Of a stretch of 60,694 nt of DNA, positions 1 through 60,694 are shown in pieces. The stretch covers positions 1-60,694 of IMG/VR virus record IMGVR_UViG_3300040801_003252. One strand, given 5' to 3'. Numbering within the stretch: the stretch's first letter is position 1; the number at the start of each line of letters is the position of its first letter. A program made the position numbers and the translations under genes. Below the pieces are notes generated by a model. The model was not told the origin of the DNA. It saw nothing but the letters and a program-made list of their open reading frames with translations, and did not search any database. This DNA is from a virus.

Positions 1-587
1 CTGAGACCACCATCACTCCACTGACCCACGTGATAATTCCCATTTTTATCAGTCCAGCCTTTCTTCACCAGCGATGTGAAAAAGGGGAAACAAGCACTAC
101 ACCATACCCAGTCTTTAAAGTCTTCAAAGGACTCGTATCTCGAACTGAAATAATGTATTCTCGATGGATTCTGTGCAAAATTCTGTGTACCAACCAATAC
201 CTCTTTATTTTGTACCTGTATTTCATCGAAATAATTTTTCGAGAAAAATTTATCAATTGTCTTGCGTAAGGCATTTGATGTGCAGACGCTTTTTTCGCCC
301 AGTAACAACGTCATGATTATCGGAAATTTTCTTATTTTCCCTTTTTTATTTAACGGTCTGCCTTTATACCAACACTTGTCATAGATATCGTCATCACTTA
401 CACTGGTATATGCGAATTTCAATGCTTCTAATTCCTTAATTACGACCATAGATGCCATTAGAGCACCAGTTGAAACACCAATAACCGTATCATATTCACC
501 ATCAATTCTTTGAAGTGTTCCTCCCCCGAAAGCACCCCAAGAACCACCCCCTGAAATCAGGCATGCTTTTTTTTTTCTTTTCAACAT
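1..587 (-). CDS. Patatin-like phospholipase, 3' end cut by window edge
   Basis: The reading frame opens at an ATG at 587 and is still open at base 1, so about 195 N-terminal residues are seen. Near the start is a Gly-rich oxyanion motif (SGGGSWGAFGGG), then the nucleophile elbow GVSTG with the catalytic Ser, and near the window edge WSDGG, which fits the Asp of the patatin Ser-Asp dyad. A segment SACFPFF resembles the conserved 'SSA.P..F' block of the family. Patatins are lipid acyl hydrolases. In a phage it could act on host membrane lipids at lysis or defend against a lipid-linked process; this is inference. It has its own GTATTTATC box 15 bases upstream, directly after the terminator of the previous gene. 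The fold assignment is strong; the C-terminus and role are unknown. Confidence 0.85.
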   Translation of the reverse strand, partial: MLKRKKKACLISGGGSWGAFGGGTLQRIDGEYDTVIGVSTGALMASMVVIKELEALKFAYTSVSDDDIYDKCWYKGRPLNKKGKIRKFPIIMTLLLGEKSVCTSNALRKTIDKFFSKNYFDEIQVQNKEVLVGTQNFAQNPSRIHYFSSRYESFEDFKDWVWCSACFPFFTSLVKKGWTDKNGNYHVGQWSDGGL

Positions 588-602
588 AACTTTTACTTTT
601 TG

Positions 603-611
603 GATAAATAC
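603..611 (-). promoter_or_regulatory. Putative late promoter box GTATTTATC
   Basis: On the minus strand the box reads GTATTTATC and ends 15 bases before the patatin ATG. It directly follows the intrinsic terminator of the preceding gene. Confidence 0.65.
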
Positions 612-640
612 AAAAAGGGATGGGCAAAACACCCATCCCT
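612..640 (-). terminator. Intrinsic terminator of the exonuclease-like gene
   Basis: Perfect 9-bp arms (AGGGATGGG / CCCATCCCT) with a 7-base loop, followed on the minus strand by a T run. It sits 24 bases after the stop of the gene at 664-1449. Confidence 0.85.
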
Positions 641-663
641 ATCACAATTATTGTGTGTGTAAA

Positions 664-1449
664 TTACAACTGTCTGAGTTCATTCATTATCTGAATAACA
701 AAATTTGTTTGTGTTGCTGACTGCAATGAAACGTAATCCAGTGCTTTTTGTGGGTCGGTTTTCACCAGTTCCCAATATTCACGAGAAACCTCATCAAGCG
801 GTTTAAGGTCAACAACTTTTTTCAGGTCAAGAAATTCAGCTATTAGCATTAACGGAGTCTTTTCATAACCATTAAATTTCCAGATATTTAATGTATCAAT
901 AACTCCCGATTCCCAAGGTTTTATAGTCAGACTTTTCTTCAGAATCAATGGTATTTGTTTATTGTGTTCGAATTCGTTTCGATACATAACAAATTTTTTC
1001 ATTAAATGTGGTATATCGTGTCCCACGATATTATGACCGCAAAGTATTGGGAATGCTTGTGGGTTCGAATGCGCACCATCGCTTGATATCTGATGTAGTT
1101 CATCCATGAAAGTAGCTAAGACCATGAACTCGTTATCATTAACAATTTTCTTCATGTAACGCTTAACCTTACCGTCTTCAACATATAATGTAGCATATGT
1201 TATAGCCACAATTCTACTGAATTCGGGATAGTAAATCGCATGTTTCTCATAAACGGTTTGAGCCTTAATATCCTCCACATACTTGTTATCGTATCTCGTT
1301 TTAGCGAGATATTTCCAGCGTTCAAATAATGATGGTTTTTCTTTTTCTAAATCCTCAAGTGTTTCGTACCTGAGAACGGGTTTAACGTTAAAGAAAAGTG
1401 TGTTATAAACCTTACTGGGATTAAAAACATCGTCAAATAATTCTGCCAT
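664..1449 (-). CDS. PolB-like 3'-5' exonuclease fold, probably catalytically inactive
   Basis: A 261-residue protein resembling the predicted 3'-5' exonucleases related to the PolB exonuclease domain, common in Bacteroidota. Recognisable blocks are PEFSRIVAITYATLY (the core strand), CGHNIVGHDIPHLMKKF (Exo II region, Asp kept) and PWESGVIDTLNIWKFNGYEK. In active relatives the first strand carries D-I-E-T; here the equivalent reads LFFNVKPV, so Asp and Glu are replaced by Asn and Lys. The Exo III block, usually 'YC..D', reads YVSLQSATQTN without the Asp. It may therefore bind nucleic acid without cutting. It has a host-type -7 element upstream and a strong terminator downstream, so it can be a single-gene unit. 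The alignment is from memory of the family. Confidence 0.7.
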   Translation of the reverse strand: MAELFDDVFNPSKVYNTLFFNVKPVLRYETLEDLEKEKPSLFERWKYLAKTRYDNKYVEDIKAQTVYEKHAIYYPEFSRIVAITYATLYVEDGKVKRYMKKIVNDNEFMVLATFMDELHQISSDGAHSNPQAFPILCGHNIVGHDIPHLMKKFVMYRNEFEHNKQIPLILKKSLTIKPWESGVIDTLNIWKFNGYEKTPLMLIAEFLDLKKVVDLKPLDEVSREYWELVKTDPQKALDYVSLQSATQTNFVIQIMNELRQL

Positions 1450-1474
1450 TATTGTTCTTTTTTAATTAATGATA

Positions 1475-1482
1475 CAAATATA
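1475..1482 (-). promoter_or_regulatory. Bacteroidota-type -7 element (TATATTTG)
   Basis: The minus strand reads TATATTTG, matching TAnnTTTG, 25 bases before the ATG at 1449. The -33 region is weak: TTTTC rather than TTTG at 20 bases upstream. Confidence 0.55.
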
Positions 1483-1489
1483 AGAAAAT

Positions 1490-1846
1490 TTATTCATTTG
1501 ATGAAAACAATTGAAATAATTTTATAATCCACGACCTTTTTTCGGTCTTGATTTCATCATAAATTTCTTGAATATCTTCAAAGCTATAGGAAAGCAATTC
1601 TTCCTTATCGTAGATATCACCACGATGTTTAAGAATATATGGGATTAGTTTGGTTTGTCTGAGTTTCTGTACGTGTTTTTTTCTCTCGATTTCCTTGAGG
1701 TAATCGTCACCCAATTCCTCAAATTCTTTAGCTGTTTGATTTTTCTTTCTTTTAGTGTCGTCCTCAAGATGTTTAGCGAGAGACAATACAGTCATCCCAT
1801 CATCTTCATCGGGTTCGACTTTGAATTTCTTCTTGTCAATTGACAT
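1490..1846 (-). CDS. Small charged hypothetical protein
   Basis: 118 residues, rich in Lys, Glu and Asp, with no membrane segment or recognisable motif. It starts 3 bases after the stop of the gene at 1850-2470, so it is in the same operon. The C-terminal half is predicted helical by eye (for example EELLSYSFEDIQEIYDEIK). Function unknown. Confidence 0.7.
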   Translation of the reverse strand: MSIDKKKFKVEPDEDDGMTVLSLAKHLEDDTKRKKNQTAKEFEELGDDYLKEIERKKHVQKLRQTKLIPYILKHRGDIYDKEELLSYSFEDIQEIYDEIKTEKRSWIIKLFQLFSSNE

Positions 1847-1849
1847 GTC

Positions 1850-2470
1850 TTATTGGTTTGCAGATTCAATATCAATGGTTTCTTCGATAACGGCATCGTC
1901 CTCACTCTTTTTTTTACCGTCTTCAGTTGTAGTGGTACTCTTTTTTGATTCTTCTTTTTTTGGTGCGTTGTTTGTTTCCGTTTTAGATTCTTCTTTTTTT
2001 ACCGTTTTATTGGTGTTCGAAGTTTTTCTTGGTCTACCTTTTTTGGGTTTGGGTTCGGTCTCTATTCTGCTTGACACGAACTCATCATTTGCGGTTTTAA
2101 ATGATTTCTCTTTCAATTCATCGAGTTCGGTATAAAATTTTCTCGCCTCTTCTTCCAATTTACTTTTCATGGTTTCCATTTTATCGGTAAACTGTTTTTC
2201 TTTCTTAGCGATTTTTTCGTTCGTAACGATAATAGCCTGAACAAATGCAATCAGGTCGTCAATCACAATTTCGTGGGTTCTGGGAGCTATTTTTATTAAC
2301 GTACCAGCATCGGCTTCATTAATCACCTCACAACTGATTTTATCGTTTTCATCGTAGACCCAACCAGTAGGAAGACCGACTTGAAGTTCGTACCAACCAT
2401 TTACAGTGTCACGTGAAATCGATAAAAGATAACCATCAATACTGTGTAGTGCTGCTTCGATTTTTTTCAT
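1850..2470 (-). CDS. Hypothetical protein with coiled coil and Lys-rich tail
   Basis: 206 residues. I chose the ATG at 2470 (MKKIEAALHS) because the longer frame to 2515 overlaps the preceding gene, which ends at 2476. Residues about 1-95 look like a compact beta-rich domain (DGYLLSISRDTVNGWYELQV). About 95-135 is a Lys/Glu-rich coiled coil. The last 60 residues are low-complexity Lys/Thr/Glu with an AT-hook-like RKPKKGRPRK-type cluster (PKPKKGRPRK), which suggests nucleic-acid contact. Function unknown. Confidence 0.7.
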   Translation of the reverse strand: MKKIEAALHSIDGYLLSISRDTVNGWYELQVGLPTGWVYDENDKISCEVINEADAGTLIKIAPRTHEIVIDDLIAFVQAIIVTNEKIAKKEKQFTDKMETMKSKLEEEARKFYTELDELKEKSFKTANDEFVSSRIETEPKPKKGRPRKTSNTNKTVKKEESKTETNNAPKKEESKKSTTTTEDGKKKSEDDAVIEETIDIESANQ

Positions 2471-2475
2471 GTTAA

Positions 2476-2670
2476 TTAAAATATGTATGTGAAAAAGAAC
2501 GCAACGGAAATCCAAAGCGCAATTTTTTCAAATTTACTTAAAACAAATTTCGTGTCTTGTTTTAATTTGAATCTTCCATACACTTTTAAGATGAAACCAA
2601 ATATGATGTACACCATAAAAGTGATGGAAGACACAAAAAAGAACTGATATATGTCAGTTAATATGTCCAT
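2476..2670 (-). CDS. Small membrane protein
   Basis: 64 residues with two hydrophobic segments (about 8-30 and 48-63) flanking a basic loop (KVYGRFKLKQDTK). It starts 3 bases after the upstream stop, within a tight operon. It could be a small holin-like or inner-membrane protein; nothing in the sequence decides this. Confidence 0.6.
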   Translation of the reverse strand: MDILTDIYQFFFVSSITFMVYIIFGFILKVYGRFKLKQDTKFVLSKFEKIALWISVAFFFTYIF

Positions 2671-2673
2671 GTA

Positions 2674-2964
2674 TTACTCTCCGTGACTCTGACCTTGATG
2701 CGCTTTACCCTCTGGTTTTTGCTGTGCTGGAGCAGGAGCGGGGGCTGGTGCTGGAGCATTTTGTTGCGGAGCATCTTGGAAGTACTGGTCAACCAAACCA
2801 ACCTGAGAATTGAGAATCGCAAGTCTTTCGAGACGATACTGCATGCTTTCAATTTTATCCCTGTAATTCATGTTTGGGTCTTGTGCCAAACGGATGAGTT
2901 CGATTTCTTCGTAAAATTTGTCGTTATTAATTTTATTAACGAGGTCAAGTTTTAAATTTGCCAT
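2674..2964 (-). CDS. Small protein with Pro-Ala-rich linker
   Basis: 96 residues. The N-terminal 60 are helical and charged (MANLKLDLVNKINND). They are followed by an alternating Pro-Ala tract (about residues 70-80) and a Gln/Gly/His tail. Pro-Ala tracts are typical of extended linkers in virion proteins. It is the first gene of the operon that runs to 1490. A GTATTTATTA box lies 53 bases upstream, interleaved with a weaker host-type promoter. Function unknown. Confidence 0.7.
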   Translation of the reverse strand: MANLKLDLVNKINNDKFYEEIELIRLAQDPNMNYRDKIESMQYRLERLAILNSQVGLVDQYFQDAPQQNAPAPAPAPAPAQQKPEGKAHQGQSHGE

Positions 2965-3005
2965 AATCTTTTTTTGTGTTTTTAATAATATTATTTATTT
3001 GATTG

Positions 3006-3036
3006 TAAAAATAGTGATAATAAATACTATATGCAA
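3006..3036 (-). promoter_or_regulatory. Possible Bacteroidota-type promoter (TTG-N20-TATTTTTA)
   Basis: The minus strand reads CCTTGCATATAG, then TATTTTTA after a 20-base spacer. The -33 block CCTTGCATATA is identical to that upstream of the Mre11-Rad50 fusion gene. The -7 element has one mismatch to TAnnTTTG. Confidence 0.4.
3018..3027 (-). promoter_or_regulatory. Putative late promoter box GTATTTATTA
   Basis: Variant of the GTATTTATA box lying inside the spacer of the possible host-type promoter at 3006-3036, 53 bases upstream of the ATG at 2964. The long spacing lowers confidence. Confidence 0.4.
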
Positions 3037-3074
3037 GGTTTTTTCTAACAATCTGTAAGATATTTTTCGTTTTT

Positions 3075-3500
3075 TTAAACTATCTCTAAGATGTTCTTCT
3101 CTTTATCTATCGATTTATTATAAATTGTATAGATTTCAATCAATGCATTAATTGTATTCCTATTCTTCTGTTTATCGATTTCAAAAATATTTTTCCAGAA
3201 ATTCTCGAAATATTTTAATGTAATCTCTTCATTGTCATTGACTCTATAGAATTGATGATAGTAGTACATGAAAAAATATTCTTTTAACTCCTTGTTTTTC
3301 GAGAAATCAATTTCTTCTTCTTTGAATTCAGCGCAGACTTTATTATAGCACCATGAATAATGATTATAGATGTCCTCATCAGCACTGAGAGTTTGTTTGT
3401 CAAGATAATAATGATATATGTAATACAATAGATTCAGGGCAAAATCTTTATAGATTTCAACTCTCTCCCTGACGATACTATATTTTTTTGTCGTTGACAT
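3075..3500 (-). CDS. Hypothetical protein
   Basis: 141 residues, rich in Tyr, Phe, Lys and Glu and probably all-helical (FALNLLYYIYHYYLDKQ). No signal peptide or known motif. It begins 4 bases after the amidase stop and so is co-transcribed with the endolysin. Function unknown. Confidence 0.65.
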   Translation of the reverse strand: MSTTKKYSIVRERVEIYKDFALNLLYYIYHYYLDKQTLSADEDIYNHYSWCYNKVCAEFKEEEIDFSKNKELKEYFFMYYYHQFYRVNDNEEITLKYFENFWKNIFEIDKQKNRNTINALIEIYTIYNKSIDKEKNILEIV

Positions 3501-3504
3501 TTAC

Positions 3505-4251
3505 TTATTTCAAACTTTTAAGCATCTGAATTAATTCTGGTTGTGGATGACAATCACTTTTATCCTTTCTATAACTAACATGTGTCCAAATACCGCTTTC
3601 ACCCGCCATTGCGTTTTCACTGTAATCCCACATGTCGTCATGATAATCTAAGGGAATACCATATCTTTCATTCCAGAATACCAGAAGTTGTCTCACCGAT
3701 TCAATTTGTTCATCAGTATATTTTTCGAAACCATAGAATCCCCTGAAACCCTCTGGATAAACCTGAACATTTTGAATAGGAGTAACACGGGTATTGGCGA
3801 CCATTTTCTTGAGGTCGGCATCCCATTTCGCTGGATACCATTTGCGATTGGTTCTAACGAGTCCACCCCATGCATCAATCTCTACGCCAATACTGCCTTT
3901 ATTAAGGGGTTTATTGCTACTGGTTTTCAAACCCAGATGATATGCCCAGTACTTGCTGCTGAAACACTGATATATTTTTCCATCCCATCCGACAATAATT
4001 GCTGTTCCTATTCGAGAAGCTGTTTTTCTCCACCACGCAATATCACCACCAACACCTTGTCCCGATACGGTATGATGTAAAACTATTTGATTCTTATCGT
4101 AGCTTTCTCTTATGTATTGGTCTTCAGGAAAATCAACCTGAATGATTTCACTGAGGTCGAGTTTTTCCAGAAGTTTCTTTTCACTGGTTTTTTCTCTGTC
4201 CGCAGTTTTTTTTGTAACGGGTTTCTTATTATAATTTTTCAATATGTCCAT
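3505..4251 (-). CDS. N-acetylmuramoyl-L-alanine amidase (endolysin)
   Basis: Amidase_2/PGRP-type Zn amidase that cleaves the bond between MurNAc and L-Ala in peptidoglycan. The core begins at QIVLHHTVSG, where the second His fits the first Zn ligand. GTAIIVGWDGKIYQCF is the conserved beta strand, and THVSYRKDKSDCHPQ supplies the second His and a Cys that fits the third ligand. About 248 residues, with a basic N-terminus and no signal peptide, so release would need a holin. I chose the ATG at 4251 because it lies 16 bases after the promoter box, the usual spacing here; the ATG at 4263 is only 4 bases away. A degenerate paralogue lies at 10025-10639. Confidence 0.9.
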   Translation of the reverse strand: MDILKNYNKKPVTKKTADREKTSEKKLLEKLDLSEIIQVDFPEDQYIRESYDKNQIVLHHTVSGQGVGGDIAWWRKTASRIGTAIIVGWDGKIYQCFSSKYWAYHLGLKTSSNKPLNKGSIGVEIDAWGGLVRTNRKWYPAKWDADLKKMVANTRVTPIQNVQVYPEGFRGFYGFEKYTDEQIESVRQLLVFWNERYGIPLDYHDDMWDYSENAMAGESGIWTHVSYRKDKSDCHPQPELIQMLKSLK

Positions 4252-4267
4252 AATGTAGCACATTTCC

Positions 4268-4276
4268 TATAAATAC
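4268..4276 (-). promoter_or_regulatory. Putative late promoter box GTATTTATA
   Basis: Minus-strand GTATTTATA, 16 bases upstream of the chosen endolysin ATG, just after a terminator hairpin. Confidence 0.75.
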
Positions 4277-4285
4277 TCGTTACAA

Positions 4286-4317
4286 TAAAAAGGTGCTGAT
4301 ATAAACCAGCACCCCTT
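4286..4317 (-). terminator. Intrinsic terminator
   Basis: Arms GGTGCTG (4292-4298) and CAGCACC (4307-4313), with flanking A/T pairs and a minus-strand T run. It ends the operon whose last gene is 4342-4713. Confidence 0.8.
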
Positions 4318-4341
4318 TAAACACAATGAAAATTATTACAA

Positions 4342-4713
4342 TTATGGATAGAATTTGCGAACCAGTCTATTGTATTCAGCAATGTCGATATCAAGTTCTT
4401 TACTGATTTTCTTGATTCTTTTGTTGTTGAGAAGAACCGCACTTAGTAGATACAGAACCAGTCCTGCTAATAAAATAGAATATGTTATTGTGACGATTGC
4501 GATAAATGCTGGAGCAGCATTAAACACTGTTCCAAAGAAACCTAATAAGAATAACCCACCCAAGAAAAACATCACGTTGTTGCGAAGCGACATATTTTCT
4601 TTTTCGGTTGATTTGGAAAAATATTTAAAAGCGAATTTAATCCAGCCATTTGGCAAATATTTACCATATACTTTATCGAACTGTCTTTTTGTTATCTTTT
4701 TCTGTTCTGCCAT
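4342..4713 (-). CDS. Membrane protein with two transmembrane helices, holin candidate
   Basis: 123 residues. A basic N-terminal half (KRQFDKVYGKYLPNGWIKFAFKYF) is followed by two hydrophobic helices at about 45-68 and 72-95, and a charged tail. It sits between the large Lys/Glu-rich gene, with which it shares a TAATG stop/start overlap, and the endolysin. Position and topology make it a holin candidate; no family match is visible. Confidence 0.6.
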   Translation of the reverse strand: MAEQKKITKRQFDKVYGKYLPNGWIKFAFKYFSKSTEKENMSLRNNVMFFLGGLFLLGFFGTVFNAAPAFIAIVTITYSILLAGLVLYLLSAVLLNNKRIKKISKELDIDIAEYNRLVRKFYP

Positions 4714-7700
4714 TACAACTTAATATTCTTTGTGCTAACATAACCTTTGGGGTCGTAACCCAGTAAGTGTTTCATTTTTTCCTGCTGCTCATTTACAACT
4801 GGTTTCTCTTTTTTAGTCTCACCCTCATTAAGGTTTTGAGTCTTATTTTTGGTAGCAAATACATTTTTACCATCGGTATAGAAAGAATAGGTATTCATTG
4901 CTTTAGTTACGGCTTCATTAACCATAACTTTTTTATCAACAGTTTTTCCGTGATACGTGTTTCCGAGTCCATCAAAACTTAATTTCATGTATTCGTCTTC
5001 ATTGATTTTTTGAACGTCTTTAACCTCCACGAGCTTGAATTCAATCAGTCTGCTTTTATTAAGCACATCACGGTATCTGCCAGTAATCATGGTTTCATTG
5101 AGTTTTACGTTGCTACCAAGACCCATTCTTTCATTCCATGCCACTTTATCACCTTTTTTCTTCACGTCTTTATCGAATTGAACCTTATCGACTTCGGTAT
5201 CCTGCACTGGTTGAGGTTCTTTATTGTATTGAGGTGCATCGGCTTGAAATTCTTTTTGTTTCTCACCCATATCAAACATCTCGCCTTGGTCGGCTTTCAT
5301 GCGTTCCACAAAACGTTCACTTGGTTCATTATCGTAGTCCAGACTATGCTGTCCCAGACGATAAAGGTCAACTTCTTCCTGTTCTTTTGATGTGAGATTA
5401 CGTTTTGGAACCTCATCACCTTTATAATTGGTGCTGTTACCAACATTTTTAAGTGCCTCACCACTTTTCATGTCAGCAGATTTAACGGCTTTTTTCTCGA
5501 TATCCTGACCAAGTTTTTGCGGGTCATTGACTTCGCTTTGCTGGTCTTTCCACTGAAGTTCTTTCTCGACATCAATAACGTCTTTAGTTCCGCTATGCTG
5601 GATATCTTTTTTGAAATTCTTGGGGTTCTCGCCTCTCACACGGTCACCAATAACCATTGATGGGGTTTTCTTGGCTTCAGCGATTTCCTTGAGTTTATTA
5701 TGGTGTATTGAGAAAGCCTGTAGTTCTCTATTGATTTCTTCCAGTAGTTTAGCATCGGCTTCATTAAGTCCACCGCTTTGCTGCATACCCATATCCACTT
5801 GACTTCCGAGGTCACCAACAGGTGCTGGTTTATTTGCCATTGTCTGGTCATTGTTTTGAAGCATACTTTCTTCCTCAAGACCAACTTTATCGGCTACACG
5901 ATTACCAATTGCTTGTCCCGCACCATGTGCAGCAGAACCCAATGCAGCAGCAGCCATAGGATTTTCATCCATTTCACCTTCTTTAACACCGACCTTTTCA
6001 GGATTGATGCCCTTTTCTTTCATTATTTTCTCAGTACTTGCATAAAGTTTGTCAACTTCTTCATCAGATTTTTTAGCACAATCCATATTCGCACCATCTG
6101 GATGATTTTGTTTGATAAATTTTACTTTATCTTCTCTGGTTTTTAAATGTGTTTCTTGTAACATATCTTCACTATTTGTGTTTTTTGTGGGATTGATGTA
6201 TAATCTATATACTTCGCTTCCCAAATTATCTATATCATTACTGTGTTGGAAACCCAAATCATCTTTGCCATCAACATCGCCAAGCATGAAGTTTGCGTTT
6301 CCATATTTATTCACAACGTCTTGTACAAAATTGTCGAGTTTAAATTGGTCTTCATCACTGAGACCGCTTTCATCGGCATTAATTAATGCCGAAACCGCCC
6401 ATGTAGGGATATCGAATTCGATTAAATCATTCATATCTTCGTTTATATTTTCATTTATTCCCATTTCTTCTTGCCATCTTTGGTAGTCATAAACAACATC
6501 TTGACCGTAACGATATACTCCGATATCGATTTTACCATCTGGATATCTGGCATTTACAAATTCCCATTTATTGCCTTGCAATTCAAACGGATTTTCACCC
6601 TGTCTATCTGATACATACTCCACAGCATCATGAAGACTCAACATTTCATCCACTTTTTCAGGGAGTCCTTTATGTTTTGTACCTGCAAAATCTTCGGCTT
6701 CTTTATCTGTCATTGAATCCGCTGCCTTTTTTACTTTATCTGAAACCTCACTGTCTTTTAACTCGCCTTTCTGATACGCATGTACCATACCCATGAAACG
6801 CTGTTGTGCCTGTGATTTAGCTTTTTCATCGAGTTCCATTTCTTCATTAAGTCTGATATCTTTGCCTTTTTTCAACGTCTTTTCCTTGGCGATTTCCGAA
6901 ACCTCTGGGTCATTTAAATCTTTCCATTTTTTCTCACTATCTAATTGATTGGCTTTATAATCTTTTTTATCACCAGCTTTCGTGCTGAACTGACCAGAAC
7001 TCGTTGCCACTGTCGATTCTTTTAGAACCTTACCGCCTTTATAGAAGGGTTTTTTCACTTCTTTATTGACTTCAGGTATTGCTTTTGCACTACTATTATC
7101 TTTTGATTTAACTCCTACACCTGATTTACCGTATGCACGTTTTTCCTTACCCGGTTCAGCGACACCTACCTCTGCCAAATCTTTTTTCTCCTTATCAGTA
7201 TTGATTTCTCTACTGACATTCTTCACATCATCCTTATAGCTAACAGGTGTTTCATATGAACCAGTTCCACCGTATGACGTGGAACCCTCGATAATAATGT
7301 CTTCGTTAAGCATTTCAATGTATTTCTCGAAACCGCTTGGGTCAATGAGATAATTGGTTTCGCTTAATGCGAATCCCGTTGAAATGGGTTTGGCTTTATG
7401 GCTTTTTTTCTTTTTCATGTCGCCACTGAGGTCGCCTTTTGAACTAAATGCAGCGGGACCGGCATAACCGACATATCCAGCAGCACCACCTGCACTCCCT
7501 GCGCTTGTGGTTTCATTAAACATTTCATTATAGACTTCGAGTTCATATCCCTGACCCTCTAATTCTGTCTTGAGGTCTTGATATTCTTCAGGCGTAGCTA
7601 ATCTACTGTCTTCCGCATATGCTGGGTCTACTGCCGAATGCTGACCAGTATGAGCGTAACCCGTTTTATATCTACCTTGTACGTCATGATTTTCTTCAGG

Positions 7701-8258
7701 AAAATATGCAAATACTTCGGGGGCATCGGGATGAATAAGGAATACGGTTTTAGTTAAATCATCATTAACTTCCTCACTAATACCCTCATCCTTTTTCTTT
7801 TCATCAGGGGATTTAAGTTTGGTTCCCGTTGCATCCATTTTTTTCGCACCAACTTTTTTCAATTGGTTAATACCTGATTTATCTCTGCGTTTCTTTTCCT
7901 TGGGTATTGCCATTTTATATTTCTGAAGATACTTTGGACTATTGAGAACATAATCATTGAATAACATGTTCATAATGGTTTCATTGTAATGATAACCATA
8001 TTTTTCTTCACCGTTCTCTGCCATTTCCTCATATTTGGCTGATAATACTGGGTCTGAAAACACAAGTGCTTCCATCTTGGAAAGACTAAAAATCTTCTTC
8101 TTCAGAGATTGTTCTTTCTCGTTTAACATATTATCGACTTCCGTTAATTTTGCTAACATTTCTGGTGCGGTTTTTATTACGGTTTTTTTATAGTCCTTCT
8201 CGAACTCCTGACCGTGTGATGTTATTGGGTCTCTATGTGTTGGTTTAATTCTTGCCAT
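4713..8258 (-). CDS. Large Lys/Glu-rich protein, probable virion component
   Basis: 1181 residues from the ATG at 8258, which overlaps the preceding stop as TAATG; the longer frame to 8297 would run into that gene. The N-terminal 150 residues are helical. The rest is low-complexity, full of Lys, Glu, Asp and Asn, with short Ala/Gly patches (AGGAAGYVGYAG; MAAAALGSAAHGAG) and repeated LNE/INE-type motifs. The end has a distinct block, KMKHLLGYDPKGYV. There is no enzyme motif or signal peptide. Such composition suits a flexible internal head or tail protein or a scaffold. It shares a TAATG overlap with the membrane protein downstream. Confidence 0.65.
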   Translation of the reverse strand: MARIKPTHRDPITSHGQEFEKDYKKTVIKTAPEMLAKLTEVDNMLNEKEQSLKKKIFSLSKMEALVFSDPVLSAKYEEMAENGEEKYGYHYNETIMNMLFNDYVLNSPKYLQKYKMAIPKEKKRRDKSGINQLKKVGAKKMDATGTKLKSPDEKKKDEGISEEVNDDLTKTVFLIHPDAPEVFAYFPEENHDVQGRYKTGYAHTGQHSAVDPAYAEDSRLATPEEYQDLKTELEGQGYELEVYNEMFNETTSAGSAGGAAGYVGYAGPAAFSSKGDLSGDMKKKKSHKAKPISTGFALSETNYLIDPSGFEKYIEMLNEDIIIEGSTSYGGTGSYETPVSYKDDVKNVSREINTDKEKKDLAEVGVAEPGKEKRAYGKSGVGVKSKDNSSAKAIPEVNKEVKKPFYKGGKVLKESTVATSSGQFSTKAGDKKDYKANQLDSEKKWKDLNDPEVSEIAKEKTLKKGKDIRLNEEMELDEKAKSQAQQRFMGMVHAYQKGELKDSEVSDKVKKAADSMTDKEAEDFAGTKHKGLPEKVDEMLSLHDAVEYVSDRQGENPFELQGNKWEFVNARYPDGKIDIGVYRYGQDVVYDYQRWQEEMGINENINEDMNDLIEFDIPTWAVSALINADESGLSDEDQFKLDNFVQDVVNKYGNANFMLGDVDGKDDLGFQHSNDIDNLGSEVYRLYINPTKNTNSEDMLQETHLKTREDKVKFIKQNHPDGANMDCAKKSDEEVDKLYASTEKIMKEKGINPEKVGVKEGEMDENPMAAAALGSAAHGAGQAIGNRVADKVGLEEESMLQNNDQTMANKPAPVGDLGSQVDMGMQQSGGLNEADAKLLEEINRELQAFSIHHNKLKEIAEAKKTPSMVIGDRVRGENPKNFKKDIQHSGTKDVIDVEKELQWKDQQSEVNDPQKLGQDIEKKAVKSADMKSGEALKNVGNSTNYKGDEVPKRNLTSKEQEEVDLYRLGQHSLDYDNEPSERFVERMKADQGEMFDMGEKQKEFQADAPQYNKEPQPVQDTEVDKVQFDKDVKKKGDKVAWNERMGLGSNVKLNETMITGRYRDVLNKSRLIEFKLVEVKDVQKINEDEYMKLSFDGLGNTYHGKTVDKKVMVNEAVTKAMNTYSFYTDGKNVFATKNKTQNLNEGETKKEKPVVNEQQEKMKHLLGYDPKGYVSTKNIKL

Positions 8259-8464
8259 TATTTGATGTCGGTTTTCCAAAAATCTCTTTTCATCCAAAGT
8301 ACTTTATAAACAGCTTCCAATGCGTTTTTTATAATTGTAATCATTTCACCTCTGGTCGGACTATTGGATTTACTGATTATTTTCCTCACTTCATTATCCA
8401 ATGAATCCTTTACAAATGAACGAATTTCATCGTTAACAATTTTTTTCACATCTTGTTTATCCAT
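8258..8464 (-). CDS. Small helical hypothetical protein
   Basis: 68 residues, amphipathic and charged (MDKQDVKKIVNDEIRSFVKD). It has a GTATTTATA box 19 bases upstream and a TAATG overlap with the 1181-residue gene, so the two are translationally linked. Its form (one long helix, then a Trp-rich end) fits a small virion or chaperone-like protein. Function unknown. Confidence 0.65.
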   Translation of the reverse strand: MDKQDVKKIVNDEIRSFVKDSLDNEVRKIISKSNSPTRGEMITIIKNALEAVYKVLWMKRDFWKTDIK

Positions 8465-8483
8465 ATCGTATTAATCTGTTGTT

Positions 8484-8492
8484 TATAAATAC
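8484..8492 (-). promoter_or_regulatory. Putative late promoter box GTATTTATA
   Basis: Minus-strand GTATTTATA, 19 bases before the ATG at 8464, directly after a terminator. Confidence 0.75.
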
Positions 8493-8499
8493 TGGTTTA

Positions 8500-8546
8500 A
8501 AGCAAAAAAGGAAAAGGGACATGAATTGAGTTTAATGCATGCCCCT
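8500..8546 (-). terminator. Intrinsic terminator after the spanin-like gene
   Basis: Arms GGGGCAUG and CAUGUCCC in the minus-strand RNA (one G-U pair), with a 14-base loop and a T-rich tract after it. Confidence 0.65.
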
Positions 8547-8583
8547 TCTCGATATTAATGTGTCCACCTCTTAAGGGTGTATA

Positions 8584-9372
8584 TCATTTCATCAACATAT
8601 ATGTGCCCCCAGCACCCACTACAACACCACCAACAGTATAACCAATAATTTTACCGTTCTTCTTTAACCAGACACCGACTTTTTCCCATCCAGTTGGGTC
8701 AACAATTTCTTTTTTTAGATTAGGTATTGCATAACTATTGATTTCATTGATTTTCATGTATTTGTTTGAATTACTTATACTGAACTGTATTGGATAACCT
8801 TCTTTTTTATCGTCTTTCCATTCAAATTTGATTTCCTGTTTGTTAGGTATTCTCAAATGTTCGAAGAACAACGTGGGGTCGATATCAGGTGATACTGGAA
8901 TCGCTTTACCTATAACGAGTTCATATTCAAGGTATTTAGTTGTGTCACTGAAAGTAATTGTTGTGTCTTTAGAATTTATTACTACCGTGCCTTGCGCTAA
9001 TAATGAGTCTATAATGGCTTCGGCTTCAACAAGTGCTGCCACTATAACAGTATTTTTTTTATTAGCTTCTTTTACTCGTTCCAGTAATTCCTGTTGTTCC
9101 GCTGTTAATTTATCACGTATTTTTTCCAAGTCTTTTACCGATGCCTGTAGTGTGAGTTTTTCTGCCACGACTTCACCATAAGAATTCTTATAATAGTGGA
9201 CGGTATCGACCAGTGCGTTTTTTAATTTGACTTCGGTTTGATATCTGTCTTTCCATTTATCAATGGCATTGCGTTGAAGTTTCCACATACCACCACCTAA
9301 CAATAATAAGATTATTATCAGTACTATTGCCCAGCGATTATTTTTACTTAAAAATTCCAGTATTGTTTTCAT
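8584..9372 (-). CDS. Membrane-anchored coiled-coil protein, spanin-like
   Basis: 262 residues. A basic start and one transmembrane helix (about 14-30, IVLIIILLLLGGGMW) are followed by a long coiled coil (about 60-120, LTLQASVKDLEKIRDKL). A beta-rich region follows, and a second hydrophobic, Gly-rich segment lies near the C-terminus (GYTVGGVVVGAGGTYMLM). An N-terminal anchor plus periplasmic coiled coil resembles inner-membrane spanins of Gram-negative phages. The C-terminal hydrophobic part is atypical for Rz, so the call is tentative. Confidence 0.55.
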   Translation of the reverse strand: MKTILEFLSKNNRWAIVLIIILLLLGGGMWKLQRNAIDKWKDRYQTEVKLKNALVDTVHYYKNSYGEVVAEKLTLQASVKDLEKIRDKLTAEQQELLERVKEANKKNTVIVAALVEAEAIIDSLLAQGTVVINSKDTTITFSDTTKYLEYELVIGKAIPVSPDIDPTLFFEHLRIPNKQEIKFEWKDDKKEGYPIQFSISNSNKYMKINEINSYAIPNLKKEIVDPTGWEKVGVWLKKNGKIIGYTVGGVVVGAGGTYMLMK

Positions 9373-9384
9373 TTTAAATTGTTT

Positions 9385-9981
9385 TTATTGAATTTCTTGT
9401 TCCATATTTTCTTCATTGTCTCCAGTGTCATCAGGTGCTTCATCAGGGGTCTTAAACTCAATGGCTTTGGGTTCATCACGTTCCTCTTCTTCATTATCGT
9501 CATGTGGTTGTAATACGTTGTTTCTCCAGTATTTATAGAAATTATCGAAGTACGATTCCACTCTTCCCACGATTTCATCGTTTTCTGGATTGTCTGGACT
9601 AAAATCTTCGAGATAATTAAATTCAACACCACTGGTATCTTCGTCTCTCGTGACTTTATACACAAATTGTATCACTCCATCAATGGTTCCACCCCAAAAA
9701 ATAAAATCATCAAAAACCTCTAAATCAATGAATTTAATACTGACTTTCATGTCATTGAAAAAGTTTCTGAATTTATCTTCTTCTATGCTCTGGTCGAATA
9801 CGGTTCCCTTGTCTTCAAGAGCCTCGTTAAACTTGGTTGTGCCTTCATGAATATCACGAGTAATTTTTAACATGTCACGAATACTCATATTTTTTTTCTG
9901 AACTTCGTTATCGTTTTCATTAATCATAGGTTTTCCACGCATACGACCAATCATTTTTCTCATATCATTTGGTGTTGACAT
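9385..9981 (-). CDS. Hypothetical acidic protein
   Basis: 198 residues. The first 60 are basic and helical; the middle (about 85-150) looks like a folded alpha/beta unit (FDDFIFWGGTIDGVIQFVYKVT); the last 35 are Asp/Glu-rich. It is the first gene of a two-gene operon with the spanin-like gene. Its promoter box overlaps the stop of the gene upstream. Function unknown. Confidence 0.65.
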   Translation of the reverse strand: MSTPNDMRKMIGRMRGKPMINENDNEVQKKNMSIRDMLKITRDIHEGTTKFNEALEDKGTVFDQSIEEDKFRNFFNDMKVSIKFIDLEVFDDFIFWGGTIDGVIQFVYKVTRDEDTSGVEFNYLEDFSPDNPENDEIVGRVESYFDNFYKYWRNNVLQPHDDNEEEERDEPKAIEFKTPDEAPDDTGDNEENMEQEIQ

Positions 9982-10016
9982 ATCTATTCGTCTTTTATTG
10001 TTTGAGTTATTCTATT

Positions 10017-10025
10017 TATAAATAC
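10017..10025 (-). promoter_or_regulatory. Putative late promoter box GTATTTATA
   Basis: Minus-strand GTATTTATA extending into a near-palindrome (TATTTATAAATA). It is 35 bases before the ATG at 9981 and touches the stop of the gene at 10025-10639. Confidence 0.65.
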
Positions 10026-10639
10026 TAATCCGAATCATTAACCAACATATGATTAAATCTTTCAATATTAAATAAAGGATTTATGTCGCTACTTTCTTCG
10101 ATATAATTGCTTCTAAACACAATGCCTCTGTATTTAGAGATATTTTTATGATAATGATGGGTTTCGAAACACGCTTTGGGGATGCTATATTTATCGCAAA
10201 GCATTTTACAGAGTTCAACAACACTTTTTATTTGTTCGTCATTAAATTTCTCCCAAAAAATATAACCAGCCCAGTCATATTCAACTACACGTTCAATAGG
10301 GCAATATTCGTTCAACCAATTCATGTATTTGCCGTCAGTGGTTTCGAATAGACTTCCCATGTTCTCCATAACAATGGAAATACTTTTTTTATCACCTTCC
10401 TTATTTCCAAGAAAATCGGTATGGTATTTCTCATCGTAATGCTGATGAATTTTTCCATCACGACTAACAGTAAAAGTATTCCATCTCTTGGTTTTACCGT
10501 ATTCCTTATGTTGGAGTCTGGTGATGTGATAACTATCTTTTCTGAGACTCGCAGCTAAAACGATTTGGGTCTTAGCGATTCTCGTTTTATAGTGATTATC
10601 CTTTGATACTTTATATGTCTTTTTATCGATTTTCAACAT
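10025..10639 (-). CDS. Degenerate amidase-fold (PGRP-like) protein
   Basis: 204 residues, using the ATG at 10639 (a GTG at 10648 is possible). It aligns block by block with the endolysin at 3505-4251: QIVLAAS against QIVLHHT, SRDGKIHQHYDEKY against GWDGKIYQCFSSKY, KSISIVMENMGSL against GSIGVEIDAWGGL, and FNDEQIKSVVEL against YTDEQIESVRQL. The Zn-ligand positions are changed: HH to AA, and the TH..DCH block to FRS..DIN. It therefore probably keeps the peptidoglycan-binding fold without amidase activity. It overlaps the dCMP deaminase gene by 17 bases. A regulatory, immunity or structural role is inference. Confidence 0.75.
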   Translation of the reverse strand: MLKIDKKTYKVSKDNHYKTRIAKTQIVLAASLRKDSYHITRLQHKEYGKTKRWNTFTVSRDGKIHQHYDEKYHTDFLGNKEGDKKSISIVMENMGSLFETTDGKYMNWLNEYCPIERVVEYDWAGYIFWEKFNDEQIKSVVELCKMLCDKYSIPKACFETHHYHKNISKYRGIVFRSNYIEESSDINPLFNIERFNHMLVNDSD

Positions 10640-11204
10640 TACATCCACAATTACAACCTTCTTTCACGCCTTTCCGATGCGCATCATAATTCATATACAT
10701 GACCTCAATACCCCCTTCTTCAAGGATTGTCTTGGCTCTAATAAAACCCTCTCCCCATTTTTCGTGCTCCCATTCGGGTTCTTGGTCACAATATATCTTT
10801 TTGATACCAGCGTTCACCAGAACACCCGCACAATGGTCACAGGGATACCAATTAAGGTAGGCATCGCAACCCAAGGTACTTTTCCCCTGACGTGCAGCAT
10901 TAACAACTGCGTTGAGTTCGGCATGATGAAACCAATGATATTTCTCAGGTCTTTCATGTCTCTGAGGTACGTTATCATTACATCCTCGTGGTAATCCATT
11001 ATAACCAGTGGTGACGATTTCTCGGTCTTTCACCAGTACACACCCAACTCTACTCGATTGGTCTTTTGACCACTGAGCGATTTCAAGGTCTGCGAGTCGC
11101 ATGAAACGCAAATCCCATTTAGTCGGTTGATAAGGTTTTTTCTTGCGCCCGGGGACTCTTATAGCGTTTCTACCACCGATTACTTTTCCAAATTTTGTGC
11201 TCAT
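10623..11204 (-). CDS. Deoxycytidylate (dCMP) deaminase
   Basis: Zn-dependent cytidine-deaminase-fold enzyme converting dCMP to dUMP, feeding dTTP synthesis. Motifs: HAELNAVV (Zn His and catalytic Glu) and YPCDHCAGVLVNAGI (PCxxC Zn cysteines). 193 residues from the ATG at 11204, which overlaps the stop of the 52-residue gene as ATGA. The upstream TTG at 11213 is less likely. Phage dCMP deaminases support the high thymidine demand of replication. No cytosine-modifying enzyme is seen in this window. Confidence 0.92.
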   Translation of the reverse strand: MSTKFGKVIGGRNAIRVPGRKKKPYQPTKWDLRFMRLADLEIAQWSKDQSSRVGCVLVKDREIVTTGYNGLPRGCNDNVPQRHERPEKYHWFHHAELNAVVNAARQGKSTLGCDAYLNWYPCDHCAGVLVNAGIKKIYCDQEPEWEHEKWGEGFIRAKTILEEGGIEVMYMNYDAHRKGVKEGCNCGCNVENR

Positions 11205-11359
11205 AATTTCCAATATGTGTCGTGTTTTAATTTCTCCGCTCTTTCAATAAGTTCACTGAGTTCATCAATATCATCGATATCGAGTTCCGCAAGTTCATCA
11301 ACAACAGTTAATGCTTTCTTAATTAATTCCGCTTTTTTTCTGTCCTCAAAGGTAATCAT
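11201..11359 (-). CDS. 52-residue acidic helical protein
   Basis: Small frame starting at the ATG at 11359, one base after the stop of the membrane-protein gene, and ending in an ATGA overlap with the dCMP deaminase. It begins MITFEDRKKAELIKKALT and continues with an Asp/Glu-rich amphipathic helix. The tight packing on both sides supports it as a real gene. Function unknown. Confidence 0.65.
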   Translation of the reverse strand: MITFEDRKKAELIKKALTVVDELAELDIDDIDELSELIERAEKLKHDTYWKL

Positions 11360-11360
11360 T

Positions 11361-12512
11361 TTATTTCATGTTTTCAAGTACACGATAAGTATCGTCATAA
11401 TTTTCCATAGCATCAAGAGCTTCAAGGTATGTCATCTGAATATTTCTACGCTTACCCACAGTCGTGAAAACCCCGATTCTATCCATTTCACTAAGGAATT
11501 CATCTACGAATTTATTACTATTAGGTATTTTAGTTTTGTCTTTCACGATTCCCTTTAGTTCAAGACTCGGCATAACTCGGTCACCCGAACCCAGTTTTCC
11601 GTCATTATATATGAAGGAAATCAATGCACGATATCTATCCTTTTTCTGATAAATTTTTTCATATTTATCCTGATTAATTAAAAACAGGTTATATTCGTAA
11701 TACTGACGGAAATAAAGACCACCAATTATAATGAGTTCATTAAAAATAACGATTATCACGAACAACAATATGTTTTCACTGTCTTCATCCTGATTATCAA
11801 GTTTGGTTTCATTCAGTGTTAGATTTAATTCATCTACTCTGGCTTCGAATTCCGTGTTAATTATATCTATCTTGACTTCGTTTTCAGCAATCACCTCAGT
11901 GTTTTTATCTATGCTGACTTGATATTCGTTTCTCACGGTTCTGTAATTCAATGGTGTTGAAGCCAGTTTTTCTCTAAGGTCGGTATTAACTGCTCTAAGT
12001 GTTTTATTGTCTTCAAGATACACTATTTTTCTTTCGTCATACACGGCTCTAAGACTATCGATTTCTGACGTGGTTTCCGTGAGAGCAATCATGTCTTTAG
12101 CACTACTCGTAATTGCGAGGTTTTTCGAGCCAGTTATTGAGAGATAGAAACTCAATACAACAACACTAATTGAAATCATAAGCCAGCTAAAGGCTTTAAA
12201 CCCAACCTTTCTGGAGTTCACAACGAAATCATGTGAAAAATTTCTAATGAAATATCTTTTAGTTATTTCGAAAATAACTAAGAATATAAGTGTAAGAGCA
12301 AAAGCTAAAGCAACCGCCCAATTACCAGTAAGAAAGTTAATTGTAATGGCTTTCAATAATGATGGAAACACCAGAAAATATGCAAAAAATATTGAACTCG
12401 CATTACCTACAAATGAAAATCTAAACAACCACTTATCCAATCCCTTATTATTTCCTTCGAAATCCTTGGTGTTTATTTTCTGCCTTAATTTATCATATTT
12501 TTTTAAATCCAT
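11361..12512 (-). CDS. Multi-pass membrane protein with coiled coil
   Basis: 383 residues. Hydrophobic segments lie at about 33-55, 63-85, 107-128 and 243-262. A Glu/Lys-rich coiled coil (about 140-235) sits between the third and fourth. A soluble C-terminal domain follows (MPSLELKGIVKDKTKIP). No enzymatic motif. Its promoter box lies 16 bases upstream, and it is followed by the small gene and dCMP deaminase. It could be an inner-membrane protein for superinfection exclusion or replication anchoring; nothing settles this. Confidence 0.65.
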   Translation of the reverse strand: MDLKKYDKLRQKINTKDFEGNNKGLDKWLFRFSFVGNASSIFFAYFLVFPSLLKAITINFLTGNWAVALAFALTLIFLVIFEITKRYFIRNFSHDFVVNSRKVGFKAFSWLMISISVVVLSFYLSITGSKNLAITSSAKDMIALTETTSEIDSLRAVYDERKIVYLEDNKTLRAVNTDLREKLASTPLNYRTVRNEYQVSIDKNTEVIAENEVKIDIINTEFEARVDELNLTLNETKLDNQDEDSENILLFVIIVIFNELIIIGGLYFRQYYEYNLFLINQDKYEKIYQKKDRYRALISFIYNDGKLGSGDRVMPSLELKGIVKDKTKIPNSNKFVDEFLSEMDRIGVFTTVGKRRNIQMTYLEALDAMENYDDTYRVLENMK

Positions 12513-12528
12513 TTTTAGTTTACTTTCA

Positions 12529-12537
12529 AATAAATAC
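12529..12537 (-). promoter_or_regulatory. Putative late promoter box GTATTTATT
   Basis: One-base variant of GTATTTATA, 16 bases before the ATG at 12512, in the short gap after the Mre11-Rad50 gene. Confidence 0.65.
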
Positions 12538-12550
12538 TAAAAATTAAGTT

Positions 12551-15500
12551 TTATTCAAGGCTCATAGACGATATTCCGTTTTCATCCAGTGTCACATTTA
12601 TCAGATAATCAGGATTGATTTCATGCGTGTGTTCGATAACCAAAACCTTCTTCATATTTGATTTAATTAGCTGTAGGATTTCCTTAAATTCTTCTACGGC
12701 ATTTTCATCGAGTTTATTCATGACTTCATCCAATAAGAACATCGTGGGTTTGGCTTTGACGTTGATTTGATTCAAACCAAATTTCAATACTATGCTTGAG
12801 AAAGTCCGTTCCTTACCACTTGCACTTATGCAATCAATAATTGATTCTGGTCTATCATTGTATGCGAGTTTGGGTCTGAGGTCATCAGCATCTAACCAGA
12901 CCCTAAAAGCAGCTACTGATAATATACGGTCAAGCGTGACATTTATTTTCGGTATGATGTAATTACTTAACATCTGTCTCGGTATACCGTCTCTGTGCAC
13001 GCATTTCTTATATAAATTCAATACCATATCACGATGCTCTTGTTCTTTGAAATCGGATATTAGAATCTCGTTTTCCTTGATTTTCTTTTGTTTCTCACCA
13101 ATGCTGGTTTTTCTGAGATACACGTCTTCCTTAAAATCACTTTCTTCGATTCCGAGTTCATAAACTTTTTTCTTAGCAGCATCGATTCCCTTCTCTATCC
13201 TCTTGTTTTCCTCGATTTGCTTCAAGCTGTTTTCATGTCTACCGATTTTCTGTTCAAGAATTTCAATATTGAGTTCTTCGTTCTTTATTAATGTAGGTAT
13301 CTGATTAAATTCAGTTTGTAAAACATTGCGCCTCTCAACATCGTTCTTCTCATTAGTTAGCGTACCGATTTCCGTGAGCACGTCTTCCATTTCCAAATCA
13401 AGTTTAACGATTTCAGCATTGATTCTCTCGATATTCTCATCACATTTCTTAATCACGGGTTTCCAATCGGTATCGATATCGTGCTGATGTTCCTTGATTT
13501 CCTTGGCGATACCAAACATTTCGGTTTCCTTATCCTTAACGGATTTCGCTATGTGGTCTTTATGTTCTTGTTTATCAATTACTTGTCCACACTGACTACA
13601 GATTTTACTGTTCTTCAGTTCCTCAATTTCTTCTTTTAGTTTTGCGCCCTCTTTTTTTAACGTGAAAATCTTACCATTAAGTATTTCGATTCTGTGTTCG
13701 AAATCACTTTTGCTTCTTTCCTCTTCTTTAATCTGAACTCGTTTCTCGTAAACCGTTTGCTTGTGTTCATCACGTTTGGTTATCAGTTCATTTAACCTAC
13801 CCTCATCATAGGTTTCTTGCAGGGTGTCGATACTCTGTTTCAGAATTAGTTTCCGTGATTTGATTTCAACAATTTCTTTCTTGTGTTCACTTATTTCGAT
13901 TCTCGCAGCATCTACATCCAGATTATATATTTCCTCGTCTATCTTATAAAGTTTTTTTGTGAGGGTTTCGATGTACTCACGCCCTTTTTCAATTCTATTT
14001 TGAACATCGGGTAACTTCAGGGTTTCGATGTTCTTTATTTCATCCTGAAGAACCCGAATTTCATCATTCATGGTCTTGTTTTGTTCAGTCGTTACTTCGA
14101 CATTACAATTAACTCTCGGCTTTTCATTAACTCGTTTCTGATACGATTTGAGTCCTTCGAGTTTTTTATCGAAGATATCCAAACCACTATCATATAGTAG
14201 CGAATCAATAAAAACCGCCATATCGTTTGATAATATCCTGTTAAGCGTATCACTGGTTGTCATTACTATTCTCATGAAATTATCATATGACCCGATAATG
14301 GCTTCAAGTTGTTTCTGTGTTTTTTGTCGCCTGTCTTCATCAAGTTTTTCGATGTCGTTATCATCAGTCATTTCGTCATCGGGACTATTGAGAATATAGT
14401 AATTCAATGCTGTTGGCGCACCAGTAATCTCTCCGCTTTTATTCGTTTTGATGTCAGTACGTCTCTTGAGTCCATAATATTCACCATTGCTTTCAAGAAC
14501 CAGATACGCATCACAGAATTTCGCACCATTCCTGTTATTAACAAAACGTTTATCACCGTGTTTCACCCTGTTTTCGGTTTCCAAGGTCTTATTGAACAGA
14601 ATGTATGATATGATTTTCATTATGGTGGTCTTACCCGCAGTATTTTCACCTGTTATCTGGAACAACCCATCCATTTTGCGCCAATCCACATCAAGACTGC
14701 CGTAAGACATGAAATTATTCCCACCGAATTTAATGATGTTCCATTCAGTATTCTGGTCTTCGGGTATTTCGATTTCCTTAAGAATTTCCTCATCAAGTGC
14801 CAGAATGTCTTCAATAACCTCGCTTCCCGTACCAGTTTTTTCAAGATACTCTCTAAAAATTTCTTGCTGAACCGCTTCATCACCAATGTTTTCCAATGTT
14901 ATGTCTTCATTAACATCAATAATATCGTCTTCAACGAATTCATTTTTATGAAGAATTTTGATATTATCCTTTTCTTTGAATAAATAACCTTTTAGATAAT
15001 CAATTACCTTGCGTTCGTTCTCTTTTGTACGGGTTTGCGGTAATGTACCCCATACGAACCTCACAGTCATGTGCTTTGTTGGGTTTTCGATTTCGAAATC
15101 CAGTTCATCGAAATCCGTGTATGGCGTGAGTCTGACATTATGATAGCTATAATTATTACCTATCTGGACTTCTGTTGCTTTCAGGTCTTCGATATTCCAA
15201 AGCAGGTAACCGTGAAACGCATCATCACCCTCAGTGATGTCCTGCGCTATCAATGAACTACAATATGCTTTGGTCTTGTCGTCATCGAGATACTGTAATT
15301 TATGAATATCACCGAAAAACGATAAATCACCTTTGAAATCCTTGACCTTGTAATAAGAATTGCTTTTCATTTCGAAATCAGTGGTTGACCTGCAACCATT
15401 AATCGGGTCATGAAAGAGGTCAATTGTCACGTAATCCGCTTGTTCATTATATGCTAAGATTTTCTTACCTTCTTTGGTTTTCCAAGGATTATTGTTTTTC

Positions 15501-15892
15501 TCACCGTGATGCCAAACCGCCCACATCACATTATCATCAACATAGAAACCTGTTTTATTGTAATATTCCACATTATCATTACGCAGAGTATCTACAATGG
15601 CTTTAATGCTATCGACTCTTTTAAGATTCTTTTTACGGCAATCATGATTACCTCTTGTAATACGTACTGGAGCGATTTCAGCCAGTTGACTCAAAAGACT
15701 ATGTGCCAGTATAAGTTGTTCGCCTTGAAGGTCGAGATAATCATGTACGAGGTCACCAGCAATAGCGATTCTATCGGGTTTCTTTTTTTTTAGGTCGGCA
15801 ATTAATTTATTAAATACTTCTTGATATTCAGTGTTTCTCGTAGGCGTTTTTCTGATATGGATATCAGCGAGATGGGCAATCGTTTTTATCAT
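12551..15892 (-). CDS. Single-chain Mre11-Rad50 (SbcD-SbcC; T4 gp47-gp46) nuclease/ATPase
   Basis: 1113 residues. Residues 1-330 are a calcineurin-like nuclease: LADIH (9-11), GDLVHD (46-51), GNHD (81-84), WHHG (127-130), GDIHK (194-198). Residues 390 onward are a Rad50-type ATPase: Walker A GENTAGKT (415-422), long coiled coils, zinc hook CSQCG (765-769), signature SASGKERTF (from 1023) and Walker B FLLDE (about 1052-1056). In T4, cells and archaea these are two polypeptides that process DNA ends for recombination. Here one chain carries both, in the order nuclease-ATPase. It has a near-consensus host-type promoter, which indicates early expression. Confidence 0.93.
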   Translation of the reverse strand: MIKTIAHLADIHIRKTPTRNTEYQEVFNKLIADLKKKKPDRIAIAGDLVHDYLDLQGEQLILAHSLLSQLAEIAPVRITRGNHDCRKKNLKRVDSIKAIVDTLRNDNVEYYNKTGFYVDDNVMWAVWHHGEKNNNPWKTKEGKKILAYNEQADYVTIDLFHDPINGCRSTTDFEMKSNSYYKVKDFKGDLSFFGDIHKLQYLDDDKTKAYCSSLIAQDITEGDDAFHGYLLWNIEDLKATEVQIGNNYSYHNVRLTPYTDFDELDFEIENPTKHMTVRFVWGTLPQTRTKENERKVIDYLKGYLFKEKDNIKILHKNEFVEDDIIDVNEDITLENIGDEAVQQEIFREYLEKTGTGSEVIEDILALDEEILKEIEIPEDQNTEWNIIKFGGNNFMSYGSLDVDWRKMDGLFQITGENTAGKTTIMKIISYILFNKTLETENRVKHGDKRFVNNRNGAKFCDAYLVLESNGEYYGLKRRTDIKTNKSGEITGAPTALNYYILNSPDDEMTDDNDIEKLDEDRRQKTQKQLEAIIGSYDNFMRIVMTTSDTLNRILSNDMAVFIDSLLYDSGLDIFDKKLEGLKSYQKRVNEKPRVNCNVEVTTEQNKTMNDEIRVLQDEIKNIETLKLPDVQNRIEKGREYIETLTKKLYKIDEEIYNLDVDAARIEISEHKKEIVEIKSRKLILKQSIDTLQETYDEGRLNELITKRDEHKQTVYEKRVQIKEEERSKSDFEHRIEILNGKIFTLKKEGAKLKEEIEELKNSKICSQCGQVIDKQEHKDHIAKSVKDKETEMFGIAKEIKEHQHDIDTDWKPVIKKCDENIERINAEIVKLDLEMEDVLTEIGTLTNEKNDVERRNVLQTEFNQIPTLIKNEELNIEILEQKIGRHENSLKQIEENKRIEKGIDAAKKKVYELGIEESDFKEDVYLRKTSIGEKQKKIKENEILISDFKEQEHRDMVLNLYKKCVHRDGIPRQMLSNYIIPKINVTLDRILSVAAFRVWLDADDLRPKLAYNDRPESIIDCISASGKERTFSSIVLKFGLNQINVKAKPTMFLLDEVMNKLDENAVEEFKEILQLIKSNMKKVLVIEHTHEINPDYLINVTLDENGISSMSLE

Positions 15893-15907
15893 TTAATCAA
15901 TTTTTTA

Positions 15908-15938
15908 CAAATATATCTAAAACCCTGATTATATGCAA
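15908..15938 (-). promoter_or_regulatory. Bacteroidota-type early promoter (TTG-N20-TATATTTG)
   Basis: The minus strand has CCTTGCATATAA, with TTG at 15936-15938, a 20-base spacer and TATATTTG at 15908-15915, 15 bases before the ATG at 15892. It matches the TTG/TAnnTTTG consensus of Bacteroidota primary sigma promoters. Confidence 0.8.
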
Positions 15939-16067
15939 GGAATTTCAAAATTTGTCGTTTTGTCATGTTGAATCGAAAACACCTGTCATTTCGTCAGCGA
16001 TATGGTCATGGCATTTATTTTGTTTATGTTGGGGTAATAATAATCTTATTTAAAAATAAAAATAACT

Positions 16068-16487
16068 ATGACAACATTAATGAAATACTCAAAACCTCAA
16101 AACGGAATGCTTAATATTCTCGACCATTTTTTCGATGACGAACTTTTTAACTGGGATACACCTGAAAGAAATGTTATTCCGAATTACGATATCATTGAAA
16201 AGGACAATGAATATCTCGTGGAATTTGGTCTCGCTGGATTCACAAAAGAAGATGTTTCGCTAAACGTGGAGAACGATGTTCTTACAATTGAAGGTGAGCG
16301 TAAAATCGATGAAGACACAAAATATAATCGCAAAAGTACTTTCTACGGTAATTTCAAGAAAGTCTTTACTTTACCAGATAATGTTGTAACGGATAAAATC
16401 GGTGCTTCGTTCCAGAACGGAATCCTATCCATCACGATTCCTAAAAATGAGAAAGCGAAGTTAAGTAAGTCAATAGAAATCACGTAA
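16068..16487 (+). CDS. Hsp20-type small heat-shock chaperone
   Basis: 139 residues and the only plus-strand gene of the window. Alpha-crystallin core: PNYDIIEKDNEYLVEFGLAGF, then FTKEDVSLNVENDVLTIEGER, ending with FQNGILSITIPK (the GxLxI-type motif is GILSI). Small heat-shock proteins hold unfolding proteins for refolding; phage copies are known in T4-like cyanophages and may help virion assembly. The leader (15960-16067) has no clear TAnnTTTG element (TATTTTG at 16016-16022 is close) and no GTATTTATA box, so its expression timing is unclear. It converges on a shared bidirectional terminator. Confidence 0.93.
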   Translation: MTTLMKYSKPQNGMLNILDHFFDDELFNWDTPERNVIPNYDIIEKDNEYLVEFGLAGFTKEDVSLNVENDVLTIEGERKIDEDTKYNRKSTFYGNFKKVFTLPDNVVTDKIGASFQNGILSITIPKNEKAKLSKSIEIT

Positions 16488-16504
16488 GTATTAAGAGTCC
16501 AAAA

Positions 16505-16538
16505 AAAGAAAAGGTGTCGAATTCGACACCTTTTTTTA
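16505..16538. terminator. Bidirectional intrinsic terminator
   Basis: Perfect palindrome AAGGTGTCGAATTCGACACCTT at 16511-16532, flanked by A run and T run. It lies between the convergent Hsp20 gene (+) and the ArdC-like gene (-) and can serve both. Confidence 0.9.
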
Positions 16539-16550
16539 TTACTGGGGTTG

Positions 16551-17933
16551 TTATTGTGGTGGTGCTACCGTCATTTGAGCCACAATTTCTGGCTTGTTCT
16601 GCTCCACCTTCTTTCTAATGTATCTACTTATCTCAACAATGGCATCGGTGTTTTCCTCAACCAAATCCTTACTATTTAACCCACCCTGTGCTCTTAATAA
16701 ATCCATGTATTTCGGATGTAAAGACGTTGGAACGCTGTAATACCTGCAAATAGTTGCAGCGACTGTCTGTGCTATAACCATTTTTATTTGTGCAACTTGT
16801 TGTGGTGTAAGGTCTCCCTTTTCTTCCAATTGTTTATGAAGTTTTCTGTTGAATTCCGTACTGGGATTATTTATTAAATCATATGCCCATTCACCAAATA
16901 TAACCTGTGCTGCCATCTCACCTGTTTGGTCAGGACTTATATTGATTCTGTTTCCCCTACTCCAACCACGTTCACCCGCTGTTGATGGGTCTTGTGTGAC
17001 AGTAATACCATCATCTTCCAAACTTTTCTTAGCGATAGCAAATAAAATGTTGGCGTTTTCCACTTGATTATGACCGAATTTAATGTTCGATTTTTCGAGT
17101 TCGGGAAGTGGTTCACCCTCGGTATTTGAAATATCGTAAACAGGGCATTCATCAAATTCCAAATGGTGAATTTTACTTCTTTTTTTTATCTCAGCATCTC
17201 TTCTGGGATTAGGTCGAAATATCCCCTGATTTACTTTTGCCTGATATTGTTTGTCATCGTCTTGTTGCCATTGCGTGTATTCCTTGTATTTGCCCGACCC
17301 GGGTGGGTCTTCATACATCTTATTTCCACAATTAATCGTAATAACATCTCGTTCGTCAACCACCCTGCGATTAAACTTTTCTCTCCAATTTTTCTTACTC
17401 GCAACATAAGTGGCATCGGGTTTTTGTGCGAGAATCAATATGATGTTCTGTGTACTATAGCTATGAAATTTACTGGAAAAATCGATGATTCTATTAAAAT
17501 ATTCAGAAGCCGTGTTTTCATTAGTGAGACCTCTAATGATGTTCTCCAGTTTTTTGTCGAGTTCGTCTTTTTCTTTCAGCGGTAAAGCAGACGCTTTAAT
17601 GTCTTCCATTGTTTTTTCCACTTCTTTAACAATGGTATCGTAATCACTTTCTTGCCCACCCTCGTCTTTCAGTTTTTCATTAATTTTCTTCAGAGCATCA
17701 TAAATTCTTCTTTGAACTCTGGGTTTATTGAACTCGTAATCAAGAATGAAATAATCATATGGATTAAGTTTGTTCCAACGAAAACCAGCTTGTCTTAAAT
17801 CTTGACTGATTTTACTTATTTCTTCTTTACCATTATCTGAGACCACAAGATGCCTAACATATGGCTCACCCTTTTTATTGATTTTCTTCTGTTTCTGGAT
17901 GTTAATATATTCGAATATCCCTTTTTTTCCCAT
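16551..17933 (-). CDS. ArdC-like protein with degenerate zincin motif
   Basis: 460 residues. Residues about 1-75 form a small basic domain. Residues about 145-200 (FHSYSTQNIILILAQKPDAT, then YVASKKNWREKFNRRV) match the N-terminal ssDNA-binding domain of ArdC-type antirestriction proteins. The C-terminal third resembles the ArdC metallopeptidase domain (SPDQTGEMAAQVIFGEWAYDL, then ICRYYSVPTS), but the expected HExxH reads GEWAY, with both His lost and the Glu kept. The usual third-ligand Glu region is QTVAATIC. A DNA-binding, non-proteolytic anti-restriction role is plausible inference. It has a late-type box 15 bases upstream. Confidence 0.65.
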   Translation of the reverse strand: MGKKGIFEYINIQKQKKINKKGEPYVRHLVVSDNGKEEISKISQDLRQAGFRWNKLNPYDYFILDYEFNKPRVQRRIYDALKKINEKLKDEGGQESDYDTIVKEVEKTMEDIKASALPLKEKDELDKKLENIIRGLTNENTASEYFNRIIDFSSKFHSYSTQNIILILAQKPDATYVASKKNWREKFNRRVVDERDVITINCGNKMYEDPPGSGKYKEYTQWQQDDDKQYQAKVNQGIFRPNPRRDAEIKKRSKIHHLEFDECPVYDISNTEGEPLPELEKSNIKFGHNQVENANILFAIAKKSLEDDGITVTQDPSTAGERGWSRGNRINISPDQTGEMAAQVIFGEWAYDLINNPSTEFNRKLHKQLEEKGDLTPQQVAQIKMVIAQTVAATICRYYSVPTSLHPKYMDLLRAQGGLNSKDLVEENTDAIVEISRYIRKKVEQNKPEIVAQMTVAPPQ

Positions 17934-17948
17934 CGGATTAGCATTTTT

Positions 17949-17957
17949 TATAAATAC
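17949..17957 (-). promoter_or_regulatory. Putative late promoter box GTATTTATA
   Basis: Minus-strand GTATTTATA, 15 bases before the ATG at 17933 and just after the sigma-factor stop. Confidence 0.75.
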
Positions 17958-17962
17958 TTAAG

Positions 17963-18592
17963 TTATTCGTAAATGATTTCGGTGTTATTCTTTTTTAGCT
18001 TGGTTTTGATGTAGTTTACCCTATTACTAATAGTGGAACTCGTGACATTAAACTCTTTTCCGATTTCATTATAATCATATCCCTGTACGTATTTCATATC
18101 CAACAACGTATAATCTTGTGGGGTTAATTGATTTGTAATGTAGCTAATCGAACTACTGTTTTCAAATTCGATGTCTGAATTATTTATTGTTATCATATTT
18201 GAAGACCCATCGAATGTCATGATTCCAGTATCACAATTACTTGTGAAATACGCAGCGTTGTTATAATCATTATCAGCGGTAATTGAAAATGTACAGGATG
18301 CTCCACTGGTTAATGTTATGGTATTACATCTCCATTTATCAACCATATGATTTTTAGCAATGCTAAATACCCAAGACTTGAATTTGGATTTCTGTGAATC
18401 AAATGTCTCTAATTTGGTGAAGACTTTAATTATGATTTCCGAAACATCGTCTTCGATATCATGATAACTGGAATACTTATCCCTTATAAAATCTCTTATA
18501 ATTTTAACATACTTATCGTATAGTATTTCTTGAGTTCTTGCGTTCCCATTCAGGGATTCTTGAATGAGTTCCGTATCTTCTTGTTCTATCAT
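17963..18592 (-). CDS. ECF-type RNA polymerase sigma factor, candidate late sigma
   Basis: 209 residues from the ATG at 18592, preceded by GGAG at a good distance. Region 2 (about 20-90) includes YDKYVKIIRDFIRDKY, DIEDDVSEIIIKVFTKLETF and FKSWVFSIAKNHMVDKW, a classic sigma-70 r2 signature. Region 4 (about 160-205) has LTPQDYTLLDMKYVQGYDYNEI and a helix-turn-helix (EFNVTSSTISNRVNYIKTKL). A Ser/Thr/Asn-rich linker of about 65 residues separates them. It overlaps the primase gene by about 80 bases. T4 uses a phage sigma (gp55) for its late promoters; this protein is the natural candidate for the GTATTTATA boxes here, but that link is inference. Confidence 0.88.
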   Translation of the reverse strand: MIEQEDTELIQESLNGNARTQEILYDKYVKIIRDFIRDKYSSYHDIEDDVSEIIIKVFTKLETFDSQKSKFKSWVFSIAKNHMVDKWRCNTITLTSGASCTFSITADNDYNNAAYFTSNCDTGIMTFDGSSNMITINNSDIEFENSSSISYITNQLTPQDYTLLDMKYVQGYDYNEIGKEFNVTSSTISNRVNYIKTKLKKNNTEIIYE

Positions 18593-19595
18593 ATGGTTTC
18601 TCCAGCTTATGAATAAAGTAATCGTCAATAGTTAACCCCCTTGCACCATATAGTGCATCTATAACTTCATGAATACCACGATTTTTTCTGATTTCATCAA
18701 GGTCTTCATTTGTGGGTAGTTTAACTATCCTAACCCTCTCTTCATGCTCAATATAAATAGTTTGTAACGTATAAAACAACTCAACACTATTTTTATAGGC
18801 ATCGGGGTCTAACAGTACCACGACTTCAGGTTTTAATTCTTTCAATTTCATAAACAATGTGGTCGATAGCGTTTTCCCTAACATCGGTATAATATTAACG
18901 GGGAAACTAAGCATCTCGAACGCACCTTCAACAAGATATATGGTAGAGTCCCAGTTTACGAGACCTTCATTAAAAATTATTGCATCCTTATCGGCTTTTG
19001 GGTTGCGATACGGTGCATGTTTTCTCAGTTTCTGGTCAGTACCATAATATCGACCAACGAAATAATTCACATCTCCGTCTTTATCATATGATGGGATTAT
19101 TATTCTCTTGGCGTAACGACCAGTGGTGCAAAAACCAAGCCGATATTTTAGAATCACGTCTCGACTCAGTTTTCTTTCATTAACTAAATAATTATAGGCT
19201 TCAAAGTGTTCGGGGTCAGTGGCATCCATTTGCGAAAAACTAATCATTTCATCAGGTAACCTGACTTCAATGAGTTCGATTTCTTTTTCTTCATCAAAAC
19301 TATAGTCATAGACGTTTCCCGCATAGGATTTATACATTTCGTAATCAATACGACTTCCCAACACCCTGATTAGTTTTCCGAGCGAACCACTGAATCTGGG
19401 TTCATCGCATTTCCAGCAACGAAATAACCTTTTTTTAGTATTGATTTCCAGATTATATTTACCATCTGGATATGATAAACCCTCTTTCTCTTGACAACGT
19501 GGACAATTCACTTGCACCTGTTCTGATTGGTTTAAACCTTGAACATCACCAAAGATATTTTGAAGTATTGAATGAAATTCTTGTCCTGCTACCAT
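18513..19595 (-). CDS. DNA primase (zinc ribbon plus Toprim)
   Basis: About 360 residues. An N-terminal zinc ribbon (NCPRCQEK, then FRCWKCDEP) is followed by a Toprim domain: IYLVEGAFEML (catalytic Glu) and VVVLLDPDAYKNS (DxD). It makes RNA primers for lagging-strand synthesis. The start is the ATG at 19595, overlapping the stop of the homing endonuclease gene as TGATG; a GTG at 19598 is also possible. It is followed by the sigma factor. The last 80 bases also encode the sigma N-terminus in another frame. Confidence 0.9.
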   Translation of the reverse strand: MVAGQEFHSILQNIFGDVQGLNQSEQVQVNCPRCQEKEGLSYPDGKYNLEINTKKRLFRCWKCDEPRFSGSLGKLIRVLGSRIDYEMYKSYAGNVYDYSFDEEKEIELIEVRLPDEMISFSQMDATDPEHFEAYNYLVNERKLSRDVILKYRLGFCTTGRYAKRIIIPSYDKDGDVNYFVGRYYGTDQKLRKHAPYRNPKADKDAIIFNEGLVNWDSTIYLVEGAFEMLSFPVNIIPMLGKTLSTTLFMKLKELKPEVVVLLDPDAYKNSVELFYTLQTIYIEHEERVRIVKLPTNEDLDEIRKNRGIHEVIDALYGARGLTIDDYFIHKLEKPYDRTRRYGTHSRIPEWERKNSRNTIR

Positions 19596-20347
19596 CACAC
19601 CATGTGTTTACATATTTTATTTAACCAACCGTGCCTATGAGCAGCAACATATGAATTATGAGACTTCTTCGAATATTCATATCTGGTTTTATATCTCAAG
19701 GCATCCGATTCACATTTTTTAAAAGTCCAATGCGTTATTTTTGGTATCATGTGACCGCAAATATCATCTAACCAACCATTTCTTTGTGCAGCAGTGTAAT
19801 ATTTATTTGATTTTCGATAAAAATCACTTCTACTAACATATTTCAACGCTTCAATAGCACAAACCCCTTTATTCCATTTTTTACTATTCCCACCAATCAC
19901 ACCACCCTTTGCTTTGTTTAACATTTTCCAACCATTATTACAATAAAATTCAATTAAATCTTTTTCTAATTCAATTGCGAAATCAACATGGATATAATCA
20001 GAAATTTGTTTTAGTTTAGGCGTTAGATTTGTTTTTCTAATATATGTCGTAACGGCATCATCATTTTGAAATTTTCTGCTTCTATCACGTTTACTAACAT
20101 CATAAGTTAATCCAACATATGCGTAGTTATCAGGAAATTCATAAACATAAACACAACGAAATAACTTATTTCCTGTTCTTTTCATATGTGAACAAATTTC
20201 ATCGACCCATCCGTTTCTATATGCAGCAGCATATGATGCTTTAGAATTAACCTCAAAATCTTTTCGTTTATTATATTTTAAGGCTTCTTTATGACATCTT
20301 TCTTTAGTCCAATAACCTCTTGGTTTACGTTTATATCCTCTAACCAT
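19595..20347 (-). CDS. GIY-YIG homing endonuclease with three DNA-binding repeats
   Basis: 250 residues. The GIY-YIG core at about 65-150 has CVYVYEFPDNYAYVGLTYD, followed by an Arg-rich helix and a later catalytic-type Glu (ELEKDLIEFYCNNGW). Three repeats of about 42 residues flank it (about 15-57, 157-199, 207-249), each ending in a block like AAAYRNGWVDEICSHM, QRNGWLDDICGHM or AHRHGWLNKICKHM. These resemble modular DNA-binding repeats of phage homing enzymes. It sits between the gene at 20424 and the primase, brings its own host-type promoter, and looks AT-rich by eye. The -7 element ends 4 bases before the ATG, so the mRNA may be leaderless. Confidence 0.85.
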   Translation of the reverse strand: MVRGYKRKPRGYWTKERCHKEALKYNKRKDFEVNSKASYAAAYRNGWVDEICSHMKRTGNKLFRCVYVYEFPDNYAYVGLTYDVSKRDRSRKFQNDDAVTTYIRKTNLTPKLKQISDYIHVDFAIELEKDLIEFYCNNGWKMLNKAKGGVIGGNSKKWNKGVCAIEALKYVSRSDFYRKSNKYYTAAQRNGWLDDICGHMIPKITHWTFKKCESDALRYKTRYEYSKKSHNSYVAAHRHGWLNKICKHMV

Positions 20348-20351
20348 GAGA

Positions 20352-20381
20352 CAAAGATAAAAAAAATTGCCTCAAAATCAA
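20352..20381 (-). promoter_or_regulatory. Bacteroidota-type promoter (TTG-N19-TATCTTTG) inside a terminator
   Basis: On the minus strand TTG is at 20379-20381, then 19 bases, then TATCTTTG at 20352-20359. The spacer contains one arm and the T run of the terminator of the preceding gene. Confidence 0.75.
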
Positions 20382-20399
20382 ATAAATTTTAAGGCAATT
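20361..20399 (-). terminator. Intrinsic terminator of the gene at 20424-20957
   Basis: Arms AATTGCCT and AGGCAATT, 19-base loop, then an 8-base T run on the minus strand. It overlaps the promoter of the homing endonuclease gene. Confidence 0.7.
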
Positions 20400-20423
20400 C
20401 AATATATATGTATGTAATATTAC

Positions 20424-20957
20424 TTAGTATTTCTTGTAATCATTTAAAAACGGGAAGAATTTAATCATTCTATTTAGAAAACCGGGGCAATAAATCCTAA
20501 AATTACCCAGACCTGTTTTGGGGTCTGTGCCTAATTTAATGTGATTATTCTGTATCTCATCGAACAACGTAATTACGGCTTTTCGCACATTATCGCTTCC
20601 AGCGTTACCGCCTTCCATCAATGCTTGATTTTCGGCTTTTAGTGCTTTGTTTTCATCAATCAGGGTCTGAACCTGTTCTTCCAGCCATTCAACGCCTTTT
20701 GGTTCATCTACTTTCTCGTCTTCAACGAGTTCGAGTAAATCATTCTCCTTTTTCGGACTTAATTCAGCGTCTTTAAGTAATTCCTCGACCTTTTGTTTTG
20801 CCTTAAGGTCTCTTTCCTGCTCTGGAGTGAGTTTCTTCGCAGCAGGTTTTCTTGTTGTCTTTCTTGCTGCTGGTTTTCTGGTAGTGGTTTTTTTTCTCGT
20901 TCCAGATGTGCCTTTAGCAATTCCAATAACATCTTTGTCTTCTTTTTTTGTTGTCAT
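20424..20957 (-). CDS. Basic, histone H1-like tailed coiled-coil protein
   Basis: 177 residues. Residues about 15-45 are a Lys/Arg/Thr/Ala-Pro tract (TRKPAARKTTRKPAAKK) like histone H1 or KTRK DNA-condensing tails. About 45-115 is an acidic helical coiled coil (LEEQVQTLIDENKALKAENQAL). The last 60 residues look folded (FRIYCPGFLNRMIKFFPFL). It starts one base after the metallophosphoesterase stop. DNA binding through the tail is likely; the role is unknown. Confidence 0.7.
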   Translation of the reverse strand: MTTKKEDKDVIGIAKGTSGTRKKTTTRKPAARKTTRKPAAKKLTPEQERDLKAKQKVEELLKDAELSPKKENDLLELVEDEKVDEPKGVEWLEEQVQTLIDENKALKAENQALMEGGNAGSDNVRKAVITLFDEIQNNHIKLGTDPKTGLGNFRIYCPGFLNRMIKFFPFLNDYKKY

Positions 20958-20958
20958 G

Positions 20959-22434
20959 TCAGTCTATTATTAAATTTGTATTTAAGTGTGCAACCAAACC
21001 GAATTCATGATTCCAAACAAAGCCATCAGCAGCTTTAGTTGACCCCACGAAACCCTTTTTATGATGCCATTCTTCAGTACCTGTTAAACTTGACAAATAG
21101 CGAACGGTTACGCCCAAGTCTTCATTTAATGGTCTGCTTTTATTTATTTCGTATTTAACAGTTCTTTTCCTATGAATATGTCCGAGATGCCATTCATGAA
21201 ATTTTGTATCGCTCCACATGGGTTTGGATTCAACATCTGTTGCCATGAGAAGTGGAAGACTGGCTTCCTTTTCTTCGCTTCCATGTGTGAGTCCGAGAAG
21301 CGTGTTGCCGTAACGATAATATTTTCTCGGTGAGGCGTGATTATTAATATTTACAGCAGCATCATTCTTAAACCATGCTTCGAGGTACGAACCCATGTAG
21401 AAACTGCGTTCGAAGTCGTGATTACCGGGGATGACCAACACATCCACTGGTACACCTGTTTCTCTTAACATATTAATGGCATCTACCAGAAGTCGTACAC
21501 CAACCCTAAATGTTTTCTGCCATCTCAGGTCTTCATCTTGTTGTGTTCCCTTGGTTGTTGTGTTTTCCATTGTGTCGCTATTAAAAAAATCATTACCGAC
21601 TGGAAAAAGAATGCGTTCAAAATTAAATCCACTGGCTCTCTGAACCAGTTTCTGAATACTATCAAGAAATCGCTTACGTGCAATTTTAACATCATAATTT
21701 TCAAAGGTCTCACCACCCCAAGCAAGTTTACCTATATGTAGGTCAAAAATACTGATTTCCAAGAGATTCTTGTCTTCGATGCTTTGTTTCGCTGAGTTGG
21801 GTCTCGGTATGAATGGAAATACTGGTGGTGTGTAATCTCTACTCATTTCTTGGAATATCTCACCCACTTGTCTTTCACGGACAACCTGAAGGTCACGTTC
21901 GAGCCATGCCTTTACCTGCCAGTTCTGCACGGTTTCAGGTTCACCTGATTTCCAACTCGTAACATCCCATTTATTAACTACGTGCCTTGTGACTTTCCAG
22001 ATATCAAGGTCAACTTTAGTCGCTGCAATTAAATCGTCCAGCGTTCTTACGTGGTCACTGGGATAACTTCTACCAGCAGTCCATGTATATTCGGCATTAT
22101 TATCATCTTTTTGTTCGAAACTCTCTTTTTCACCAAAATCAGGGACATTGGGTAGGTCTTTTGGTTTATTTTGGGATTCCTCGATATTGGGTTCTGTTCT
22201 GGTGTTTGTTGCGAATCCCGTTACATTTGTATAACTTCCATAGGCATCGTTAAATAGGTTAAAAAGGTCGTCATCAAGCGTACCATTTTCGTACTTATCG
22301 AACACAACTGCCTTGGTATTCTTAACATAAGTGTCGGACATTCCACATTTTACTGATGCTTCTTTGACCGACACTTGGTTAGCTATTGCGTATTCAATAA
22401 TTTCTACTGCTTTTTCAATTCGTTCTTTTGTCAT
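20959..22434 (-). CDS. Calcineurin-like metallophosphoesterase with N-terminal helix-turn-helix
   Basis: 491 residues. An N-terminal helix-turn-helix-like segment (about 5-45, VSVKEASVKCGMSDTYVKNT) is followed by a linker and a phosphoesterase domain from about 225: IFDLHIGK, VGNDFFNSD, VIPGNHDFE, THGSEEKE and HLGHIHRK, covering the metal-binding motifs. The family includes DNA-repair nucleases (SbcD/Mre11-like) and phosphatases; the substrate is not evident. This is a second Mre11-type domain besides the fused one at 12551. Upstream lie both a late-type box and a host-type promoter. Confidence 0.85.
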   Translation of the reverse strand: MTKERIEKAVEIIEYAIANQVSVKEASVKCGMSDTYVKNTKAVVFDKYENGTLDDDLFNLFNDAYGSYTNVTGFATNTRTEPNIEESQNKPKDLPNVPDFGEKESFEQKDDNNAEYTWTAGRSYPSDHVRTLDDLIAATKVDLDIWKVTRHVVNKWDVTSWKSGEPETVQNWQVKAWLERDLQVVRERQVGEIFQEMSRDYTPPVFPFIPRPNSAKQSIEDKNLLEISIFDLHIGKLAWGGETFENYDVKIARKRFLDSIQKLVQRASGFNFERILFPVGNDFFNSDTMENTTTKGTQQDEDLRWQKTFRVGVRLLVDAINMLRETGVPVDVLVIPGNHDFERSFYMGSYLEAWFKNDAAVNINNHASPRKYYRYGNTLLGLTHGSEEKEASLPLLMATDVESKPMWSDTKFHEWHLGHIHRKRTVKYEINKSRPLNEDLGVTVRYLSSLTGTEEWHHKKGFVGSTKAADGFVWNHEFGLVAHLNTNLIID

Positions 22435-22474
22435 TATGTATTAATTAAGATAATGTGATTTACGGAAATTTTGT

Positions 22475-22505
22475 CAAACTTATAACAAATTTCCCAAAAA
22501 CGCAA
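22475..22505 (-). promoter_or_regulatory. Bacteroidota-type promoter (TTG-N20-TAAGTTTG)
   Basis: The minus strand has CCTTGCG with TTG at 22503-22505, a 20-base spacer and TAAGTTTG at 22475-22482, 40 bases before the ATG at 22434. Confidence 0.7.
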
Positions 22506-22510
22506 GGTTT

Positions 22511-22819
22511 TTATATAAATACATTACCACTTTCTTTAAGAATGTTAAAATTACGCTCGATTCGCTTACATTCCGTAAGGAATGAACTTTCATGACTAAT
22601 ACCCATGTCAAACCACTCACCCTCTTTTCTTAAATAAGAAAAGTGTCTTTGCAAGGTCTTCTCGATTCGATGTGCGTGTTCCGATTGATAGGTTTCAATG
22701 AGCTTTAGTTCTGAAGAATTTCCTGTTTGCAACGCATACAATCTATGAACAGGAGATTTAGAAACACCTATTTTATAATAACCGTCTTCGAGCGATTGAA
22801 TCAAATAAACGTATTTCAT
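22511..22819 (-). CDS. Small GIY-YIG (T5orf172/MUG113-like) nuclease
   Basis: 102 residues covering one GIY-YIG-fold domain: KYVYLIQSLEDGYYKIGVSK (the 'GIY' and 'YIG' strands), HRLYALQTGNSSELKLIETY and a Glu-containing end (RKEGEWFDM). Standalone domains of this type occur widely in phages and may be nicking or structure-specific nucleases. The start overlaps the RuvC-like gene as ATGA, so they form an operon. Its last codons contain a GTATTTATA box serving the next gene. Confidence 0.8.
   Translation of the reverse strand: MKYVYLIQSLEDGYYKIGVSKSPVHRLYALQTGNSSELKLIETYQSEHAHRIEKTLQRHFSYLRKEGEWFDMGISHESSFLTECKRIERNFNILKESGNVFI
22514..22522 (-). promoter_or_regulatory. Putative late promoter box GTATTTATA, tandem with an early promoter
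   Basis: Minus-strand GTATTTATA inside the end of the GIY-YIG gene, 79 bases before the metallophosphoesterase ATG and just upstream of the host-type promoter at 22475-22505. Confidence 0.55.
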
Positions 22820-23430
22820 GCAATGAATCCCAACTTTTTTAACCCCGCAAACCCCACGGCATAACTATCACTCATATCAAAACACATTGGTTTTGGGTCG
22901 GTAGTGCTTCCACGCTTATAAAACCATTCGATTTGCGGTTCTAATTTACTAACTTTTTTCCAGATATACAACTTCTTTTCTTTTCGATATTCAGGTGGAA
23001 AACTTAGGACTTCAACCATTTTACCTTTTCTCTTCTCAGTATGAACGAGTTCGGGACAAAAAAGTTTACGACTTTCATGTACACTTATTTTCATGGGATA
23101 CGTACCGAATATCTCATACAATATATATCTACAGATACCATTAAACCCAAATAACAATGAAACAGTGTTGGCGTTATTGCTTCCACCGAGTGGTTCTTCC
23201 ACGATAACGTGGATAACCTGTCCATTAAATTCTTTCGATATACGTTCTTTAAATTCCATAACGTATTTCCTGAAAATCTCGGCTTTATGTATGTCACGAT
23301 TTTCAACGGGCGTATTTTTATCGGTTTTTAGTTCAAGATGTTTGAGTTCAATTAAACCACCCCTGATATCCCATAATGCCATACCGATATTTGTTGTACT
23401 AATGTCTAATGACCAAATGTATTTCTGCAT
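22816..23430 (-). CDS. RuvC-like (RNase H fold) resolvase/nuclease
   Basis: 204 residues from the ATG at 23430 (MQKYIWSLDIS); the longer frame to 23490 would overlap the preceding gene. RuvC-type catalytic acids appear in order: WSLDISTTNIGMALWD (Asp 9), VIHVIVEEPLGG (Glu) and FDMSDSYAVGFAG (Asp). Phage RuvC-like nucleases resolve branched DNA before packaging, a job done in T4 by gp49. It lies 7 bases after a small RHH-like gene and overlaps the GIY-YIG gene by 4 bases. Confidence 0.8.
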   Translation of the reverse strand: MQKYIWSLDISTTNIGMALWDIRGGLIELKHLELKTDKNTPVENRDIHKAEIFRKYVMEFKERISKEFNGQVIHVIVEEPLGGSNNANTVSLLFGFNGICRYILYEIFGTYPMKISVHESRKLFCPELVHTEKRKGKMVEVLSFPPEYRKEKKLYIWKKVSKLEPQIEWFYKRGSTTDPKPMCFDMSDSYAVGFAGLKKLGFIA

Positions 23431-23437
23431 AACTGGA

Positions 23438-23668
23438 TTATTTACTAAATTTGCGAAGTTCTTCGTAATTAATTTCTTTGGCATCTTCAATCATAGATTG
23501 AATCTTCTTGGGGTTGTTCAAATACAGGGCGATGAGGTCTTCAATCACCCCACCTATTTTTAAACTCTTACCCTTACAATACATTTTGAATCTACCGTGT
23601 AGATTACCCTCAATAATAACCGATTTGGGTTTGGTTTCATTGATTGTAAGAATTTCTTTCATATTCAT
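23438..23668 (-). CDS. Small ribbon-helix-helix-like protein
   Basis: 76 residues. KSVIIEGNLHGRFKMYCKGK, followed by a helix KIGGVIEDLIALYL, resembles the strand-helix-helix pattern of ribbon-helix-helix DNA-binding proteins. It is first in the operon with the RuvC-like and GIY-YIG genes. Autoregulation is possible but not shown. An internal ATG at 23662 is an alternative start. Confidence 0.6.
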   Translation of the reverse strand: MNMKEILTINETKPKSVIIEGNLHGRFKMYCKGKSLKIGGVIEDLIALYLNNPKKIQSMIEDAKEINYEELRKFSK

Positions 23669-23681
23669 TATTTTTAATTTA

Positions 23682-23691
23682 TAATAAATAC
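23682..23691 (-). promoter_or_regulatory. Putative late promoter box GTATTTATTA
   Basis: Variant of GTATTTATA, 13 bases before the ATG at 23668. Confidence 0.65.
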
Positions 23692-23730
23692 TAAGAAATT
23701 ATAAAAAATTATAGATTTATGTGATTTTTT

Positions 23731-24468
23731 TTAGAAATCAACGGCAAAAACAATGGTTCTGGAAATCGTAGAGTCTTTTGGTACGGGGTCATTTAATTTA
23801 CCGATTGCCACTAAATTCCTATTACTGTCGTAAATCCCCACTTCACTAATGAAGACGGTTTCACCGCCATCCCAACTCAAATTTGTGCTGGAATTGAATT
23901 CATCGAGAGGCAAGTCGATACTGATGTCCATAGTATAGACATCGGCTTTAATTTTAGTTGTTAGGTTTCCAAAGAAATACGTTACGTCTCCAAAACTCAG
24001 GTTATCTACTTGACTACTTGAGGGATAATTCAAATAATTAAGAGTATAATCTGGTAATCCATCGTAATTATAAAACGGAATCTTAAAAACTTGTGCTGTG
24101 AGGTTTTCAGGCGTTAAGATTCCCGTATACCCACTAACTTGATTACTAATGTCAAAATATTTCCACGCACTGGCATCAGGTATGACATCCGCAAGACTAT
24201 TAAATGCCGAATTATCTACGATTTGCACCACGGCATGAATACAATTCATAGTATAACCAGTGCCAGTAGTAATATCAGCATTAAGAAATTTAAAATCTTT
24301 TGGGTTGGGAAAATTCAGATTGACTTCCGTAATATAAGGGTCCGCTGCTGTGGCTTGTAATTTCTTAATATAATTACAATGAATAGGTTGTTGATAACCA
24401 TTTCCAATAGTATTACCCGTTGGTATTAATACGTATGTTATGAATATTGTATGTCCGCTTGCTGCCAT
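23731..24468 (-). CDS. Probable tail/baseplate structural protein
   Basis: 245 residues, beta-rich, Asn/Thr/Gly-rich, with no catalytic motif or membrane segment. C-terminal sequence such as LSWDGGETVFISEVGIYDSN and IGKLNDPVPKDSTISRTIVF resembles phage tail-fibre/baseplate modules that mention a 'side' and 'property' strand pattern. It lies 11 bases after a similar structural gene and ends the baseplate cluster. The exact role is unknown. Confidence 0.6.
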   Translation of the reverse strand: MAASGHTIFITYVLIPTGNTIGNGYQQPIHCNYIKKLQATAADPYITEVNLNFPNPKDFKFLNADITTGTGYTMNCIHAVVQIVDNSAFNSLADVIPDASAWKYFDISNQVSGYTGILTPENLTAQVFKIPFYNYDGLPDYTLNYLNYPSSSQVDNLSFGDVTYFFGNLTTKIKADVYTMDISIDLPLDEFNSSTNLSWDGGETVFISEVGIYDSNRNLVAIGKLNDPVPKDSTISRTIVFAVDF

Positions 24469-24479
24469 TTTAATTTAAT

Positions 24480-26183
24480 TTAACAATATACTTCCCCACA
24501 GAAAACAATTCCTTCGGTAATATCAATATTATTTATATCACACAATGCCGTGGTAAATACCTCTATATCACCATAACTATCATTATCATTGATGTCAATG
24601 CATGAATTAGTTACAATATTTTTTGCACATATTTCAGTAAAAATATCTTCACCTTCTATATTATATACACTAACACGATACCCAGCATCACATATATTAC
24701 CAAGAGATATACTTGAACCGCTTGGGAATGATGTCCAGTCTTTTGTGCTATGACAATATTCAAGACACACAATATTTGCTAAATTATCGCCATAACCACT
24801 ATCATATGTATTGTTTTCGGGTGTAGTCCAAGTCACATTTGTTCCACCACCGCCAGAACCAAATACAATTGTATTGGTGTCGGCATTGTAATTCGGTAAT
24901 GTAAAGTTTCGATTTGATTTATATTCCATTGCGTAAAGCAATTCTTGGTCTTCAATAACTACGAGTTTTAATTCATTGAAAACCTTACCCACCACAATAC
25001 TGGTGTTGTTTATATCCACTAAATCATAATATGTGGTATTCAGTGATTTTGTGACACCAGTTAATAATTTAGGACTTCCATTGGGTGTAAATGTTGCACC
25101 TAAAGTCGGGGTTGCTGATTTGTGCCACATAATTGTGGGAATATCAAGTTGAAAATCAGCGAGTCTATTCATCAGAAATCCCTCTGCATATACATTTGCA
25201 GGACTACTATTGGTGTAATGCACGACACCCAGTCTTTTATTAACAGGTGCTTGATTCTGTATATATGATACGAAGCCACCAAACTTTCGGTTCTTGAATT
25301 GCGTGTATTTCAAATCAGCAGCTTGTATACCAGCTATTTCCTGTGTATGAATAATACTTAGATTCCAATACGGGAATACGATTGTGGGACACTGACTGTT
25401 CTCTAAGAAAGACAATACGGATTCATCAACGTACTGAGTTGGTGTTAGATTGAATACACTGTCACCACTAAAATTGATTTCATTATAGTATATTAATGCA
25501 CCAGCTTTTAATCCAGAGGGCAAACTCATCCCACTGAAATTAGGGACATCTCTATCCAGACTCACCACTATATTATCACCACCAAGACTACCTGTGACAC
25601 CAGTGATTTGATACCAAAGGTATTGTCTGGGTTCCGATATATTTATTGTGTGTCCCGTTGTGTCGCCACTGGTTGTCCATTTAATAAGTAAAAGGTCACC
25701 AGCTACAGGTGCTTCTCCACTTGTACCGAATGTCGGTGCTTTTTTTAATGTAACGCTATTACCACCAGTAATTCCCGACATGTTAATCATCATATCGGGT
25801 TGTTTTACGTGATTGCTATCTGTGATGAAATCAGGCGTAGTGGTATTTGGGTCTGTGAAAAATCCCAGCGAATCGACTTGATTCTCAACACTATATGCTG
25901 TAACTGGTACGCTCGAAAGCAGATTAAGGCTGTCACCAGTAACATTTCTTGTGATAAACGAAATCATTTCGGGATTATTATCTGCTGGCTGCAATATACT
26001 GGCATCGAATGCCGTGTATTCCGTGTCATCGGCATTAACCTCGGCATTGAATTTATAATCAATTTCACTGTCACCGATGGCATAATACTGGAAATCCAAT
26101 TCACCCGCTGCCAGTAATTCCCTGCCATGTGAGGTCAATTTGATATTGATTACAACTGGATTTTTTTTATCTATGAATGCCAT
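24480..26183 (-). CDS. Large tail/baseplate-associated protein
   Basis: 567 residues, beta-rich. The N-terminus (NPVVINIKLTSHGRELLAAG, then ELDFQYYAIGDSEIDYKF) looks like the assembly domain of a long-tail-fibre or baseplate attachment protein. The C-terminal 100 residues are Cys-rich (for example CLEYCHSTKDW, EICAKNIVTNSCIDI). It starts 14 bases after a promoter box and follows the 1594-residue tail protein. Receptor binding is possible but not shown. Confidence 0.6.
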   Translation of the reverse strand: MAFIDKKNPVVINIKLTSHGRELLAAGELDFQYYAIGDSEIDYKFNAEVNADDTEYTAFDASILQPADNNPEMISFITRNVTGDSLNLLSSVPVTAYSVENQVDSLGFFTDPNTTTPDFITDSNHVKQPDMMINMSGITGGNSVTLKKAPTFGTSGEAPVAGDLLLIKWTTSGDTTGHTINISEPRQYLWYQITGVTGSLGGDNIVVSLDRDVPNFSGMSLPSGLKAGALIYYNEINFSGDSVFNLTPTQYVDESVLSFLENSQCPTIVFPYWNLSIIHTQEIAGIQAADLKYTQFKNRKFGGFVSYIQNQAPVNKRLGVVHYTNSSPANVYAEGFLMNRLADFQLDIPTIMWHKSATPTLGATFTPNGSPKLLTGVTKSLNTTYYDLVDINNTSIVVGKVFNELKLVVIEDQELLYAMEYKSNRNFTLPNYNADTNTIVFGSGGGGTNVTWTTPENNTYDSGYGDNLANIVCLEYCHSTKDWTSFPSGSSISLGNICDAGYRVSVYNIEGEDIFTEICAKNIVTNSCIDINDNDSYGDIEVFTTALCDINNIDITEGIVFCGEVYC

Positions 26184-26197
26184 TTAAACTTTCTTTC

Positions 26198-26207
26198 TAA
26201 TAAATAC
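26198..26207 (-). promoter_or_regulatory. Putative late promoter box GTATTTATTA
   Basis: Variant of the box, 14 bases before the ATG at 26183. Confidence 0.65.
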
Positions 26208-26227
26208 AATCATTTTATTTTTATTTG

Positions 26228-29200
26228 TTAAGGTCCGTCAAGGATTATTCCACCACCGTTTCCAATACAGGAATTTGTGGTATTATATGCACACAATGTT
26301 CTTGCACCACCCAACGCCACATTAATACCTGAAGCATTCACAATACTAACTAATTCAACTTTGGTATTGTTACAATAATTAATATTACAATTAGCGAGAT
26401 TACTAAGAGCACGCACACAGAAACTATATACTGATGGGTCATATGTGGTTGTTGCATCAATTCTTATTGTCGTTATATCAGCATCACTAACATTATATGG
26501 TGCACTCAATGCTGGTGCATTTGTAAGTGTTTCGGCACATGTAAGTGTATTTCTCTTAACACATGATATAGCACTAATTGGCTTCGGTAGGGCAACAGAT
26601 GTCGCAGAACGACTGGTTGCACCAATATTAATACAGAATGAACCCGTTGTAATTGGCTTGCTTGTAGTTAATTGAGCTTCGAAAGAACTTGTACCACCCG
26701 GTTCTATCGGTGGTGAACTAACCAAACTAAGATTGACGATGATAGGTCCAGCAGTTTGTTGAAAACGAATATCACCATATCCTATTGAAGCGGTTGTGGT
26801 TCCGTTTCTCGCAAACGCTCTGTAATAAACCTGAGTATCTTGCGGTAATCCAGTTGCGTTTTTATCCCATACGCTACCCTCGCCCGGGTATCCCGTTGTA
26901 CTTGAATCTTTAAATATGCCTGATGGCAGTGTTGAAACCGTACTGAATTTCATGTTTGAAGTAGTTGCTAAACTTGGACTTGTTGTCCATAAAATACCGT
27001 ATTCTTTCATATCACCATCTCCCGAAGGAACTCCGTTATCTAAGACCTCGTTATTTTCTACAACGAAACTGTTTTCAGTTACAGAATCAGCATCTCCAGT
27101 ATCGACTTCAGGTGGTGATGCTGGTATTGCTTGGGTCGAAATGGTTTTAATTGCACCGTAATACGCCACACCACCAACCACAATATATGCTCTGTATTGA
27201 TATGATAGATTAGGACTGAGACCAGAAATTGTACGTGTCCAGTTATTGGTACTGAGCGGTCCCGTACTTGGTGTCGATGGTGACGTTGACCAAGAGCCTG
27301 AAGTACCTTGTCTATATTGTACCGCATAATATTGTACATCTGCATATCGAACAACATTAACACCACCAGTATCTATAATTTGTGTGGTATTGGTACTCGT
27401 TGCGGTTTTCGTATCTACACTTGGTGGTGGGGGTGGTGGGGGTGGGGTTGTTACCGTTAATGTGTTACCAGTGAAACCAGTTCCAACTGCTTCAACAAAC
27501 GCCCTATAATTATAAGTAGTATCATCATCTAAACCAGTAAGTGTGAGACTGAAACTGTTTTGAATGAGAGGTTCGTCCAATGACAATTTAACCCATTCAT
27601 TCGGAAGTTCTTCTTCATCATAATCAATGCCTTCGGTTAAATTTAGTAACCCCAATGGTACAGAACCTCCGTATGGATATGGGTTAATATTCTTATACTC
27701 GATACCGTATTCCGTGACTAAATCATAATTAAGGATGTTACGACCACCAGTGGTTAGACTACCCAATACACCCGGTATTGTTTCAACAAACATTTCTGGT
27801 GGCTGCGGTGGTTGTGGTGGAGCAACAACCTGCTGAAATATCTGAAACTTACTACCCGCATCACCGAGATATTGTACCACGGGATTTCCCCTTAAATCAT
27901 AATTAAGATTTTCAGTGTTGGCTACATTGACACCTCTTTTATACCAATGTTTTTGTTTTGTAAATAATGTGTTTCTAACCAGTAACCCACCACGTCTTCT
28001 GATTATTGTTGCAGGTAGCAACTGGTCAACAAATCTCTGGAAAAATGCGTTATATTTGCTTAAAAATGAATAGAGATTCTGAAACGTATATCCGTTTGAC
28101 TGCAATGGGTCGTCATCGGGAAGCAATGCTCTTCTTAAATATTTTTCATAAATCGCCAGTACTGCGGGATACCAACCGCCTTTGAAATCAGTAACTGTTT
28201 TACGATTTCTGGCGTTAATCATTTTCCTCTGAACCAGTTCCAGAAATTCCAAGAACGACAATTCGCTGATATCACCGAGTCCAAATACGTCATTAATAAC
28301 AGGGTCGAATGCACCTTGTCCACCTACGAGATAATATGCACTAATTACACTACCATATCGTATACCTTGTGGTAAGAAGATTTCATATGGACTCATTACA
28401 TTCACACTATAATCCAAATATGGTTCCAATGCAATACCATCTATTAGAAATTTAACTTCACTGGCATTATTAACTTTATAATTGAGTTTATATACGTATT
28501 TATTTGCACTGTTGTTAAAATATATCTTACTGCTGTTAAAACTATCTACCCTGAATACCTCACTTCTCAAATTAATATCATTACTCCCCTGTACTTCCAT
28601 GTATGAAATCTGAACATCAGGATTAGCATTTAAAAATGTTATAACATCGGGATTCTGAATGATGAGATAATTAGTCCCACCAGTTGAATTCGCTGGGTCA
28701 ACGATGTAGTCCGCACTAAATTGAGACGTACCTTTAGTTAACGCAATGCCATTAATTGTAAGTTGTACGTCCCCACGTGGGAAACTTGGTAATGGTACAT
28801 ATGTACCACTTAATTCGGCTTTAACACGAGTAACAATATACGTAATAGTAATAGCACTTGTCGCAGCATTACTAATTGTGGTTCCTGAATCAATAAGAGT
28901 GACCTGAATGACATCAGAATCCCTGACACCTGTACTTAATTGTGGTATTGTAAATGTATTTCCACTGACAGTATAATCGGCTTCTGCGGTTTCTGTGTTT
29001 CCACTCGTATAACCACTTGTATTACCAGTACTCGGTGCATTTAACAATATGCCGTTATATCTAACTTCGATATCACCGAGTTTATTGTTCACACTTGTCG
29101 GTAAAGAAAATGTGTTTCCAGTACGAGGGATATTACTGATATTCACATAGGAATACGGGAGAGTGTAACCACTGCTGTTTGCTGCGAAGTCGGTTTGAAT

Positions 29201-31012
29201 GTAGTTGTAAACATCGTACTCAATACCTCTGGAAGTATCTAAGGCAATATCGATTTCCTTGGTGTTGATTACCAATTTACTATCTTCTTGATAATATTGT
29301 GACGTACTGTAGTGCTCACGAGTGGTAGCACCTGTTTGTATCCACGATTTTTTGTTATCGGGAGTCTGTTTCAAAACAAAACCAGCTTGACGGAAAACAT
29401 CGAGATAAGCCTGACCACTATCGGTATCACCGCTTATCTGGAAAAAGAAATCATTGGTTTCAAGTGGTGCTCTGGGATATCCACTATTATCATATGGTAA
29501 ATCATTACTTGGAAAATCATTAGCTGTTAACGTAACGGTATTCGGATTGATTTTACCATCAACGGTATAAACGTATTCCGTTATATTGATAAAAGGTTCG
29601 GGAATCCCGATAAGCAAGAATATAGATTTTATTGCCTGACGAGTACCTTTTGATTTCCAGAAATAGCTGGTATTCATTAATATGCGTCTCCATAATTCAA
29701 TATCTACTTCAGCAGGTAATTCGTTGTTATTAAGGTCTCTTTCCGTGTCGTCAACAGTTAAGAAACTCTCAACCAATTCATTCTCATTTAAAAGGTTAAA
29801 ATAATCCCACCCAAAGGTTCTTGCCATGTTTTGAATGAGTTGGTCAGGTATATTGTTTTTCTTATCGTATGTCACCTTATTAATGTAAACCAGTGAATCA
29901 ATGAATTCTTTCATCTGGTCAAATTCTCTACCATATAGTCTCAGAAGTTTTGTAGTTTTTTTCTCATCGGTAAAATCATAGTTTTTCAGCGAAGCTGGTG
30001 TTAAAAATCTTGCGATGAGGTCGGTTTTAATCTGGTCGTATTTCGAACCAATAGTCAGGACAATCGTAAGAAAGTTTTGATAACTTGGAGTATCAATATC
30101 GATATTATATTGGTCACCAGTTACCCAAACCACTTCTTTATCGTAATACAATATTTTTCCGTCTTCGAGAAGCGTAGGTTCTTTTAGCTTAAATACGTAG
30201 CCATCACTACCTCTTCTTTTCGAAACGAGGTTACGTTCATATGGGTCAAGAAGTGCTCTGAATTCCTCAAAAACCTCATTATTTGGACGTATATGAAAGT
30301 CCTGTTGAGCAGTAGTTCCTGTTCCGAGAGATTCAAATGGATTTCCTTCGACTTGAAGTCTGATGTAATTTCTTTTTAGCGGGTCTGAATGCTTATCAGT
30401 GTTTCCCGTGTATCCAATTACCTTAAACAATGTATTGGGTTCAAGATTAGACCATACGGTGTAATCCTCATAAGATATATTGAGATTCTTTAGTTCAACT
30501 CCGTCAGGAATTTCCTGATTCCCGTTATTGGTTATCAGACCAAATTTATTTACAACGGCATTAATTGGGACATAAAAAGTTGAGACGTTTTCAATCTGAT
30601 TGTATGATAGACCAGTAAAAGTAGTGTTCCCACCAATATCTTTTTGTGAATTAGCGAATAACGAACCCGGGTACGCTGTAATTACATTCTGTATCGATAC
30701 TCTGAGAAACTCATATGCTGAACCAAATTTGACAAAAGTATTTAAATCGGTTTTATCGAGATTAAGAACTGCGTTATTACTATACAAATTCATTATTTCG
30801 GATTGCCTGTCTTCGATTCCCAGAGTATCTAAACTAACAGGAGTAACAAAAGAACTCAGAGTATTACTGTAATCAATAGTGGTTTTATCATCGAAATTAG
30901 TTGTGACGAAAAACCTGCCAAAAGAAAAAATGGTATTTGATGGCGTATCATTGAAATACGAACCATTTAGATTGCCGTTGAGCTTGGAGTTGATTACCTT
31001 TACTTTTGCCAC
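26228..31012 (-). CDS. Giant gpI-like tail/baseplate protein with fibronectin-type repeats
   Basis: 1594 residues, starting at a GTG 14 bases after a promoter box. About residues 330-500 resemble tail proteins of the gpI type: FLTPASLKNYDF, LWRRILMNTSYFWKSKGTRQ, then AIKSIFLLIGIPEPFI. The middle has long beta-rich stretches. From about 1120 come fibronectin-III-like repeats (LTGLDDDTTYNYRAFVEA; ISGLSPNLSYQYRAYIVV), one preceded by an 8-Pro linker. The C-terminal 150 residues are Cys-rich. It probably links the baseplate to a host-contacting, sugar-binding tip; that is inference from the domain types. Confidence 0.75.
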   Translation of the reverse strand: MAKVKVINSKLNGNLNGSYFNDTPSNTIFSFGRFFVTTNFDDKTTIDYSNTLSSFVTPVSLDTLGIEDRQSEIMNLYSNNAVLNLDKTDLNTFVKFGSAYEFLRVSIQNVITAYPGSLFANSQKDIGGNTTFTGLSYNQIENVSTFYVPINAVVNKFGLITNNGNQEIPDGVELKNLNISYEDYTVWSNLEPNTLFKVIGYTGNTDKHSDPLKRNYIRLQVEGNPFESLGTGTTAQQDFHIRPNNEVFEEFRALLDPYERNLVSKRRGSDGYVFKLKEPTLLEDGKILYYDKEVVWVTGDQYNIDIDTPSYQNFLTIVLTIGSKYDQIKTDLIARFLTPASLKNYDFTDEKKTTKLLRLYGREFDQMKEFIDSLVYINKVTYDKKNNIPDQLIQNMARTFGWDYFNLLNENELVESFLTVDDTERDLNNNELPAEVDIELWRRILMNTSYFWKSKGTRQAIKSIFLLIGIPEPFINITEYVYTVDGKINPNTVTLTANDFPSNDLPYDNSGYPRAPLETNDFFFQISGDTDSGQAYLDVFRQAGFVLKQTPDNKKSWIQTGATTREHYSTSQYYQEDSKLVINTKEIDIALDTSRGIEYDVYNYIQTDFAANSSGYTLPYSYVNISNIPRTGNTFSLPTSVNNKLGDIEVRYNGILLNAPSTGNTSGYTSGNTETAEADYTVSGNTFTIPQLSTGVRDSDVIQVTLIDSGTTISNAATSAITITYIVTRVKAELSGTYVPLPSFPRGDVQLTINGIALTKGTSQFSADYIVDPANSTGGTNYLIIQNPDVITFLNANPDVQISYMEVQGSNDINLRSEVFRVDSFNSSKIYFNNSANKYVYKLNYKVNNASEVKFLIDGIALEPYLDYSVNVMSPYEIFLPQGIRYGSVISAYYLVGGQGAFDPVINDVFGLGDISELSFLEFLELVQRKMINARNRKTVTDFKGGWYPAVLAIYEKYLRRALLPDDDPLQSNGYTFQNLYSFLSKYNAFFQRFVDQLLPATIIRRRGGLLVRNTLFTKQKHWYKRGVNVANTENLNYDLRGNPVVQYLGDAGSKFQIFQQVVAPPQPPQPPEMFVETIPGVLGSLTTGGRNILNYDLVTEYGIEYKNINPYPYGGSVPLGLLNLTEGIDYDEEELPNEWVKLSLDEPLIQNSFSLTLTGLDDDTTYNYRAFVEAVGTGFTGNTLTVTTPPPPPPPPSVDTKTATSTNTTQIIDTGGVNVVRYADVQYYAVQYRQGTSGSWSTSPSTPSTGPLSTNNWTRTISGLSPNLSYQYRAYIVVGGVAYYGAIKTISTQAIPASPPEVDTGDADSVTENSFVVENNEVLDNGVPSGDGDMKEYGILWTTSPSLATTSNMKFSTVSTLPSGIFKDSSTTGYPGEGSVWDKNATGLPQDTQVYYRAFARNGTTTASIGYGDIRFQQTAGPIIVNLSLVSSPPIEPGGTSSFEAQLTTSKPITTGSFCINIGATSRSATSVALPKPISAISCVKRNTLTCAETLTNAPALSAPYNVSDADITTIRIDATTTYDPSVYSFCVRALSNLANCNINYCNNTKVELVSIVNASGINVALGGARTLCAYNTTNSCIGNGGGIILDGP

Positions 31013-31026
31013 TGTCTATGATTTAC

Positions 31027-31035
31027 TATAAATAC
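31027..31035 (-). promoter_or_regulatory. Putative late promoter box GTATTTATA
   Basis: Minus-strand GTATTTATA, 14 bases before the GTG at 31012 and directly after a terminator. Confidence 0.75.
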
Positions 31036-31042
31036 GATAAAA

Positions 31043-31074
31043 AGAAAAATCCCAATGAATTATATTGGGATTTC
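31043..31074 (-). terminator. Intrinsic terminator of the gene at 31096-32001
   Basis: Arms AAATCCCAAT and ATTGGGATTT, 7-base loop, then TTTTTCTTTTT on the minus strand. Confidence 0.85.
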
Positions 31075-31095
31075 TTAATGAAATGATATCAGGCG

Positions 31096-32001
31096 TTATT
31101 GAACGTCTTCAATAACGTCATTAAAATTTTGTGTTTCATCGATAATTGTTCGTCTTTCCTTGACTTCGTATAGCGGAACATTATTAACATCGTCTTTTAT
31201 TTCATAAATATTGAACTGTCTGGTGATAACTCTATCACTGTTATAATATGTAAGTATTCCGTTGTCAACATCTTTTACTTGTTCACCACCAACTAAATCG
31301 GAAAGCGTATCAATTGTATTGGCAACCAGATTGACTTCGATAACCAGTGGGGAAAAAAAGGTGTTGGATATTATTATGGTTTGGTCTGGAACTCCGATAA
31401 ACGGAGTGGCATTAGGTTTGACATTAGATGAACTGCTTGGCGTTAACTGTAGAAATAAAAGTGTTCCGCTATCATCAAATCTATAACGTGTTGAAGTCTG
31501 ACTCGTATTCCCGATATTCTCAGTAACGGGAACCACTTTATTTGAACTCACAACATATCTCACAAGATTTCTTGTTTTCAGATTAGTTGTGGTGTCAATG
31601 TATTCAATACGATAACCCTGTAAGGCGTTATTTGCTCGAAGACCTTCTGGGAGTTGATTGGTGTCCAGAACAATTCCCTTGACACTGGGAAGTGATGAAA
31701 GTACGCTACAATCAATTATTATTGTTGTTAATCTTTTGGGTTTGAGGTATAGCGTATATATTCCGATTTCCGAAAAAACGTCAGCGGGGAGACTGATATT
31801 ATAAAGACCTTCTAACAGGTTTTCGTTACCGATAATCTGTTCGTCTTCAGGCAGATAATTATAGGATAAAATTTCCGTGGAATCGAGTTTTTGAATCTCA
31901 CCGACTTCGGATTCTCTATTGGGTGCATAATTATAATAAACATCGATATCATTAATGCTTACATCTGCTGGTCTTATTGTGCCGTAAACTCCTACTGCCA
32001 T
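31096..32001 (-). CDS. Probable baseplate/tail structural protein
   Basis: 301 residues, beta-rich and without catalytic motifs, beginning MAVGVYGTIRPADVSINDID. The first line plus PADVFSEIGIYTLYLKPK suggests a rigid beta domain. It lies at the end of the operon that contains the gp6- and gp25-like wedge genes and is closed by a strong terminator. Function unknown beyond context. Confidence 0.65.
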   Translation of the reverse strand: MAVGVYGTIRPADVSINDIDVYYNYAPNRESEVGEIQKLDSTEILSYNYLPEDEQIIGNENLLEGLYNISLPADVFSEIGIYTLYLKPKRLTTIIIDCSVLSSLPSVKGIVLDTNQLPEGLRANNALQGYRIEYIDTTTNLKTRNLVRYVVSSNKVVPVTENIGNTSQTSTRYRFDDSGTLLFLQLTPSSSSNVKPNATPFIGVPDQTIIISNTFFSPLVIEVNLVANTIDTLSDLVGGEQVKDVDNGILTYYNSDRVITRQFNIYEIKDDVNNVPLYEVKERRTIIDETQNFNDVIEDVQ

Positions 32002-32002
32002 A

Positions 32003-32440
32003 TTACGTATTGTTTATAATGTTGAAATATTTACCACCAGCATACGTTGTTAAATCAACCATTCTTTTAATAAATTCCAATTTATAGTTTTTATCGAAAG
32101 CCGATTGCTGGTCTCTAATAATAAATACATCGTTATTGATTTTAGGATTACCAATGATTTTTGATTCGTTTGGGTCTTTATAATAGGGGGCATTAATGAA
32201 ATCAGGACTACTTGTTCCCTGTGGCGTGTAGGTGAATGTTGTTGTGCCACCAGTTACGTTATCAACGAATTTAATACCACCCAGATAATATGTCACAACA
32301 ACGCCTTCAGTAGAATTACTGAAGTCCACGCCATCACTGGAAAACGAACCACTACCGAAATACTGTTGATTAAATGGCACACCAACTGCGTACTTCTTTA
32401 GTTCGATTAACCTACTGTTATTTGTTGCTCCTGTTACCAT
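32003..32440 (-). CDS. Probable virion protein
   Basis: 145 residues, Gly/Thr/Asn-rich and beta-rich (GVVVTYYLGGIKFVDNVTGG). It begins 7 bases after the cargo gene and is followed one base later by the next structural gene. The start carries a short sequence (MVTGATNNSRLIELKK) similar in style to tail adaptor proteins. Function unknown. Confidence 0.6.
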   Translation of the reverse strand: MVTGATNNSRLIELKKYAVGVPFNQQYFGSGSFSSDGVDFSNSTEGVVVTYYLGGIKFVDNVTGGTTTFTYTPQGTSSPDFINAPYYKDPNESKIIGNPKINNDVFIIRDQQSAFDKNYKLEFIKRMVDLTTYAGGKYFNIINNT

Positions 32441-32447
32441 AATTATA

Positions 32448-32936
32448 TTATTTCTTTCTTAACCTATGATTATCATAGTCGTTAAATTTATCGTTAATTT
32501 TATTTATAAACCCATAATAATCATCACCATAAATTTCTTCCAATGTTTTTTCAATATGTTTATCGGTGATATTGTAATCAACAGAATTCTTATTTAAAAC
32601 ATTTCCATTATCAATATATTTTCCTTTAAAATCAACAAATGATTTCAGAATCTCAAAATCATTTAACAATAAAAACGGTTCTTTCTGAGAAGAAATAACT
32701 TTACTTTTGAACGCATTAAAACCACTATATTTCACCAGTTCACAATTAAATGGAAACAATGTTGATATTATTCTATACGCACTAATATCAACATATATTC
32801 TTATGTTACTTGTGATATTGGTATTTACCATTAATACGCTATATATTAATCTATTTAATTTTTTTTTCGTATCGTCTATGCCACGACAATAATAATAATT
32901 AAAAGGAAATACATATATAATTTTAATGTTATTCAT
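32448..32936 (-). CDS. Hypothetical protein, possibly glycosyltransferase-like
   Basis: 162 residues, AT-rich coding. It opens IKIIYVFPFNYYYCRGID and has IRIYVDISAYRIISTLFPF and PFLLLNDFEILKSFVDFKGK, which loosely parallel the strand order of the DUF6734-like protein at 33446-34324 (the FIHVDPDVMIF block). No clear DxD is seen, so it could be a truncated or diverged copy. It overlaps the nucleotidyltransferase-like gene by 4 bases. The functional call is weak. Confidence 0.5.
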   Translation of the reverse strand: MNNIKIIYVFPFNYYYCRGIDDTKKKLNRLIYSVLMVNTNITSNIRIYVDISAYRIISTLFPFNCELVKYSGFNAFKSKVISSQKEPFLLLNDFEILKSFVDFKGKYIDNGNVLNKNSVDYNITDKHIEKTLEEIYGDDYYGFINKINDKFNDYDNHRLRKK

Positions 32937-33409
32937 AGATTCAAAATACTTTTATATATCATTATTTTTTTCAGGTGTTTGAATATTCTCTGGTGTTGTT
33001 GAGCATCGTGAATATTTTGTTTTTCAAATATTCTAACCACATCTTTCAACATATTATATCTACCAATTGGTGATACATGTAGTATCCTTTTATTCTCATA
33101 TATTCTCTCACAATATTCATAACCGATATTCATAAAAATATCAAGAATTAAATCATTATTTAAAACCATTTGATTATGTTCATAGTGTGATGACTGAAAT
33201 TGATATGATTTAGTATTAAAATGAGTTTCAATTTTATTTAATGTGTTAATATCCATAATATTAATATCAATATCATGAACGTCATAATCAAACCCAATCC
33301 CACCTAAATTAAAATAATCCGCAATTGAACCACCGTAGAAAAATTCACCAAACTCAGTGATTTCAGATAAAATATCCATGTGTTTACGTATATTTCCATC
33401 AATTTTCAT
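32933..33409 (-). CDS. Nucleotidyltransferase-fold protein
   Basis: 158 residues. The pattern FFYGGSIADYFNLGG, then DYDVHDIDINI, then LILDIFM fits the GGS..DxD..D metal-binding layout of pol-beta-type nucleotidyltransferases. Members transfer nucleotides to proteins, RNA or small molecules; the substrate here is unknown. It lies in the AT-rich cargo between tail genes, next to glycosyltransferase-like genes. Confidence 0.6.
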   Translation of the reverse strand: MKIDGNIRKHMDILSEITEFGEFFYGGSIADYFNLGGIGFDYDVHDIDINIMDINTLNKIETHFNTKSYQFQSSHYEHNQMVLNNDLILDIFMNIGYEYCERIYENKRILHVSPIGRYNMLKDVVRIFEKQNIHDAQQHQRIFKHLKKIMIYKSILNL

Positions 33410-33445
33410 ATCGTTATCTTAATTCAGTATTATTTGTTACTCCAG

Positions 33446-34324
33446 TTACCATGTAACATCTATTTTATTTAATTTACTCAGAACATCTTTTTCATATTTT
33501 TCAATTGTTTTTCTGTGTTCTGGAAAATCTTTTATTGTTTTTTGTTTCATTAGTTTAATGTACTTGGGGTTGAATTTACTGCTGCCCCACATATGCGTGT
33601 ATTTCTTTTTGTTTTTGATTTCACGTGCCCCGTTATTAAGAGTTAAATCATATGGTAAAATTTCCAATGATTTCACGTTATTTTTTTTTGCTACGAGATA
33701 AAAAGCCAGTTCTTCAGATGCCATTGAAATCAAATCGGGATTTATTTTTAATTCGCCTTTCAAATAAGAATCTCGGAACATGTCTGCGATTTTCATAAAT
33801 TCCTCCTTAACTGGAATCGTCATTCCAACAACACCGTTACTAAATGCCTTACCATCGCATAATCTATAATCGATTAATTCTGTTCTTTTTAAAAAATCTG
33901 TAATGATTTTCATGTCTTTTTTCAGGGGATTACTGTGTTCAGGTATGGTGTCTTGAACAATCGCATCATATTTTCCTTTTTGAAAAAAATCTGAAAATAA
34001 ATCACCGAATATCATCACATCTGGGTCTACATGAATAAATTTTTCTGTTTGTTTTCTAATTGTATCGACCTTATAATAGTTCCAAAACGTAAAATCGTTT
34101 TTATTTTCATTGATTTCAAAATGTTTATAGGGTAAATATTTGAGGAATGAATCGTATGCTTTTTGATTACAATACATGGTTACTTCTCCACATTGTTTCT
34201 GTAGTGTTAAAACACTTAATAACGTGACATAAAAATTCAAATAAACTTTTTCATTATTTTGTTTATCGTGTTTCAGGTAATAAGACCCCTCATCAAACTG
34301 TGCAAAACTCTGTATTATTCTCAT
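33446..34324 (-). CDS. Glycosyltransferase-like protein (DUF6734 type)
   Basis: 292 residues. The opening RIIQSFAQFDEGSYYLKH, CGEVTMYCNQKAYDSFLKYL, and the strand KFIHVDPDVMIFGDLF (a DxD motif) match the DUF6734 group of GT-A-like proteins as I remember it. SNGVVGMTIP fits the acceptor-side strand. It could glycosylate virion proteins, DNA or a host glycan. It lies in an AT-rich cargo in the tail operon, 11 bases after the gene at 34336. Confidence 0.65.
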   Translation of the reverse strand: MRIIQSFAQFDEGSYYLKHDKQNNEKVYLNFYVTLLSVLTLQKQCGEVTMYCNQKAYDSFLKYLPYKHFEINENKNDFTFWNYYKVDTIRKQTEKFIHVDPDVMIFGDLFSDFFQKGKYDAIVQDTIPEHSNPLKKDMKIITDFLKRTELIDYRLCDGKAFSNGVVGMTIPVKEEFMKIADMFRDSYLKGELKINPDLISMASEELAFYLVAKKNNVKSLEILPYDLTLNNGAREIKNKKKYTHMWGSSKFNPKYIKLMKQKTIKDFPEHRKTIEKYEKDVLSKLNKIDVTW

Positions 34325-34335
34325 AACGTATTAAA

Positions 34336-34980
34336 CTAATCAATTGTAAATGCATCATCATTATCTTTTGACAGTAATACAGGACCTGTCAATATTGGTA
34401 ACATTTTTGACTTAACTTCACCATATGCAATACCGTTAGCATTTATGGCATATGCTCTAAAATATATTATCCCTGAAGCAATACCAAATATTTTTCCACC
34501 AAAAGTCTTTGTTTCCCCAGCTTCTTCATCAAGTGTTAACGTATCGTTGTAACCCAAATCAATGATTGATATATTTCCTTTGTTTTCATCTATTAATTGA
34601 GTCGGGTCACTGAAACTACTATCAGCAGTATATAATGTACCATATCTTGTAACAACCTCACCACCATCATCAGTTATTTCATGTGTGGTGAAATAATGGA
34701 ATTTATCGGTACTTGATGCCGTCCCCGTTTTCACTGTTAACGGTGTGATGAGATTCTCACCACCAAGCGGAATTTCCCCACCACCATACGGACTGGGATA
34801 TATTGGCTCAATGTAGGCATCGAGAAACCCGATATCACGAGTATCTTGAGTCAGTCCCACCTTAAATTGATACGTGACACCTGTATCGGGAATAATGATA
34901 TAACAGTTACCTGTTGTACCTGTACATGCGGTTACTCCTGTTGTAACGGCTTGCAATATTTCCCTTTTAATTCTTTCCAT
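34336..34980 (-). CDS. Probable tail/baseplate protein with fibronectin-like domain
   Basis: 214 residues. The N-terminus (ERIKREILQAVTTGVTACTG) is followed by a beta-rich region with TKTFGGKIFGIASGIIYFRAYAINANG, resembling the Tyr-corner strand of fibronectin-III-like repeats seen in the 1594-residue protein. Its start overlaps the stop of the gp6-like gene as TAATG, so it is part of the baseplate operon. Confidence 0.65.
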   Translation of the reverse strand: MERIKREILQAVTTGVTACTGTTGNCYIIIPDTGVTYQFKVGLTQDTRDIGFLDAYIEPIYPSPYGGGEIPLGGENLITPLTVKTGTASSTDKFHYFTTHEITDDGGEVVTRYGTLYTADSSFSDPTQLIDENKGNISIIDLGYNDTLTLDEEAGETKTFGGKIFGIASGIIYFRAYAINANGIAYGEVKSKMLPILTGPVLLSKDNDDAFTID

Positions 34981-36830
34981 TAATTACTGACTTTCTTTCT
35001 TAGTGAAATCTTAATGTCTTTTCGAGGATATTTGATTTCAAACATCGAATCAGGCGTTGAATATATCGTGTTGTTTTCAATTCGTATCTCACCTGTCGTG
35101 GTGTTAGATATGGGTTGAGCCACGGTATTTATCGAATATTGGTTACCCACTAAATTAAAGACCTTGAGACTAACTATATTTATAACACCATTGACTTCCA
35201 GAATCTGTCTTTCAAGTTTTCCGAGATACACGTCCTCATTCATTTCGTGTTCCGCAATATTGAAATAATTCGATATCTTATTAATTATGTTGTTTGCGAT
35301 TTGATTATCGGCTTGATTTTCCACAAACACATCAACCTCAAATCCCAGATTAAATATTTGACCGTCTTTAACTTCCACATAGTCATTAACCATACGGAAC
35401 TCAGTAAGCCATTCCGTGATGTTTTCCTGAAGCAATGAGTTGCTGGTGTTATCAAGTTTACCATCTGCACCAATACCTATTATAGGTATAACGATTTTAT
35501 TATTTAATTTATAGGCGTTTGCTCGATATGGTGAACCGTACTCCCCGGGCATCTTGTAAACCTGTAACAGGTAATCGGTCAACTGAACACTTCTTTGCTG
35601 CGCACTGAAATTATATTTAACAAGTTGTCTGATTTGCTCCGTAGATAAGCCGTTATTACCACCAATTGCAGGTATCGGATTATTAACGGTAAGACTTCTT
35701 CTAACGGCTTGGTTGAATTGCTGACGACTTCCGTTCACTTCCATAGAGTATGCACCCATTTGAGTCAGAACATTTGCACCGATATTTGAACTCGCACCCC
35801 CACCAGTTCTGTATTTAACAAATAACGTGTAATTGGCTTTAAGTTTTTCACCGAGTGCCGTGTTGTTCAGGAAATTATCGAGAAACTGTCGGTTACTCAC
35901 ACCCGCTTTAAGTAAACCATCTCTAAAAGCATTGACATCGGCATCACCCGAACCAAAAGTAAGTTTACAATATCCATTCGGTGTGTATTCCTTAATAAAT
36001 TTCTTCGTCACATCTATCCATCTCGCAGCTTTAATATTACCAGTATTACCATTATTCGATGAACTGAGTTCGTCTTCAATAAAAACACGTTGTTGTGCGA
36101 GAAAATCAACCTCAAAATAGCGATTATTAGTATTCCTGAATTCGGTTTCTGTTGGATTATTACTGTAATTCGTGCCCTCTAATAGAATCACGCTATCGAT
36201 TTCCAGTATATCTGGGTCGGGAAGCGTTATACTGAAAAACGGAATGATGTCGCTGGCAGTGATGACCTTTTTGAATATGTTTGTAGCACCATTTAATACC
36301 ACCTCTCTCTTGGTTACGATATAATTAATGGGGATACCATTGGGGTCGAGTGTTGGAATAATGCTTCTATTTGGGTCACCCAAACTACTCACAGCCGTAC
36401 TCCAATTCACATTATTTTGAATCTCGAATGTTTGCCCACCCCCTACAACTTGTGCTCCCGCATTTAACACAGGATAATAATTTGGGTCGGGTGCGTTTCC
36501 CAGAACGGGAATCGTTACACTAAAATCAACAACAGTAACACTTGGTCTACGAGCAGGTATGTTGAACCCCATATTTTTTGCTATATTCAGAATACTTGAC
36601 CTCTGTTGTGCGTATTCCAATTGAGTCTCTTGGAATGCTCTGTCGGTATTCATCGAGAGGTTGTTTGTTACACCAGCATTCAGGTCAATAACCATTGCAC
36701 CCACACTGGAATCCGTGAAATCACTAAGTATCTCAGGATAACTTTGTCTGATTAAAGCAATTAAATCTTCTCTGATTTCAGAGAAAGTTCTGCTTCCGTA
36801 GCGAATCACATTTGTTGTTTCAGTTGCCAT
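34980..36830 (-). CDS. Baseplate wedge protein, T4 gp6 / J-like
   Basis: 616 residues. The N-terminus (SFSEIREDLI-type: TFSEIREDLIALIRQSYPEI, then SSVGAMVIDLNAGV) is the typical start of Baseplate_J/gp6 proteins. The C-terminus has repeated small domains (VDVFVENQADNQIANNIINK, then LGKLERQILEVNGVINIVSL), as in the gp6 wedge. gp6 dimers form the ring around the baseplate hub that triggers sheath contraction. It lies 3 bases after the gp25-like gene, the usual order in T4-like and P2-like phages. Confidence 0.9.
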   Translation of the reverse strand: MATETTNVIRYGSRTFSEIREDLIALIRQSYPEILSDFTDSSVGAMVIDLNAGVTNNLSMNTDRAFQETQLEYAQQRSSILNIAKNMGFNIPARRPSVTVVDFSVTIPVLGNAPDPNYYPVLNAGAQVVGGGQTFEIQNNVNWSTAVSSLGDPNRSIIPTLDPNGIPINYIVTKREVVLNGATNIFKKVITASDIIPFFSITLPDPDILEIDSVILLEGTNYSNNPTETEFRNTNNRYFEVDFLAQQRVFIEDELSSSNNGNTGNIKAARWIDVTKKFIKEYTPNGYCKLTFGSGDADVNAFRDGLLKAGVSNRQFLDNFLNNTALGEKLKANYTLFVKYRTGGGASSNIGANVLTQMGAYSMEVNGSRQQFNQAVRRSLTVNNPIPAIGGNNGLSTEQIRQLVKYNFSAQQRSVQLTDYLLQVYKMPGEYGSPYRANAYKLNNKIVIPIIGIGADGKLDNTSNSLLQENITEWLTEFRMVNDYVEVKDGQIFNLGFEVDVFVENQADNQIANNIINKISNYFNIAEHEMNEDVYLGKLERQILEVNGVINIVSLKVFNLVGNQYSINTVAQPISNTTTGEIRIENNTIYSTPDSMFEIKYPRKDIKISLRKKVSN

Positions 36831-36833
36831 TTT

Positions 36834-37232
36834 TTAAAAATTTAAGTCTAAATTACCTTCTTCCGATAACGAACCCTCTTTATACACGAATTTAACATTT
36901 ACATTTAATTGATTTTCAGATATTGGTTGACCATTATCATCGTTTAACCAATTGAAACTCACCGACATTATTTTGATTTCAGGCATGAATAACGCCACGG
37001 TTTCTTTAATGTCTTCTTCAACCATTCGTGAAGTGATTTCGTCATTGGGTTCAAAAATATGTTGAAGTAAGAACGTGCCGTAATCTGGTTGATAATATCT
37101 TTCATGTTTTTCCGTTAATAATAACAACAATAAATTTGAAAGATAGGCATCTTTAGTCACACGATTCATTTGAACATATGTGTTCGTGGTCACGTCATCT
37201 TTAAATGGAAATGTTATGTTATATGAATTCAT
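36834..37232 (-). CDS. Baseplate wedge protein, gp25 / gpW-like
   Basis: 132 residues with the hallmark block LLLTEKHERYYQPDYGTFLL, then QHIFEPND, and a following helix-strand unit (VALFMPEIKIMSVSFNWL). gp25 nucleates sheath assembly on the baseplate. It is the first gene of the baseplate operon, 13 bases after a promoter box. Confidence 0.92.
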   Translation of the reverse strand: MNSYNITFPFKDDVTTNTYVQMNRVTKDAYLSNLLLLLLTEKHERYYQPDYGTFLLQHIFEPNDEITSRMVEEDIKETVALFMPEIKIMSVSFNWLNDDNGQPISENQLNVNVKFVYKEGSLSEEGNLDLNF

Positions 37233-37245
37233 TACATTAATTTCC

Positions 37246-37254
37246 TATAAATAC
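37246..37254 (-). promoter_or_regulatory. Putative late promoter box GTATTTATA
   Basis: Minus-strand GTATTTATA, 13 bases before the gp25-like ATG, following a terminator. It drives the baseplate operon, which supports late timing. Confidence 0.8.
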
Positions 37255-37262
37255 TTATAAAC

Positions 37263-37291
37263 AAAAAAATCCCGATAAGTAATTATCGGGA
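37263..37291 (-). terminator. Intrinsic terminator
   Basis: Arms TCCCGATAA and TTATCGGGA, 4-base loop, then a 7-base T run on the minus strand. It ends the operon whose last gene is 37312-37758. Confidence 0.9.
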
Positions 37292-37311
37292 CTTCGGATT
37301 TAATATAACTA

Positions 37312-37758
37312 TTATGCTTTGACTTTTTTCGTTCTCGCCTTTTCTTCGTCTTCTTTCTGTTTCTTTGCGTCATAAAGACTTTTAATCGACTCATGTAATG
37401 TGATTATCGAATCATGACCATAACTTATTAATAAACCAGTATATGTGTTAAAATCTGGTTTGTTCAGAGAAACAACGTCATTGTCATTCACAACAACCCC
37501 AGCAAGTGCTTCATTCATAACCATTTCTTGCATATCAAATGGTAATTCATCCAGAATTTCTTCATTAACCACAACAATAAAATTCACACCATTAGTTAGA
37601 ACCTCAATAATGTCATTAGCTTTACTGATTTTATATATTTCTTTTTGTTTGTTATTACTAAGAATTTCAAATTGTATCCAACTCGGAATACTGGTTTTCT
37701 CTCTGATTTCTTCGAATAGATTTACGATATCCTCAGACGCTTTTTCGATTTTTGCCAT
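37312..37758 (-). CDS. Zincin-like phage protein with degenerate HExxH
   Basis: 148 residues. VVVNEEILDELPFDMQEMVM, then NEALAG, resembles the helix before and including HExxH in putative phage metallopeptidases; here the site reads NEALA, keeping only the Glu. After it, SLNKPDFNTYTGLLISYGHD fits the family's next block. If the alignment holds, it is a structural or binding protein rather than a protease. The C-terminal 30 residues are a charged Lys/Glu helix. It begins 15 bases after the gene upstream. Confidence 0.55.
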   Translation of the reverse strand: MAKIEKASEDIVNLFEEIREKTSIPSWIQFEILSNNKQKEIYKISKANDIIEVLTNGVNFIVVVNEEILDELPFDMQEMVMNEALAGVVVNDNDVVSLNKPDFNTYTGLLISYGHDSIITLHESIKSLYDAKKQKEDEEKARTKKVKA

Positions 37759-37773
37759 AAATATTTGTTTTAA

Positions 37774-38202
37774 TTAAAATTTGTATTTTGATTTTATTTC
37801 TTCGATTTTTAATTTTAGTTCCTGATACGGTGTGTCATCGAGCTTATCTTTAAGATTTTCTTCCAGACCCTCAATATGACCCAGCATGTCACCAAGCGTT
37901 AGTTTCACCATATCTTCGATTTCAATTAGCATCGCTAACTGATTATTAGCTGCATCAATTTCTTTTATTTCAGCCATTCTTTTCTCGTATTCCGAATTTA
38001 GTTCCGATACCTCGTCCTCAGAAACTGGTTCAACTGGTGTGTCTTCCATTCTTTTCTTTAATGAGGATTCCAGTTCTTCGGTATCCATGTTTTTAGCCTT
38101 ATTTTCAGCAGCTTCATGCACTTCGATAATTTTTTTCGCTGCTTCTGAATTAAATTCTCCACCATCAGCAGCATTTTTTAAGTCTTCTAAAAATTTTGAC
38201 AT
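37774..38202 (-). CDS. Acidic coiled-coil protein
   Basis: 142 residues from the ATG at 38202; the longer frame to 38262 overlaps the upstream gene by 56 bases. It is almost entirely Glu/Lys/Asp/Leu-rich heptad sequence (for example LNSEYEKRMAEIKEIDAANN). It could be a scaffold, a chaperone or a tail-tube partner. Nothing specific is recognisable. Confidence 0.65.
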   Translation of the reverse strand: MSKFLEDLKNAADGGEFNSEAAKKIIEVHEAAENKAKNMDTEELESSLKKRMEDTPVEPVSEDEVSELNSEYEKRMAEIKEIDAANNQLAMLIEIEDMVKLTLGDMLGHIEGLEENLKDKLDDTPYQELKLKIEEIKSKYKF

Positions 38203-38206
38203 AGTA

Positions 38207-39235
38207 TTACGTTTTTTTACCCATGATTTGCATTTCAATCCCATCGAATTTAAGTACTTCATGAGTGTCGTTATAAATTATTCTTTTTATGAAATTATTA
38301 ACACCAAAAGCAAGAAATTCTCCGTATTCATCACGAATAAAAACTTGTTTAATACCAATAATTTCTCTAAATACATCTGAATTATCATCGATTTCAGATG
38401 TCTTAAAATGTAATGGAATGAAAAATTCCAGTTGTCGGTGTTCAAACCCAATTTTTTTAACATGTAGAAATTCTGTTAGTTCTTCAATTTTATTTATCGC
38501 TTTCTCGTTGTCACGAACCACACTTATCGGAAATCTAAATTGTTTGCTGGCTTTATTAATGTCAACGATATCAATGGCATCCCATTTAAAAATAATCCTA
38601 TTGACATATGACGGGGTTTTTCTAATTTCGATATCACGTAAATGTGTTACATCGAAATCCATAACGTCCCCATAATTTTCGGTTATTGGATGAATTTTTA
38701 TTCCCTTGGTCTTCCGACCAATTGACTCGCCAATATCTTTTAAACCGACTTCAATGGGTGTGTTATTAAAGATGTACATTATATCCAAATCATCATCCTT
38801 AGTACGTCTTTCCTCGAATTCCATAGCCAGAACCTCACCCAATGTCTTGCCACTGTATTTATGTTTATCATCGAAAAAACCATAGTGTTCATAACGTCTA
38901 CCCCATTTGTCTTTCATGCCATAACTCGTACCGTATTTATCGGCAGCGACCGCCATTTGATGAGGTGTTGCTGTTCTTATGAATTTATCGGCTTTCTTCA
39001 ACACTTCATAATATTCCTGAACATACTTTTCATCGGTTTTACCAGCATAAAACTTTTCTAATAACTGATTCCTGTGACGCATTCTCTGAACATGCTTATC
39101 ACCTTCTTTAAGATTATCAGGATTGGCTTTCAGTATTTCTTGTTCAGTGTTAAATAACGCCACGCCAACGGCAATCATCAACGTATGAAGTTTGATGTAT
39201 ACCCAAAGAACTATATTTCTAAAGAGTTTCTTCAT
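38207..39235 (-). CDS. Hypothetical protein with N-terminal hydrophobic segment
   Basis: 342 residues. About 5-28 is a hydrophobic, weakly basic segment (LFRNIVLWVYIKLHTLMIAV) that could anchor it. The rest is soluble alpha/beta, with two similar stretches of strand-rich sequence (for example IDIVDINKASKQFRFPISVV). It shares a TAATG overlap with the glycosyltransferase gene, suggesting coupled expression. Function unknown. Confidence 0.6.
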   Translation of the reverse strand: MKKLFRNIVLWVYIKLHTLMIAVGVALFNTEQEILKANPDNLKEGDKHVQRMRHRNQLLEKFYAGKTDEKYVQEYYEVLKKADKFIRTATPHQMAVAADKYGTSYGMKDKWGRRYEHYGFFDDKHKYSGKTLGEVLAMEFEERRTKDDDLDIMYIFNNTPIEVGLKDIGESIGRKTKGIKIHPITENYGDVMDFDVTHLRDIEIRKTPSYVNRIIFKWDAIDIVDINKASKQFRFPISVVRDNEKAINKIEELTEFLHVKKIGFEHRQLEFFIPLHFKTSEIDDNSDVFREIIGIKQVFIRDEYGEFLAFGVNNFIKRIIYNDTHEVLKFDGIEMQIMGKKT

Positions 39236-40617
39236 TACACGGTTTCCAATGTTTTAGCCACCACTTTTTCATAGAACTCCGCACGTTTAGCCGTGACATT
39301 TGCAAGATTATATTCTTCCTTGAAATCCTCGTACAATTGATTTCCGAGTTTCTTTCTGAGTTCGGCATCCAATATCAATTGTTTCAAGTACTTCTTCCAG
39401 TACTTATGTGCGTTCTTCTTATTTGGTATCAGCACACAGTTTTCCATGTGACGACCATCGACATTATATGGTGGGATATCACTACAGACAATCGGAAGTT
39501 TACGTGTCCAGCATTCAACCTGTTTCAGATTCGATTTCATCCTATTGAAACCGTTGTCTGCGAGTGGTGCAAGTGCGATGTCTGTTTCATCCAATACTTT
39601 GGCATATGTGTTGGCTTTCTGTGTCCAGCGTCTTCCAAAATTACCTTCGTTGTCGTACTGCACGTTTCTTTCGAAATTCATGAGCCAATTCATGTAATCA
39701 TCGTTTTCAATAATACGGTGATTATCGGTAAGAATATTCTCGTAAATAAGATAAACGCTTTCTTCCGACCTGATATCACGTTGGTTAGTGGTAAACACGT
39801 TATCACGATACTTTTCCTTTATCTCATCAGAAATCAAGGGAATCATATCGACATTACCCCTGTATTTATTAACGGCTTTCACGACTTCGTGTCGCCAGAG
39901 ACCCAGTTTTTCGAGTTCAAGTTTAAATTCCTGATTGAAACTATAGTCAGTTGTTTTACCCTCGGTATCCCAACCAGCAATAATAATCTTAAATTTATTA
40001 CGGGTAGCGGTATCGCTTTGCAAGACATTCACAACACTTTCAAGTTGTTGAATATCTACCATGTGAGAACTACCTGCCATATATGTAATACGAACCAAGC
40101 CATCGGGGTCTGGTTTCCAATTGTCTTGAAATTGTTTCATCCATGTGGGGTCAACGCTGTTATAAAACACACCCACATTATCTTTTCCTGTGATTTTCCT
40201 GATTTCATCAGCAAAGATATCGGTTGTTGTTGTGACGTAATCAGCAATTTTCAGGTTCTCCTGAATCGGGATATGCATTTGCCTCTCCTTACTCATCACA
40301 TAGAATGGATGGTCTTTATGTAATTCCCAGTAGTCATCAATATCAACTATTAATGTGGTTCCAGCTTTTTTCAGTTCTTCCGCAAGTCTCAACATTTGCT
40401 GTGTGTCGCCAAGAAACTGTCTGTGATAATGTATGATATGAAATGTTTTGAGATAATCTACAAAACTGGGGTCATTAAAGTCGATTTGTGGATTGATTTC
40501 CACATGAAACCTGTCGCTATGATTTCTTTCGAGTTCCATTGCAGGAGTCTGTGTTCTGAAATAATTAACCCCCGCTCCGTCAAGGTTATAGAATAAAATT
40601 CTTATTTTTCCGTCCAT
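39235..40617 (-). CDS. GT-B fold glycosyltransferase (GT4-like)
   Basis: 460 residues. IRILFYNLDGAGVNYFRTQT starts the first Rossmann half. DIDDYWELHKDHPFY and ITYMAGSSHMVDIQQLESVV lead into the second half, which has FKIIIAGWDTEG, DIALAPLADNGFNRMKSNLK and PIVCSDIPPY, the E/D-rich nucleotide-sugar region of GT4-type enzymes. The acceptor is unknown; candidates are phage DNA, virion proteins or host surface glycans. The upstream leader (40618-40749) carries a terminator but no clear promoter box. Confidence 0.85.
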   Translation of the reverse strand: MDGKIRILFYNLDGAGVNYFRTQTPAMELERNHSDRFHVEINPQIDFNDPSFVDYLKTFHIIHYHRQFLGDTQQMLRLAEELKKAGTTLIVDIDDYWELHKDHPFYVMSKERQMHIPIQENLKIADYVTTTTDIFADEIRKITGKDNVGVFYNSVDPTWMKQFQDNWKPDPDGLVRITYMAGSSHMVDIQQLESVVNVLQSDTATRNKFKIIIAGWDTEGKTTDYSFNQEFKLELEKLGLWRHEVVKAVNKYRGNVDMIPLISDEIKEKYRDNVFTTNQRDIRSEESVYLIYENILTDNHRIIENDDYMNWLMNFERNVQYDNEGNFGRRWTQKANTYAKVLDETDIALAPLADNGFNRMKSNLKQVECWTRKLPIVCSDIPPYNVDGRHMENCVLIPNKKNAHKYWKKYLKQLILDAELRKKLGNQLYEDFKEEYNLANVTAKRAEFYEKVVAKTLETV

Positions 40618-40701
40618 GTTAGTATTATAAATTTTTATAAAATAATGCTCTATACTTGCTTATACGGAAATCGTTACAGAATCTTGAATTCTGACATAAA
40701 A

Positions 40702-40727
40702 AAAAGCCAACAAATTTGTTGGCTTTT
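40702..40727 (-). terminator. Intrinsic terminator of the gene at 40750-41205
   Basis: Perfect palindrome with arms AAAAGCCAACAAA / TTTGTTGGCTTTT, followed by a T run on the minus strand. Strong in both directions. Confidence 0.88.
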
Positions 40728-40749
40728 CAATTATTATATGATGTCGAGT

Positions 40750-41205
40750 TTAATTACTTGACTCTTTTTCATCCGAATCGGTTTTGGAACTTGTTGAGGT
40801 CGATTTACTGCTACTTGATTTGCTATAGCTCTTTTTCCCTGTCGTGCTCGACTTACTACGACTTGATTTCTTCACCTCATCGGTATCAGATTCAGTGTTA
40901 CTTGATTTCGTGGTCAAGCTCTTAGGTTTTTCGGTTTTAGTTTTTTTTACCGTTTTCTTTTCAGGTGGGTTTATTTTTTTTAAGTCAGCTACACTTGCTT
41001 CACTAATATTTATTAAACCCTTGATTCTTAATCTATGTATTGATAACGGTAGTGTCGCCACGGTTAGAAATAGATTTTCACCAGTTTTAACTTCAGTGAC
41101 TTTTTTCTTTCGGTCATCAATATATTCAATCTTTACAGGTGTTTTAAAATTAATATCACGCTTATGTAATTGATTAGTTATATTAGTTATTTTATATGTA
41201 TTCAT
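40750..41205 (-). CDS. Small protein with Ser/Lys-rich disordered tail
   Basis: 151 residues. The first 80 form a folded beta-rich unit (TPVKIEYIDDRKKKVTEVKT). From about 80 the sequence is Lys/Thr, then a long Ser/Lys/Thr tract ending in Asp/Glu/Ser. Such tails are seen in small DNA- or capsid-associated proteins. It is closed by a strong terminator. Function unknown. Confidence 0.65.
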   Translation of the reverse strand: MNTYKITNITNQLHKRDINFKTPVKIEYIDDRKKKVTEVKTGENLFLTVATLPLSIHRLRIKGLINISEASVADLKKINPPEKKTVKKTKTEKPKSLTTKSSNTESDTDEVKKSSRSKSSTTGKKSYSKSSSSKSTSTSSKTDSDEKESSN

Positions 41206-41212
41206 ATCGTAC

Positions 41213-41965
41213 TTATTTTAATCCCTGAATTAATGTGTCACCGTATTTGATGCCATCATAACCCATTTTCATTGCTTTCTCAGCAACAGCTTTATTTTTT
41301 ATGTTTATTGCTGGAACATCCTGTTCCGAACCTATTTTTTCAAAATTAATATTAGGGAACCATATTTTTGCCAGAATATCTACTGGTTCCTGACCATCTT
41401 TATATGTTACTCCGAGAGAACCCATATCTAAAAGATTATCAAATTCAATTTCATATTTATCAAAACCATCTTGTGGTTTTAACAAGAAAAAATTACCAAC
41501 AACCGAATTTTCCCTAATAGGGTCTTTTCTGTATGCCGTAATGACCTTGTTGTTTGGTTCACCGTCATTTAGCTCCTGATTACTGTTTTCAAGTTCTTTA
41601 AGAAACTGATTTTCATCATCTCCATAGTAATTAATTACATCTTGTGACACCACTTCTTCCATTTCTTGTGACTGTTCGTACTCGTAGATATCCTGTATTT
41701 TATTAAGTACTCTACAACCATCTCTACTGTTGATATCGATTTTTATCCCGATAATCGGAACCTCATCTTGTAACGCCTTCATCCACCTATGATGACCATC
41801 CAAAATACTGTTATCGGCACTGACCCAAATCGGTTTTTTGTCGTCAATAGTAACACCATTAACCTCATCACTTATCACCAGTCCTTGCATGGGTTTGAGT
41901 TCATCTGGCTCGAATTTCTGCGTAGAATATTTCACACCTTCATCATCAAGTTTTTGAAAAATCAC
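41213..41965 (-). CDS. ParB/Srx-like domain protein, N-terminus interrupted by a stop
   Basis: 250 residues from a GTG at 41965. The core WVSADNSILDGHHRWMKALQ, then VPIIGIKI, fits the ParB/sulfiredoxin-like fold (ILDGHHRW is the signature loop). In phages such proteins are often nucleases or nucleotide-binding factors. An in-frame ATG lies at 42022, 13 bases after a promoter box, but a TAA at 42005-42007 interrupts it after five codons. The 13 codons between that TAA and the GTG (KPRFLPQVSAPYD) read like real protein. So the gene may have lost its native start and now use GTG or CTG. Confidence 0.7.
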   Translation of the reverse strand: MIFQKLDDEGVKYSTQKFEPDELKPMQGLVISDEVNGVTIDDKKPIWVSADNSILDGHHRWMKALQDEVPIIGIKIDINSRDGCRVLNKIQDIYEYEQSQEMEEVVSQDVINYYGDDENQFLKELENSNQELNDGEPNNKVITAYRKDPIRENSVVGNFFLLKPQDGFDKYEIEFDNLLDMGSLGVTYKDGQEPVDILAKIWFPNINFEKIGSEQDVPAINIKNKAVAEKAMKMGYDGIKYGDTLIQGLK

Positions 41966-42035
41966 ATCATATGGTGCACTAACTTGAGGCAGAAAACGTG
42001 GTTTTTATCGCATATCAATCATTTCGGAATTTTAT

Positions 42036-42044
42036 TATAAATAC
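42036..42044 (-). promoter_or_regulatory. Putative late promoter box GTATTTATA
   Basis: Minus-strand GTATTTATA at the end of the HAD gene, 13 bases before the ATG at 42022 whose frame is interrupted. The usual spacing supports 42022 as the original start. Confidence 0.65.
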
Positions 42045-42622
42045 TATGATTTAAATTTTAGAATTTCGTCTTGAATCATGAATTTTAATATGTTTGAGGA
42101 TTCTACCATACTGGAGATGCGACCATCAACAACTCGAATGACATTATATTCAATACCTTTATCTGCCAACACGTCTTTAATTTTAGTGAATTCTCTGATT
42201 TTATCTTCCACACCACCAGCAAAATCATCATATACCACAACATTTTCCAAATCTGGATTGGCTTCAACATATTTGAGAATCACGTCACCCTTATCATCAC
42301 GACCTTTTTTCATTACGATTTCATCGACACCAATGTTATTTAATGCAAGAACATTTTCGATTTGCGGACGTAATTTTTCCTGTCTCGAAGTCAATATAAT
42401 GACATGAGTATCACTGGCATTTCTATCGGAATTCAGTTTCGATAAAATATTGGGTAATGGTTTTATATTAAATACCTCAGTATCCAGACTTTCCGCTCTA
42501 CTCCACCAACCAACATGTGGATAAGGAATACCTTTTGCTTGAGACCATTGCTCCTTACCGCCTTCAGGTGAAGGCGTATTCATTAGAGTTCCATCAAAGT
42601 CGTAACAACATAGTCTTTTCAT
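42044..42622 (-). CDS. HAD-superfamily phosphatase (SAK RNA-repair type)
   Basis: 192 residues. Motif I CYDFDGTLMNTP (DxDGT), motif II VIILTSRQ (T/S), a Lys-containing linker VMKKGRDDKGD, and motif IV-like VVVYDDFAGGVEDKIREF. This layout matches HAD domains described in 'Swiss Army Knife' RNA repair proteins. The reaction would be removal of a terminal phosphate from RNA or a nucleotide; the substrate is inferred. It overlaps the nuclease gene by 4 bases and follows the 1656-residue CCA/2H protein in one operon. Confidence 0.78.
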   Translation of the reverse strand: MKRLCCYDFDGTLMNTPSPEGGKEQWSQAKGIPYPHVGWWSRAESLDTEVFNIKPLPNILSKLNSDRNASDTHVIILTSRQEKLRPQIENVLALNNIGVDEIVMKKGRDDKGDVILKYVEANPDLENVVVYDDFAGGVEDKIREFTKIKDVLADKGIEYNVIRVVDGRISSMVESSNILKFMIQDEILKFKS

Positions 42623-43128
42623 AGTAACGTTTTATATGTCATGTTATTGATTTCCTTGACTTCATCACAATATTCTTCAAATATTCTTGTTGGTATTGTG
42701 TAGAAATTCATTAATTTAACACCACCATCTTCTTGTTTAACTGGATATTTTTTCATGTGAAGAAATTTTGTGGGTTTATGAGGGAATAATGACGTGTGAC
42801 CCTCATGAATACATCTTTTTAATTCACTGGTTTTAATTAAAAAAGTTTTATTCCTATCACTAATAATCCAGTAATCAGCAGTTGTTGTCAAAACACCAGA
42901 TTCACTTCCATTACAATGTGTTTCTATACAGATATTCTGAGTTTCTGCTGCTTTTTCATCGTACTTACATTCGATGGTTTTACCGTTTTCGAGGGTCATA
43001 TCGTATAGTTTCAGATTAGCAGCCACTTCATTCTTTTCGGCTTTTAGTTCTGACTTTCTCCAAATATCTATCCTTATAAACCTCTCGAAAATCTCACCTA
43101 TTTTTAATGATTCTTCCCAAGATGCCAT
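42619..43128 (-). CDS. PD-(D/E)XK-like nuclease
   Basis: 169 residues. LYDMTLENGKTIECKYDEKA gives an Asp, then E-x-K, in the arrangement of PD-(D/E)XK endonucleases, with a Gln/Glu-containing helix after it (AETQNICIETHCNG). The rest is alpha/beta with no other motif. It lies 12 bases after the stop of the kinase-like/CCA/2H gene and overlaps the HAD gene. The substrate, DNA or RNA, is not evident. Confidence 0.6.
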   Translation of the reverse strand: MASWEESLKIGEIFERFIRIDIWRKSELKAEKNEVAANLKLYDMTLENGKTIECKYDEKAAETQNICIETHCNGSESGVLTTTADYWIISDRNKTFLIKTSELKRCIHEGHTSLFPHKPTKFLHMKKYPVKQEDGGVKLMNFYTIPTRIFEEYCDEVKEINNMTYKTLL

Positions 43129-43140
43129 AAATTCAAATTT

Positions 43141-46100
43141 TTATATTTCAGTTATTTTTCCAGTTAGTTTCAATGGGAAGCCCAAAGGTTTCCAATTAGT
43201 TAAATTATTTGACATAAAGGGTTTCCCACCATCCTTTCTATTAACAGCTACTGTAATATGTGGTTTTTCATTTAAAGAATTATAACCTTCAACGCCAACA
43301 GCCAATACTTTGTTATCCATTGCGTAATCCAAGACATTTAAAACAATTTGTTTCTGGTCTTCCATGTCCTGTTTTTCCTCTGAACCGTCTTCAAGACCAC
43401 CCATTTTAATCGTCATGTGATGCGCAATGGTTTCCCAGTCTTCGGGTATCATTGGGGCAAATACTTTAAGTAAATCTGTTCTGGATTTATCGTCAAGTAC
43501 CACTCCACTGTAACTAACTCTTTTCACGTTGTCTTCATTTAAAAGTTCTCTATCAATTAATTCCCAATAGAGAAGTTTATTTAATTTATCGTCATTAACA
43601 AGTTCTTCGAATTTAGCACCTAAAAACTGTTTTACTGTGTTCCTGCTTGGGTCGGTATGATAGCCACCGTTCCACTTATCGTATTCCTTGACGAAATACT
43701 TGATGTCTTGTTCAGTGCCATTTACTTGCCAAGTGTCCTGTGGTTCACTGTAATAATCATAACCTTCCTTCACGTCATCTTTTCTCTCACCTAACAAAGC
43801 TAATAAATCTTCACGAGTATTCCTAACTTTATCGGCATAAATATTAATTAATAACGCTCTCTGCATTTTCCCGATTTCCTGACCTTTTAATCCTGCATCC
43901 ATAATATCATTGCCACTAATCGCCAGTTCTTTCACGGTTTTCGGGTATTTGTTTTGTAACAGTTCTTGCGCTGCAATCCGTATTTTTTCTGGTAATATAT
44001 CACTTTGTAACGATTTACCTGTTTTATCCTTGGTGACCATATTATGTGCAACAGACCTATTAACAGCGGGAATATCGCTATCTTCCGCATTCATACCAAT
44101 AATGAGTCCTTCTAATTCGTTCACGATGTCGGTATCACCACGCATATTATTCATGTAGAATTTCAATGGTGACATGGCATTATGAGAAAGCAGATAAACG
44201 AATTCAGCAAGAGTATTGACGTTATTCCATAACGGACTCACGAGAAGCGGTGCATCAACTCCCATATGTTTAAGCAACCCAGTATCTTTTAATATCATTG
44301 CTGCTTTACTGGCATCACCTTGTTCGGCAATTTTTTGGAACTCGGTTTGAACCCTGTCATTAGCAATACTATTGACTTTATCAGCACTTTCTCTGATTAA
44401 ACCATAGGTTTCAGGGTCTATTTCAAATCCCAATACAGTTGCAAATCTCACGGCACGCAACATACGCAAGGCATCGTCTTCAAATGACTTGGGGTGGGTT
44501 ATCTTGATTTTACCTGCCTTAAGGTCTTGCTGACCATTAAAAGGGTCGATAAGATTGCCTTCCATGTCCTTGGCAATAGCATTAACGGTAAAATCTCTGC
44601 GTTCCAAATCCTTTTCAATTGGTAATCTGTGGTCGGCTTTTATTTCGAAATCCTTATGACCCTCACCTGTTGAGATTTCAGTACGTGGTAACGCCACATC
44701 GATTTCCTCATTACTGCCTTCAGGTACGAATTTCATTACGGCAAAACTTTTACCCACGGCATTTACTGTGCCATATTTGTTGAGAATATGTGCCAATTGG
44801 TCTTCGGGGATACCACGGATGACAATATCTAAATCCTTAGAAGGTCTGCCAAGCATTTGGTCACGAAGCGTACCGCCTACCACATATATCTGACCACCCT
44901 CGGCTTCAATAGTTTCTTTAAATGGAAGGTCATTAACCCCCATACCTTCATCGACTTGTGGAACCAAACTACTATAGTATTCCTCAAGCTCATATTTATC
45001 ATCCCAGTCGCTTCTCTGGATAATTATTTCTTTATTATTTCTCACCATTTCGTATCCCTGTGGTAAATTTTTTCCAATATAGGACAAATATAATGAAAAT
45101 CTTCGGAAATCACCACTCATATTTTTAATTGGTTCGATTACCAACATATCTGGTTTGGTATTAGCAAAAAAACCATTCATTATTTTCAATATAGTTGCCA
45201 TCACACGATACAATCTACCTTTATTCGTGACCTTGGTATAATCCTCGCCTTTGACACCAAAAATAGCATCCCATTCGTTATCATCTAATGAACCTCGATT
45301 AAATTCGATTTCATACCTGTCATTATCTTCGGTTTTAAAACCATAAACCTTATTATTATCAGTACTTTTAATTATCTTGACCTCATAGGGTTCAACGTTT
45401 CCTTCACCTACTTCATCTAATCGTGTGAATTCCAGATTATTTATATCACCCTGATTACAGGCATCACTTGTGCCATCAGCTTTACCACCGAGTTGACAAT
45501 TTTTCTTAACAGTAACGGCTTTAGAACCCGTTACCCATGATTTCTTTCGGTCTTCACTTATTTCATATTCGTCTTCAGTAGCATCACCCTTCACGTGATT
45601 ATATTCAAGGTCTTCATACATCTGAGACGATACATTGGCATCAAGATTATTATTAATTGTTGGTGGTATGTTGCTGTTATTATATGGTGGGAAACCGTCT
45701 GCACCAATTTCATCATCTGTACTGTATATCGAAGTACCGTCTTCATTAATATCGACATCAAATTTTTCCGCATCGGGTCTGGAAAAACCGTCACCAAAAC
45801 CAACATCGAAATAACCGATTAATCCACTTGGCTTGAAACCCAGATTATCGGGATTGAAAAAGTCCAGACTCTGACTTCCATATTTCTCGACTTCATCCCA
45901 GATTCTTAATAAACTATAAAAAAATTCTCCGTCTTTGGGGTTTTTCTTGAAATAGTTTTCAACGTCTTCACGTTTAACGTTATTGGGTAGCTCTTCTTCA
46001 TCATGTATGGCTTCAGCAGCATCTTTAAACCTAACACCAAATATTTTATCAAACACATAATCTAATCGATTATACATTCTATTAAAATACTCGTCATCCG

Positions 46101-48111
46101 TTCTTAGTTTCTCCAATATAATTCCATATGTTGGATGTTGTAGTTCTTTGTTGGGTTGGATTTCAAAAACCCTATATGGTTGAGCTATATATTTCAAAGG
46201 CTTCCCAATCATTCTCAGATTATCATGCGCCTCACTTTGGTCTCTGGTTATTTTCAATATTTTATCATCACCAATATCATATGCAACCCCGAATTCACCA
46301 GCACCGATGAATTGAGGACTCAGACCAAGTTTTGTTCCCACACTACTGGCAATTTTATCAGCAACTTCTCTATTATATTTTTCTTCAAGTTGTTGTGATT
46401 CAGGTATTTGAATCACTTCGGTGTCAGGTATATTTGGTTCATCACGACTGACATAACCACCGATATCGAAAAATTTTAATTTACCGTTTTTGTATCCAAG
46501 ATTATTTATTGTGATGTAGTCCGTTGACTTTATGTTATAATCAATTAGTTCCTGACGAATTTTCAGGATATCCATGAGATATTCATACGCTGCCTGTCTA
46601 TCGGCATCACTTACACCAGCGTTGGGGTTAGCTGTTAGAATTTGTTTGGCGAATTCCTGCCATTCATCGAAATCAAAACGATTTGGTTTTCTTATGTCAA
46701 CCAAAATATCTTCGTAGTGCATGTCACTTGGATTGATTTCAGAGATGATGTTCTGTAATTCCCTGATTCTATCGATGGGTTTATCAGCAATATTTTCTTG
46801 TAGAATAACGAAAAACGATTTGTCGTTTTCTGTGTCATGAATTTTATATAAATTATATATTTCACTGAGATGTTCGGGATTCGCTCTCATTAATTTAGAC
46901 GCTGCATCGGCTTCACTGACATCGGAAGTAATCTTAAGAACTACGTTATCATCGATTTCATAAGCAAATCCAAATCCACCACTACCTAAATATTTTGGTG
47001 TTGTTAAATTCAGTTTATCGGCAACATCTCTTACAAGTTCATCAGCATAGCTTCTATCGTTTAACGTATTTTGTTCTACTTTGGGTGCGTCTTCCCTAAT
47101 CATGTATTTTTCTGAAACAAGTGGTTCTCTGTTATAAAATCCTCTTCTAATCAGATAACCTTGAAGTTCAAGTAGATTTCCGTAGAATTTCTTTTTATCT
47201 TCTACGGTTTCCAATACTGTTTTTAAATTGTTTATACATTCATGAAAACGGTCGGTGAGTTCGGGTAAACCATCAATATTTTTATCGGGATATTTGCTCC
47301 TGTTATTCACAAAATTCACGAATTGTTGCCCCTCTTCCATATTAATCACACCATCACCATCGCCTACACTATATGGCATTTGTGCCCACATTCCGTGTTT
47401 AATTTCTTGAGCACTTCCGATATCACTAAGTATGTCGTCATTACCATCAGCAAACTGAAATAACTCGTACATCTGGTATCTCTGCTTGTTTTTACCGCTA
47501 TAATGCGTATCATAAACCTCGTCATTAAGACCGTAATCAGTTAAAACAATTGCGGGTTGACCATCACGAATAACCTCACCGTAAGAACTTGGTCTACCCA
47601 TATCGCCAGCAGATTGTCCATAGTTACCAATAAAATCAAGTAACGAACTACTGAAATCGTTTTCATCCCAAAAAAATTCCTTTTCTTCTTGAGTGAAATC
47701 GTTTCTCTGATAACTTTGTCTGCTTTTATTGCTTTGTTCGAAGTCAATTAGAAATTCTGCCATTCTGGTAAAATCGGGAATGTCTTCAAGTTCTTCTATT
47801 CGTTTTTTCGTTACTTTTTTTGCTTTTTCAGCAACTATCCAACTATTGTCTTCAGCAGCATCATAAACTTCTGTGATTAAATCTTTTATATAGTAATCAT
47901 TCATCATTCCCGACTCTACTTCGTTTTGAGCAATACCCTTACGATTTAAAGCGAGTTTTAATACTTTCTCACCATCAATATCATATACCGCACGACCACT
48001 ACCACTACCTATTCTGGTAAGATATTGGTCTGCGAGTCTTTTTTTTCCAGCAAAAGACCTGATGTCATTTAATTGGGGTAGGAATTTTTCTTTGAATTCC
48101 GCATATGTCAT
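43141..48111 (-). CDS. 1656-residue protein: three kinase-like domains, CCA-adding nucleotidyltransferase, 2H phosphoesterase
   Basis: Kinase-like units have a Gly loop, a VAIK-type Lys and a DFG-like site: GSGSGRAVY (35-43), K52, TDYG (191-194); GSGGFGFAY (376-384), K393, FDIG (548-551); GAGEFGVAY (603-611), K620, FDVG (768-771). A linker with one short Cys cluster follows (872-885). Residues about 1070-1445 are a class II CCA-adding/poly(A) polymerase: VVGGTLRDQMLGRPSKDLDI, RRDFTVNA (1171-1178), DPFNG (1189-1193), RMLRAVRFA (1216-1224) and a C-terminal body (AISGNDIMDAGLKGQEIGKM). Residues about 1530-1656 have two HxT motifs (HMT 1565-1567, HIT 1618-1620), as in 2H phosphoesterases. The catalytic HRD of the kinases is unclear. 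Combined roles in RNA end processing are inference. Confidence 0.85.
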   Translation of the reverse strand: MTYAEFKEKFLPQLNDIRSFAGKKRLADQYLTRIGSGSGRAVYDIDGEKVLKLALNRKGIAQNEVESGMMNDYYIKDLITEVYDAAEDNSWIVAEKAKKVTKKRIEELEDIPDFTRMAEFLIDFEQSNKSRQSYQRNDFTQEEKEFFWDENDFSSSLLDFIGNYGQSAGDMGRPSSYGEVIRDGQPAIVLTDYGLNDEVYDTHYSGKNKQRYQMYELFQFADGNDDILSDIGSAQEIKHGMWAQMPYSVGDGDGVINMEEGQQFVNFVNNRSKYPDKNIDGLPELTDRFHECINNLKTVLETVEDKKKFYGNLLELQGYLIRRGFYNREPLVSEKYMIREDAPKVEQNTLNDRSYADELVRDVADKLNLTTPKYLGSGGFGFAYEIDDNVVLKITSDVSEADAASKLMRANPEHLSEIYNLYKIHDTENDKSFFVILQENIADKPIDRIRELQNIISEINPSDMHYEDILVDIRKPNRFDFDEWQEFAKQILTANPNAGVSDADRQAAYEYLMDILKIRQELIDYNIKSTDYITINNLGYKNGKLKFFDIGGYVSRDEPNIPDTEVIQIPESQQLEEKYNREVADKIASSVGTKLGLSPQFIGAGEFGVAYDIGDDKILKITRDQSEAHDNLRMIGKPLKYIAQPYRVFEIQPNKELQHPTYGIILEKLRTDDEYFNRMYNRLDYVFDKIFGVRFKDAAEAIHDEEELPNNVKREDVENYFKKNPKDGEFFYSLLRIWDEVEKYGSQSLDFFNPDNLGFKPSGLIGYFDVGFGDGFSRPDAEKFDVDINEDGTSIYSTDDEIGADGFPPYNNSNIPPTINNNLDANVSSQMYEDLEYNHVKGDATEDEYEISEDRKKSWVTGSKAVTVKKNCQLGGKADGTSDACNQGDINNLEFTRLDEVGEGNVEPYEVKIIKSTDNNKVYGFKTEDNDRYEIEFNRGSLDDNEWDAIFGVKGEDYTKVTNKGRLYRVMATILKIMNGFFANTKPDMLVIEPIKNMSGDFRRFSLYLSYIGKNLPQGYEMVRNNKEIIIQRSDWDDKYELEEYYSSLVPQVDEGMGVNDLPFKETIEAEGGQIYVVGGTLRDQMLGRPSKDLDIVIRGIPEDQLAHILNKYGTVNAVGKSFAVMKFVPEGSNEEIDVALPRTEISTGEGHKDFEIKADHRLPIEKDLERRDFTVNAIAKDMEGNLIDPFNGQQDLKAGKIKITHPKSFEDDALRMLRAVRFATVLGFEIDPETYGLIRESADKVNSIANDRVQTEFQKIAEQGDASKAAMILKDTGLLKHMGVDAPLLVSPLWNNVNTLAEFVYLLSHNAMSPLKFYMNNMRGDTDIVNELEGLIIGMNAEDSDIPAVNRSVAHNMVTKDKTGKSLQSDILPEKIRIAAQELLQNKYPKTVKELAISGNDIMDAGLKGQEIGKMQRALLINIYADKVRNTREDLLALLGERKDDVKEGYDYYSEPQDTWQVNGTEQDIKYFVKEYDKWNGGYHTDPSRNTVKQFLGAKFEELVNDDKLNKLLYWELIDRELLNEDNVKRVSYSGVVLDDKSRTDLLKVFAPMIPEDWETIAHHMTIKMGGLEDGSEEKQDMEDQKQIVLNVLDYAMDNKVLAVGVEGYNSLNEKPHITVAVNRKDGGKPFMSNNLTNWKPLGFPLKLTGKITEI

Positions 48112-48127
48112 AACAGTAACAATTTAT

Positions 48128-48136
48128 TATAAATAC
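48128..48136 (-). promoter_or_regulatory. Putative late promoter box GTATTTATA
   Basis: Minus-strand GTATTTATA, 16 bases before the ATG at 48111, after a terminator. It drives the CCA/2H, nuclease and HAD genes. Confidence 0.75.
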
Positions 48137-48162
48137 AGAATTCGTAGTAAAAGAGTTAAAAG

Positions 48163-48188
48163 AAAAAAGCGGAACTTATTCCGCTTTT
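48163..48188 (-). terminator. Intrinsic terminator of the gene at 48176-48889
   Basis: Arms AAAAGCGGAA and TTCCGCTTTT, loop CTTA, T run on the minus strand. One arm lies in the last codons of the gene. Confidence 0.85.
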
Positions 48189-48889
48189 GATTTACTTCTG
48201 TCTCGAATTTCTTTTATGGTTTCGACAACCACTGATTTAATTAAATCTTTGTTCTCCTTCAGAACCTCTTGAATCCTTTCAACGGCATACATTTCGATAA
48301 TCGTGTTCTTAATTGCCTCTTCAAAAATAGGTGCGAGATTTTCACTAAGATGTTCATTAACAATTGATTTAACGCTTTCCACTAACACACCCTCATTAAG
48401 TTGTTGTGATTTACCTTGGTTGGCTTGTGCTGGTGCTGATGTGAGATATTGTTGTCCGTTAAAATCTACAGTAGGGGAAGAATTACCGCCAGTACCACCA
48501 TTAAATTTTTCAATGCTTTCAGCCAAAGTACTGCCTTTCATTTTTTCAAAATCCTTGAACATCTGTTCATCTCTTTCAGGTGACATATCCACTTTTGACG
48601 GATGAGAATTTCTTACTGGTGTTGGTTTTGGAGTTGGTTTCGAGATACTGTGTTTGGTATCCCCACCTTTTTTATCCACTACGGTATTATGTACTTCTCT
48701 CACTAAATTAGTTGCAGGTGTTGCTGAACCCGTTTTTAAGGATGTCACCAAACCATTAAGAAATTCATCACGTGGTGAACCCGATAACGAATTCACGTTT
48801 TCACCGAGATATTGTGGAACAACATTACTTTGTTCTCTTCGTGATTTTATTTCTTCCTTTATTTTATCTAATTGAATCTTATTAGCCAT
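48176..48889 (-). CDS. Probable structural protein
   Basis: 237 residues. The N-terminus is basic and helical (MANKIQLDKIKEEIKSRREQ). The middle is Gly/Ser/Pro/Asn-rich and probably disordered (KPTPKPTPVRNSHPSK). The C-terminal 80 residues are amphipathic helix (SVKSIVNEHLSENLAPIFEE). This order is typical of small virion or scaffold proteins. It has a promoter box 24 bases upstream and its own terminator, so it is a one-gene unit. Confidence 0.65.
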   Translation of the reverse strand: MANKIQLDKIKEEIKSRREQSNVVPQYLGENVNSLSGSPRDEFLNGLVTSLKTGSATPATNLVREVHNTVVDKKGGDTKHSISKPTPKPTPVRNSHPSKVDMSPERDEQMFKDFEKMKGSTLAESIEKFNGGTGGNSSPTVDFNGQQYLTSAPAQANQGKSQQLNEGVLVESVKSIVNEHLSENLAPIFEEAIKNTIIEMYAVERIQEVLKENKDLIKSVVVETIKEIRDRSKSKAE

Positions 48890-48913
48890 AAATTATAAAT
48901 TATTATAGTTTTT

Positions 48914-48922
48914 TATAAATAC
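48914..48922 (-). promoter_or_regulatory. Putative late promoter box GTATTTATA
   Basis: Minus-strand GTATTTATA, 24 bases before the ATG at 48889. Confidence 0.7.
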
Positions 48923-48926
48923 GTGG

Positions 48927-49847
48927 TTATTTGAAAAAAGTCATTTTTTTATAGGGAATCGTAGGATTTTCTTCATTCATTTGTTGTTGTGCCTGACTTA
49001 ATTTATTTTTGAAAAACCTGTCATCAGGGGTTTTGGTGGCATTTACCAGACTATCGTAAAGATATGGTAGACTACCATAAACTGCGGTATCGGGTATATT
49101 TTGTTTCTGTTTTTGCTCTGGTGTTATTAAATGAAGATTATTCCCGCTATCGATTGCCACTAAGAAATTACCGTGACCTTTCTTATAAACCCTACTGGCA
49201 ATATCACGTAATTTCACAATATCTTCAGAGGTTACATTATAGTTTCTCGTATACCCCTTTCTAATTGCATCCCATTTCTGTTTCATTTTATCTGTGGTTG
49301 ATACGGGTTCCACCGCTCTTTCTCTATCATATTTCACGTCTATATCGGGTTCGGTTTTCGTTGAAACATACGCTTTTATACTTGCCATGTCGTCATCACC
49401 GCCTTCGTGATATCCTGCTGGTATTTTTACGTTTCCGTTTTCATCATGAAATTTCTTACCTGTGGGATACATTTTGGAAATCTTATCGAGTCGGAACATG
49501 CGCCAACCCGGTTTCGAACCCTCTTCATCTATCCAATAATCATGAAATTTACTGGCTTGCATATTTGGGTCGTCTGCTGGACGTGTGGGTTTGTTTTGGA
49601 AATGCCATGACTTCCCACGGTCTTGCCATGCTCTTAATACTGGTTTACCCGATTTTTTACTTGTTCCCAATACATATGGACGTATGGTTCTACTACCGCT
49701 TTGAGTCTTATCATCACCATCGTAATAAATATAAACGTATTCGTGATTATTGATATACTTCTCAATATCGGATTCACTCACGGCTTCAGTTATGAGATGA
49801 CGAAAATGTTCAATGTTTTCACGTAATATGTTATTTTCTCTTGTCAT
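48927..49847 (-). CDS. WYL-like domain protein
   Basis: 306 residues. About 30-130 match the WYL/SH3-like pattern: YVYIYYDG, SRTIRPYVLGTSKKSGKPVL, RAWQDRG, then PGWRMFRLDKISKM. WYL domains sense ligands or nucleic acids in regulators of phage defence and DNA repair. The C-terminal region has a second folded part (KGHGNFLVAIDSGNNLHLIT). It starts one base after the upstream stop. No helix-turn-helix is seen, so a free-standing sensor or virion use is possible. Confidence 0.6.
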   Translation of the reverse strand: MTRENNILRENIEHFRHLITEAVSESDIEKYINNHEYVYIYYDGDDKTQSGSRTIRPYVLGTSKKSGKPVLRAWQDRGKSWHFQNKPTRPADDPNMQASKFHDYWIDEEGSKPGWRMFRLDKISKMYPTGKKFHDENGNVKIPAGYHEGGDDDMASIKAYVSTKTEPDIDVKYDRERAVEPVSTTDKMKQKWDAIRKGYTRNYNVTSEDIVKLRDIASRVYKKGHGNFLVAIDSGNNLHLITPEQKQKQNIPDTAVYGSLPYLYDSLVNATKTPDDRFFKNKLSQAQQQMNEENPTIPYKKMTFFK

Positions 49848-50408
49848 TTACGCTGTTGATGAATTATATTCATTACTACCCTTATAAGTATTTTTCTTAA
49901 TCAGATTTTCTCTCATCTGGATATCGCAAGTCGTGCCAACAACACCACCCTGATTTTCAGGGTCACGTCCTCGACAATCGCCATCGGAAATCGTGTCTTC
50001 ATGTCCTACACAATACTGGTCACTACCCTTATAAGTATTTTTCTTAATCAGATTTTCTCTCATCTGGATATCGCAAATCGTACCAATCGCTAAACTATTA
50101 CCTTCGGGGTCACGTCCTCGACAATCGCCATCAGAAATGGTGTCTTCATGTCCCAAACAATACTGGTCGCTTCCTTTATACGTATTTTTTTTAACGAGAT
50201 TTTCCCTCATCTGGATATCGCAAATCGTACCAATTGTTATGCTATTGCCTTCAGGGTCACGTCCTCGACAATCGCCATCAGAAATGGTGTCCTCGTGTCC
50301 AGAACAGTATTCATTCCCCGGGGTATAACCCGCTGAATTGAATTTCAATGAACATGTCCTGAATTCTTCACCACTTTTTAATAATCTGCTGCTTTCTTCG
50401 TCTGCCAT
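49848..50408 (-). CDS. Cys-rich protein with three 49-residue repeats
   Basis: 186 residues. After a 33-residue lead come three near-identical units (34-82, 83-131, 132-180), each with YC.GHEDTISDGDCRGRDPE, then TICDIQMREN and KKNTYKG. Each unit has three Cys. At DNA level the period is 147 bases. It could form a rigid disulfide- or metal-bound rod on the virion surface; no family is recognised. It is the first gene of a two-gene operon with the WYL-like gene. Confidence 0.7.
   Translation of the reverse strand: MADEESSRLLKSGEEFRTCSLKFNSAGYTPGNEYCSGHEDTISDGDCRGRDPEGNSITIGTICDIQMRENLVKKNTYKGSDQYCLGHEDTISDGDCRGRDPEGNSLAIGTICDIQMRENLIKKNTYKGSDQYCVGHEDTISDGDCRGRDPENQGGVVGTTCDIQMRENLIKKNTYKGSNEYNSSTA
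49869..50309 (-). repeat. Tandem 147-base coding repeat, three units
   Basis: The segment TCTCATCTGG recurs at about 49911, 50058 and 50205, exactly 147 bases apart, and neighbouring sequence is highly similar. The first two units (lower coordinates) are the closest pair, suggesting recent duplication. Confidence 0.85.
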
Positions 50409-50439
50409 TTTATTTGTTTTATATCTTTCTGTTATTTAT

Positions 50440-50448
50440 TATAAATAC
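50440..50448 (-). promoter_or_regulatory. Putative late promoter box GTATTTATA
   Basis: Minus-strand GTATTTATA, 31 bases before the ATG at 50408, directly before the end of the Nudix gene. Confidence 0.65.
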
Positions 50449-51219
50449 CTAATCGTATTTTTTAAACACGAGAGTAATGTATTCAATTAAATGTGGAACG
50501 GTATCGAGATATTTCATTTCGCCCACACCATACCATCCATAATTACTGTTTTCACCCTCATCAAGTTCAACATCGGTTTCCTCTCCATCATATCTACAAG
50601 CAAAAAGAGTTTCCTCGCTGTTCCCGTGTCTATTAATTTTAAAAGATTCCACACAATCCTCGATTTCCAATCCCGTTTCTTCCAGAATTTCTCGTAAACA
50701 CGCTTTTTTTGCGGTCTCACCTTTTTCAATTCCACCACCGACAAGTGACCATTTATTGGGTTGCCAGATATCTGGGTTATTAGTTCGTTTCAATAATAAT
50801 ATCTTATTATCTGAGTTAACGATAACCGCTACGGCATTCTTATCGATTTTCTCCTTGACTTCATTAAGTCGGGGTTGTGCCTGATATGGTTTTAATTGTG
50901 AATTAGGGTCTGCTTTTATTGGTCTCCTTGCTTCTTTCGACCTTGCAGCACCTGCTCTTTCCTGATTTAATTTCTGGTCAATAAAGGCTTCCATATCTTT
51001 CCCACCTGCAAGTTTATATTGAGCACTCTGTTTATCCATCCTCTGCATATCGTGTTTCAATCTCTTCATCGCCTGATAAGTCAGAAAACGATTTTTAACG
51101 ATGTTTTTAGCTCGATTCTTGCCGTTTTCGGTTGGGTATGATGTCAGTATACCCCTGACGTAATTAATGACAGCAGGAGGAATCTGATAGCGTTTATTAT
51201 ATAATTCTTGATTAGCCAT
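50449..51219 (-). CDS. Nudix hydrolase with extra N-terminal domain
   Basis: 256 residues from the ATG at 51219. Residues about 125-250 are a Nudix fold: VAVIVNSDNKILLLKR, then the Nudix box GGGIEKGETAKKACLREILE + ETGL (GX5EX7REUXEEXGU). The N-terminal 120 residues are helical and basic (YQAMKRLKHDMQRMDKQSAQ), unlike ordinary Nudix enzymes, and could tie the enzyme to the virion or nucleic acid. Nudix enzymes hydrolyse nucleoside diphosphates linked to X; the substrate is unknown. It overlaps the gene upstream by 8 bases. Confidence 0.88.
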   Translation of the reverse strand: MANQELYNKRYQIPPAVINYVRGILTSYPTENGKNRAKNIVKNRFLTYQAMKRLKHDMQRMDKQSAQYKLAGGKDMEAFIDQKLNQERAGAARSKEARRPIKADPNSQLKPYQAQPRLNEVKEKIDKNAVAVIVNSDNKILLLKRTNNPDIWQPNKWSLVGGGIEKGETAKKACLREILEETGLEIEDCVESFKINRHGNSEETLFACRYDGEETDVELDEGENSNYGWYGVGEMKYLDTVPHLIEYITLVFKKYD

Positions 51220-51832
51220 TTTCTCTCTCAATTAAGTTAATCAAGTCATCGATGTCCTTCTTTTCCAATTTATTAATTAAGCCAGCGATTTTTTTGATTT
51301 TCTTATCTCTGAGTTCTTTGTCTTCTGACTTTTCAGCCATTTCATCTTCTTTCTTATCAACCATTTTTTCGGCTATCACGCCTTCGTCAATGGTTTCAAT
51401 ATCATTTAAGGCTTCCTCAAAATGCTTTTGAACAATTTTGATAACTTTTTCTGCCCATTCTTTATCTGTGTTTTCAGGACTCCCGTTATCAATAACATGT
51501 TTACGATAATCAGGTTTTAATTTATTGGGGTTTTTGAAATAATATTTAAGAAAATCAAGATATTTTTCATACATTAGGTCAACTAAATCATTCTTAAATT
51601 CTTCCTGACCTTCGTTACGTTCTTCGCCTTCCATGAAAGGCATAAGAGTGAAACCAAAACGACCCAACATATCATATCTAAACGGCTGAGTGCCGATTTT
51701 CGCATTTTTACTGGAAGTACCCTTCGCTTGAGATTCTAAATCACTACCGTTTGTAGGGATATCATCTGTGCCAATTAAATCTCCGTGTCCATCAATTATT
51801 TCATTGATTTCTTTCTTTTTTAATTTCATCAT
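51212..51832 (-). CDS. Charged hypothetical protein
   Basis: 206 residues, rich in Lys, Glu and Asp. Recognisable features are an N-terminal basic stretch, a central part with FRYDMLGRFGFTLMPFMEGE and YLDFLKYYFKNPNKLKPDYR, and a C-terminal charged helix (DKELRDKKIKKIAGLINKLE). No catalytic motif. It is first in the operon with the Nudix gene, 12 bases after a promoter box (an ATG three bases later is also possible). Function unknown. Confidence 0.65.
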   Translation of the reverse strand: MMKLKKKEINEIIDGHGDLIGTDDIPTNGSDLESQAKGTSSKNAKIGTQPFRYDMLGRFGFTLMPFMEGEERNEGQEEFKNDLVDLMYEKYLDFLKYYFKNPNKLKPDYRKHVIDNGSPENTDKEWAEKVIKIVQKHFEEALNDIETIDEGVIAEKMVDKKEDEMAEKSEDKELRDKKIKKIAGLINKLEKKDIDDLINLIERENG

Positions 51833-51844
51833 GACATGTTTTCA

Positions 51845-51853
51845 TATAAATAC
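51845..51853 (-). promoter_or_regulatory. Putative late promoter box GTATTTATA
   Basis: Minus-strand GTATTTATA, 12 bases before the ATG at 51832, in the gap after the DNA polymerase gene. Confidence 0.75.
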
Positions 51854-51881
51854 TGTAAAATATTAATATGAATCATCATTG

Positions 51882-54800
51882 TTATTCGGCATCCAAATAT
51901 TCACTCGCTTCTTCAGCAATTTGCTTTTCCTGAGTCGTTACAAAGGTTTCAAGTGCACCAAACGCTTCCGTGTCATTATAGACCATTTCCAACGTAATGG
52001 TATTATCGAGATTAAACACTTTTTTAAAGTCCTCAAAATATTTCTCACGTTTTTTTATTTGCACCTTATGGAATTCTTCAGCATCTGTTTCTGGTGATAA
52101 TTCCGTGGACTTAAGTTCTTCACCTTTCTTTTCTTTCTCCTGTCTTCTTCTATCTAATTCGAGTTCGGTTTCGCTTTTAGGTATATCAACATCAGACCTA
52201 ACAATTTGAATATAGACCCCGTTAAACGCACCAACATGATATTTGGTATTGTCTTTAATCAGAACCAAATCACCATCCTGATAATCACTATTAATTGACT
52301 TTATTTCTGACTTACCCTGTGCTCTCATTTTTTCGTTCAGGAATTCAAGTGCGCCATCATAGATTTCATAATGTATTTTATAATCGTCACGCATTTTAAA
52401 TCCATCCCAAACCAATCTTGGGTCGTAACCCGTTTTATTCCAGAAATCGATTTCCTTGTCTTCGAGATGCATGCCTTCATCAAATGTATCGAAATCAAAA
52501 TTCTTGAGTCGTAGTTGTTCACTGGTGAACATTTCTTTATGTAGTTCACCTTTTTTCTCACCCTTCTTTATAATTGTTGCGGGAATCTTTTTTGCCACTT
52601 CTGGTTCAAATGCCGAAAGCAATCCACCTATTTTTTTCTGAGTATAACAAATTCTTTCATTAAAAGCAGCTAAATACTTTTCGTAATTATAACTACCTTT
52701 GATATCGGGATTCTGTTCCAAGTCTTCAGTACTGATGAGCGTAGATGCCATTCTCATTTCACCAGTATCCTTATCTTTGATTTCCTTACTGTCCCCATGT
52801 GACTTTACGTAACCCGTGTTGACATAATACACGGTGCTATCTAATTCTGGTTCAGGTGGCATGTAGTCAATAATTAATTTCATCTTATCATCGGGACTTA
52901 ATTCGCTACCATCACCTTCATAGCCGATATCGAGTTTATGTTTTTCAAAGAGTTCCACGGCTTTTTTCTGACGGTCTTGTATCAGAAGTTCCATATGTGC
53001 TTGCATTGCTTTTTTCCTGCCGTTTTTATCAGTACCTCTTTTTCCGTAGGCTTTAAGTGTTTGTTTTACCTTGGATTTACTTGCTATTTTCTTCAAGGGA
53101 ATCTGCATGTATCTGATGTCCTCAACGTAATTATAATAATAGTCAACAAATTCCTTACCTTTACCATGAAGAATTAATTCCAACCCCTTATCAATAAATT
53201 CCTCTATGTATTCAGGAAGTGCTTTTGATTTAATACTGTTTCCCGTTAACTTTATCTTTTCTTTTGTTTCACCTGTTTTCTTGTTTTTAATTAAAGAAAG
53301 TGTGGCGTAATTAATTCTTGAAAGATTGAAACACGATACGCTTTCACCATCATCATCAACCGCCATATATGGTTTGGGCATTTCTTCAGCATTAAATTTT
53401 TCGATAAGTGCCTGAATACCCGTCTTACCACCATATTCCCACATTTCCTCGTTTAATCCCTCAGTTGTTCCCTCAGTTACTCCCTCATCAGTAACTCTTA
53501 TGTTTGTGACATCGGGTATTTTGAAATTCACACCATCAGTCACACATAACAGGGGCACGCAACCAAATTGAGCGAACCAGTGTATTGCGTGTCTGAGTTC
53601 AATACGACCTATTGAAGTAATTCGTCCCGCACAGACATTATCCGACCAATTAAAACTGATGTCGGAACCCAATGCACCGAAAAGCGAGTTATTCAAAATC
53701 TTAATAGGTAATTGTTTTACTTTGAACATCGAAATGTCTTGTGATGTCAACGTATCTGATTTGAATTTCTCATAGGCTTCGAAATCAATTTGTTTAAGCA
53801 AGCCAATTTCTTCGGCATCAAGTTCGAGTTCCGCACCCATTTTCTTATAAATATTACGAGTGGTTGTCATGTAAAGCAACATCTTCTTCATTACACCCGT
53901 GATATCGAACATCGGGAAAACATCGTGGGTCAACTGAATCATGGGATAAAGACTGGCGTAGTCAATTTTAATCAGTCTCTCAGTATAACCCTTTTTAAAG
54001 GTTCTGGCAAGTCCACCACCAAAGTTTTCATTGACATCGGGAATCGGAATAGCTAAGTCGTTTTCGTAGCTCCATGCCGTAAGTAAGAGATTCCAAACAC
54101 TTGCGGTTCCCATCGTACAGACTCTCTGATACGTAGTTGGAACTATTTTGGCAAGCATGAATGATGACTGATTATATAGTTCATCAACTTGTTCGGTTTC
54201 CCAGAGGTCATCGAGAAGATATTGATTCACGATTTTCTTGCCTCCAATGAACTTCGTCATTTTCTTACCAGCAGCGTTTTCACGAAACCATCCAACAAAC
54301 CCCTGACTGGCATCAAGATATTTTTTTCTCAGTCCCTGATACTCTTCGGAACTCAATTTGTCTTTATTCGCTTGTAATTTATAAAGGTTTCTACCGACTT
54401 CCTGATATTCTTCGGGAATCTGAAGATATTCGTTTTTCTCGTTAATAACATGTACTTTGTTGTCGTTATACATTTTACCGATATCATCACCTTTGATATA
54501 TGTTCGGTTCTGTCTTGCGAATTTCTCGAATTTCGCTATGTACTTAAGACTGGTTTTTTTCAAATCAGTGTTAACGGCAGCGGTTTTCTTGGCTGCGTGA
54601 AGCGTGTCAATAATTGAATAACCCCACATTTCGGTTGCCGTGTATTTGTCGCTGGTATTACCGTATTTAACACTGGTATTACCACGTCTTCTCAACGGCA
54701 CATTTTCTTTAAGTCCTTGAGGTAAATCATTGAGGTTCATTTTCAATATCTTAGCACGCCCCAATATGAAATCGAAGTCAAATTCCTCGGAGTTGTGACC

Positions 54801-55577
54801 CAAAATAACTGCTGGTTTAATGTAATCGATGAGATTAAAGATGTCCTGAATCAACTTGATTTCGGCTTCATCACAGTCTTTTTTCTCGGCATGCAATATG
54901 GTTTCGAAACCCCTATTGTCTCTCACACCTACACTTACAATTCTACCGATTTGATAACGAAGTGCTGTGGTCTCGATATCAAATGTCAGGCGATGAACTT
55001 CTTTATATTGTTCGTAACCCTTATATAATCTGGATTGCGTGCTTATAAAAAATTGTTCGGTAAGGCGGGGTGCATAAAATAAATGCCTGTTTTTATAAAT
55101 GATTTTATTGGTTCTGGGGTCTCTTACGAGTTGACCGTCTTCGTCATATAGTTTTTCAAAAGGGTCGATGCCACCATCTCTGAGAAAATTAGTGATATCA
55201 TCGCTGGATTTCGTGCTACTTAATTTATAACAATAACCATCAACAAGTCGTTTCTGATTACCTGTTTTGAGTTTGGTTATGGTTATCCCGTACTTAACTT
55301 TCTTACTTTCAATATATTCATCAGTCTTGCCAGCGTACAAAACGATTCCGTTTTTCTCCAAGTCTTTCACGTATTGAAACGGAGTATATCTTATCTTTTC
55401 GATTCTCGGTGGTTGATTGGGTTCATGAATAACGCATTCCGCAACATCTGTCTTTCTATCGGTTTCGACATTGACTATGTACTTGAATTCGTTATTATAG
55501 CCTTCGAGAAAACCCTTGATTTCACCTAAGACTTTGTGCTTGTCCATTTCAATAGTGTGTCCTGTTTTTTTACTCAT
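51882..55577 (-). CDS. Family-B DNA polymerase with 3'-5' exonuclease
   Basis: 1231 residues, longer than T4/RB69 polymerases (about 900). Exonuclease motifs: Exo I FDIETT (199-204), Exo II GHNSEEFDFDF (260-270), and Exo III probably around YSIIDTLHA (320-328). Polymerase motif A DYASLYP (539-545), motif B KILNNSLFGALG (626-637), motif C CVTDGVNF (678-685). Motif C is unusual: the usual DTDS reads VTDG, keeping only the second Asp. The extra 550 C-terminal residues include thumb-like helices (KIASKSKVKQTLKAYGKRGT) and charged low-complexity ends. It is the phage replicase; it overlaps the helicase gene by 8 bases and shares its early promoter. Confidence 0.95.
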   Translation of the reverse strand: MSKKTGHTIEMDKHKVLGEIKGFLEGYNNEFKYIVNVETDRKTDVAECVIHEPNQPPRIEKIRYTPFQYVKDLEKNGIVLYAGKTDEYIESKKVKYGITITKLKTGNQKRLVDGYCYKLSSTKSSDDITNFLRDGGIDPFEKLYDEDGQLVRDPRTNKIIYKNRHLFYAPRLTEQFFISTQSRLYKGYEQYKEVHRLTFDIETTALRYQIGRIVSVGVRDNRGFETILHAEKKDCDEAEIKLIQDIFNLIDYIKPAVILGHNSEEFDFDFILGRAKILKMNLNDLPQGLKENVPLRRRGNTSVKYGNTSDKYTATEMWGYSIIDTLHAAKKTAAVNTDLKKTSLKYIAKFEKFARQNRTYIKGDDIGKMYNDNKVHVINEKNEYLQIPEEYQEVGRNLYKLQANKDKLSSEEYQGLRKKYLDASQGFVGWFRENAAGKKMTKFIGGKKIVNQYLLDDLWETEQVDELYNQSSFMLAKIVPTTYQRVCTMGTASVWNLLLTAWSYENDLAIPIPDVNENFGGGLARTFKKGYTERLIKIDYASLYPMIQLTHDVFPMFDITGVMKKMLLYMTTTRNIYKKMGAELELDAEEIGLLKQIDFEAYEKFKSDTLTSQDISMFKVKQLPIKILNNSLFGALGSDISFNWSDNVCAGRITSIGRIELRHAIHWFAQFGCVPLLCVTDGVNFKIPDVTNIRVTDEGVTEGTTEGLNEEMWEYGGKTGIQALIEKFNAEEMPKPYMAVDDDGESVSCFNLSRINYATLSLIKNKKTGETKEKIKLTGNSIKSKALPEYIEEFIDKGLELILHGKGKEFVDYYYNYVEDIRYMQIPLKKIASKSKVKQTLKAYGKRGTDKNGRKKAMQAHMELLIQDRQKKAVELFEKHKLDIGYEGDGSELSPDDKMKLIIDYMPPEPELDSTVYYVNTGYVKSHGDSKEIKDKDTGEMRMASTLISTEDLEQNPDIKGSYNYEKYLAAFNERICYTQKKIGGLLSAFEPEVAKKIPATIIKKGEKKGELHKEMFTSEQLRLKNFDFDTFDEGMHLEDKEIDFWNKTGYDPRLVWDGFKMRDDYKIHYEIYDGALEFLNEKMRAQGKSEIKSINSDYQDGDLVLIKDNTKYHVGAFNGVYIQIVRSDVDIPKSETELELDRRRQEKEKKGEELKSTELSPETDAEEFHKVQIKKREKYFEDFKKVFNLDNTITLEMVYNDTEAFGALETFVTTQEKQIAEEASEYLDAE

Positions 55578-58428
55578 TATCCTCTATATTTTTTCTGTGT
55601 TTTTTCTTAATTCTATCAATAACCTCACTCAATACCGACTCACTGACATCTGATTCATAGTCTTCGTTATCAATTACCTTTACTATTTCCTTTCTCTTGC
55701 TTTCAATTGCCGAAAACACGTAGTCGTCAATGGTATCGGGAAACACCAATACGTAGATGTTAACTGCGTTTTTCTGACCTATGCGATGACAATTATGTAC
55801 AGTGGATAACCCAACAACAAATGAATGGTCGTCTTGAACTTCAATATCATAAACCCTTTCATCATTTCTTTTAGGGTGATATATTTTTATTTCCTCTATG
55901 GGGTATAACACATTTCCGTTTTGATTAGTAATTAGTTTATTTCTCGATATTTTATCGTTTAATGAATACTCAAACGACCAACATTTCGCAACCTCATTAT
56001 ATCTAATTGTCGGTGTATTTCCGAGAAGTGCCTCCAATAAAGTTAATTGATATGATAAATATTTTGATACTGTTGATGCTTGTTGAGTATTTTTTCTTTT
56101 ATAGCCATCAGCATCATAATACCCATTAAGAAATTCTCTTATTTGAATTTCAGTCAAATTAAATATGAAGTTAGGTATTTTTTTATTATGTGCACCCGAA
56201 CCAAACCAAGAAGAAAATGCTATAGTTAATTCTTGAGAATATATTGCGAATTCACATTTATTATCAATACATCTTTCATATAGCGAATTTGAATTAACAC
56301 CGAACGATTTTTTTATGTCTAAAACACATTTTTTCACGACATCGTATTCTTTTATGTGTCCACATAAACAAACATCATCTTTATTTGTCCACCCATCACC
56401 AACAAATCTTCCCATAGCATATAGTAATTCGTTTGAGAGTATAGGTTCTCTATTAATCCTAATTATTCTATCTTTTACTGATTTCCCTGCTACATATTCA
56501 TCTATTTTTAAATCATTCGTATAGTTATTTTTTAATGTTAACTTATTTAAAACAATATTGTGATTATTAATGTCAAGATTTTTTGCTTCACACCAATCAT
56601 ATCTTTTCCTAATTTTATTATACACATATATTCTATGGTCTTCTGTGCATCTCAATGGTTTATAATATCCCTTGTATTTGATATCATAAAATGCTTTTTT
56701 TCTTTCGATTTTACTTTTAATGTTTATTACTTTTTTCCAATTTCCTTTATATGTATAAACCAAATCACCAATTTTAATGTTCTCAATAGGTATATATCCT
56801 TCTCTCGTTAATACTAACTCACCCTTCAAAATACACCTATCAGCAGCTTGGTCATATTCTCCAACAGAATACGGCAAAGTTACAATAAATAATTTACTTG
56901 CAGCAGTCAATGTCAATCCATAGTTACTGGTTTGAATGCTACCCAAAAAAACGCTAATCTCATCCTCAATATCTTGAAAGCGTTTCACGAGTTCCGCACG
57001 CTCTTCAACATTCTGGTCTCCCGTATGTAATCCCGAAATATTACCCAAAATTTTATTTAATTCATAAAGAGAATTTTTAAAATAATCCATTACGATTACC
57101 TTTTCATTCGTTTCTAAAATATTATTAATTAACTCCGTAACATGTTTTACTTTTAATTGTGCCAAATACTGTCTCAACCGAATCATAATTGTCAGAGGGT
57201 TACCATTGGGGTGTTCCACGAATTCATTGGCGACACCCGCTTCGATTTCTTCATAAATCCGTTGTTCGTCATCAGTCATTTCCAAAATAATGCGTTGATA
57301 CGTTTTATCTGGAAGGTCTTTGAGTGCATCTGCCTTACGTTTTCTATGGGTATATGGTGCGATTTTATGATAGAGTTCTTCGAATTTTTGTTCTGCGGTA
57401 TTGGTGTGATATCCCCAACCCGCATCAGCGTCATAAGTCATACCACAATAATATTCCTGAAAATAAGTTTTTGTCGGAAATTCCATTGGTGAGATTTGAT
57501 TTAAAACGGTATAAAGTTCATAAGCACGATTAGGTGCGGGTGTTCCAGACATAAAAATCTTACTGACTTTATCGGCTTTAAATGCATTTTTCTTAAAAGT
57601 TCTGTCAAAATTCTTGTATATATTCGTTTTGGTGTTTTTAAGTTTTTGGCTTTCATCACAAATCACGGCATCGATTTTACCGATATCCAAGCCCTTCCAT
57701 TTTTTCTGGAATCTACCTGACTTCACTGCTGGGTTGAAATAGTCGTAATTAATGATAATGTATTTGGCATCTTCTATTCCACAATCGTTTTTCTTCCAAT
57801 TCACGATATGTGCGGTGCTATCGGTGAACTTCTTGACTTCACCGTAGAAATTAAACTTCAGGGAATTCGGGGTGATAACCACGACCTTATCGAAACCATT
57901 CATCTCGACATAAAGTATTGCTGACAGCGTCTTCCCCAACCCCATGTCGTGGCTAATCAGGGTGTTACGTGTGACATTCATGAACATCGCTGCCACGATT
58001 TGATGCGGATATAATTTTATGCCTTCTTTTAGTAAGGCATGAAGTCTGTCGCTGTATTTCTCGTAATCGTTTTCGAGTTCCGTCTTGAATCTGACCCAGT
58101 GTTCTTTCTTGACATTTAATTCGGCAATAAACTTACGTTTCTCGATTTCAGCGAGTTCCAGTTGTTTTATTTGCTCAATAAAAATCTTACGACTGTCTTC
58201 GTTTCCGAAATCAAAATGGATTTTAGTTGATTTTCTAAAACTTTTAATTAATGAGTACAGTGATTCAACTTCGATTTCCCAGCATATCATCCCAGCATTC
58301 CATTTACGGGTTTCATGTGGAAGACTTTTGATGCGCTGAATCAGTTGGTCATTAACGGGAAATTTAACATAATACCGTTTGGTTTTCCTGATTCTTTCAC
58401 AACTTACAACAAAAACTGACCTTTCCAT
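55570..58428 (-). CDS. HARP/SNF2-type helicase containing an intein
   Basis: 952 residues as translated. The N-terminus (about 18-65, YYVKFPVNDQLIQRIKSLP ... WNAGMICWEIE) resembles the HARP domain of SMARCAL1-type annealing helicases. The motor has HDMGLGKT (160-167), VICDESQKLKN (255-265), MSGTPAPN (293-300), and the C-terminal lobe SNYGLTLTAASKLFIVTLPY (501-520). Motif VI is split: QAADR (527-531) ends at the intein and CHRIGQ (880-885) resumes it. Residues 532-879 are the intein; without it the host protein is 604 residues. It would remodel forks or anneal strands, as UvsW does in T4. It leads the operon that includes DNA polymerase and has a host-type promoter. Confidence 0.93.
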   Translation of the reverse strand: MERSVFVVSCERIRKTKRYYVKFPVNDQLIQRIKSLPHETRKWNAGMICWEIEVESLYSLIKSFRKSTKIHFDFGNEDSRKIFIEQIKQLELAEIEKRKFIAELNVKKEHWVRFKTELENDYEKYSDRLHALLKEGIKLYPHQIVAAMFMNVTRNTLISHDMGLGKTLSAILYVEMNGFDKVVVITPNSLKFNFYGEVKKFTDSTAHIVNWKKNDCGIEDAKYIIINYDYFNPAVKSGRFQKKWKGLDIGKIDAVICDESQKLKNTKTNIYKNFDRTFKKNAFKADKVSKIFMSGTPAPNRAYELYTVLNQISPMEFPTKTYFQEYYCGMTYDADAGWGYHTNTAEQKFEELYHKIAPYTHRKRKADALKDLPDKTYQRIILEMTDDEQRIYEEIEAGVANEFVEHPNGNPLTIMIRLRQYLAQLKVKHVTELINNILETNEKVIVMDYFKNSLYELNKILGNISGLHTGDQNVEERAELVKRFQDIEDEISVFLGSIQTSNYGLTLTAASKLFIVTLPYSVGEYDQAADRCILKGELVLTREGYIPIENIKIGDLVYTYKGNWKKVINIKSKIERKKAFYDIKYKGYYKPLRCTEDHRIYVYNKIRKRYDWCEAKNLDINNHNIVLNKLTLKNNYTNDLKIDEYVAGKSVKDRIIRINREPILSNELLYAMGRFVGDGWTNKDDVCLCGHIKEYDVVKKCVLDIKKSFGVNSNSLYERCIDNKCEFAIYSQELTIAFSSWFGSGAHNKKIPNFIFNLTEIQIREFLNGYYDADGYKRKNTQQASTVSKYLSYQLTLLEALLGNTPTIRYNEVAKCWSFEYSLNDKISRNKLITNQNGNVLYPIEEIKIYHPKRNDERVYDIEVQDDHSFVVGLSTVHNCHRIGQKNAVNIYVLVFPDTIDDYVFSAIESKRKEIVKVIDNEDYESDVSESVLSEVIDRIKKKHRKNIEDNE
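55792..56835 (-). mobile_element. Intein with LAGLIDADG homing endonuclease in helicase motif VI
   Basis: 348 residues, Cys 532 to Asn 879, with Cys 880 as the +1 residue. Block A is CILKGELVLTREGYIPIEN; block B is LRCTEDHRIYVY (TxxH type); two LAGLIDADG helices are LLYAMGRFVGDGW and IREFLNGYYDADGY; the C-terminal blocks are RVYDIEVQDDHSFVVGLS and VHN/C. All residues needed for class 1 splicing are present. Joining the exteins restores QAADR-CHRIGQ. Confidence 0.93.
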
Positions 58429-58445
58429 AATTAGTTAATATCATG

Positions 58446-58476
58446 CAAAGATAATGAAAAAAAAATAAACTACCAA
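58446..58476 (-). promoter_or_regulatory. Bacteroidota-type early promoter (TTG-N20-TATCTTTG)
   Basis: On the minus strand TTG is at 58474-58476, then 20 bases, then TATCTTTG at 58446-58453, 17 bases before the helicase ATG at 58428. It is a full match to the consensus, driving the helicase-polymerase operon. Confidence 0.8.
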
Positions 58477-58489
58477 TAGTTTTAAGACA

Positions 58490-58882
58490 TTAACTTGGTT
58501 TAGGAACCACGTAGAAAACTGGAGTAACGGTGATGTCCTGTGTATTCGGGTGGTCTACAGAAAAGCATGTCTGGGTTCCAACAGCTATGTAATACCATGT
58601 GGTTCTACTGGTGATATCCTGATAATTTGGGTGATTGGATGGTATGTAAGTCGTTATACCTGTAGGAACGGCATAATACCTGAAGTTATCGGATATATCG
58701 TTTTTATTTGGATTGTCTTGAGGAAAATAAGTGGTTGTGCCAGTAGGTATGACATACCATCTGGTTCTACTGGTTATATCTGAACTATTGGGGTTGTTTT
58801 CGGGAAAACAGGTTTGCGTGCCAACTGGAATGCAGTAGTAGGCAAAACTATCCGTAATATCTTGTTTGTTGACATCACCCAT
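58490..58882 (-). CDS. Repeat protein with five 27-residue units
   Basis: 130 residues built from repeats of the form NxxDITxxxxxYxxPxGTxTxFPxxNP (four full, one partial, period 27). Examples are DITSRTRWYVIPTGTTTYFP and DISDNFRYYAVPTGITTYIP. The alternating Tyr/Thr pattern suggests a beta structure, as in tail-fibre or cell-wall-binding repeats. No Cys network. It starts 11 bases after the virion gene upstream. Function unknown. Confidence 0.7.
   Translation of the reverse strand: MGDVNKQDITDSFAYYCIPVGTQTCFPENNPNSSDITSRTRWYVIPTGTTTYFPQDNPNKNDISDNFRYYAVPTGITTYIPSNHPNYQDITSRTTWYYIAVGTQTCFSVDHPNTQDITVTPVFYVVPKPS
58496..58873 (-). repeat. Tandem 81-base coding repeat
   Basis: Five copies at the protein level (27 residues each), diverged at DNA level. 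The TCTACTGG(T)GATATC-like segment recurs at about 58602 and 58764, two units apart. Confidence 0.7.
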
Positions 58883-58893
58883 TTCATTTTTAT

Positions 58894-59310
58894 TTAAACC
58901 ACAGTGGTCTTGGTGAGACTATCACTGATTTGAATATTAATTAATTTTTCCGTTGGCAACGTTATTTTACCGCAGTTTCCCTCTCCCAAGAAATCCAGCT
59001 TAAATTCACCAAGAAATCTACCTGCTTTTGAGGTCTGATGTAATTTAAATCTGTATTTCAACGTGTATTGTTCTTCATCGGGGCGTGCAACTCTGTCATT
59101 ACTTACAACAAGGTCAGCAGCAACATTGGCAATACGATATCTACCAGTATCGGCTTCCATCATGGAGAACGTAACACCCACGTTTTCCAGCATCTCATCG
59201 GTAATATCGTATTGTTCTCTGAGATGCTGAGTTAGTGGTAACTTCAGTTCTGGTAAAGTACTGTCCTTCTTTATGAAGAAGTTGTTCATATGAAACGTGC
59301 TGTAATCCAT
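58894..59310 (-). CDS. Probable virion protein
   Basis: 138 residues, beta-rich, with no catalytic or membrane motif. LPLTQHLREQYDITDEMLEN is followed by strand-rich sequence with GVTFSMMEADTGRYRIANVA and AGRFLGEFKLDFLGEGNCGK. This layout recalls small phage neck/baseplate proteins. It shares a TAATG overlap with the membrane gene upstream. Function unknown. Confidence 0.65.
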   Translation of the reverse strand: MDYSTFHMNNFFIKKDSTLPELKLPLTQHLREQYDITDEMLENVGVTFSMMEADTGRYRIANVAADLVVSNDRVARPDEEQYTLKYRFKLHQTSKAGRFLGEFKLDFLGEGNCGKITLPTEKLINIQISDSLTKTTVV

Positions 59311-59702
59311 TATCCTATTTCTCCTTGTTCCCTTTTTATTTTTGTTGTTAGTTCTTCTCTATTACCTGCAATGCCTTTAACTCTTTTCTTTATCACCGTT
59401 GCAGCACCATCACCAAGCAATCCAAGTGTTATTGCATCGAAATTTCCAAATGGATGTCCACTTAATTCCGTGTAAAACCTGAAAAAGACATAACTACAGA
59501 GAATCGTCAGTAGATACCTGCGTCTGTTATCCCTGAACCAGAATTTCCAACTCCATTTCTTAGGCGTTTTCATGCTCTGCTTATCACGTCCACTGGTTTC
59601 AATTAAACCATATATGATGTAACCAATGATAAAAAACCACGCATATGCCAATAACTGAACCCACGTATATGCCCCAAATATAATTTCAAAAAATTCGTTC
59701 AT
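59310..59702 (-). CDS. Membrane protein, possible holin
   Basis: 130 residues. Hydrophobic segments lie at about 12-33 (YTWVQLLAYAWFFIIGYIIY) and about 63-80 (YLLTILCSYVFFRFY), with a possible third at about 90-105. A basic loop and a charged C-terminus follow. The pattern fits a phage holin, but there is no endolysin next to it (the amidase is 55 kb away). A promoter box lies 14 bases upstream. Confidence 0.6.
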   Translation of the reverse strand: MNEFFEIIFGAYTWVQLLAYAWFFIIGYIIYGLIETSGRDKQSMKTPKKWSWKFWFRDNRRRYLLTILCSYVFFRFYTELSGHPFGNFDAITLGLLGDGAATVIKKRVKGIAGNREELTTKIKREQGEIG

Positions 59703-59716
59703 TGTTTTAGATTTAT

Positions 59717-59725
59717 TATAAATAC
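59717..59725 (-). promoter_or_regulatory. Putative late promoter box GTATTTATA
   Basis: Minus-strand GTATTTATA, 14 bases before the ATG at 59702. Confidence 0.75.
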
Positions 59726-59726
59726 A

Positions 59727-59990
59727 TTATTTTATCTTATTACCACCTTTAATTCTGCCTTTATTTGGTATGATTTTATTTTTACTATCCATATCGAGTT
59801 CGAAATCGTAGTTCATATCCATCGATAATTTATACCCATCATTTCCAGATTTAATATATAACTCCCTAATTATAGGCTGATAATTAATATCATCAATCAT
59901 TATTTTAGTGCCGTTATCGAGATACATTTCTTGACCGACAAGCATTTGTTTTAATAATATCTCAATAAAATTTGTTCTAATTTTTGTCAT
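59727..59990 (-). CDS. Small hypothetical protein
   Basis: 87 residues, basic overall, with a small beta region (QEMYLDNGTKIMIDDINYQP) and a Lys/Gly-rich end (NKIIPNKGRIKGGNKIK). It begins 5 bases after the stop of the gene upstream. No known motif. Confidence 0.55.
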   Translation of the reverse strand: MTKIRTNFIEILLKQMLVGQEMYLDNGTKIMIDDINYQPIIRELYIKSGNDGYKLSMDMNYDFELDMDSKNKIIPNKGRIKGGNKIK

Positions 59991-59995
59991 AACAA

Positions 59996-60694
59996 TTACA
60001 TTATAAAGTCCTCATATTTTTGATATATACCCCAAACAAATACGTTTTTCATTGCCGTAATGAATTCGTCCCACGTACCTTGTAATAGTACATAACTATT
60101 TTCTCTCAGTCCCTGTCCAGCAAACGCATTTGTTGATTCTATGTAGTCCATAAGTCCGTCTTTTTTATCACCGTACTCAATACCTAATCTACCCATATCG
60201 TGATAAGCAAACACCAGTGGCTCAACAGTATTAAGTAGGTCTTCGGCATCCTCAAAACTCAGATATTGTGGTACAATGAATTTTGCATAAAACCATCTCA
60301 ATTTACAGGAAGCCGTAATATTTCCATGATGTTTATGCCATGCCAATAATATGTATCCCTGTGCCTGTTCCTGAGACATGCCTTTGGTTGTCATGAGGTA
60401 AATAACGGCACTTGTTGTATCGGGGTACGCATAATATTTAATAGCTAAATCTTTTTCAGTATTAGTTAATCCACTCCAATTTGTTTCAAGCACAATTGTT
60501 TTAATGGCGCATTTATATGCGAAATAATCGTTACAAACCAGATTTCCGAATTTATCCCAATTCACGATTGAACTTATATCGGTATATTGATTCGGAATCG
60601 TGTCACCGCTGTAAATCATTTTAAACGCTTCGTTTCCGTTTAATTCTTCAGATGTCCAAGTATCGGTATCGATTCCCACAATCTTACTCCAGTC
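59996..60694 (-). CDS. Probable virion protein, 5' end beyond the window
   Basis: 233 residues visible, and the frame stays open to the window edge (DWSKIVGIDTDTW before the GTG at 60679), so the true start lies outside. It is alpha/beta with aromatic residues (YHDMGRLGIEYG, LLAWHKHHGNITASCKLRW) and no catalytic motif. The stop is 5 bases before the next gene. A structural role is inferred from context only. Confidence 0.6.
   Translation of the reverse strand, partial: DWSKIVGIDTDTWTSEELNGNEAFKMIYSGDTIPNQYTDISSIVNWDKFGNLVCNDYFAYKCAIKTIVLETNWSGLTNTEKDLAIKYYAYPDTTSAVIYLMTTKGMSQEQAQGYILLAWHKHHGNITASCKLRWFYAKFIVPQYLSFEDAEDLLNTVEPLVFAYHDMGRLGIEYGDKKDGLMDYIESTNAFAGQGLRENSYVLLQGTWDEFITAMKNVFVWGIYQKYEDFIM

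Follow-up and report, generated by a model that had tools for sequence, protein, structure and literature searches.

What a phage would do with a single protein that joins kinase-like units, a tRNA nucleotidyltransferase and a 2H phosphoesterase is the question raised by an open reading frame on the minus strand at 43141–48111, unbroken from ATG to stop and 1656 residues long, in a 60.7-kb uncultivated virus record whose whole length (60,694 nucleotides, hereafter the window) was analyzed. A preliminary description had assigned to it three kinase-like domains, a class II CCA-adding enzyme and a terminal 2H domain, and had read it as a self-contained protein for RNA-end sensing and repair that counters tRNA-cleaving defense or keeps tRNAs charged. 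The reading frame and the domains quoted there are borne out by the ORF listing of the window, Pfam, AlphaFold2 with structure comparison, and conservation; each listed unit was confirmed, although a further domain (aa 894–1040) had been missed and close relatives carry the modules as adjacent ORFs. From the ORF, Pfam/PHROG matches and relatives, we describe a modular protein of the order K1-K2-K3-LD-CCA-T-CPD (43141..48111, with all of its modules on the minus strand). Module mapping of viral contigs recovered the full K1-K2-K3-CCA-T-CPD chain in the window and in three other distinct sequences (L011, L029, and L065), and since many more sequences carry partial fusions, a sequencing artefact can be ruled out. 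The catalytic residues of CCA, CPD, K2, and K3 are kept in alignments across 9–21 relatives, far beyond chance.

The CCA domain (aa 1059–1445; 43777..44937), placed by Pfam, a PDB profile and fold, has the head-neck-body-tail layout of a class II tRNA nucleotidyltransferase and no HD domain (no HD family match in the Pfam scan). All of the class II motifs named in the preliminary description were located in the region from residue 1077 to beyond 1397: VVGGTLRD (1077–1084), KDLDI (1092–1096), RRDFTVNA (1171–1178), FEDDALRMLRAVRFA (1210–1224), and AISGNDIMDAG (from 1397). The class II signature is satisfied by D1093/D1095 (the motif A DxD), RRD at 1171–1173 and D1212-D1213-x-x-R1216, this final (E/D)DxxR motif carrying a Glu-to-Asp change; the catalytic positions are invariant in 16–17 rows of relatives. 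Pfam matches PolyA_pol here (E 1.6e-23) together with its RNA-binding domain (E 8e-11), the T. maritima CCA enzyme matches the region over its full length, and a profile of the domain run against PDB sequences reaches 9.5e-44 to 1miv. For AlphaFold2, an alignment without isolate-phage rows was used. The model of aa 1051–1656 (pLDDT 83.5), built from 17 sequences, superimposes end to end on 1miv, the HD-less CCA enzyme of B. stearothermophilus (Z 29.2, 372 of the 395 residues of 1miv, rmsd 3.5). The NCBIfam equivalog NF009814 scores 158 bits, below its cut-off of 290 though aligned over profile positions 11–394 of 396, so it is the fold and the motifs that argue for a predicted CCA specificity over a poly(A) one; on these the domain is a class II CCA-adding enzyme.

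A small conserved linker module, T (aa 1455–1527; 43531..43749; module mapping of relatives, AlphaFold2), lies between the CCA domain and the CPD (aa 1528–1656; 43144..43530), a 2H 2',3'-cyclic phosphodiesterase of the tRNA-ligase/CNPase type by Pfam (tRNA_lig_CPD) and fold. The two terminal HxT motifs reported earlier are H1565-x-T1567 and H1618-x-T1620, kept in 16–17 of 17 rows, and the 2H assignment built on them agrees with both the Pfam family and the CNPase fold. Every one of the 14 sequences in the domain alignment matches the tRNA_lig_CPD family (E of 0.1 or lower); scanned alone, the window CPD scores 24.7 bits against a cut-off of 23, and in the whole-protein scan it scores 19. A CPD profile run against PDB sequences gave only chance Myb/endonuclease matches, and the subtype was settled by fold search, in which the CPD region of the AlphaFold2 model matched the catalytic domain of CNPase (Z 12.6 over 122 residues, rmsd 2.3). 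AlphaFold, which the preliminary description had named as a check, hence predicts both the CCA fold and a CNPase-like 2H fold. The CPDs of CNPase and Trl1 convert 2',3'-cyclic phosphates to 2'-phosphates; profile and fold place the C-terminal 2H in this CNPase/Trl1 CPD subtype, a predicted opener of 2',3'-cyclic phosphates.

The N-terminal half is built from kinase folds, two of them intact and one probably degenerate where three like units had been described. K1 (aa 1–335; 47107..48111), a relative of phrog_4301 identified by PHROG, alignment and AlphaFold2 and present at 54 viral loci, has a G-loop (GSGSGR35–40), K52, E66, D170, and DYG192–194, with S176 in the place of the catalytic-loop Asn. 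That Asn is replaced by Ser, Thr, or Leu in 21/21 family members and is kept by the standalone K1 relatives that were aligned; of the kinase residue set (Lys, Glu, catalytic Asp, Asn, DFG-Asp), K1 thus lacks the Asn, whereas at the positions checked K2 is invariant and K3 conserved. By sequence K1 looks like a pseudokinase, probably, on a different branch from K2 and K3. K2 (aa 352–570; 46402..47058) is a kinase fold stopping shortly past the DFG (G-loop at 376, K393, E400, D531, N537, DIG549–551), in which K393, E400, D531, N537, and D549 are invariant wherever the domain is present, and K3 (aa 580–785; 45757..46374; K620, D750, N756, DVG769–771) is a second copy of the same type, homologous to K2 at E 9e-17. 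In an AlphaFold2 model of aa 1–790 (pLDDT 80.7), K2 resembles PKR (Z 11.1) and K3 resembles CDK2 (Z 9.3), the fits spanning the N-lobe and a short stretch to just beyond the DFG, so that the kinase units are truncated. We rejected membership of the Kinase-PolyVal family, since its profile PF18762 matched none of 11 records, the window among them, and none of the A4 members; a tblastn search of isolate phages with K2 likewise gave no reliable match.

Between K3 and the CCA domain lies a cassette whose content varies. A conserved linker, CQLGGKADGTSDACNQGDINNLEF (aa 872–895; 45427..45498), stands ahead of it in close relatives, where the motif CRLGG.GNTS.ACNQGDINNL immediately precedes the cassette. 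The window carries LD here (aa 894–1040; 44992..45432), a domain with an EVGEGN..PY start that was detected by local profile search, which also returned four homologues at the equivalent place in L084, L103, L100, and L101 (114–132 bits); LD alone returned no contigs in the viral contig scan and no reliable tblastn match in isolate phages. LD is a swappable module found in several related polyproteins. Elsewhere the cassette holds GNAT (L014, L015, and L017), ART-PolyVal (L013) or, in further relatives, other modules, and an additional 2H domain matching the Acb1 profile occurs in L018 and L019. In these two, the Acb1-like anti-CBASS 2H is inserted after CCA in a polyprotein/CCA ORF that keeps T, and the CPD is a separate next gene.

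Downstream of the CPD, a gene of phrog_13596 (42619..43128, minus strand), with a similar gene at the equivalent place in 31 loci, is followed by a putative HAD phosphatase of the SAK/PNKP RNA-repair type (42044..42622, minus strand), which is linked to the CPD in 74/96 loci and fused in L105 and L109. The window gene scores 24.4 against the HAD_SAK_1 cut-off of 25.6, and the fused homologue of L105 scores 32.3. A ParB-like gene (41213..41965, minus strand; DGHHR motif read from sequence) is a syntenic downstream neighbor in 66 loci. Several further observations concern these surroundings. In L118 (6368–7288), L024, L098, and others, the HAD gene has a C-terminal extension with an ADP-ribosyltransferase-like YHGT...SFTS...YY pattern and no Pfam match. 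The gene at 50449–51231 encodes a Nudix hydrolase with an N-terminal extension, and there is also a match to the Nudix portion of a family of phage portal proteins (phrog_15528); the gene is an upstream syntenic neighbor in many of the 28 loci with a homologue. The 186-aa product of 49848–50408 consists of near-identical repeats of ~40 aa (GHEDTISDGDCRGRDPEGN...), with relatives varying in length from about 84 to 211 aa, and the C-terminal part of the helicase ORF at 55570–58428 matches phrog_26446 (E 1e-10), a family of anaerobic ribonucleotide reductases from phages, which may reflect an insert or a shared domain.

To place the protein among its relatives, we scanned viral contigs. A whole-protein back-translation scan came back empty, whereas domain-wise alignments succeeded: the K1-based scan gave 54 loci and the CPD-based scan 80, with more from a scan that used distant CPDs. 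Cellular genomes yielded a single match, on a contig in a Bacteroidota MAG, which is too little to name a host. The module order is K1-(K2/K3)-variable cassette-CCA-(T)-CPD, laid out as a single ORF or as consecutive ORFs. After removal of near-duplicates, 67 non-redundant CPD clusters remained for counting; a CCA gene lies within 6 kb of the CPD in 54 of these (the two forming one ORF in 27/67), and a HAD gene is near the CPD in 52/67. Because most clusters share one syntenic phage block, the fair test of linkage is provided by the 20 clusters outside it, where CCA occurs in 9, HAD in 6 and a P-loop polynucleotide-kinase-like domain in 7; at an expected rate of 5%, which is assumed, CCA in 9/20 has a probability of about 2e-7. 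The HAD gene may be a bystander in the syntenic block; outside it, HAD is seen in only 6/20 clusters. Matches to the RNA ligase model PF09414 were found in 18/28 contigs, mostly distant from the module, and this co-location was set aside, as the model also matches E. coli and B. subtilis in a control.

Fusion has come about in more than one form. CPD, CCA, and HAD form a single chain in L105 and L109 and consecutive ORFs in L136, while L184, L202, and L207 encode compact CCA-CPD proteins of 520–779 aa without kinases, whose CCA lineage is split from that of the window by branches with 100/100 support. Counting only branches with good support, the tree requires nine or more switches between fused and unfused CCA-CPD. 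The CPD is joined to CCA enzymes of two distant lineages, and the fusions are independent and repeated. A few relatives (L086, L102) have lost the CCA head or have it split off. Among distant relatives, nine ORFs fuse a P-loop kinase to the CPD, with the layout of CNPase and of the healing half of Trl1; in L032, L035, L037, L039, L119, and L133, a P-loop polynucleotide-kinase-like domain is joined to the CPD, mostly near a standalone K1 gene, as a phage form of that kinase-CPD layout.

From what is observed (the reading frame with its domains and their folds, active sites that are conserved, the linkage, and fusion on several occasions), we consider it moderately probable that the C-terminal half and the downstream HAD gene constitute a predicted module for RNA 3'-end healing and CCA rebuilding on tRNAs; the order of reactions, the tRNA substrate, the role of the kinases and the purpose are what we infer. 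The CPD would act like CNPase and Trl1, opening a 2',3'-cyclic phosphate at a damaged tRNA 3' end to leave a 2'-phosphate; the HAD phosphatase would strip the phosphate left behind, and the class II CCA enzyme would restore C, CC, or CCA, making the tRNA chargeable again. An HD-less CCA enzyme would in this way obtain its phosphodiesterase and phosphatase steps from the CPD and the HAD protein, a combination with clear biochemical logic because the HD domain serves an equivalent purpose in the E. coli and mycobacterial CCA enzymes. The purpose would most likely be to keep tRNAs usable under host cleavage or damage, and also to complete phage tRNAs. The kinase folds have no supportable place in this RNA 3'-end pathway, and a kinase role for them is a prediction; with the swappable cassette (LD here; GNAT, ART-PolyVal, or an Acb1-like 2H in relatives) they may be further host-directed modules of the chain. 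The earlier idea of RNA-end repair gains support from the CPD type of the 2H domain, from the linkage of CCA, CPD, and phosphatase across many phages and from the independent fusions. Other parts of the earlier description fared less well: a self-contained protein is not supported, since the phosphatase that would act on the CPD product is encoded by a gene of its own further downstream, and nothing was found that points to sensing. Nor is repair of anticodon-cleaved tRNA supported, as this needs a ligase and CCA addition acts on 3' ends only; the module contains no ligase, and sealing a broken anticodon would be beyond it alone.

The same genes could instead be housekeeping, with the CCA module finishing the 3' ends of phage tRNAs and the CPD and HAD proteins acting as ordinary end-cleaning enzymes in the absence of any host attack. 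No tRNA genes were found within the 60.7-kb window, but related contigs hold up to 61, and 111 of 123 sampled tRNAs (about 90%) do not encode CCA, which makes maturation a serious rival; most phage tRNA genes encode only C74 (44/45). Against it, some large contigs with the module have few tRNA genes (218 kb with one, 200 kb with one, 246 kb with four, and 148 kb with none, though contigs may be incomplete), hosts normally possess their own CCA enzyme, and maturation leaves the CPD unexplained because exonucleases and RNase Z yield no cyclic phosphates. We regard this explanation as rather unlikely. The tRNA loci of related phages (L147, L149, L151, L153, L157, L158, L160, and L175) display a conserved partial CCA: C74 directly follows the discriminator in 44/45 covariance-model matches, C75-A76 is almost never encoded, CAA is commonest and CCA accounts for 3/45, and an ARAGORN-based count agrees (112/121).

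A different objection is that the adjacency of CCA and CPD is incidental, both being parts of a polyvalent injected effector, a chain of independent early-infection activities that enters the cell along with the DNA. Delivery with phage DNA is a published theme for polyvalent proteins (PMC5512222), and GNAT, ART-PolyVal, and Acb1-like modules do swap within the same chain, with modules split or fused. Yet CCA and CPD remain neighbors while the other modules change, and they are fused in the 520–779 aa proteins that lack kinases and belong to another CCA lineage; as the Pfam polyvalent kinase family (PF18762) also went undetected in the 11 records, incidental adjacency appears improbable to us. 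Least likely, and by our estimate very improbable, is that the 2H domain degrades cyclic nucleotides that serve as alarm signals, in the Acb1-like manner (anti-CBASS or anti-type III), with the CCA enzyme a separate matter. Phage 2H enzymes are capable of this, Foldseek weakly matches the 2H to a phosphodiesterase from a phage (9q2y, E 9e-3), and an Acb1-like 2H is present in some relatives. However, the Acb1 profile PF23474, which does match the L018 and L019 inserts, matched neither the window protein nor the A2 members, all members fit tRNA_lig_CPD instead and the best fold is CNPase, for which reasons we rejected an Acb1 identity for the C-terminal 2H. Since the relatives with an Acb1-like 2H still keep the CPD, the two are not interchangeable.

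Returning to tRNA 3'-end healing as the preferred reading, its use against host defense deserves separate consideration. Inactivation of tRNA is a growing theme in antiphage immunity, which phages are known to answer by supplying replacement tRNAs or by ligating tRNAs broken at the anticodon. Replacement would be no help against an attack on the tail, because the CCA tail is universal. Counter-defense is a plausible role for the module, but the form in which it was first proposed is not supported, as the data do not separate it from the maturing of CCA-less phage tRNAs. We advance only tentatively the fuller proposal of a phage counter-defense in which a single assembly both heals tRNA 3' ends and rebuilds them, so that infection could go on under an acceptor-end attack by bacterial immunity (for example by Cas12a3, or by RNases leaving cyclic phosphates near the 3' end), with CPD-CCA(-HAD) having evolved more than once. 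Cas12a3 removes tRNA tails, and its discoverers remark that viral resistance to it would call for means as yet unknown (PMC12851939); it is reported to retain an ACCA product (PMC12851939), and as this implies that the discriminator base is lost too, full restoration of a Cas12a3-cut tRNA may take more than adding CCA. toxSAS enzymes are reported to pyrophosphorylate the CCA end of tRNA (PMC11559606), and CdiA-CT EC869 cleaves the acceptor stem to leave a 2',3'-cyclic phosphate (PMC9071432). These are acceptor-end attacks in existence and may be candidate targets only; for cuts within the stem, adding CCA would not suffice. If the conserved, repeatedly fused CPD-CCA-HAD module acts as proposed, it would be a phage answer directed at the tRNA 3' end, and the question posed by Cas12a3 (PMC12851939), how phages could withstand the cutting of tRNA tails, becomes testable with a specific gene.

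Among known systems, the whole protein is of the polyvalent type, because its kinase folds and swappable cassette share a chain with CCA and CPD. Several conflict-related domains (K, CCA, and CPD here; GNAT, ART-PolyVal, and Acb1-like 2H in relatives) and module exchange are both present. Iyer et al (2017; PMC5512222) described long proteins of phages that contain 2H domains and kinases without a C-lobe, with phosphorylation of host proteins as a guess for the kinases and with 2H domains proposed as RNases or signal-degrading enzymes, not tied to RNA repair; a CCA-adding enzyme goes unmentioned there. Our protein shares with these the very long chain, the mix of kinase-like, 2H, GNAT, and ART domains, the exchange of cassettes and a relative with ART-PolyVal; it differs in having a CCA enzyme and kinase units that do not match Kinase-PolyVal. 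Iyer et al (2021; PMC7824862) list a 2H phosphoesterase, a SAK-type HAD phosphatase and a CCA-adding enzyme among the RNA-repair parts of jumbo phages. Each is treated there as an enzyme in its own right, the 2H and HAD proteins working with RNA ligases, and the text consulted describes no CPD-CCA-HAD linkage or fusion. The preliminary claim that no described protein has this domain set holds insofar as we found no description of a CPD-CCA fusion in the open-access literature (subscription papers lying outside the scope), but the architecture itself recurs in the three further sequences. What is new is the genomic context, namely a CPD, a CCA enzyme and usually a phosphatase, adjacent or fused across dozens of related phages, and this linkage points to a viral device that would mend the 3' ends of tRNAs damaged by bacterial defense.

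The 2H subtype is shared with the kinase-CPD of fungal Trl1 and with vertebrate CNPase, whose P-loop kinase-CPD layout appears in the distant phage relatives, whereas the window protein has neither ligase nor P-loop kinase and its CPD is partnered by a CCA enzyme instead of a ligase. The CCA enzymes of E. coli and mycobacteria (M. tuberculosis Rv3907c) use an HD domain to remove 2',3'-cyclic phosphate and phosphate from tRNA 3' ends (PMC10673834). The phage system is like these HD-type enzymes in coupling class II CCA addition with (here predicted) removal of 3'-end phosphate; it is unlike them in that its CCA part has no HD domain, that an unrelated 2H/CPD and a HAD protein would supply these steps, and that kinase folds and swappable modules are added, and it would thus represent a non-homologous route to a bifunctional CCA enzyme of the E. 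coli kind.

Follow-up and report, generated by a model that had tools for sequence, protein, structure and literature searches.

The window analysed here, the whole 60,694-base stretch of an IMG/VR virus record, carries in its SNF2 helicase gene an insert that is very probably a class-1, endonuclease-bearing mobile intein, which would splice itself out of the protein and spread by homing with co-conversion of its flanks. After translation, an acyl shift at Cys1, transfer to the +1 Cys and cyclisation of the last Asn would join R531 to C880 and restore motif VI of the helicase. In a mixed infection, the LAGLIDADG domain of the intein would cut the intein-less helicase genes of related phages, and repair from the carrier would carry across both the intein and a short adjoining stretch that contains the +1 Cys codon required for splicing.

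The host protein was identified as an SNF2 helicase by the presence of both its N-terminal and Helicase_C domains, with Pfam matches to SNF2-rel_dom (E 3.7e-24) and to Helicase_C (ending at residue 532) that both lie outside the insert. Computed from the full-length ORF, the joined extein has 604 residues, which together with the 348 residues of the intein matches the lengths given in the original prediction. The label 'HARP', which had also been attached to this protein, was not supported, because residues 1-140 gave no match to the Pfam HARP domain even at E up to 10; an AlphaFold model of the helicase of the closest relative (L005, pLDDT 57.9) was too poor for a fold search on this question. 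The same kind of polymerase as in the window was found by eye at the same place beside the helicase of one further carrier, L073. The longest contig with a helicase relative measures 372 kb, and the window may therefore be a piece of a large phage.

Table 1. Coordinates in the window of the helicase gene, its insert and neighbouring features.
Feature	Position	Strand	Evidence or remark
SNF2 helicase precursor ORF, 952 aa	55570..58428	(-)	ORF and Pfam; PHROG phrog_62 DNA helicase
N-extein, residues 1-531, ending ...QAADR	56836..58428	(-)	
Motif I GLGKT, where relatives have an intein of another family (GLGK/T)	57928..57942	(-)	
Motif II DESQ, site of a third intein in L025 (DE/C)	57646..57657	(-)	
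Intein, 348 aa, CILKG...TVHN, ORF residues 532-879	55792..56835	(-)	Pfam; empty relatives
Hint splicing domain, N-terminal part (intein residues 1-100; C1, TEDH 64-67)	56536..56835	(-)	
LAGLIDADG endonuclease domain (about intein residues 131-300)	55936..56445	(-)	
Splicing domain, C-terminal part (intein residues 306-348, ending HN)	55792..55920	(-)	
+1 Cys codon TGT	55789..55791	(-)	Leu in both nearest relatives (L005, L025)
C-extein, 73 aa and stop, starting CHRIGQ	55570..55791	(-)	
Family B DNA polymerase, 8-base overlap with helicase end	51882..55577	(-)	

R531 and C880 enclose the insert; going by what is generally known of SNF2 proteins, this position should be flanked by arginines of motif VI, and the precursor would be inactive before splicing. 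Pfam matches to Intein_splicing, Hint_2 and LAGLIDADG_3 all fall inside the insert, whose G+C content is 27.9% against 36.9% in the extein. Cys1, the TxxH motif, the terminal His-Asn and the +1 Cys were all present as originally noted, and C1, T64, H67, H347 and N348 are invariant in the eight motif VI carriers of this clade. Two LAGLIDADG motifs were recognised (GRFVGDG and GYYDADG), the Asp of the first (147) being invariant in all eight carriers and that of the second (243) kept in seven, with Asn in L077. In that carrier (positions 4001-5053 of its contig) the second motif reads YSTNG instead of YDADG, and its nuclease may be dead. A class 3 assignment failed on the presence of C1 and on a block F region, YDIEVQDDHSFVV, that has no Cys; judged from its sequence, the insert is a class-1-type intein with a complete signature and is predicted to splice.

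An AlphaFold model of the intein, built with eight sequences (pLDDT 73.6), has the Hint fold, and its best fold match was the nuclease-bearing TliVMA intein (E 2e-16), followed by PhoVMA, PI-SceI and PI-PkoII; I-DmoI was matched by the nuclease part, and the intein profile likewise matched PI-PkoII. With TliVMA, the PI-SceI VMA intein and PI-PkoII the insert shares the Hint and LAGLIDADG fold, C1, TxxH, HN and a +1 nucleophile, but it differs from them in host protein and site, with about 13-21% identity in the fold alignments.

Relatives were collected by a protein scan of viral contigs (26), an intein profile (9 loci) and an extein profile (80 kept of 111 relatives), and when pooled with the window made up 106 loci, or 71 distinct helicases; one row from a different intein host (L080) was removed, and duplicates were judged by the last 380 residues. 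The motif VI intein was found in eight of the 71 (the window, L002, L003, L004, L073, L074, L075 and L077), a count that is not a prevalence because carriers were fetched deliberately with the intein profile: L073, L074 and L077 came from that profile alone, and L075 also through the extein scan, as L137/L138. The closest relative, L005, is 83% identical and has the same gene without the insert. Together with the many other relatives that lack the 348 residues and the seven other distinct carriers at the identical position, this excludes a chance pattern. The claim that motif VI of a phage SNF2 protein houses a full intein with a LAGLIDADG nuclease is borne out by anatomy, Pfam matches, and empty and filled relatives.

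The +1 residue is Cys in all eight carriers, and in the 63 intein-less helicases it is Leu (47), Ile (12), Val (2) or Cys (2). Independent filled/empty pairs numbered five (at most five to six), nearly always all in the expected direction, which makes the tie between the +1 Cys and the intein suggestive and not significant (sign test, p 0.0625 at best). The two empty sites with Cys, in L011 (5001-6806) and L116 (757-2553), have the context ADR/C (the slash marking the insertion point here and below), and may be scars left by lost inteins.

From 30 bases upstream to 32 bases downstream of the insertion, the only positions at which the window departs from both L005 and L025 are −11, −9, −8, −1 and +2, with no such difference at −30 to −12 or +3 to +32. 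L002 shares four of these five bases and L003/L004 also share four, so that every one is found in at least one of these carriers. Such a patch is as expected if the flanks had been co-converted, a process described for homing of T4 introns (PMC2988022); alternatively, it could reflect point mutations selected for the splicing context. Farther upstream, from −147 to −73, lies a second cluster of differences; L003/L004 or L002 share about half of them, and older recombination is therefore likely as well.

The histories of intein and extein were compared with an extein tree of 70 rows, from which L073 was left out (208 aa only). In this tree the window is sister to the empty L005 (99/87) and next to L025 (100/100), the motif VI intein requires at least 6 changes and the motif I intein 9, and carriers as a single extein clade were rejected (p 2.3e-6). 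The intein tree, in contrast, groups the window with L002 and L073 (100/100). AU tests rejected both an intein grouping of the window with L003 and L004 (p 4e-5) and an extein grouping of the window with L002 (p 0.001; tree of 22 of the 70 rows). Between the window and L002, identity is 84.2% in the intein versus 68.8% in the extein, and between the window and L003 it is 60.8% versus 77.3%. Because Nei-Gojobori dS was saturated for several exteins, fourfold sites with a saturation estimate were used, after trimming a partial motif II intein from the L074 extein; differences between the window and L002 were 0.372 in the intein (n=78) and 0.651 in the extein (n=109), and the window and L005 differ by 0.454 in the extein. 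From these comparisons we infer that the intein has spread horizontally among alleles and that the copy in the window is a homing element.

An ancestral intein, inherited vertically with many losses and with the Leu alleles arising after loss, is accordingly improbable as an account of the whole family. It would agree with the carrier status of all of the early-branching L074, L075 and L077, with an intein order that partly follows the exteins, and with the empty, Cys-bearing sites of L011 and L116, which are what scars would look like; yet the intein of the window goes with L002/L073 and not, as the extein tree would have it, with L003/L004, and its fourfold distance to L002 is much smaller than that of the extein. 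Purely vertical inheritance was rejected for the window, both of the congruent histories tested having failed the AU tests. Long, mixed branches make up the deep part of the extein tree, and some carriers may be vertical descendants.

A reading in which splicing serves as a switch, keeping the helicase inactive until a signal such as redox state, temperature or infection stage, is distinctly improbable. Insertion between two motif VI arginines, with a precursor that is probably inactive, would suit a switch, and conditional splicing of other helicase inteins is described in PMC6195587 and PMC7360933. However, no regulatory feature was found, most relatives lack the intein, and the intein follows mobility rather than the helicase lineage. 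The earlier suggestion that helicase activity may be gated hence gains no support over parasitism, the data describing a mobile element whose empty alleles are common.

That the insertion is dead and does not splice, leaving the helicase a pseudogene in this phage, is highly improbable. The LAGLIDADG_3 match exceeds its curated Pfam cut-off, and those to Intein_splicing and Hint_2 fall slightly below theirs, which, with splicing being a prediction, leaves such a reading some room; against it, the frame is open, the catalytic residues are kept, and extein and intein are both under purifying selection, with dN/dS in the intein, over five pairs, of 0.07-0.20 for the splicing part and 0.13-0.18 for the nuclease part. 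An RNA intron or another in-frame insertion element is scarcely credible, for although phages carry introns, and PMC11855218 describes an insertion element in a phage methylase that hides an HNH nuclease, conservation here is at the protein level with an intein fold, and no Rfam match was found in 55400-58600. The insert is a real and probably active homing intein.

To follow the allele beyond this clade, the pattern HN/CHRIGQ was searched in one genome for each of 84,980 prokaryote species and yielded 15 loci. Four of these are real: two lie in actinobacterial MAGs (L029 and L039), one in a MAG that bears the label Thaumarchaeota (L034) and one in Millionella massiliensis (L040), the taxon labels of MAGs being possibly wrong. 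The last 200 residues of L040 are those of an IMG/VR record, L060. With a wider pattern in viral contigs, an intein C-terminus was joined to CHR(I/L)GQ in 27 of 30 loci, and nine diverse same-site proteins all had SNF2, Helicase_C and Intein_splicing matches. The 20 distinct motif VI inteins (8 from the clade of the window and 12 others), all starting with C1, make up one side of a branch (99/95) in a tree whose comparison set was small (inteins of motifs I and II and six others from phages), and the motif VI allele likely has a single origin. Four of the 12 others (L034, L046, L060/L040 and L071) also have a motif I intein. On the Thaumarchaeota-labelled contig, the SNF2 gene (2540-6610, minus strand) contains inteins of 428 aa at motif I and 357 aa at motif VI. 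Queries with five same-site proteins found no record with 80% coverage among 50,697 isolate phages, and one query found none among 72,556 plasmid records, searches that a strongly diverged case could escape. The nearest phage kin of the intein, at 24-28% identity, are mostly hosted by methyltransferases, ThyX and ribonucleotide reductase.

Inteins also occupy other sites of this helicase family. Complete motif I (GLGK/T) inteins were found in 8 of the 71 helicases and a partial one in L023, and a motif II (DE/C) intein was found in L025 and part of one in L074. Two of the motif I inteins, those of L022 and L025, begin with Ala and have Cys at the expected block F (as placed in the present analysis), as in class 3, defined in PMC5222942. 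The L025 gene (173-4192) holds two kinds of intein, a class 3 type at motif I and one of 392 aa at motif II, its motif VI being empty with Leu; in L074 (1-2664) a complete intein at motif VI is accompanied by part of a short one at motif II. It is conceivable, if rather doubtful, that inteins invade this family at motifs I, II and VI and that Leu or Ile at +1 of motif VI is a selected 'intein-proof' allele. Such a residue would block splicing, so that an invader would kill the gene unless co-conversion overwrote the codon, as the motif VI lineage would have done repeatedly.

Active sites such as the P-loop are well-known locations of inteins (PMC5874633). Class 3 P-loop phage inteins, which are present at GLGK/T in relatives of the window's helicase and whose family has matches in 773 of 50,697 phage records, including some genes annotated as SNF2, differ from the intein of the window in site and form a separate lineage in the intein tree. 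The Snf2 intein of Deinococcus radiodurans, reported to splice (PMC11219805), is likewise in an SNF2 protein but belongs to class 3 (PMC3196547), so that it is set apart from the present class 1 intein by its class. The mycobacteriophage HEL inteins (HepA-related helicase, subcluster C1), which PMC5050341 describes among inteins in active centres, also lie in a phage SNF2-like helicase; as the text of that source leaves the site unstated, the comparison is by host protein. For the crAss-like phages, described as dense in inteins, the host named in PMC7886860 is TerL and not SNF2. The haloarchaeal MCM-d intein has +1 Ser at filled and mostly Pro at empty sites, with co-conversion needed (PMC10643990), and offers a parallel both in the several intein sites of one helicase and in the filled/empty dichotomy at +1, but the present case has Cys versus Leu/Ile and concerns a phage SNF2 helicase. 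As for the expectation that the site is little described, searches of the open-licence PMC literature turned up no account of an intein in SNF2 motif VI, yet in raw data the site is not rare (27/30 viral and 4/15 genome-contig matches). Within this literature the insertion allele is new and its site seldom described, and its mechanism is ordinary.

Elsewhere in the window, all on the minus strand, are three further large genes. The 1656-aa product of 43141-48111 has, at about residues 1063-1288, a CCA-adding enzyme head, besides a phrog_4301 region (27-213) and weak matches to a kinase and a tRNA-ligase phosphodiesterase, and is possibly a fused tRNA-repair enzyme. The 1113-aa product of 12551-15892 has a calcineurin-like phosphoesterase fused to SMC/AAA domains, resembling SbcD fused to SbcC. 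The 1594-aa product of 26228-31012 has a weak purple-acid-phosphatase N-domain as its sole Pfam match and no PHROG match.

Taken at the family level, the SNF2 motif VI allele (DR/CHRIGQ) extends from an archaeal-labelled contig to large phages, and helicases of this kind are easily misread by annotators. What merits notice is the clean empty/filled pairs and the three-site pattern: close relatives with matched alleles are natural pairs for seeing how an intein brings the splicing residue it needs into a gene that lacks one, and the relatives of the window's helicase illustrate how such inteins jump between large phages.
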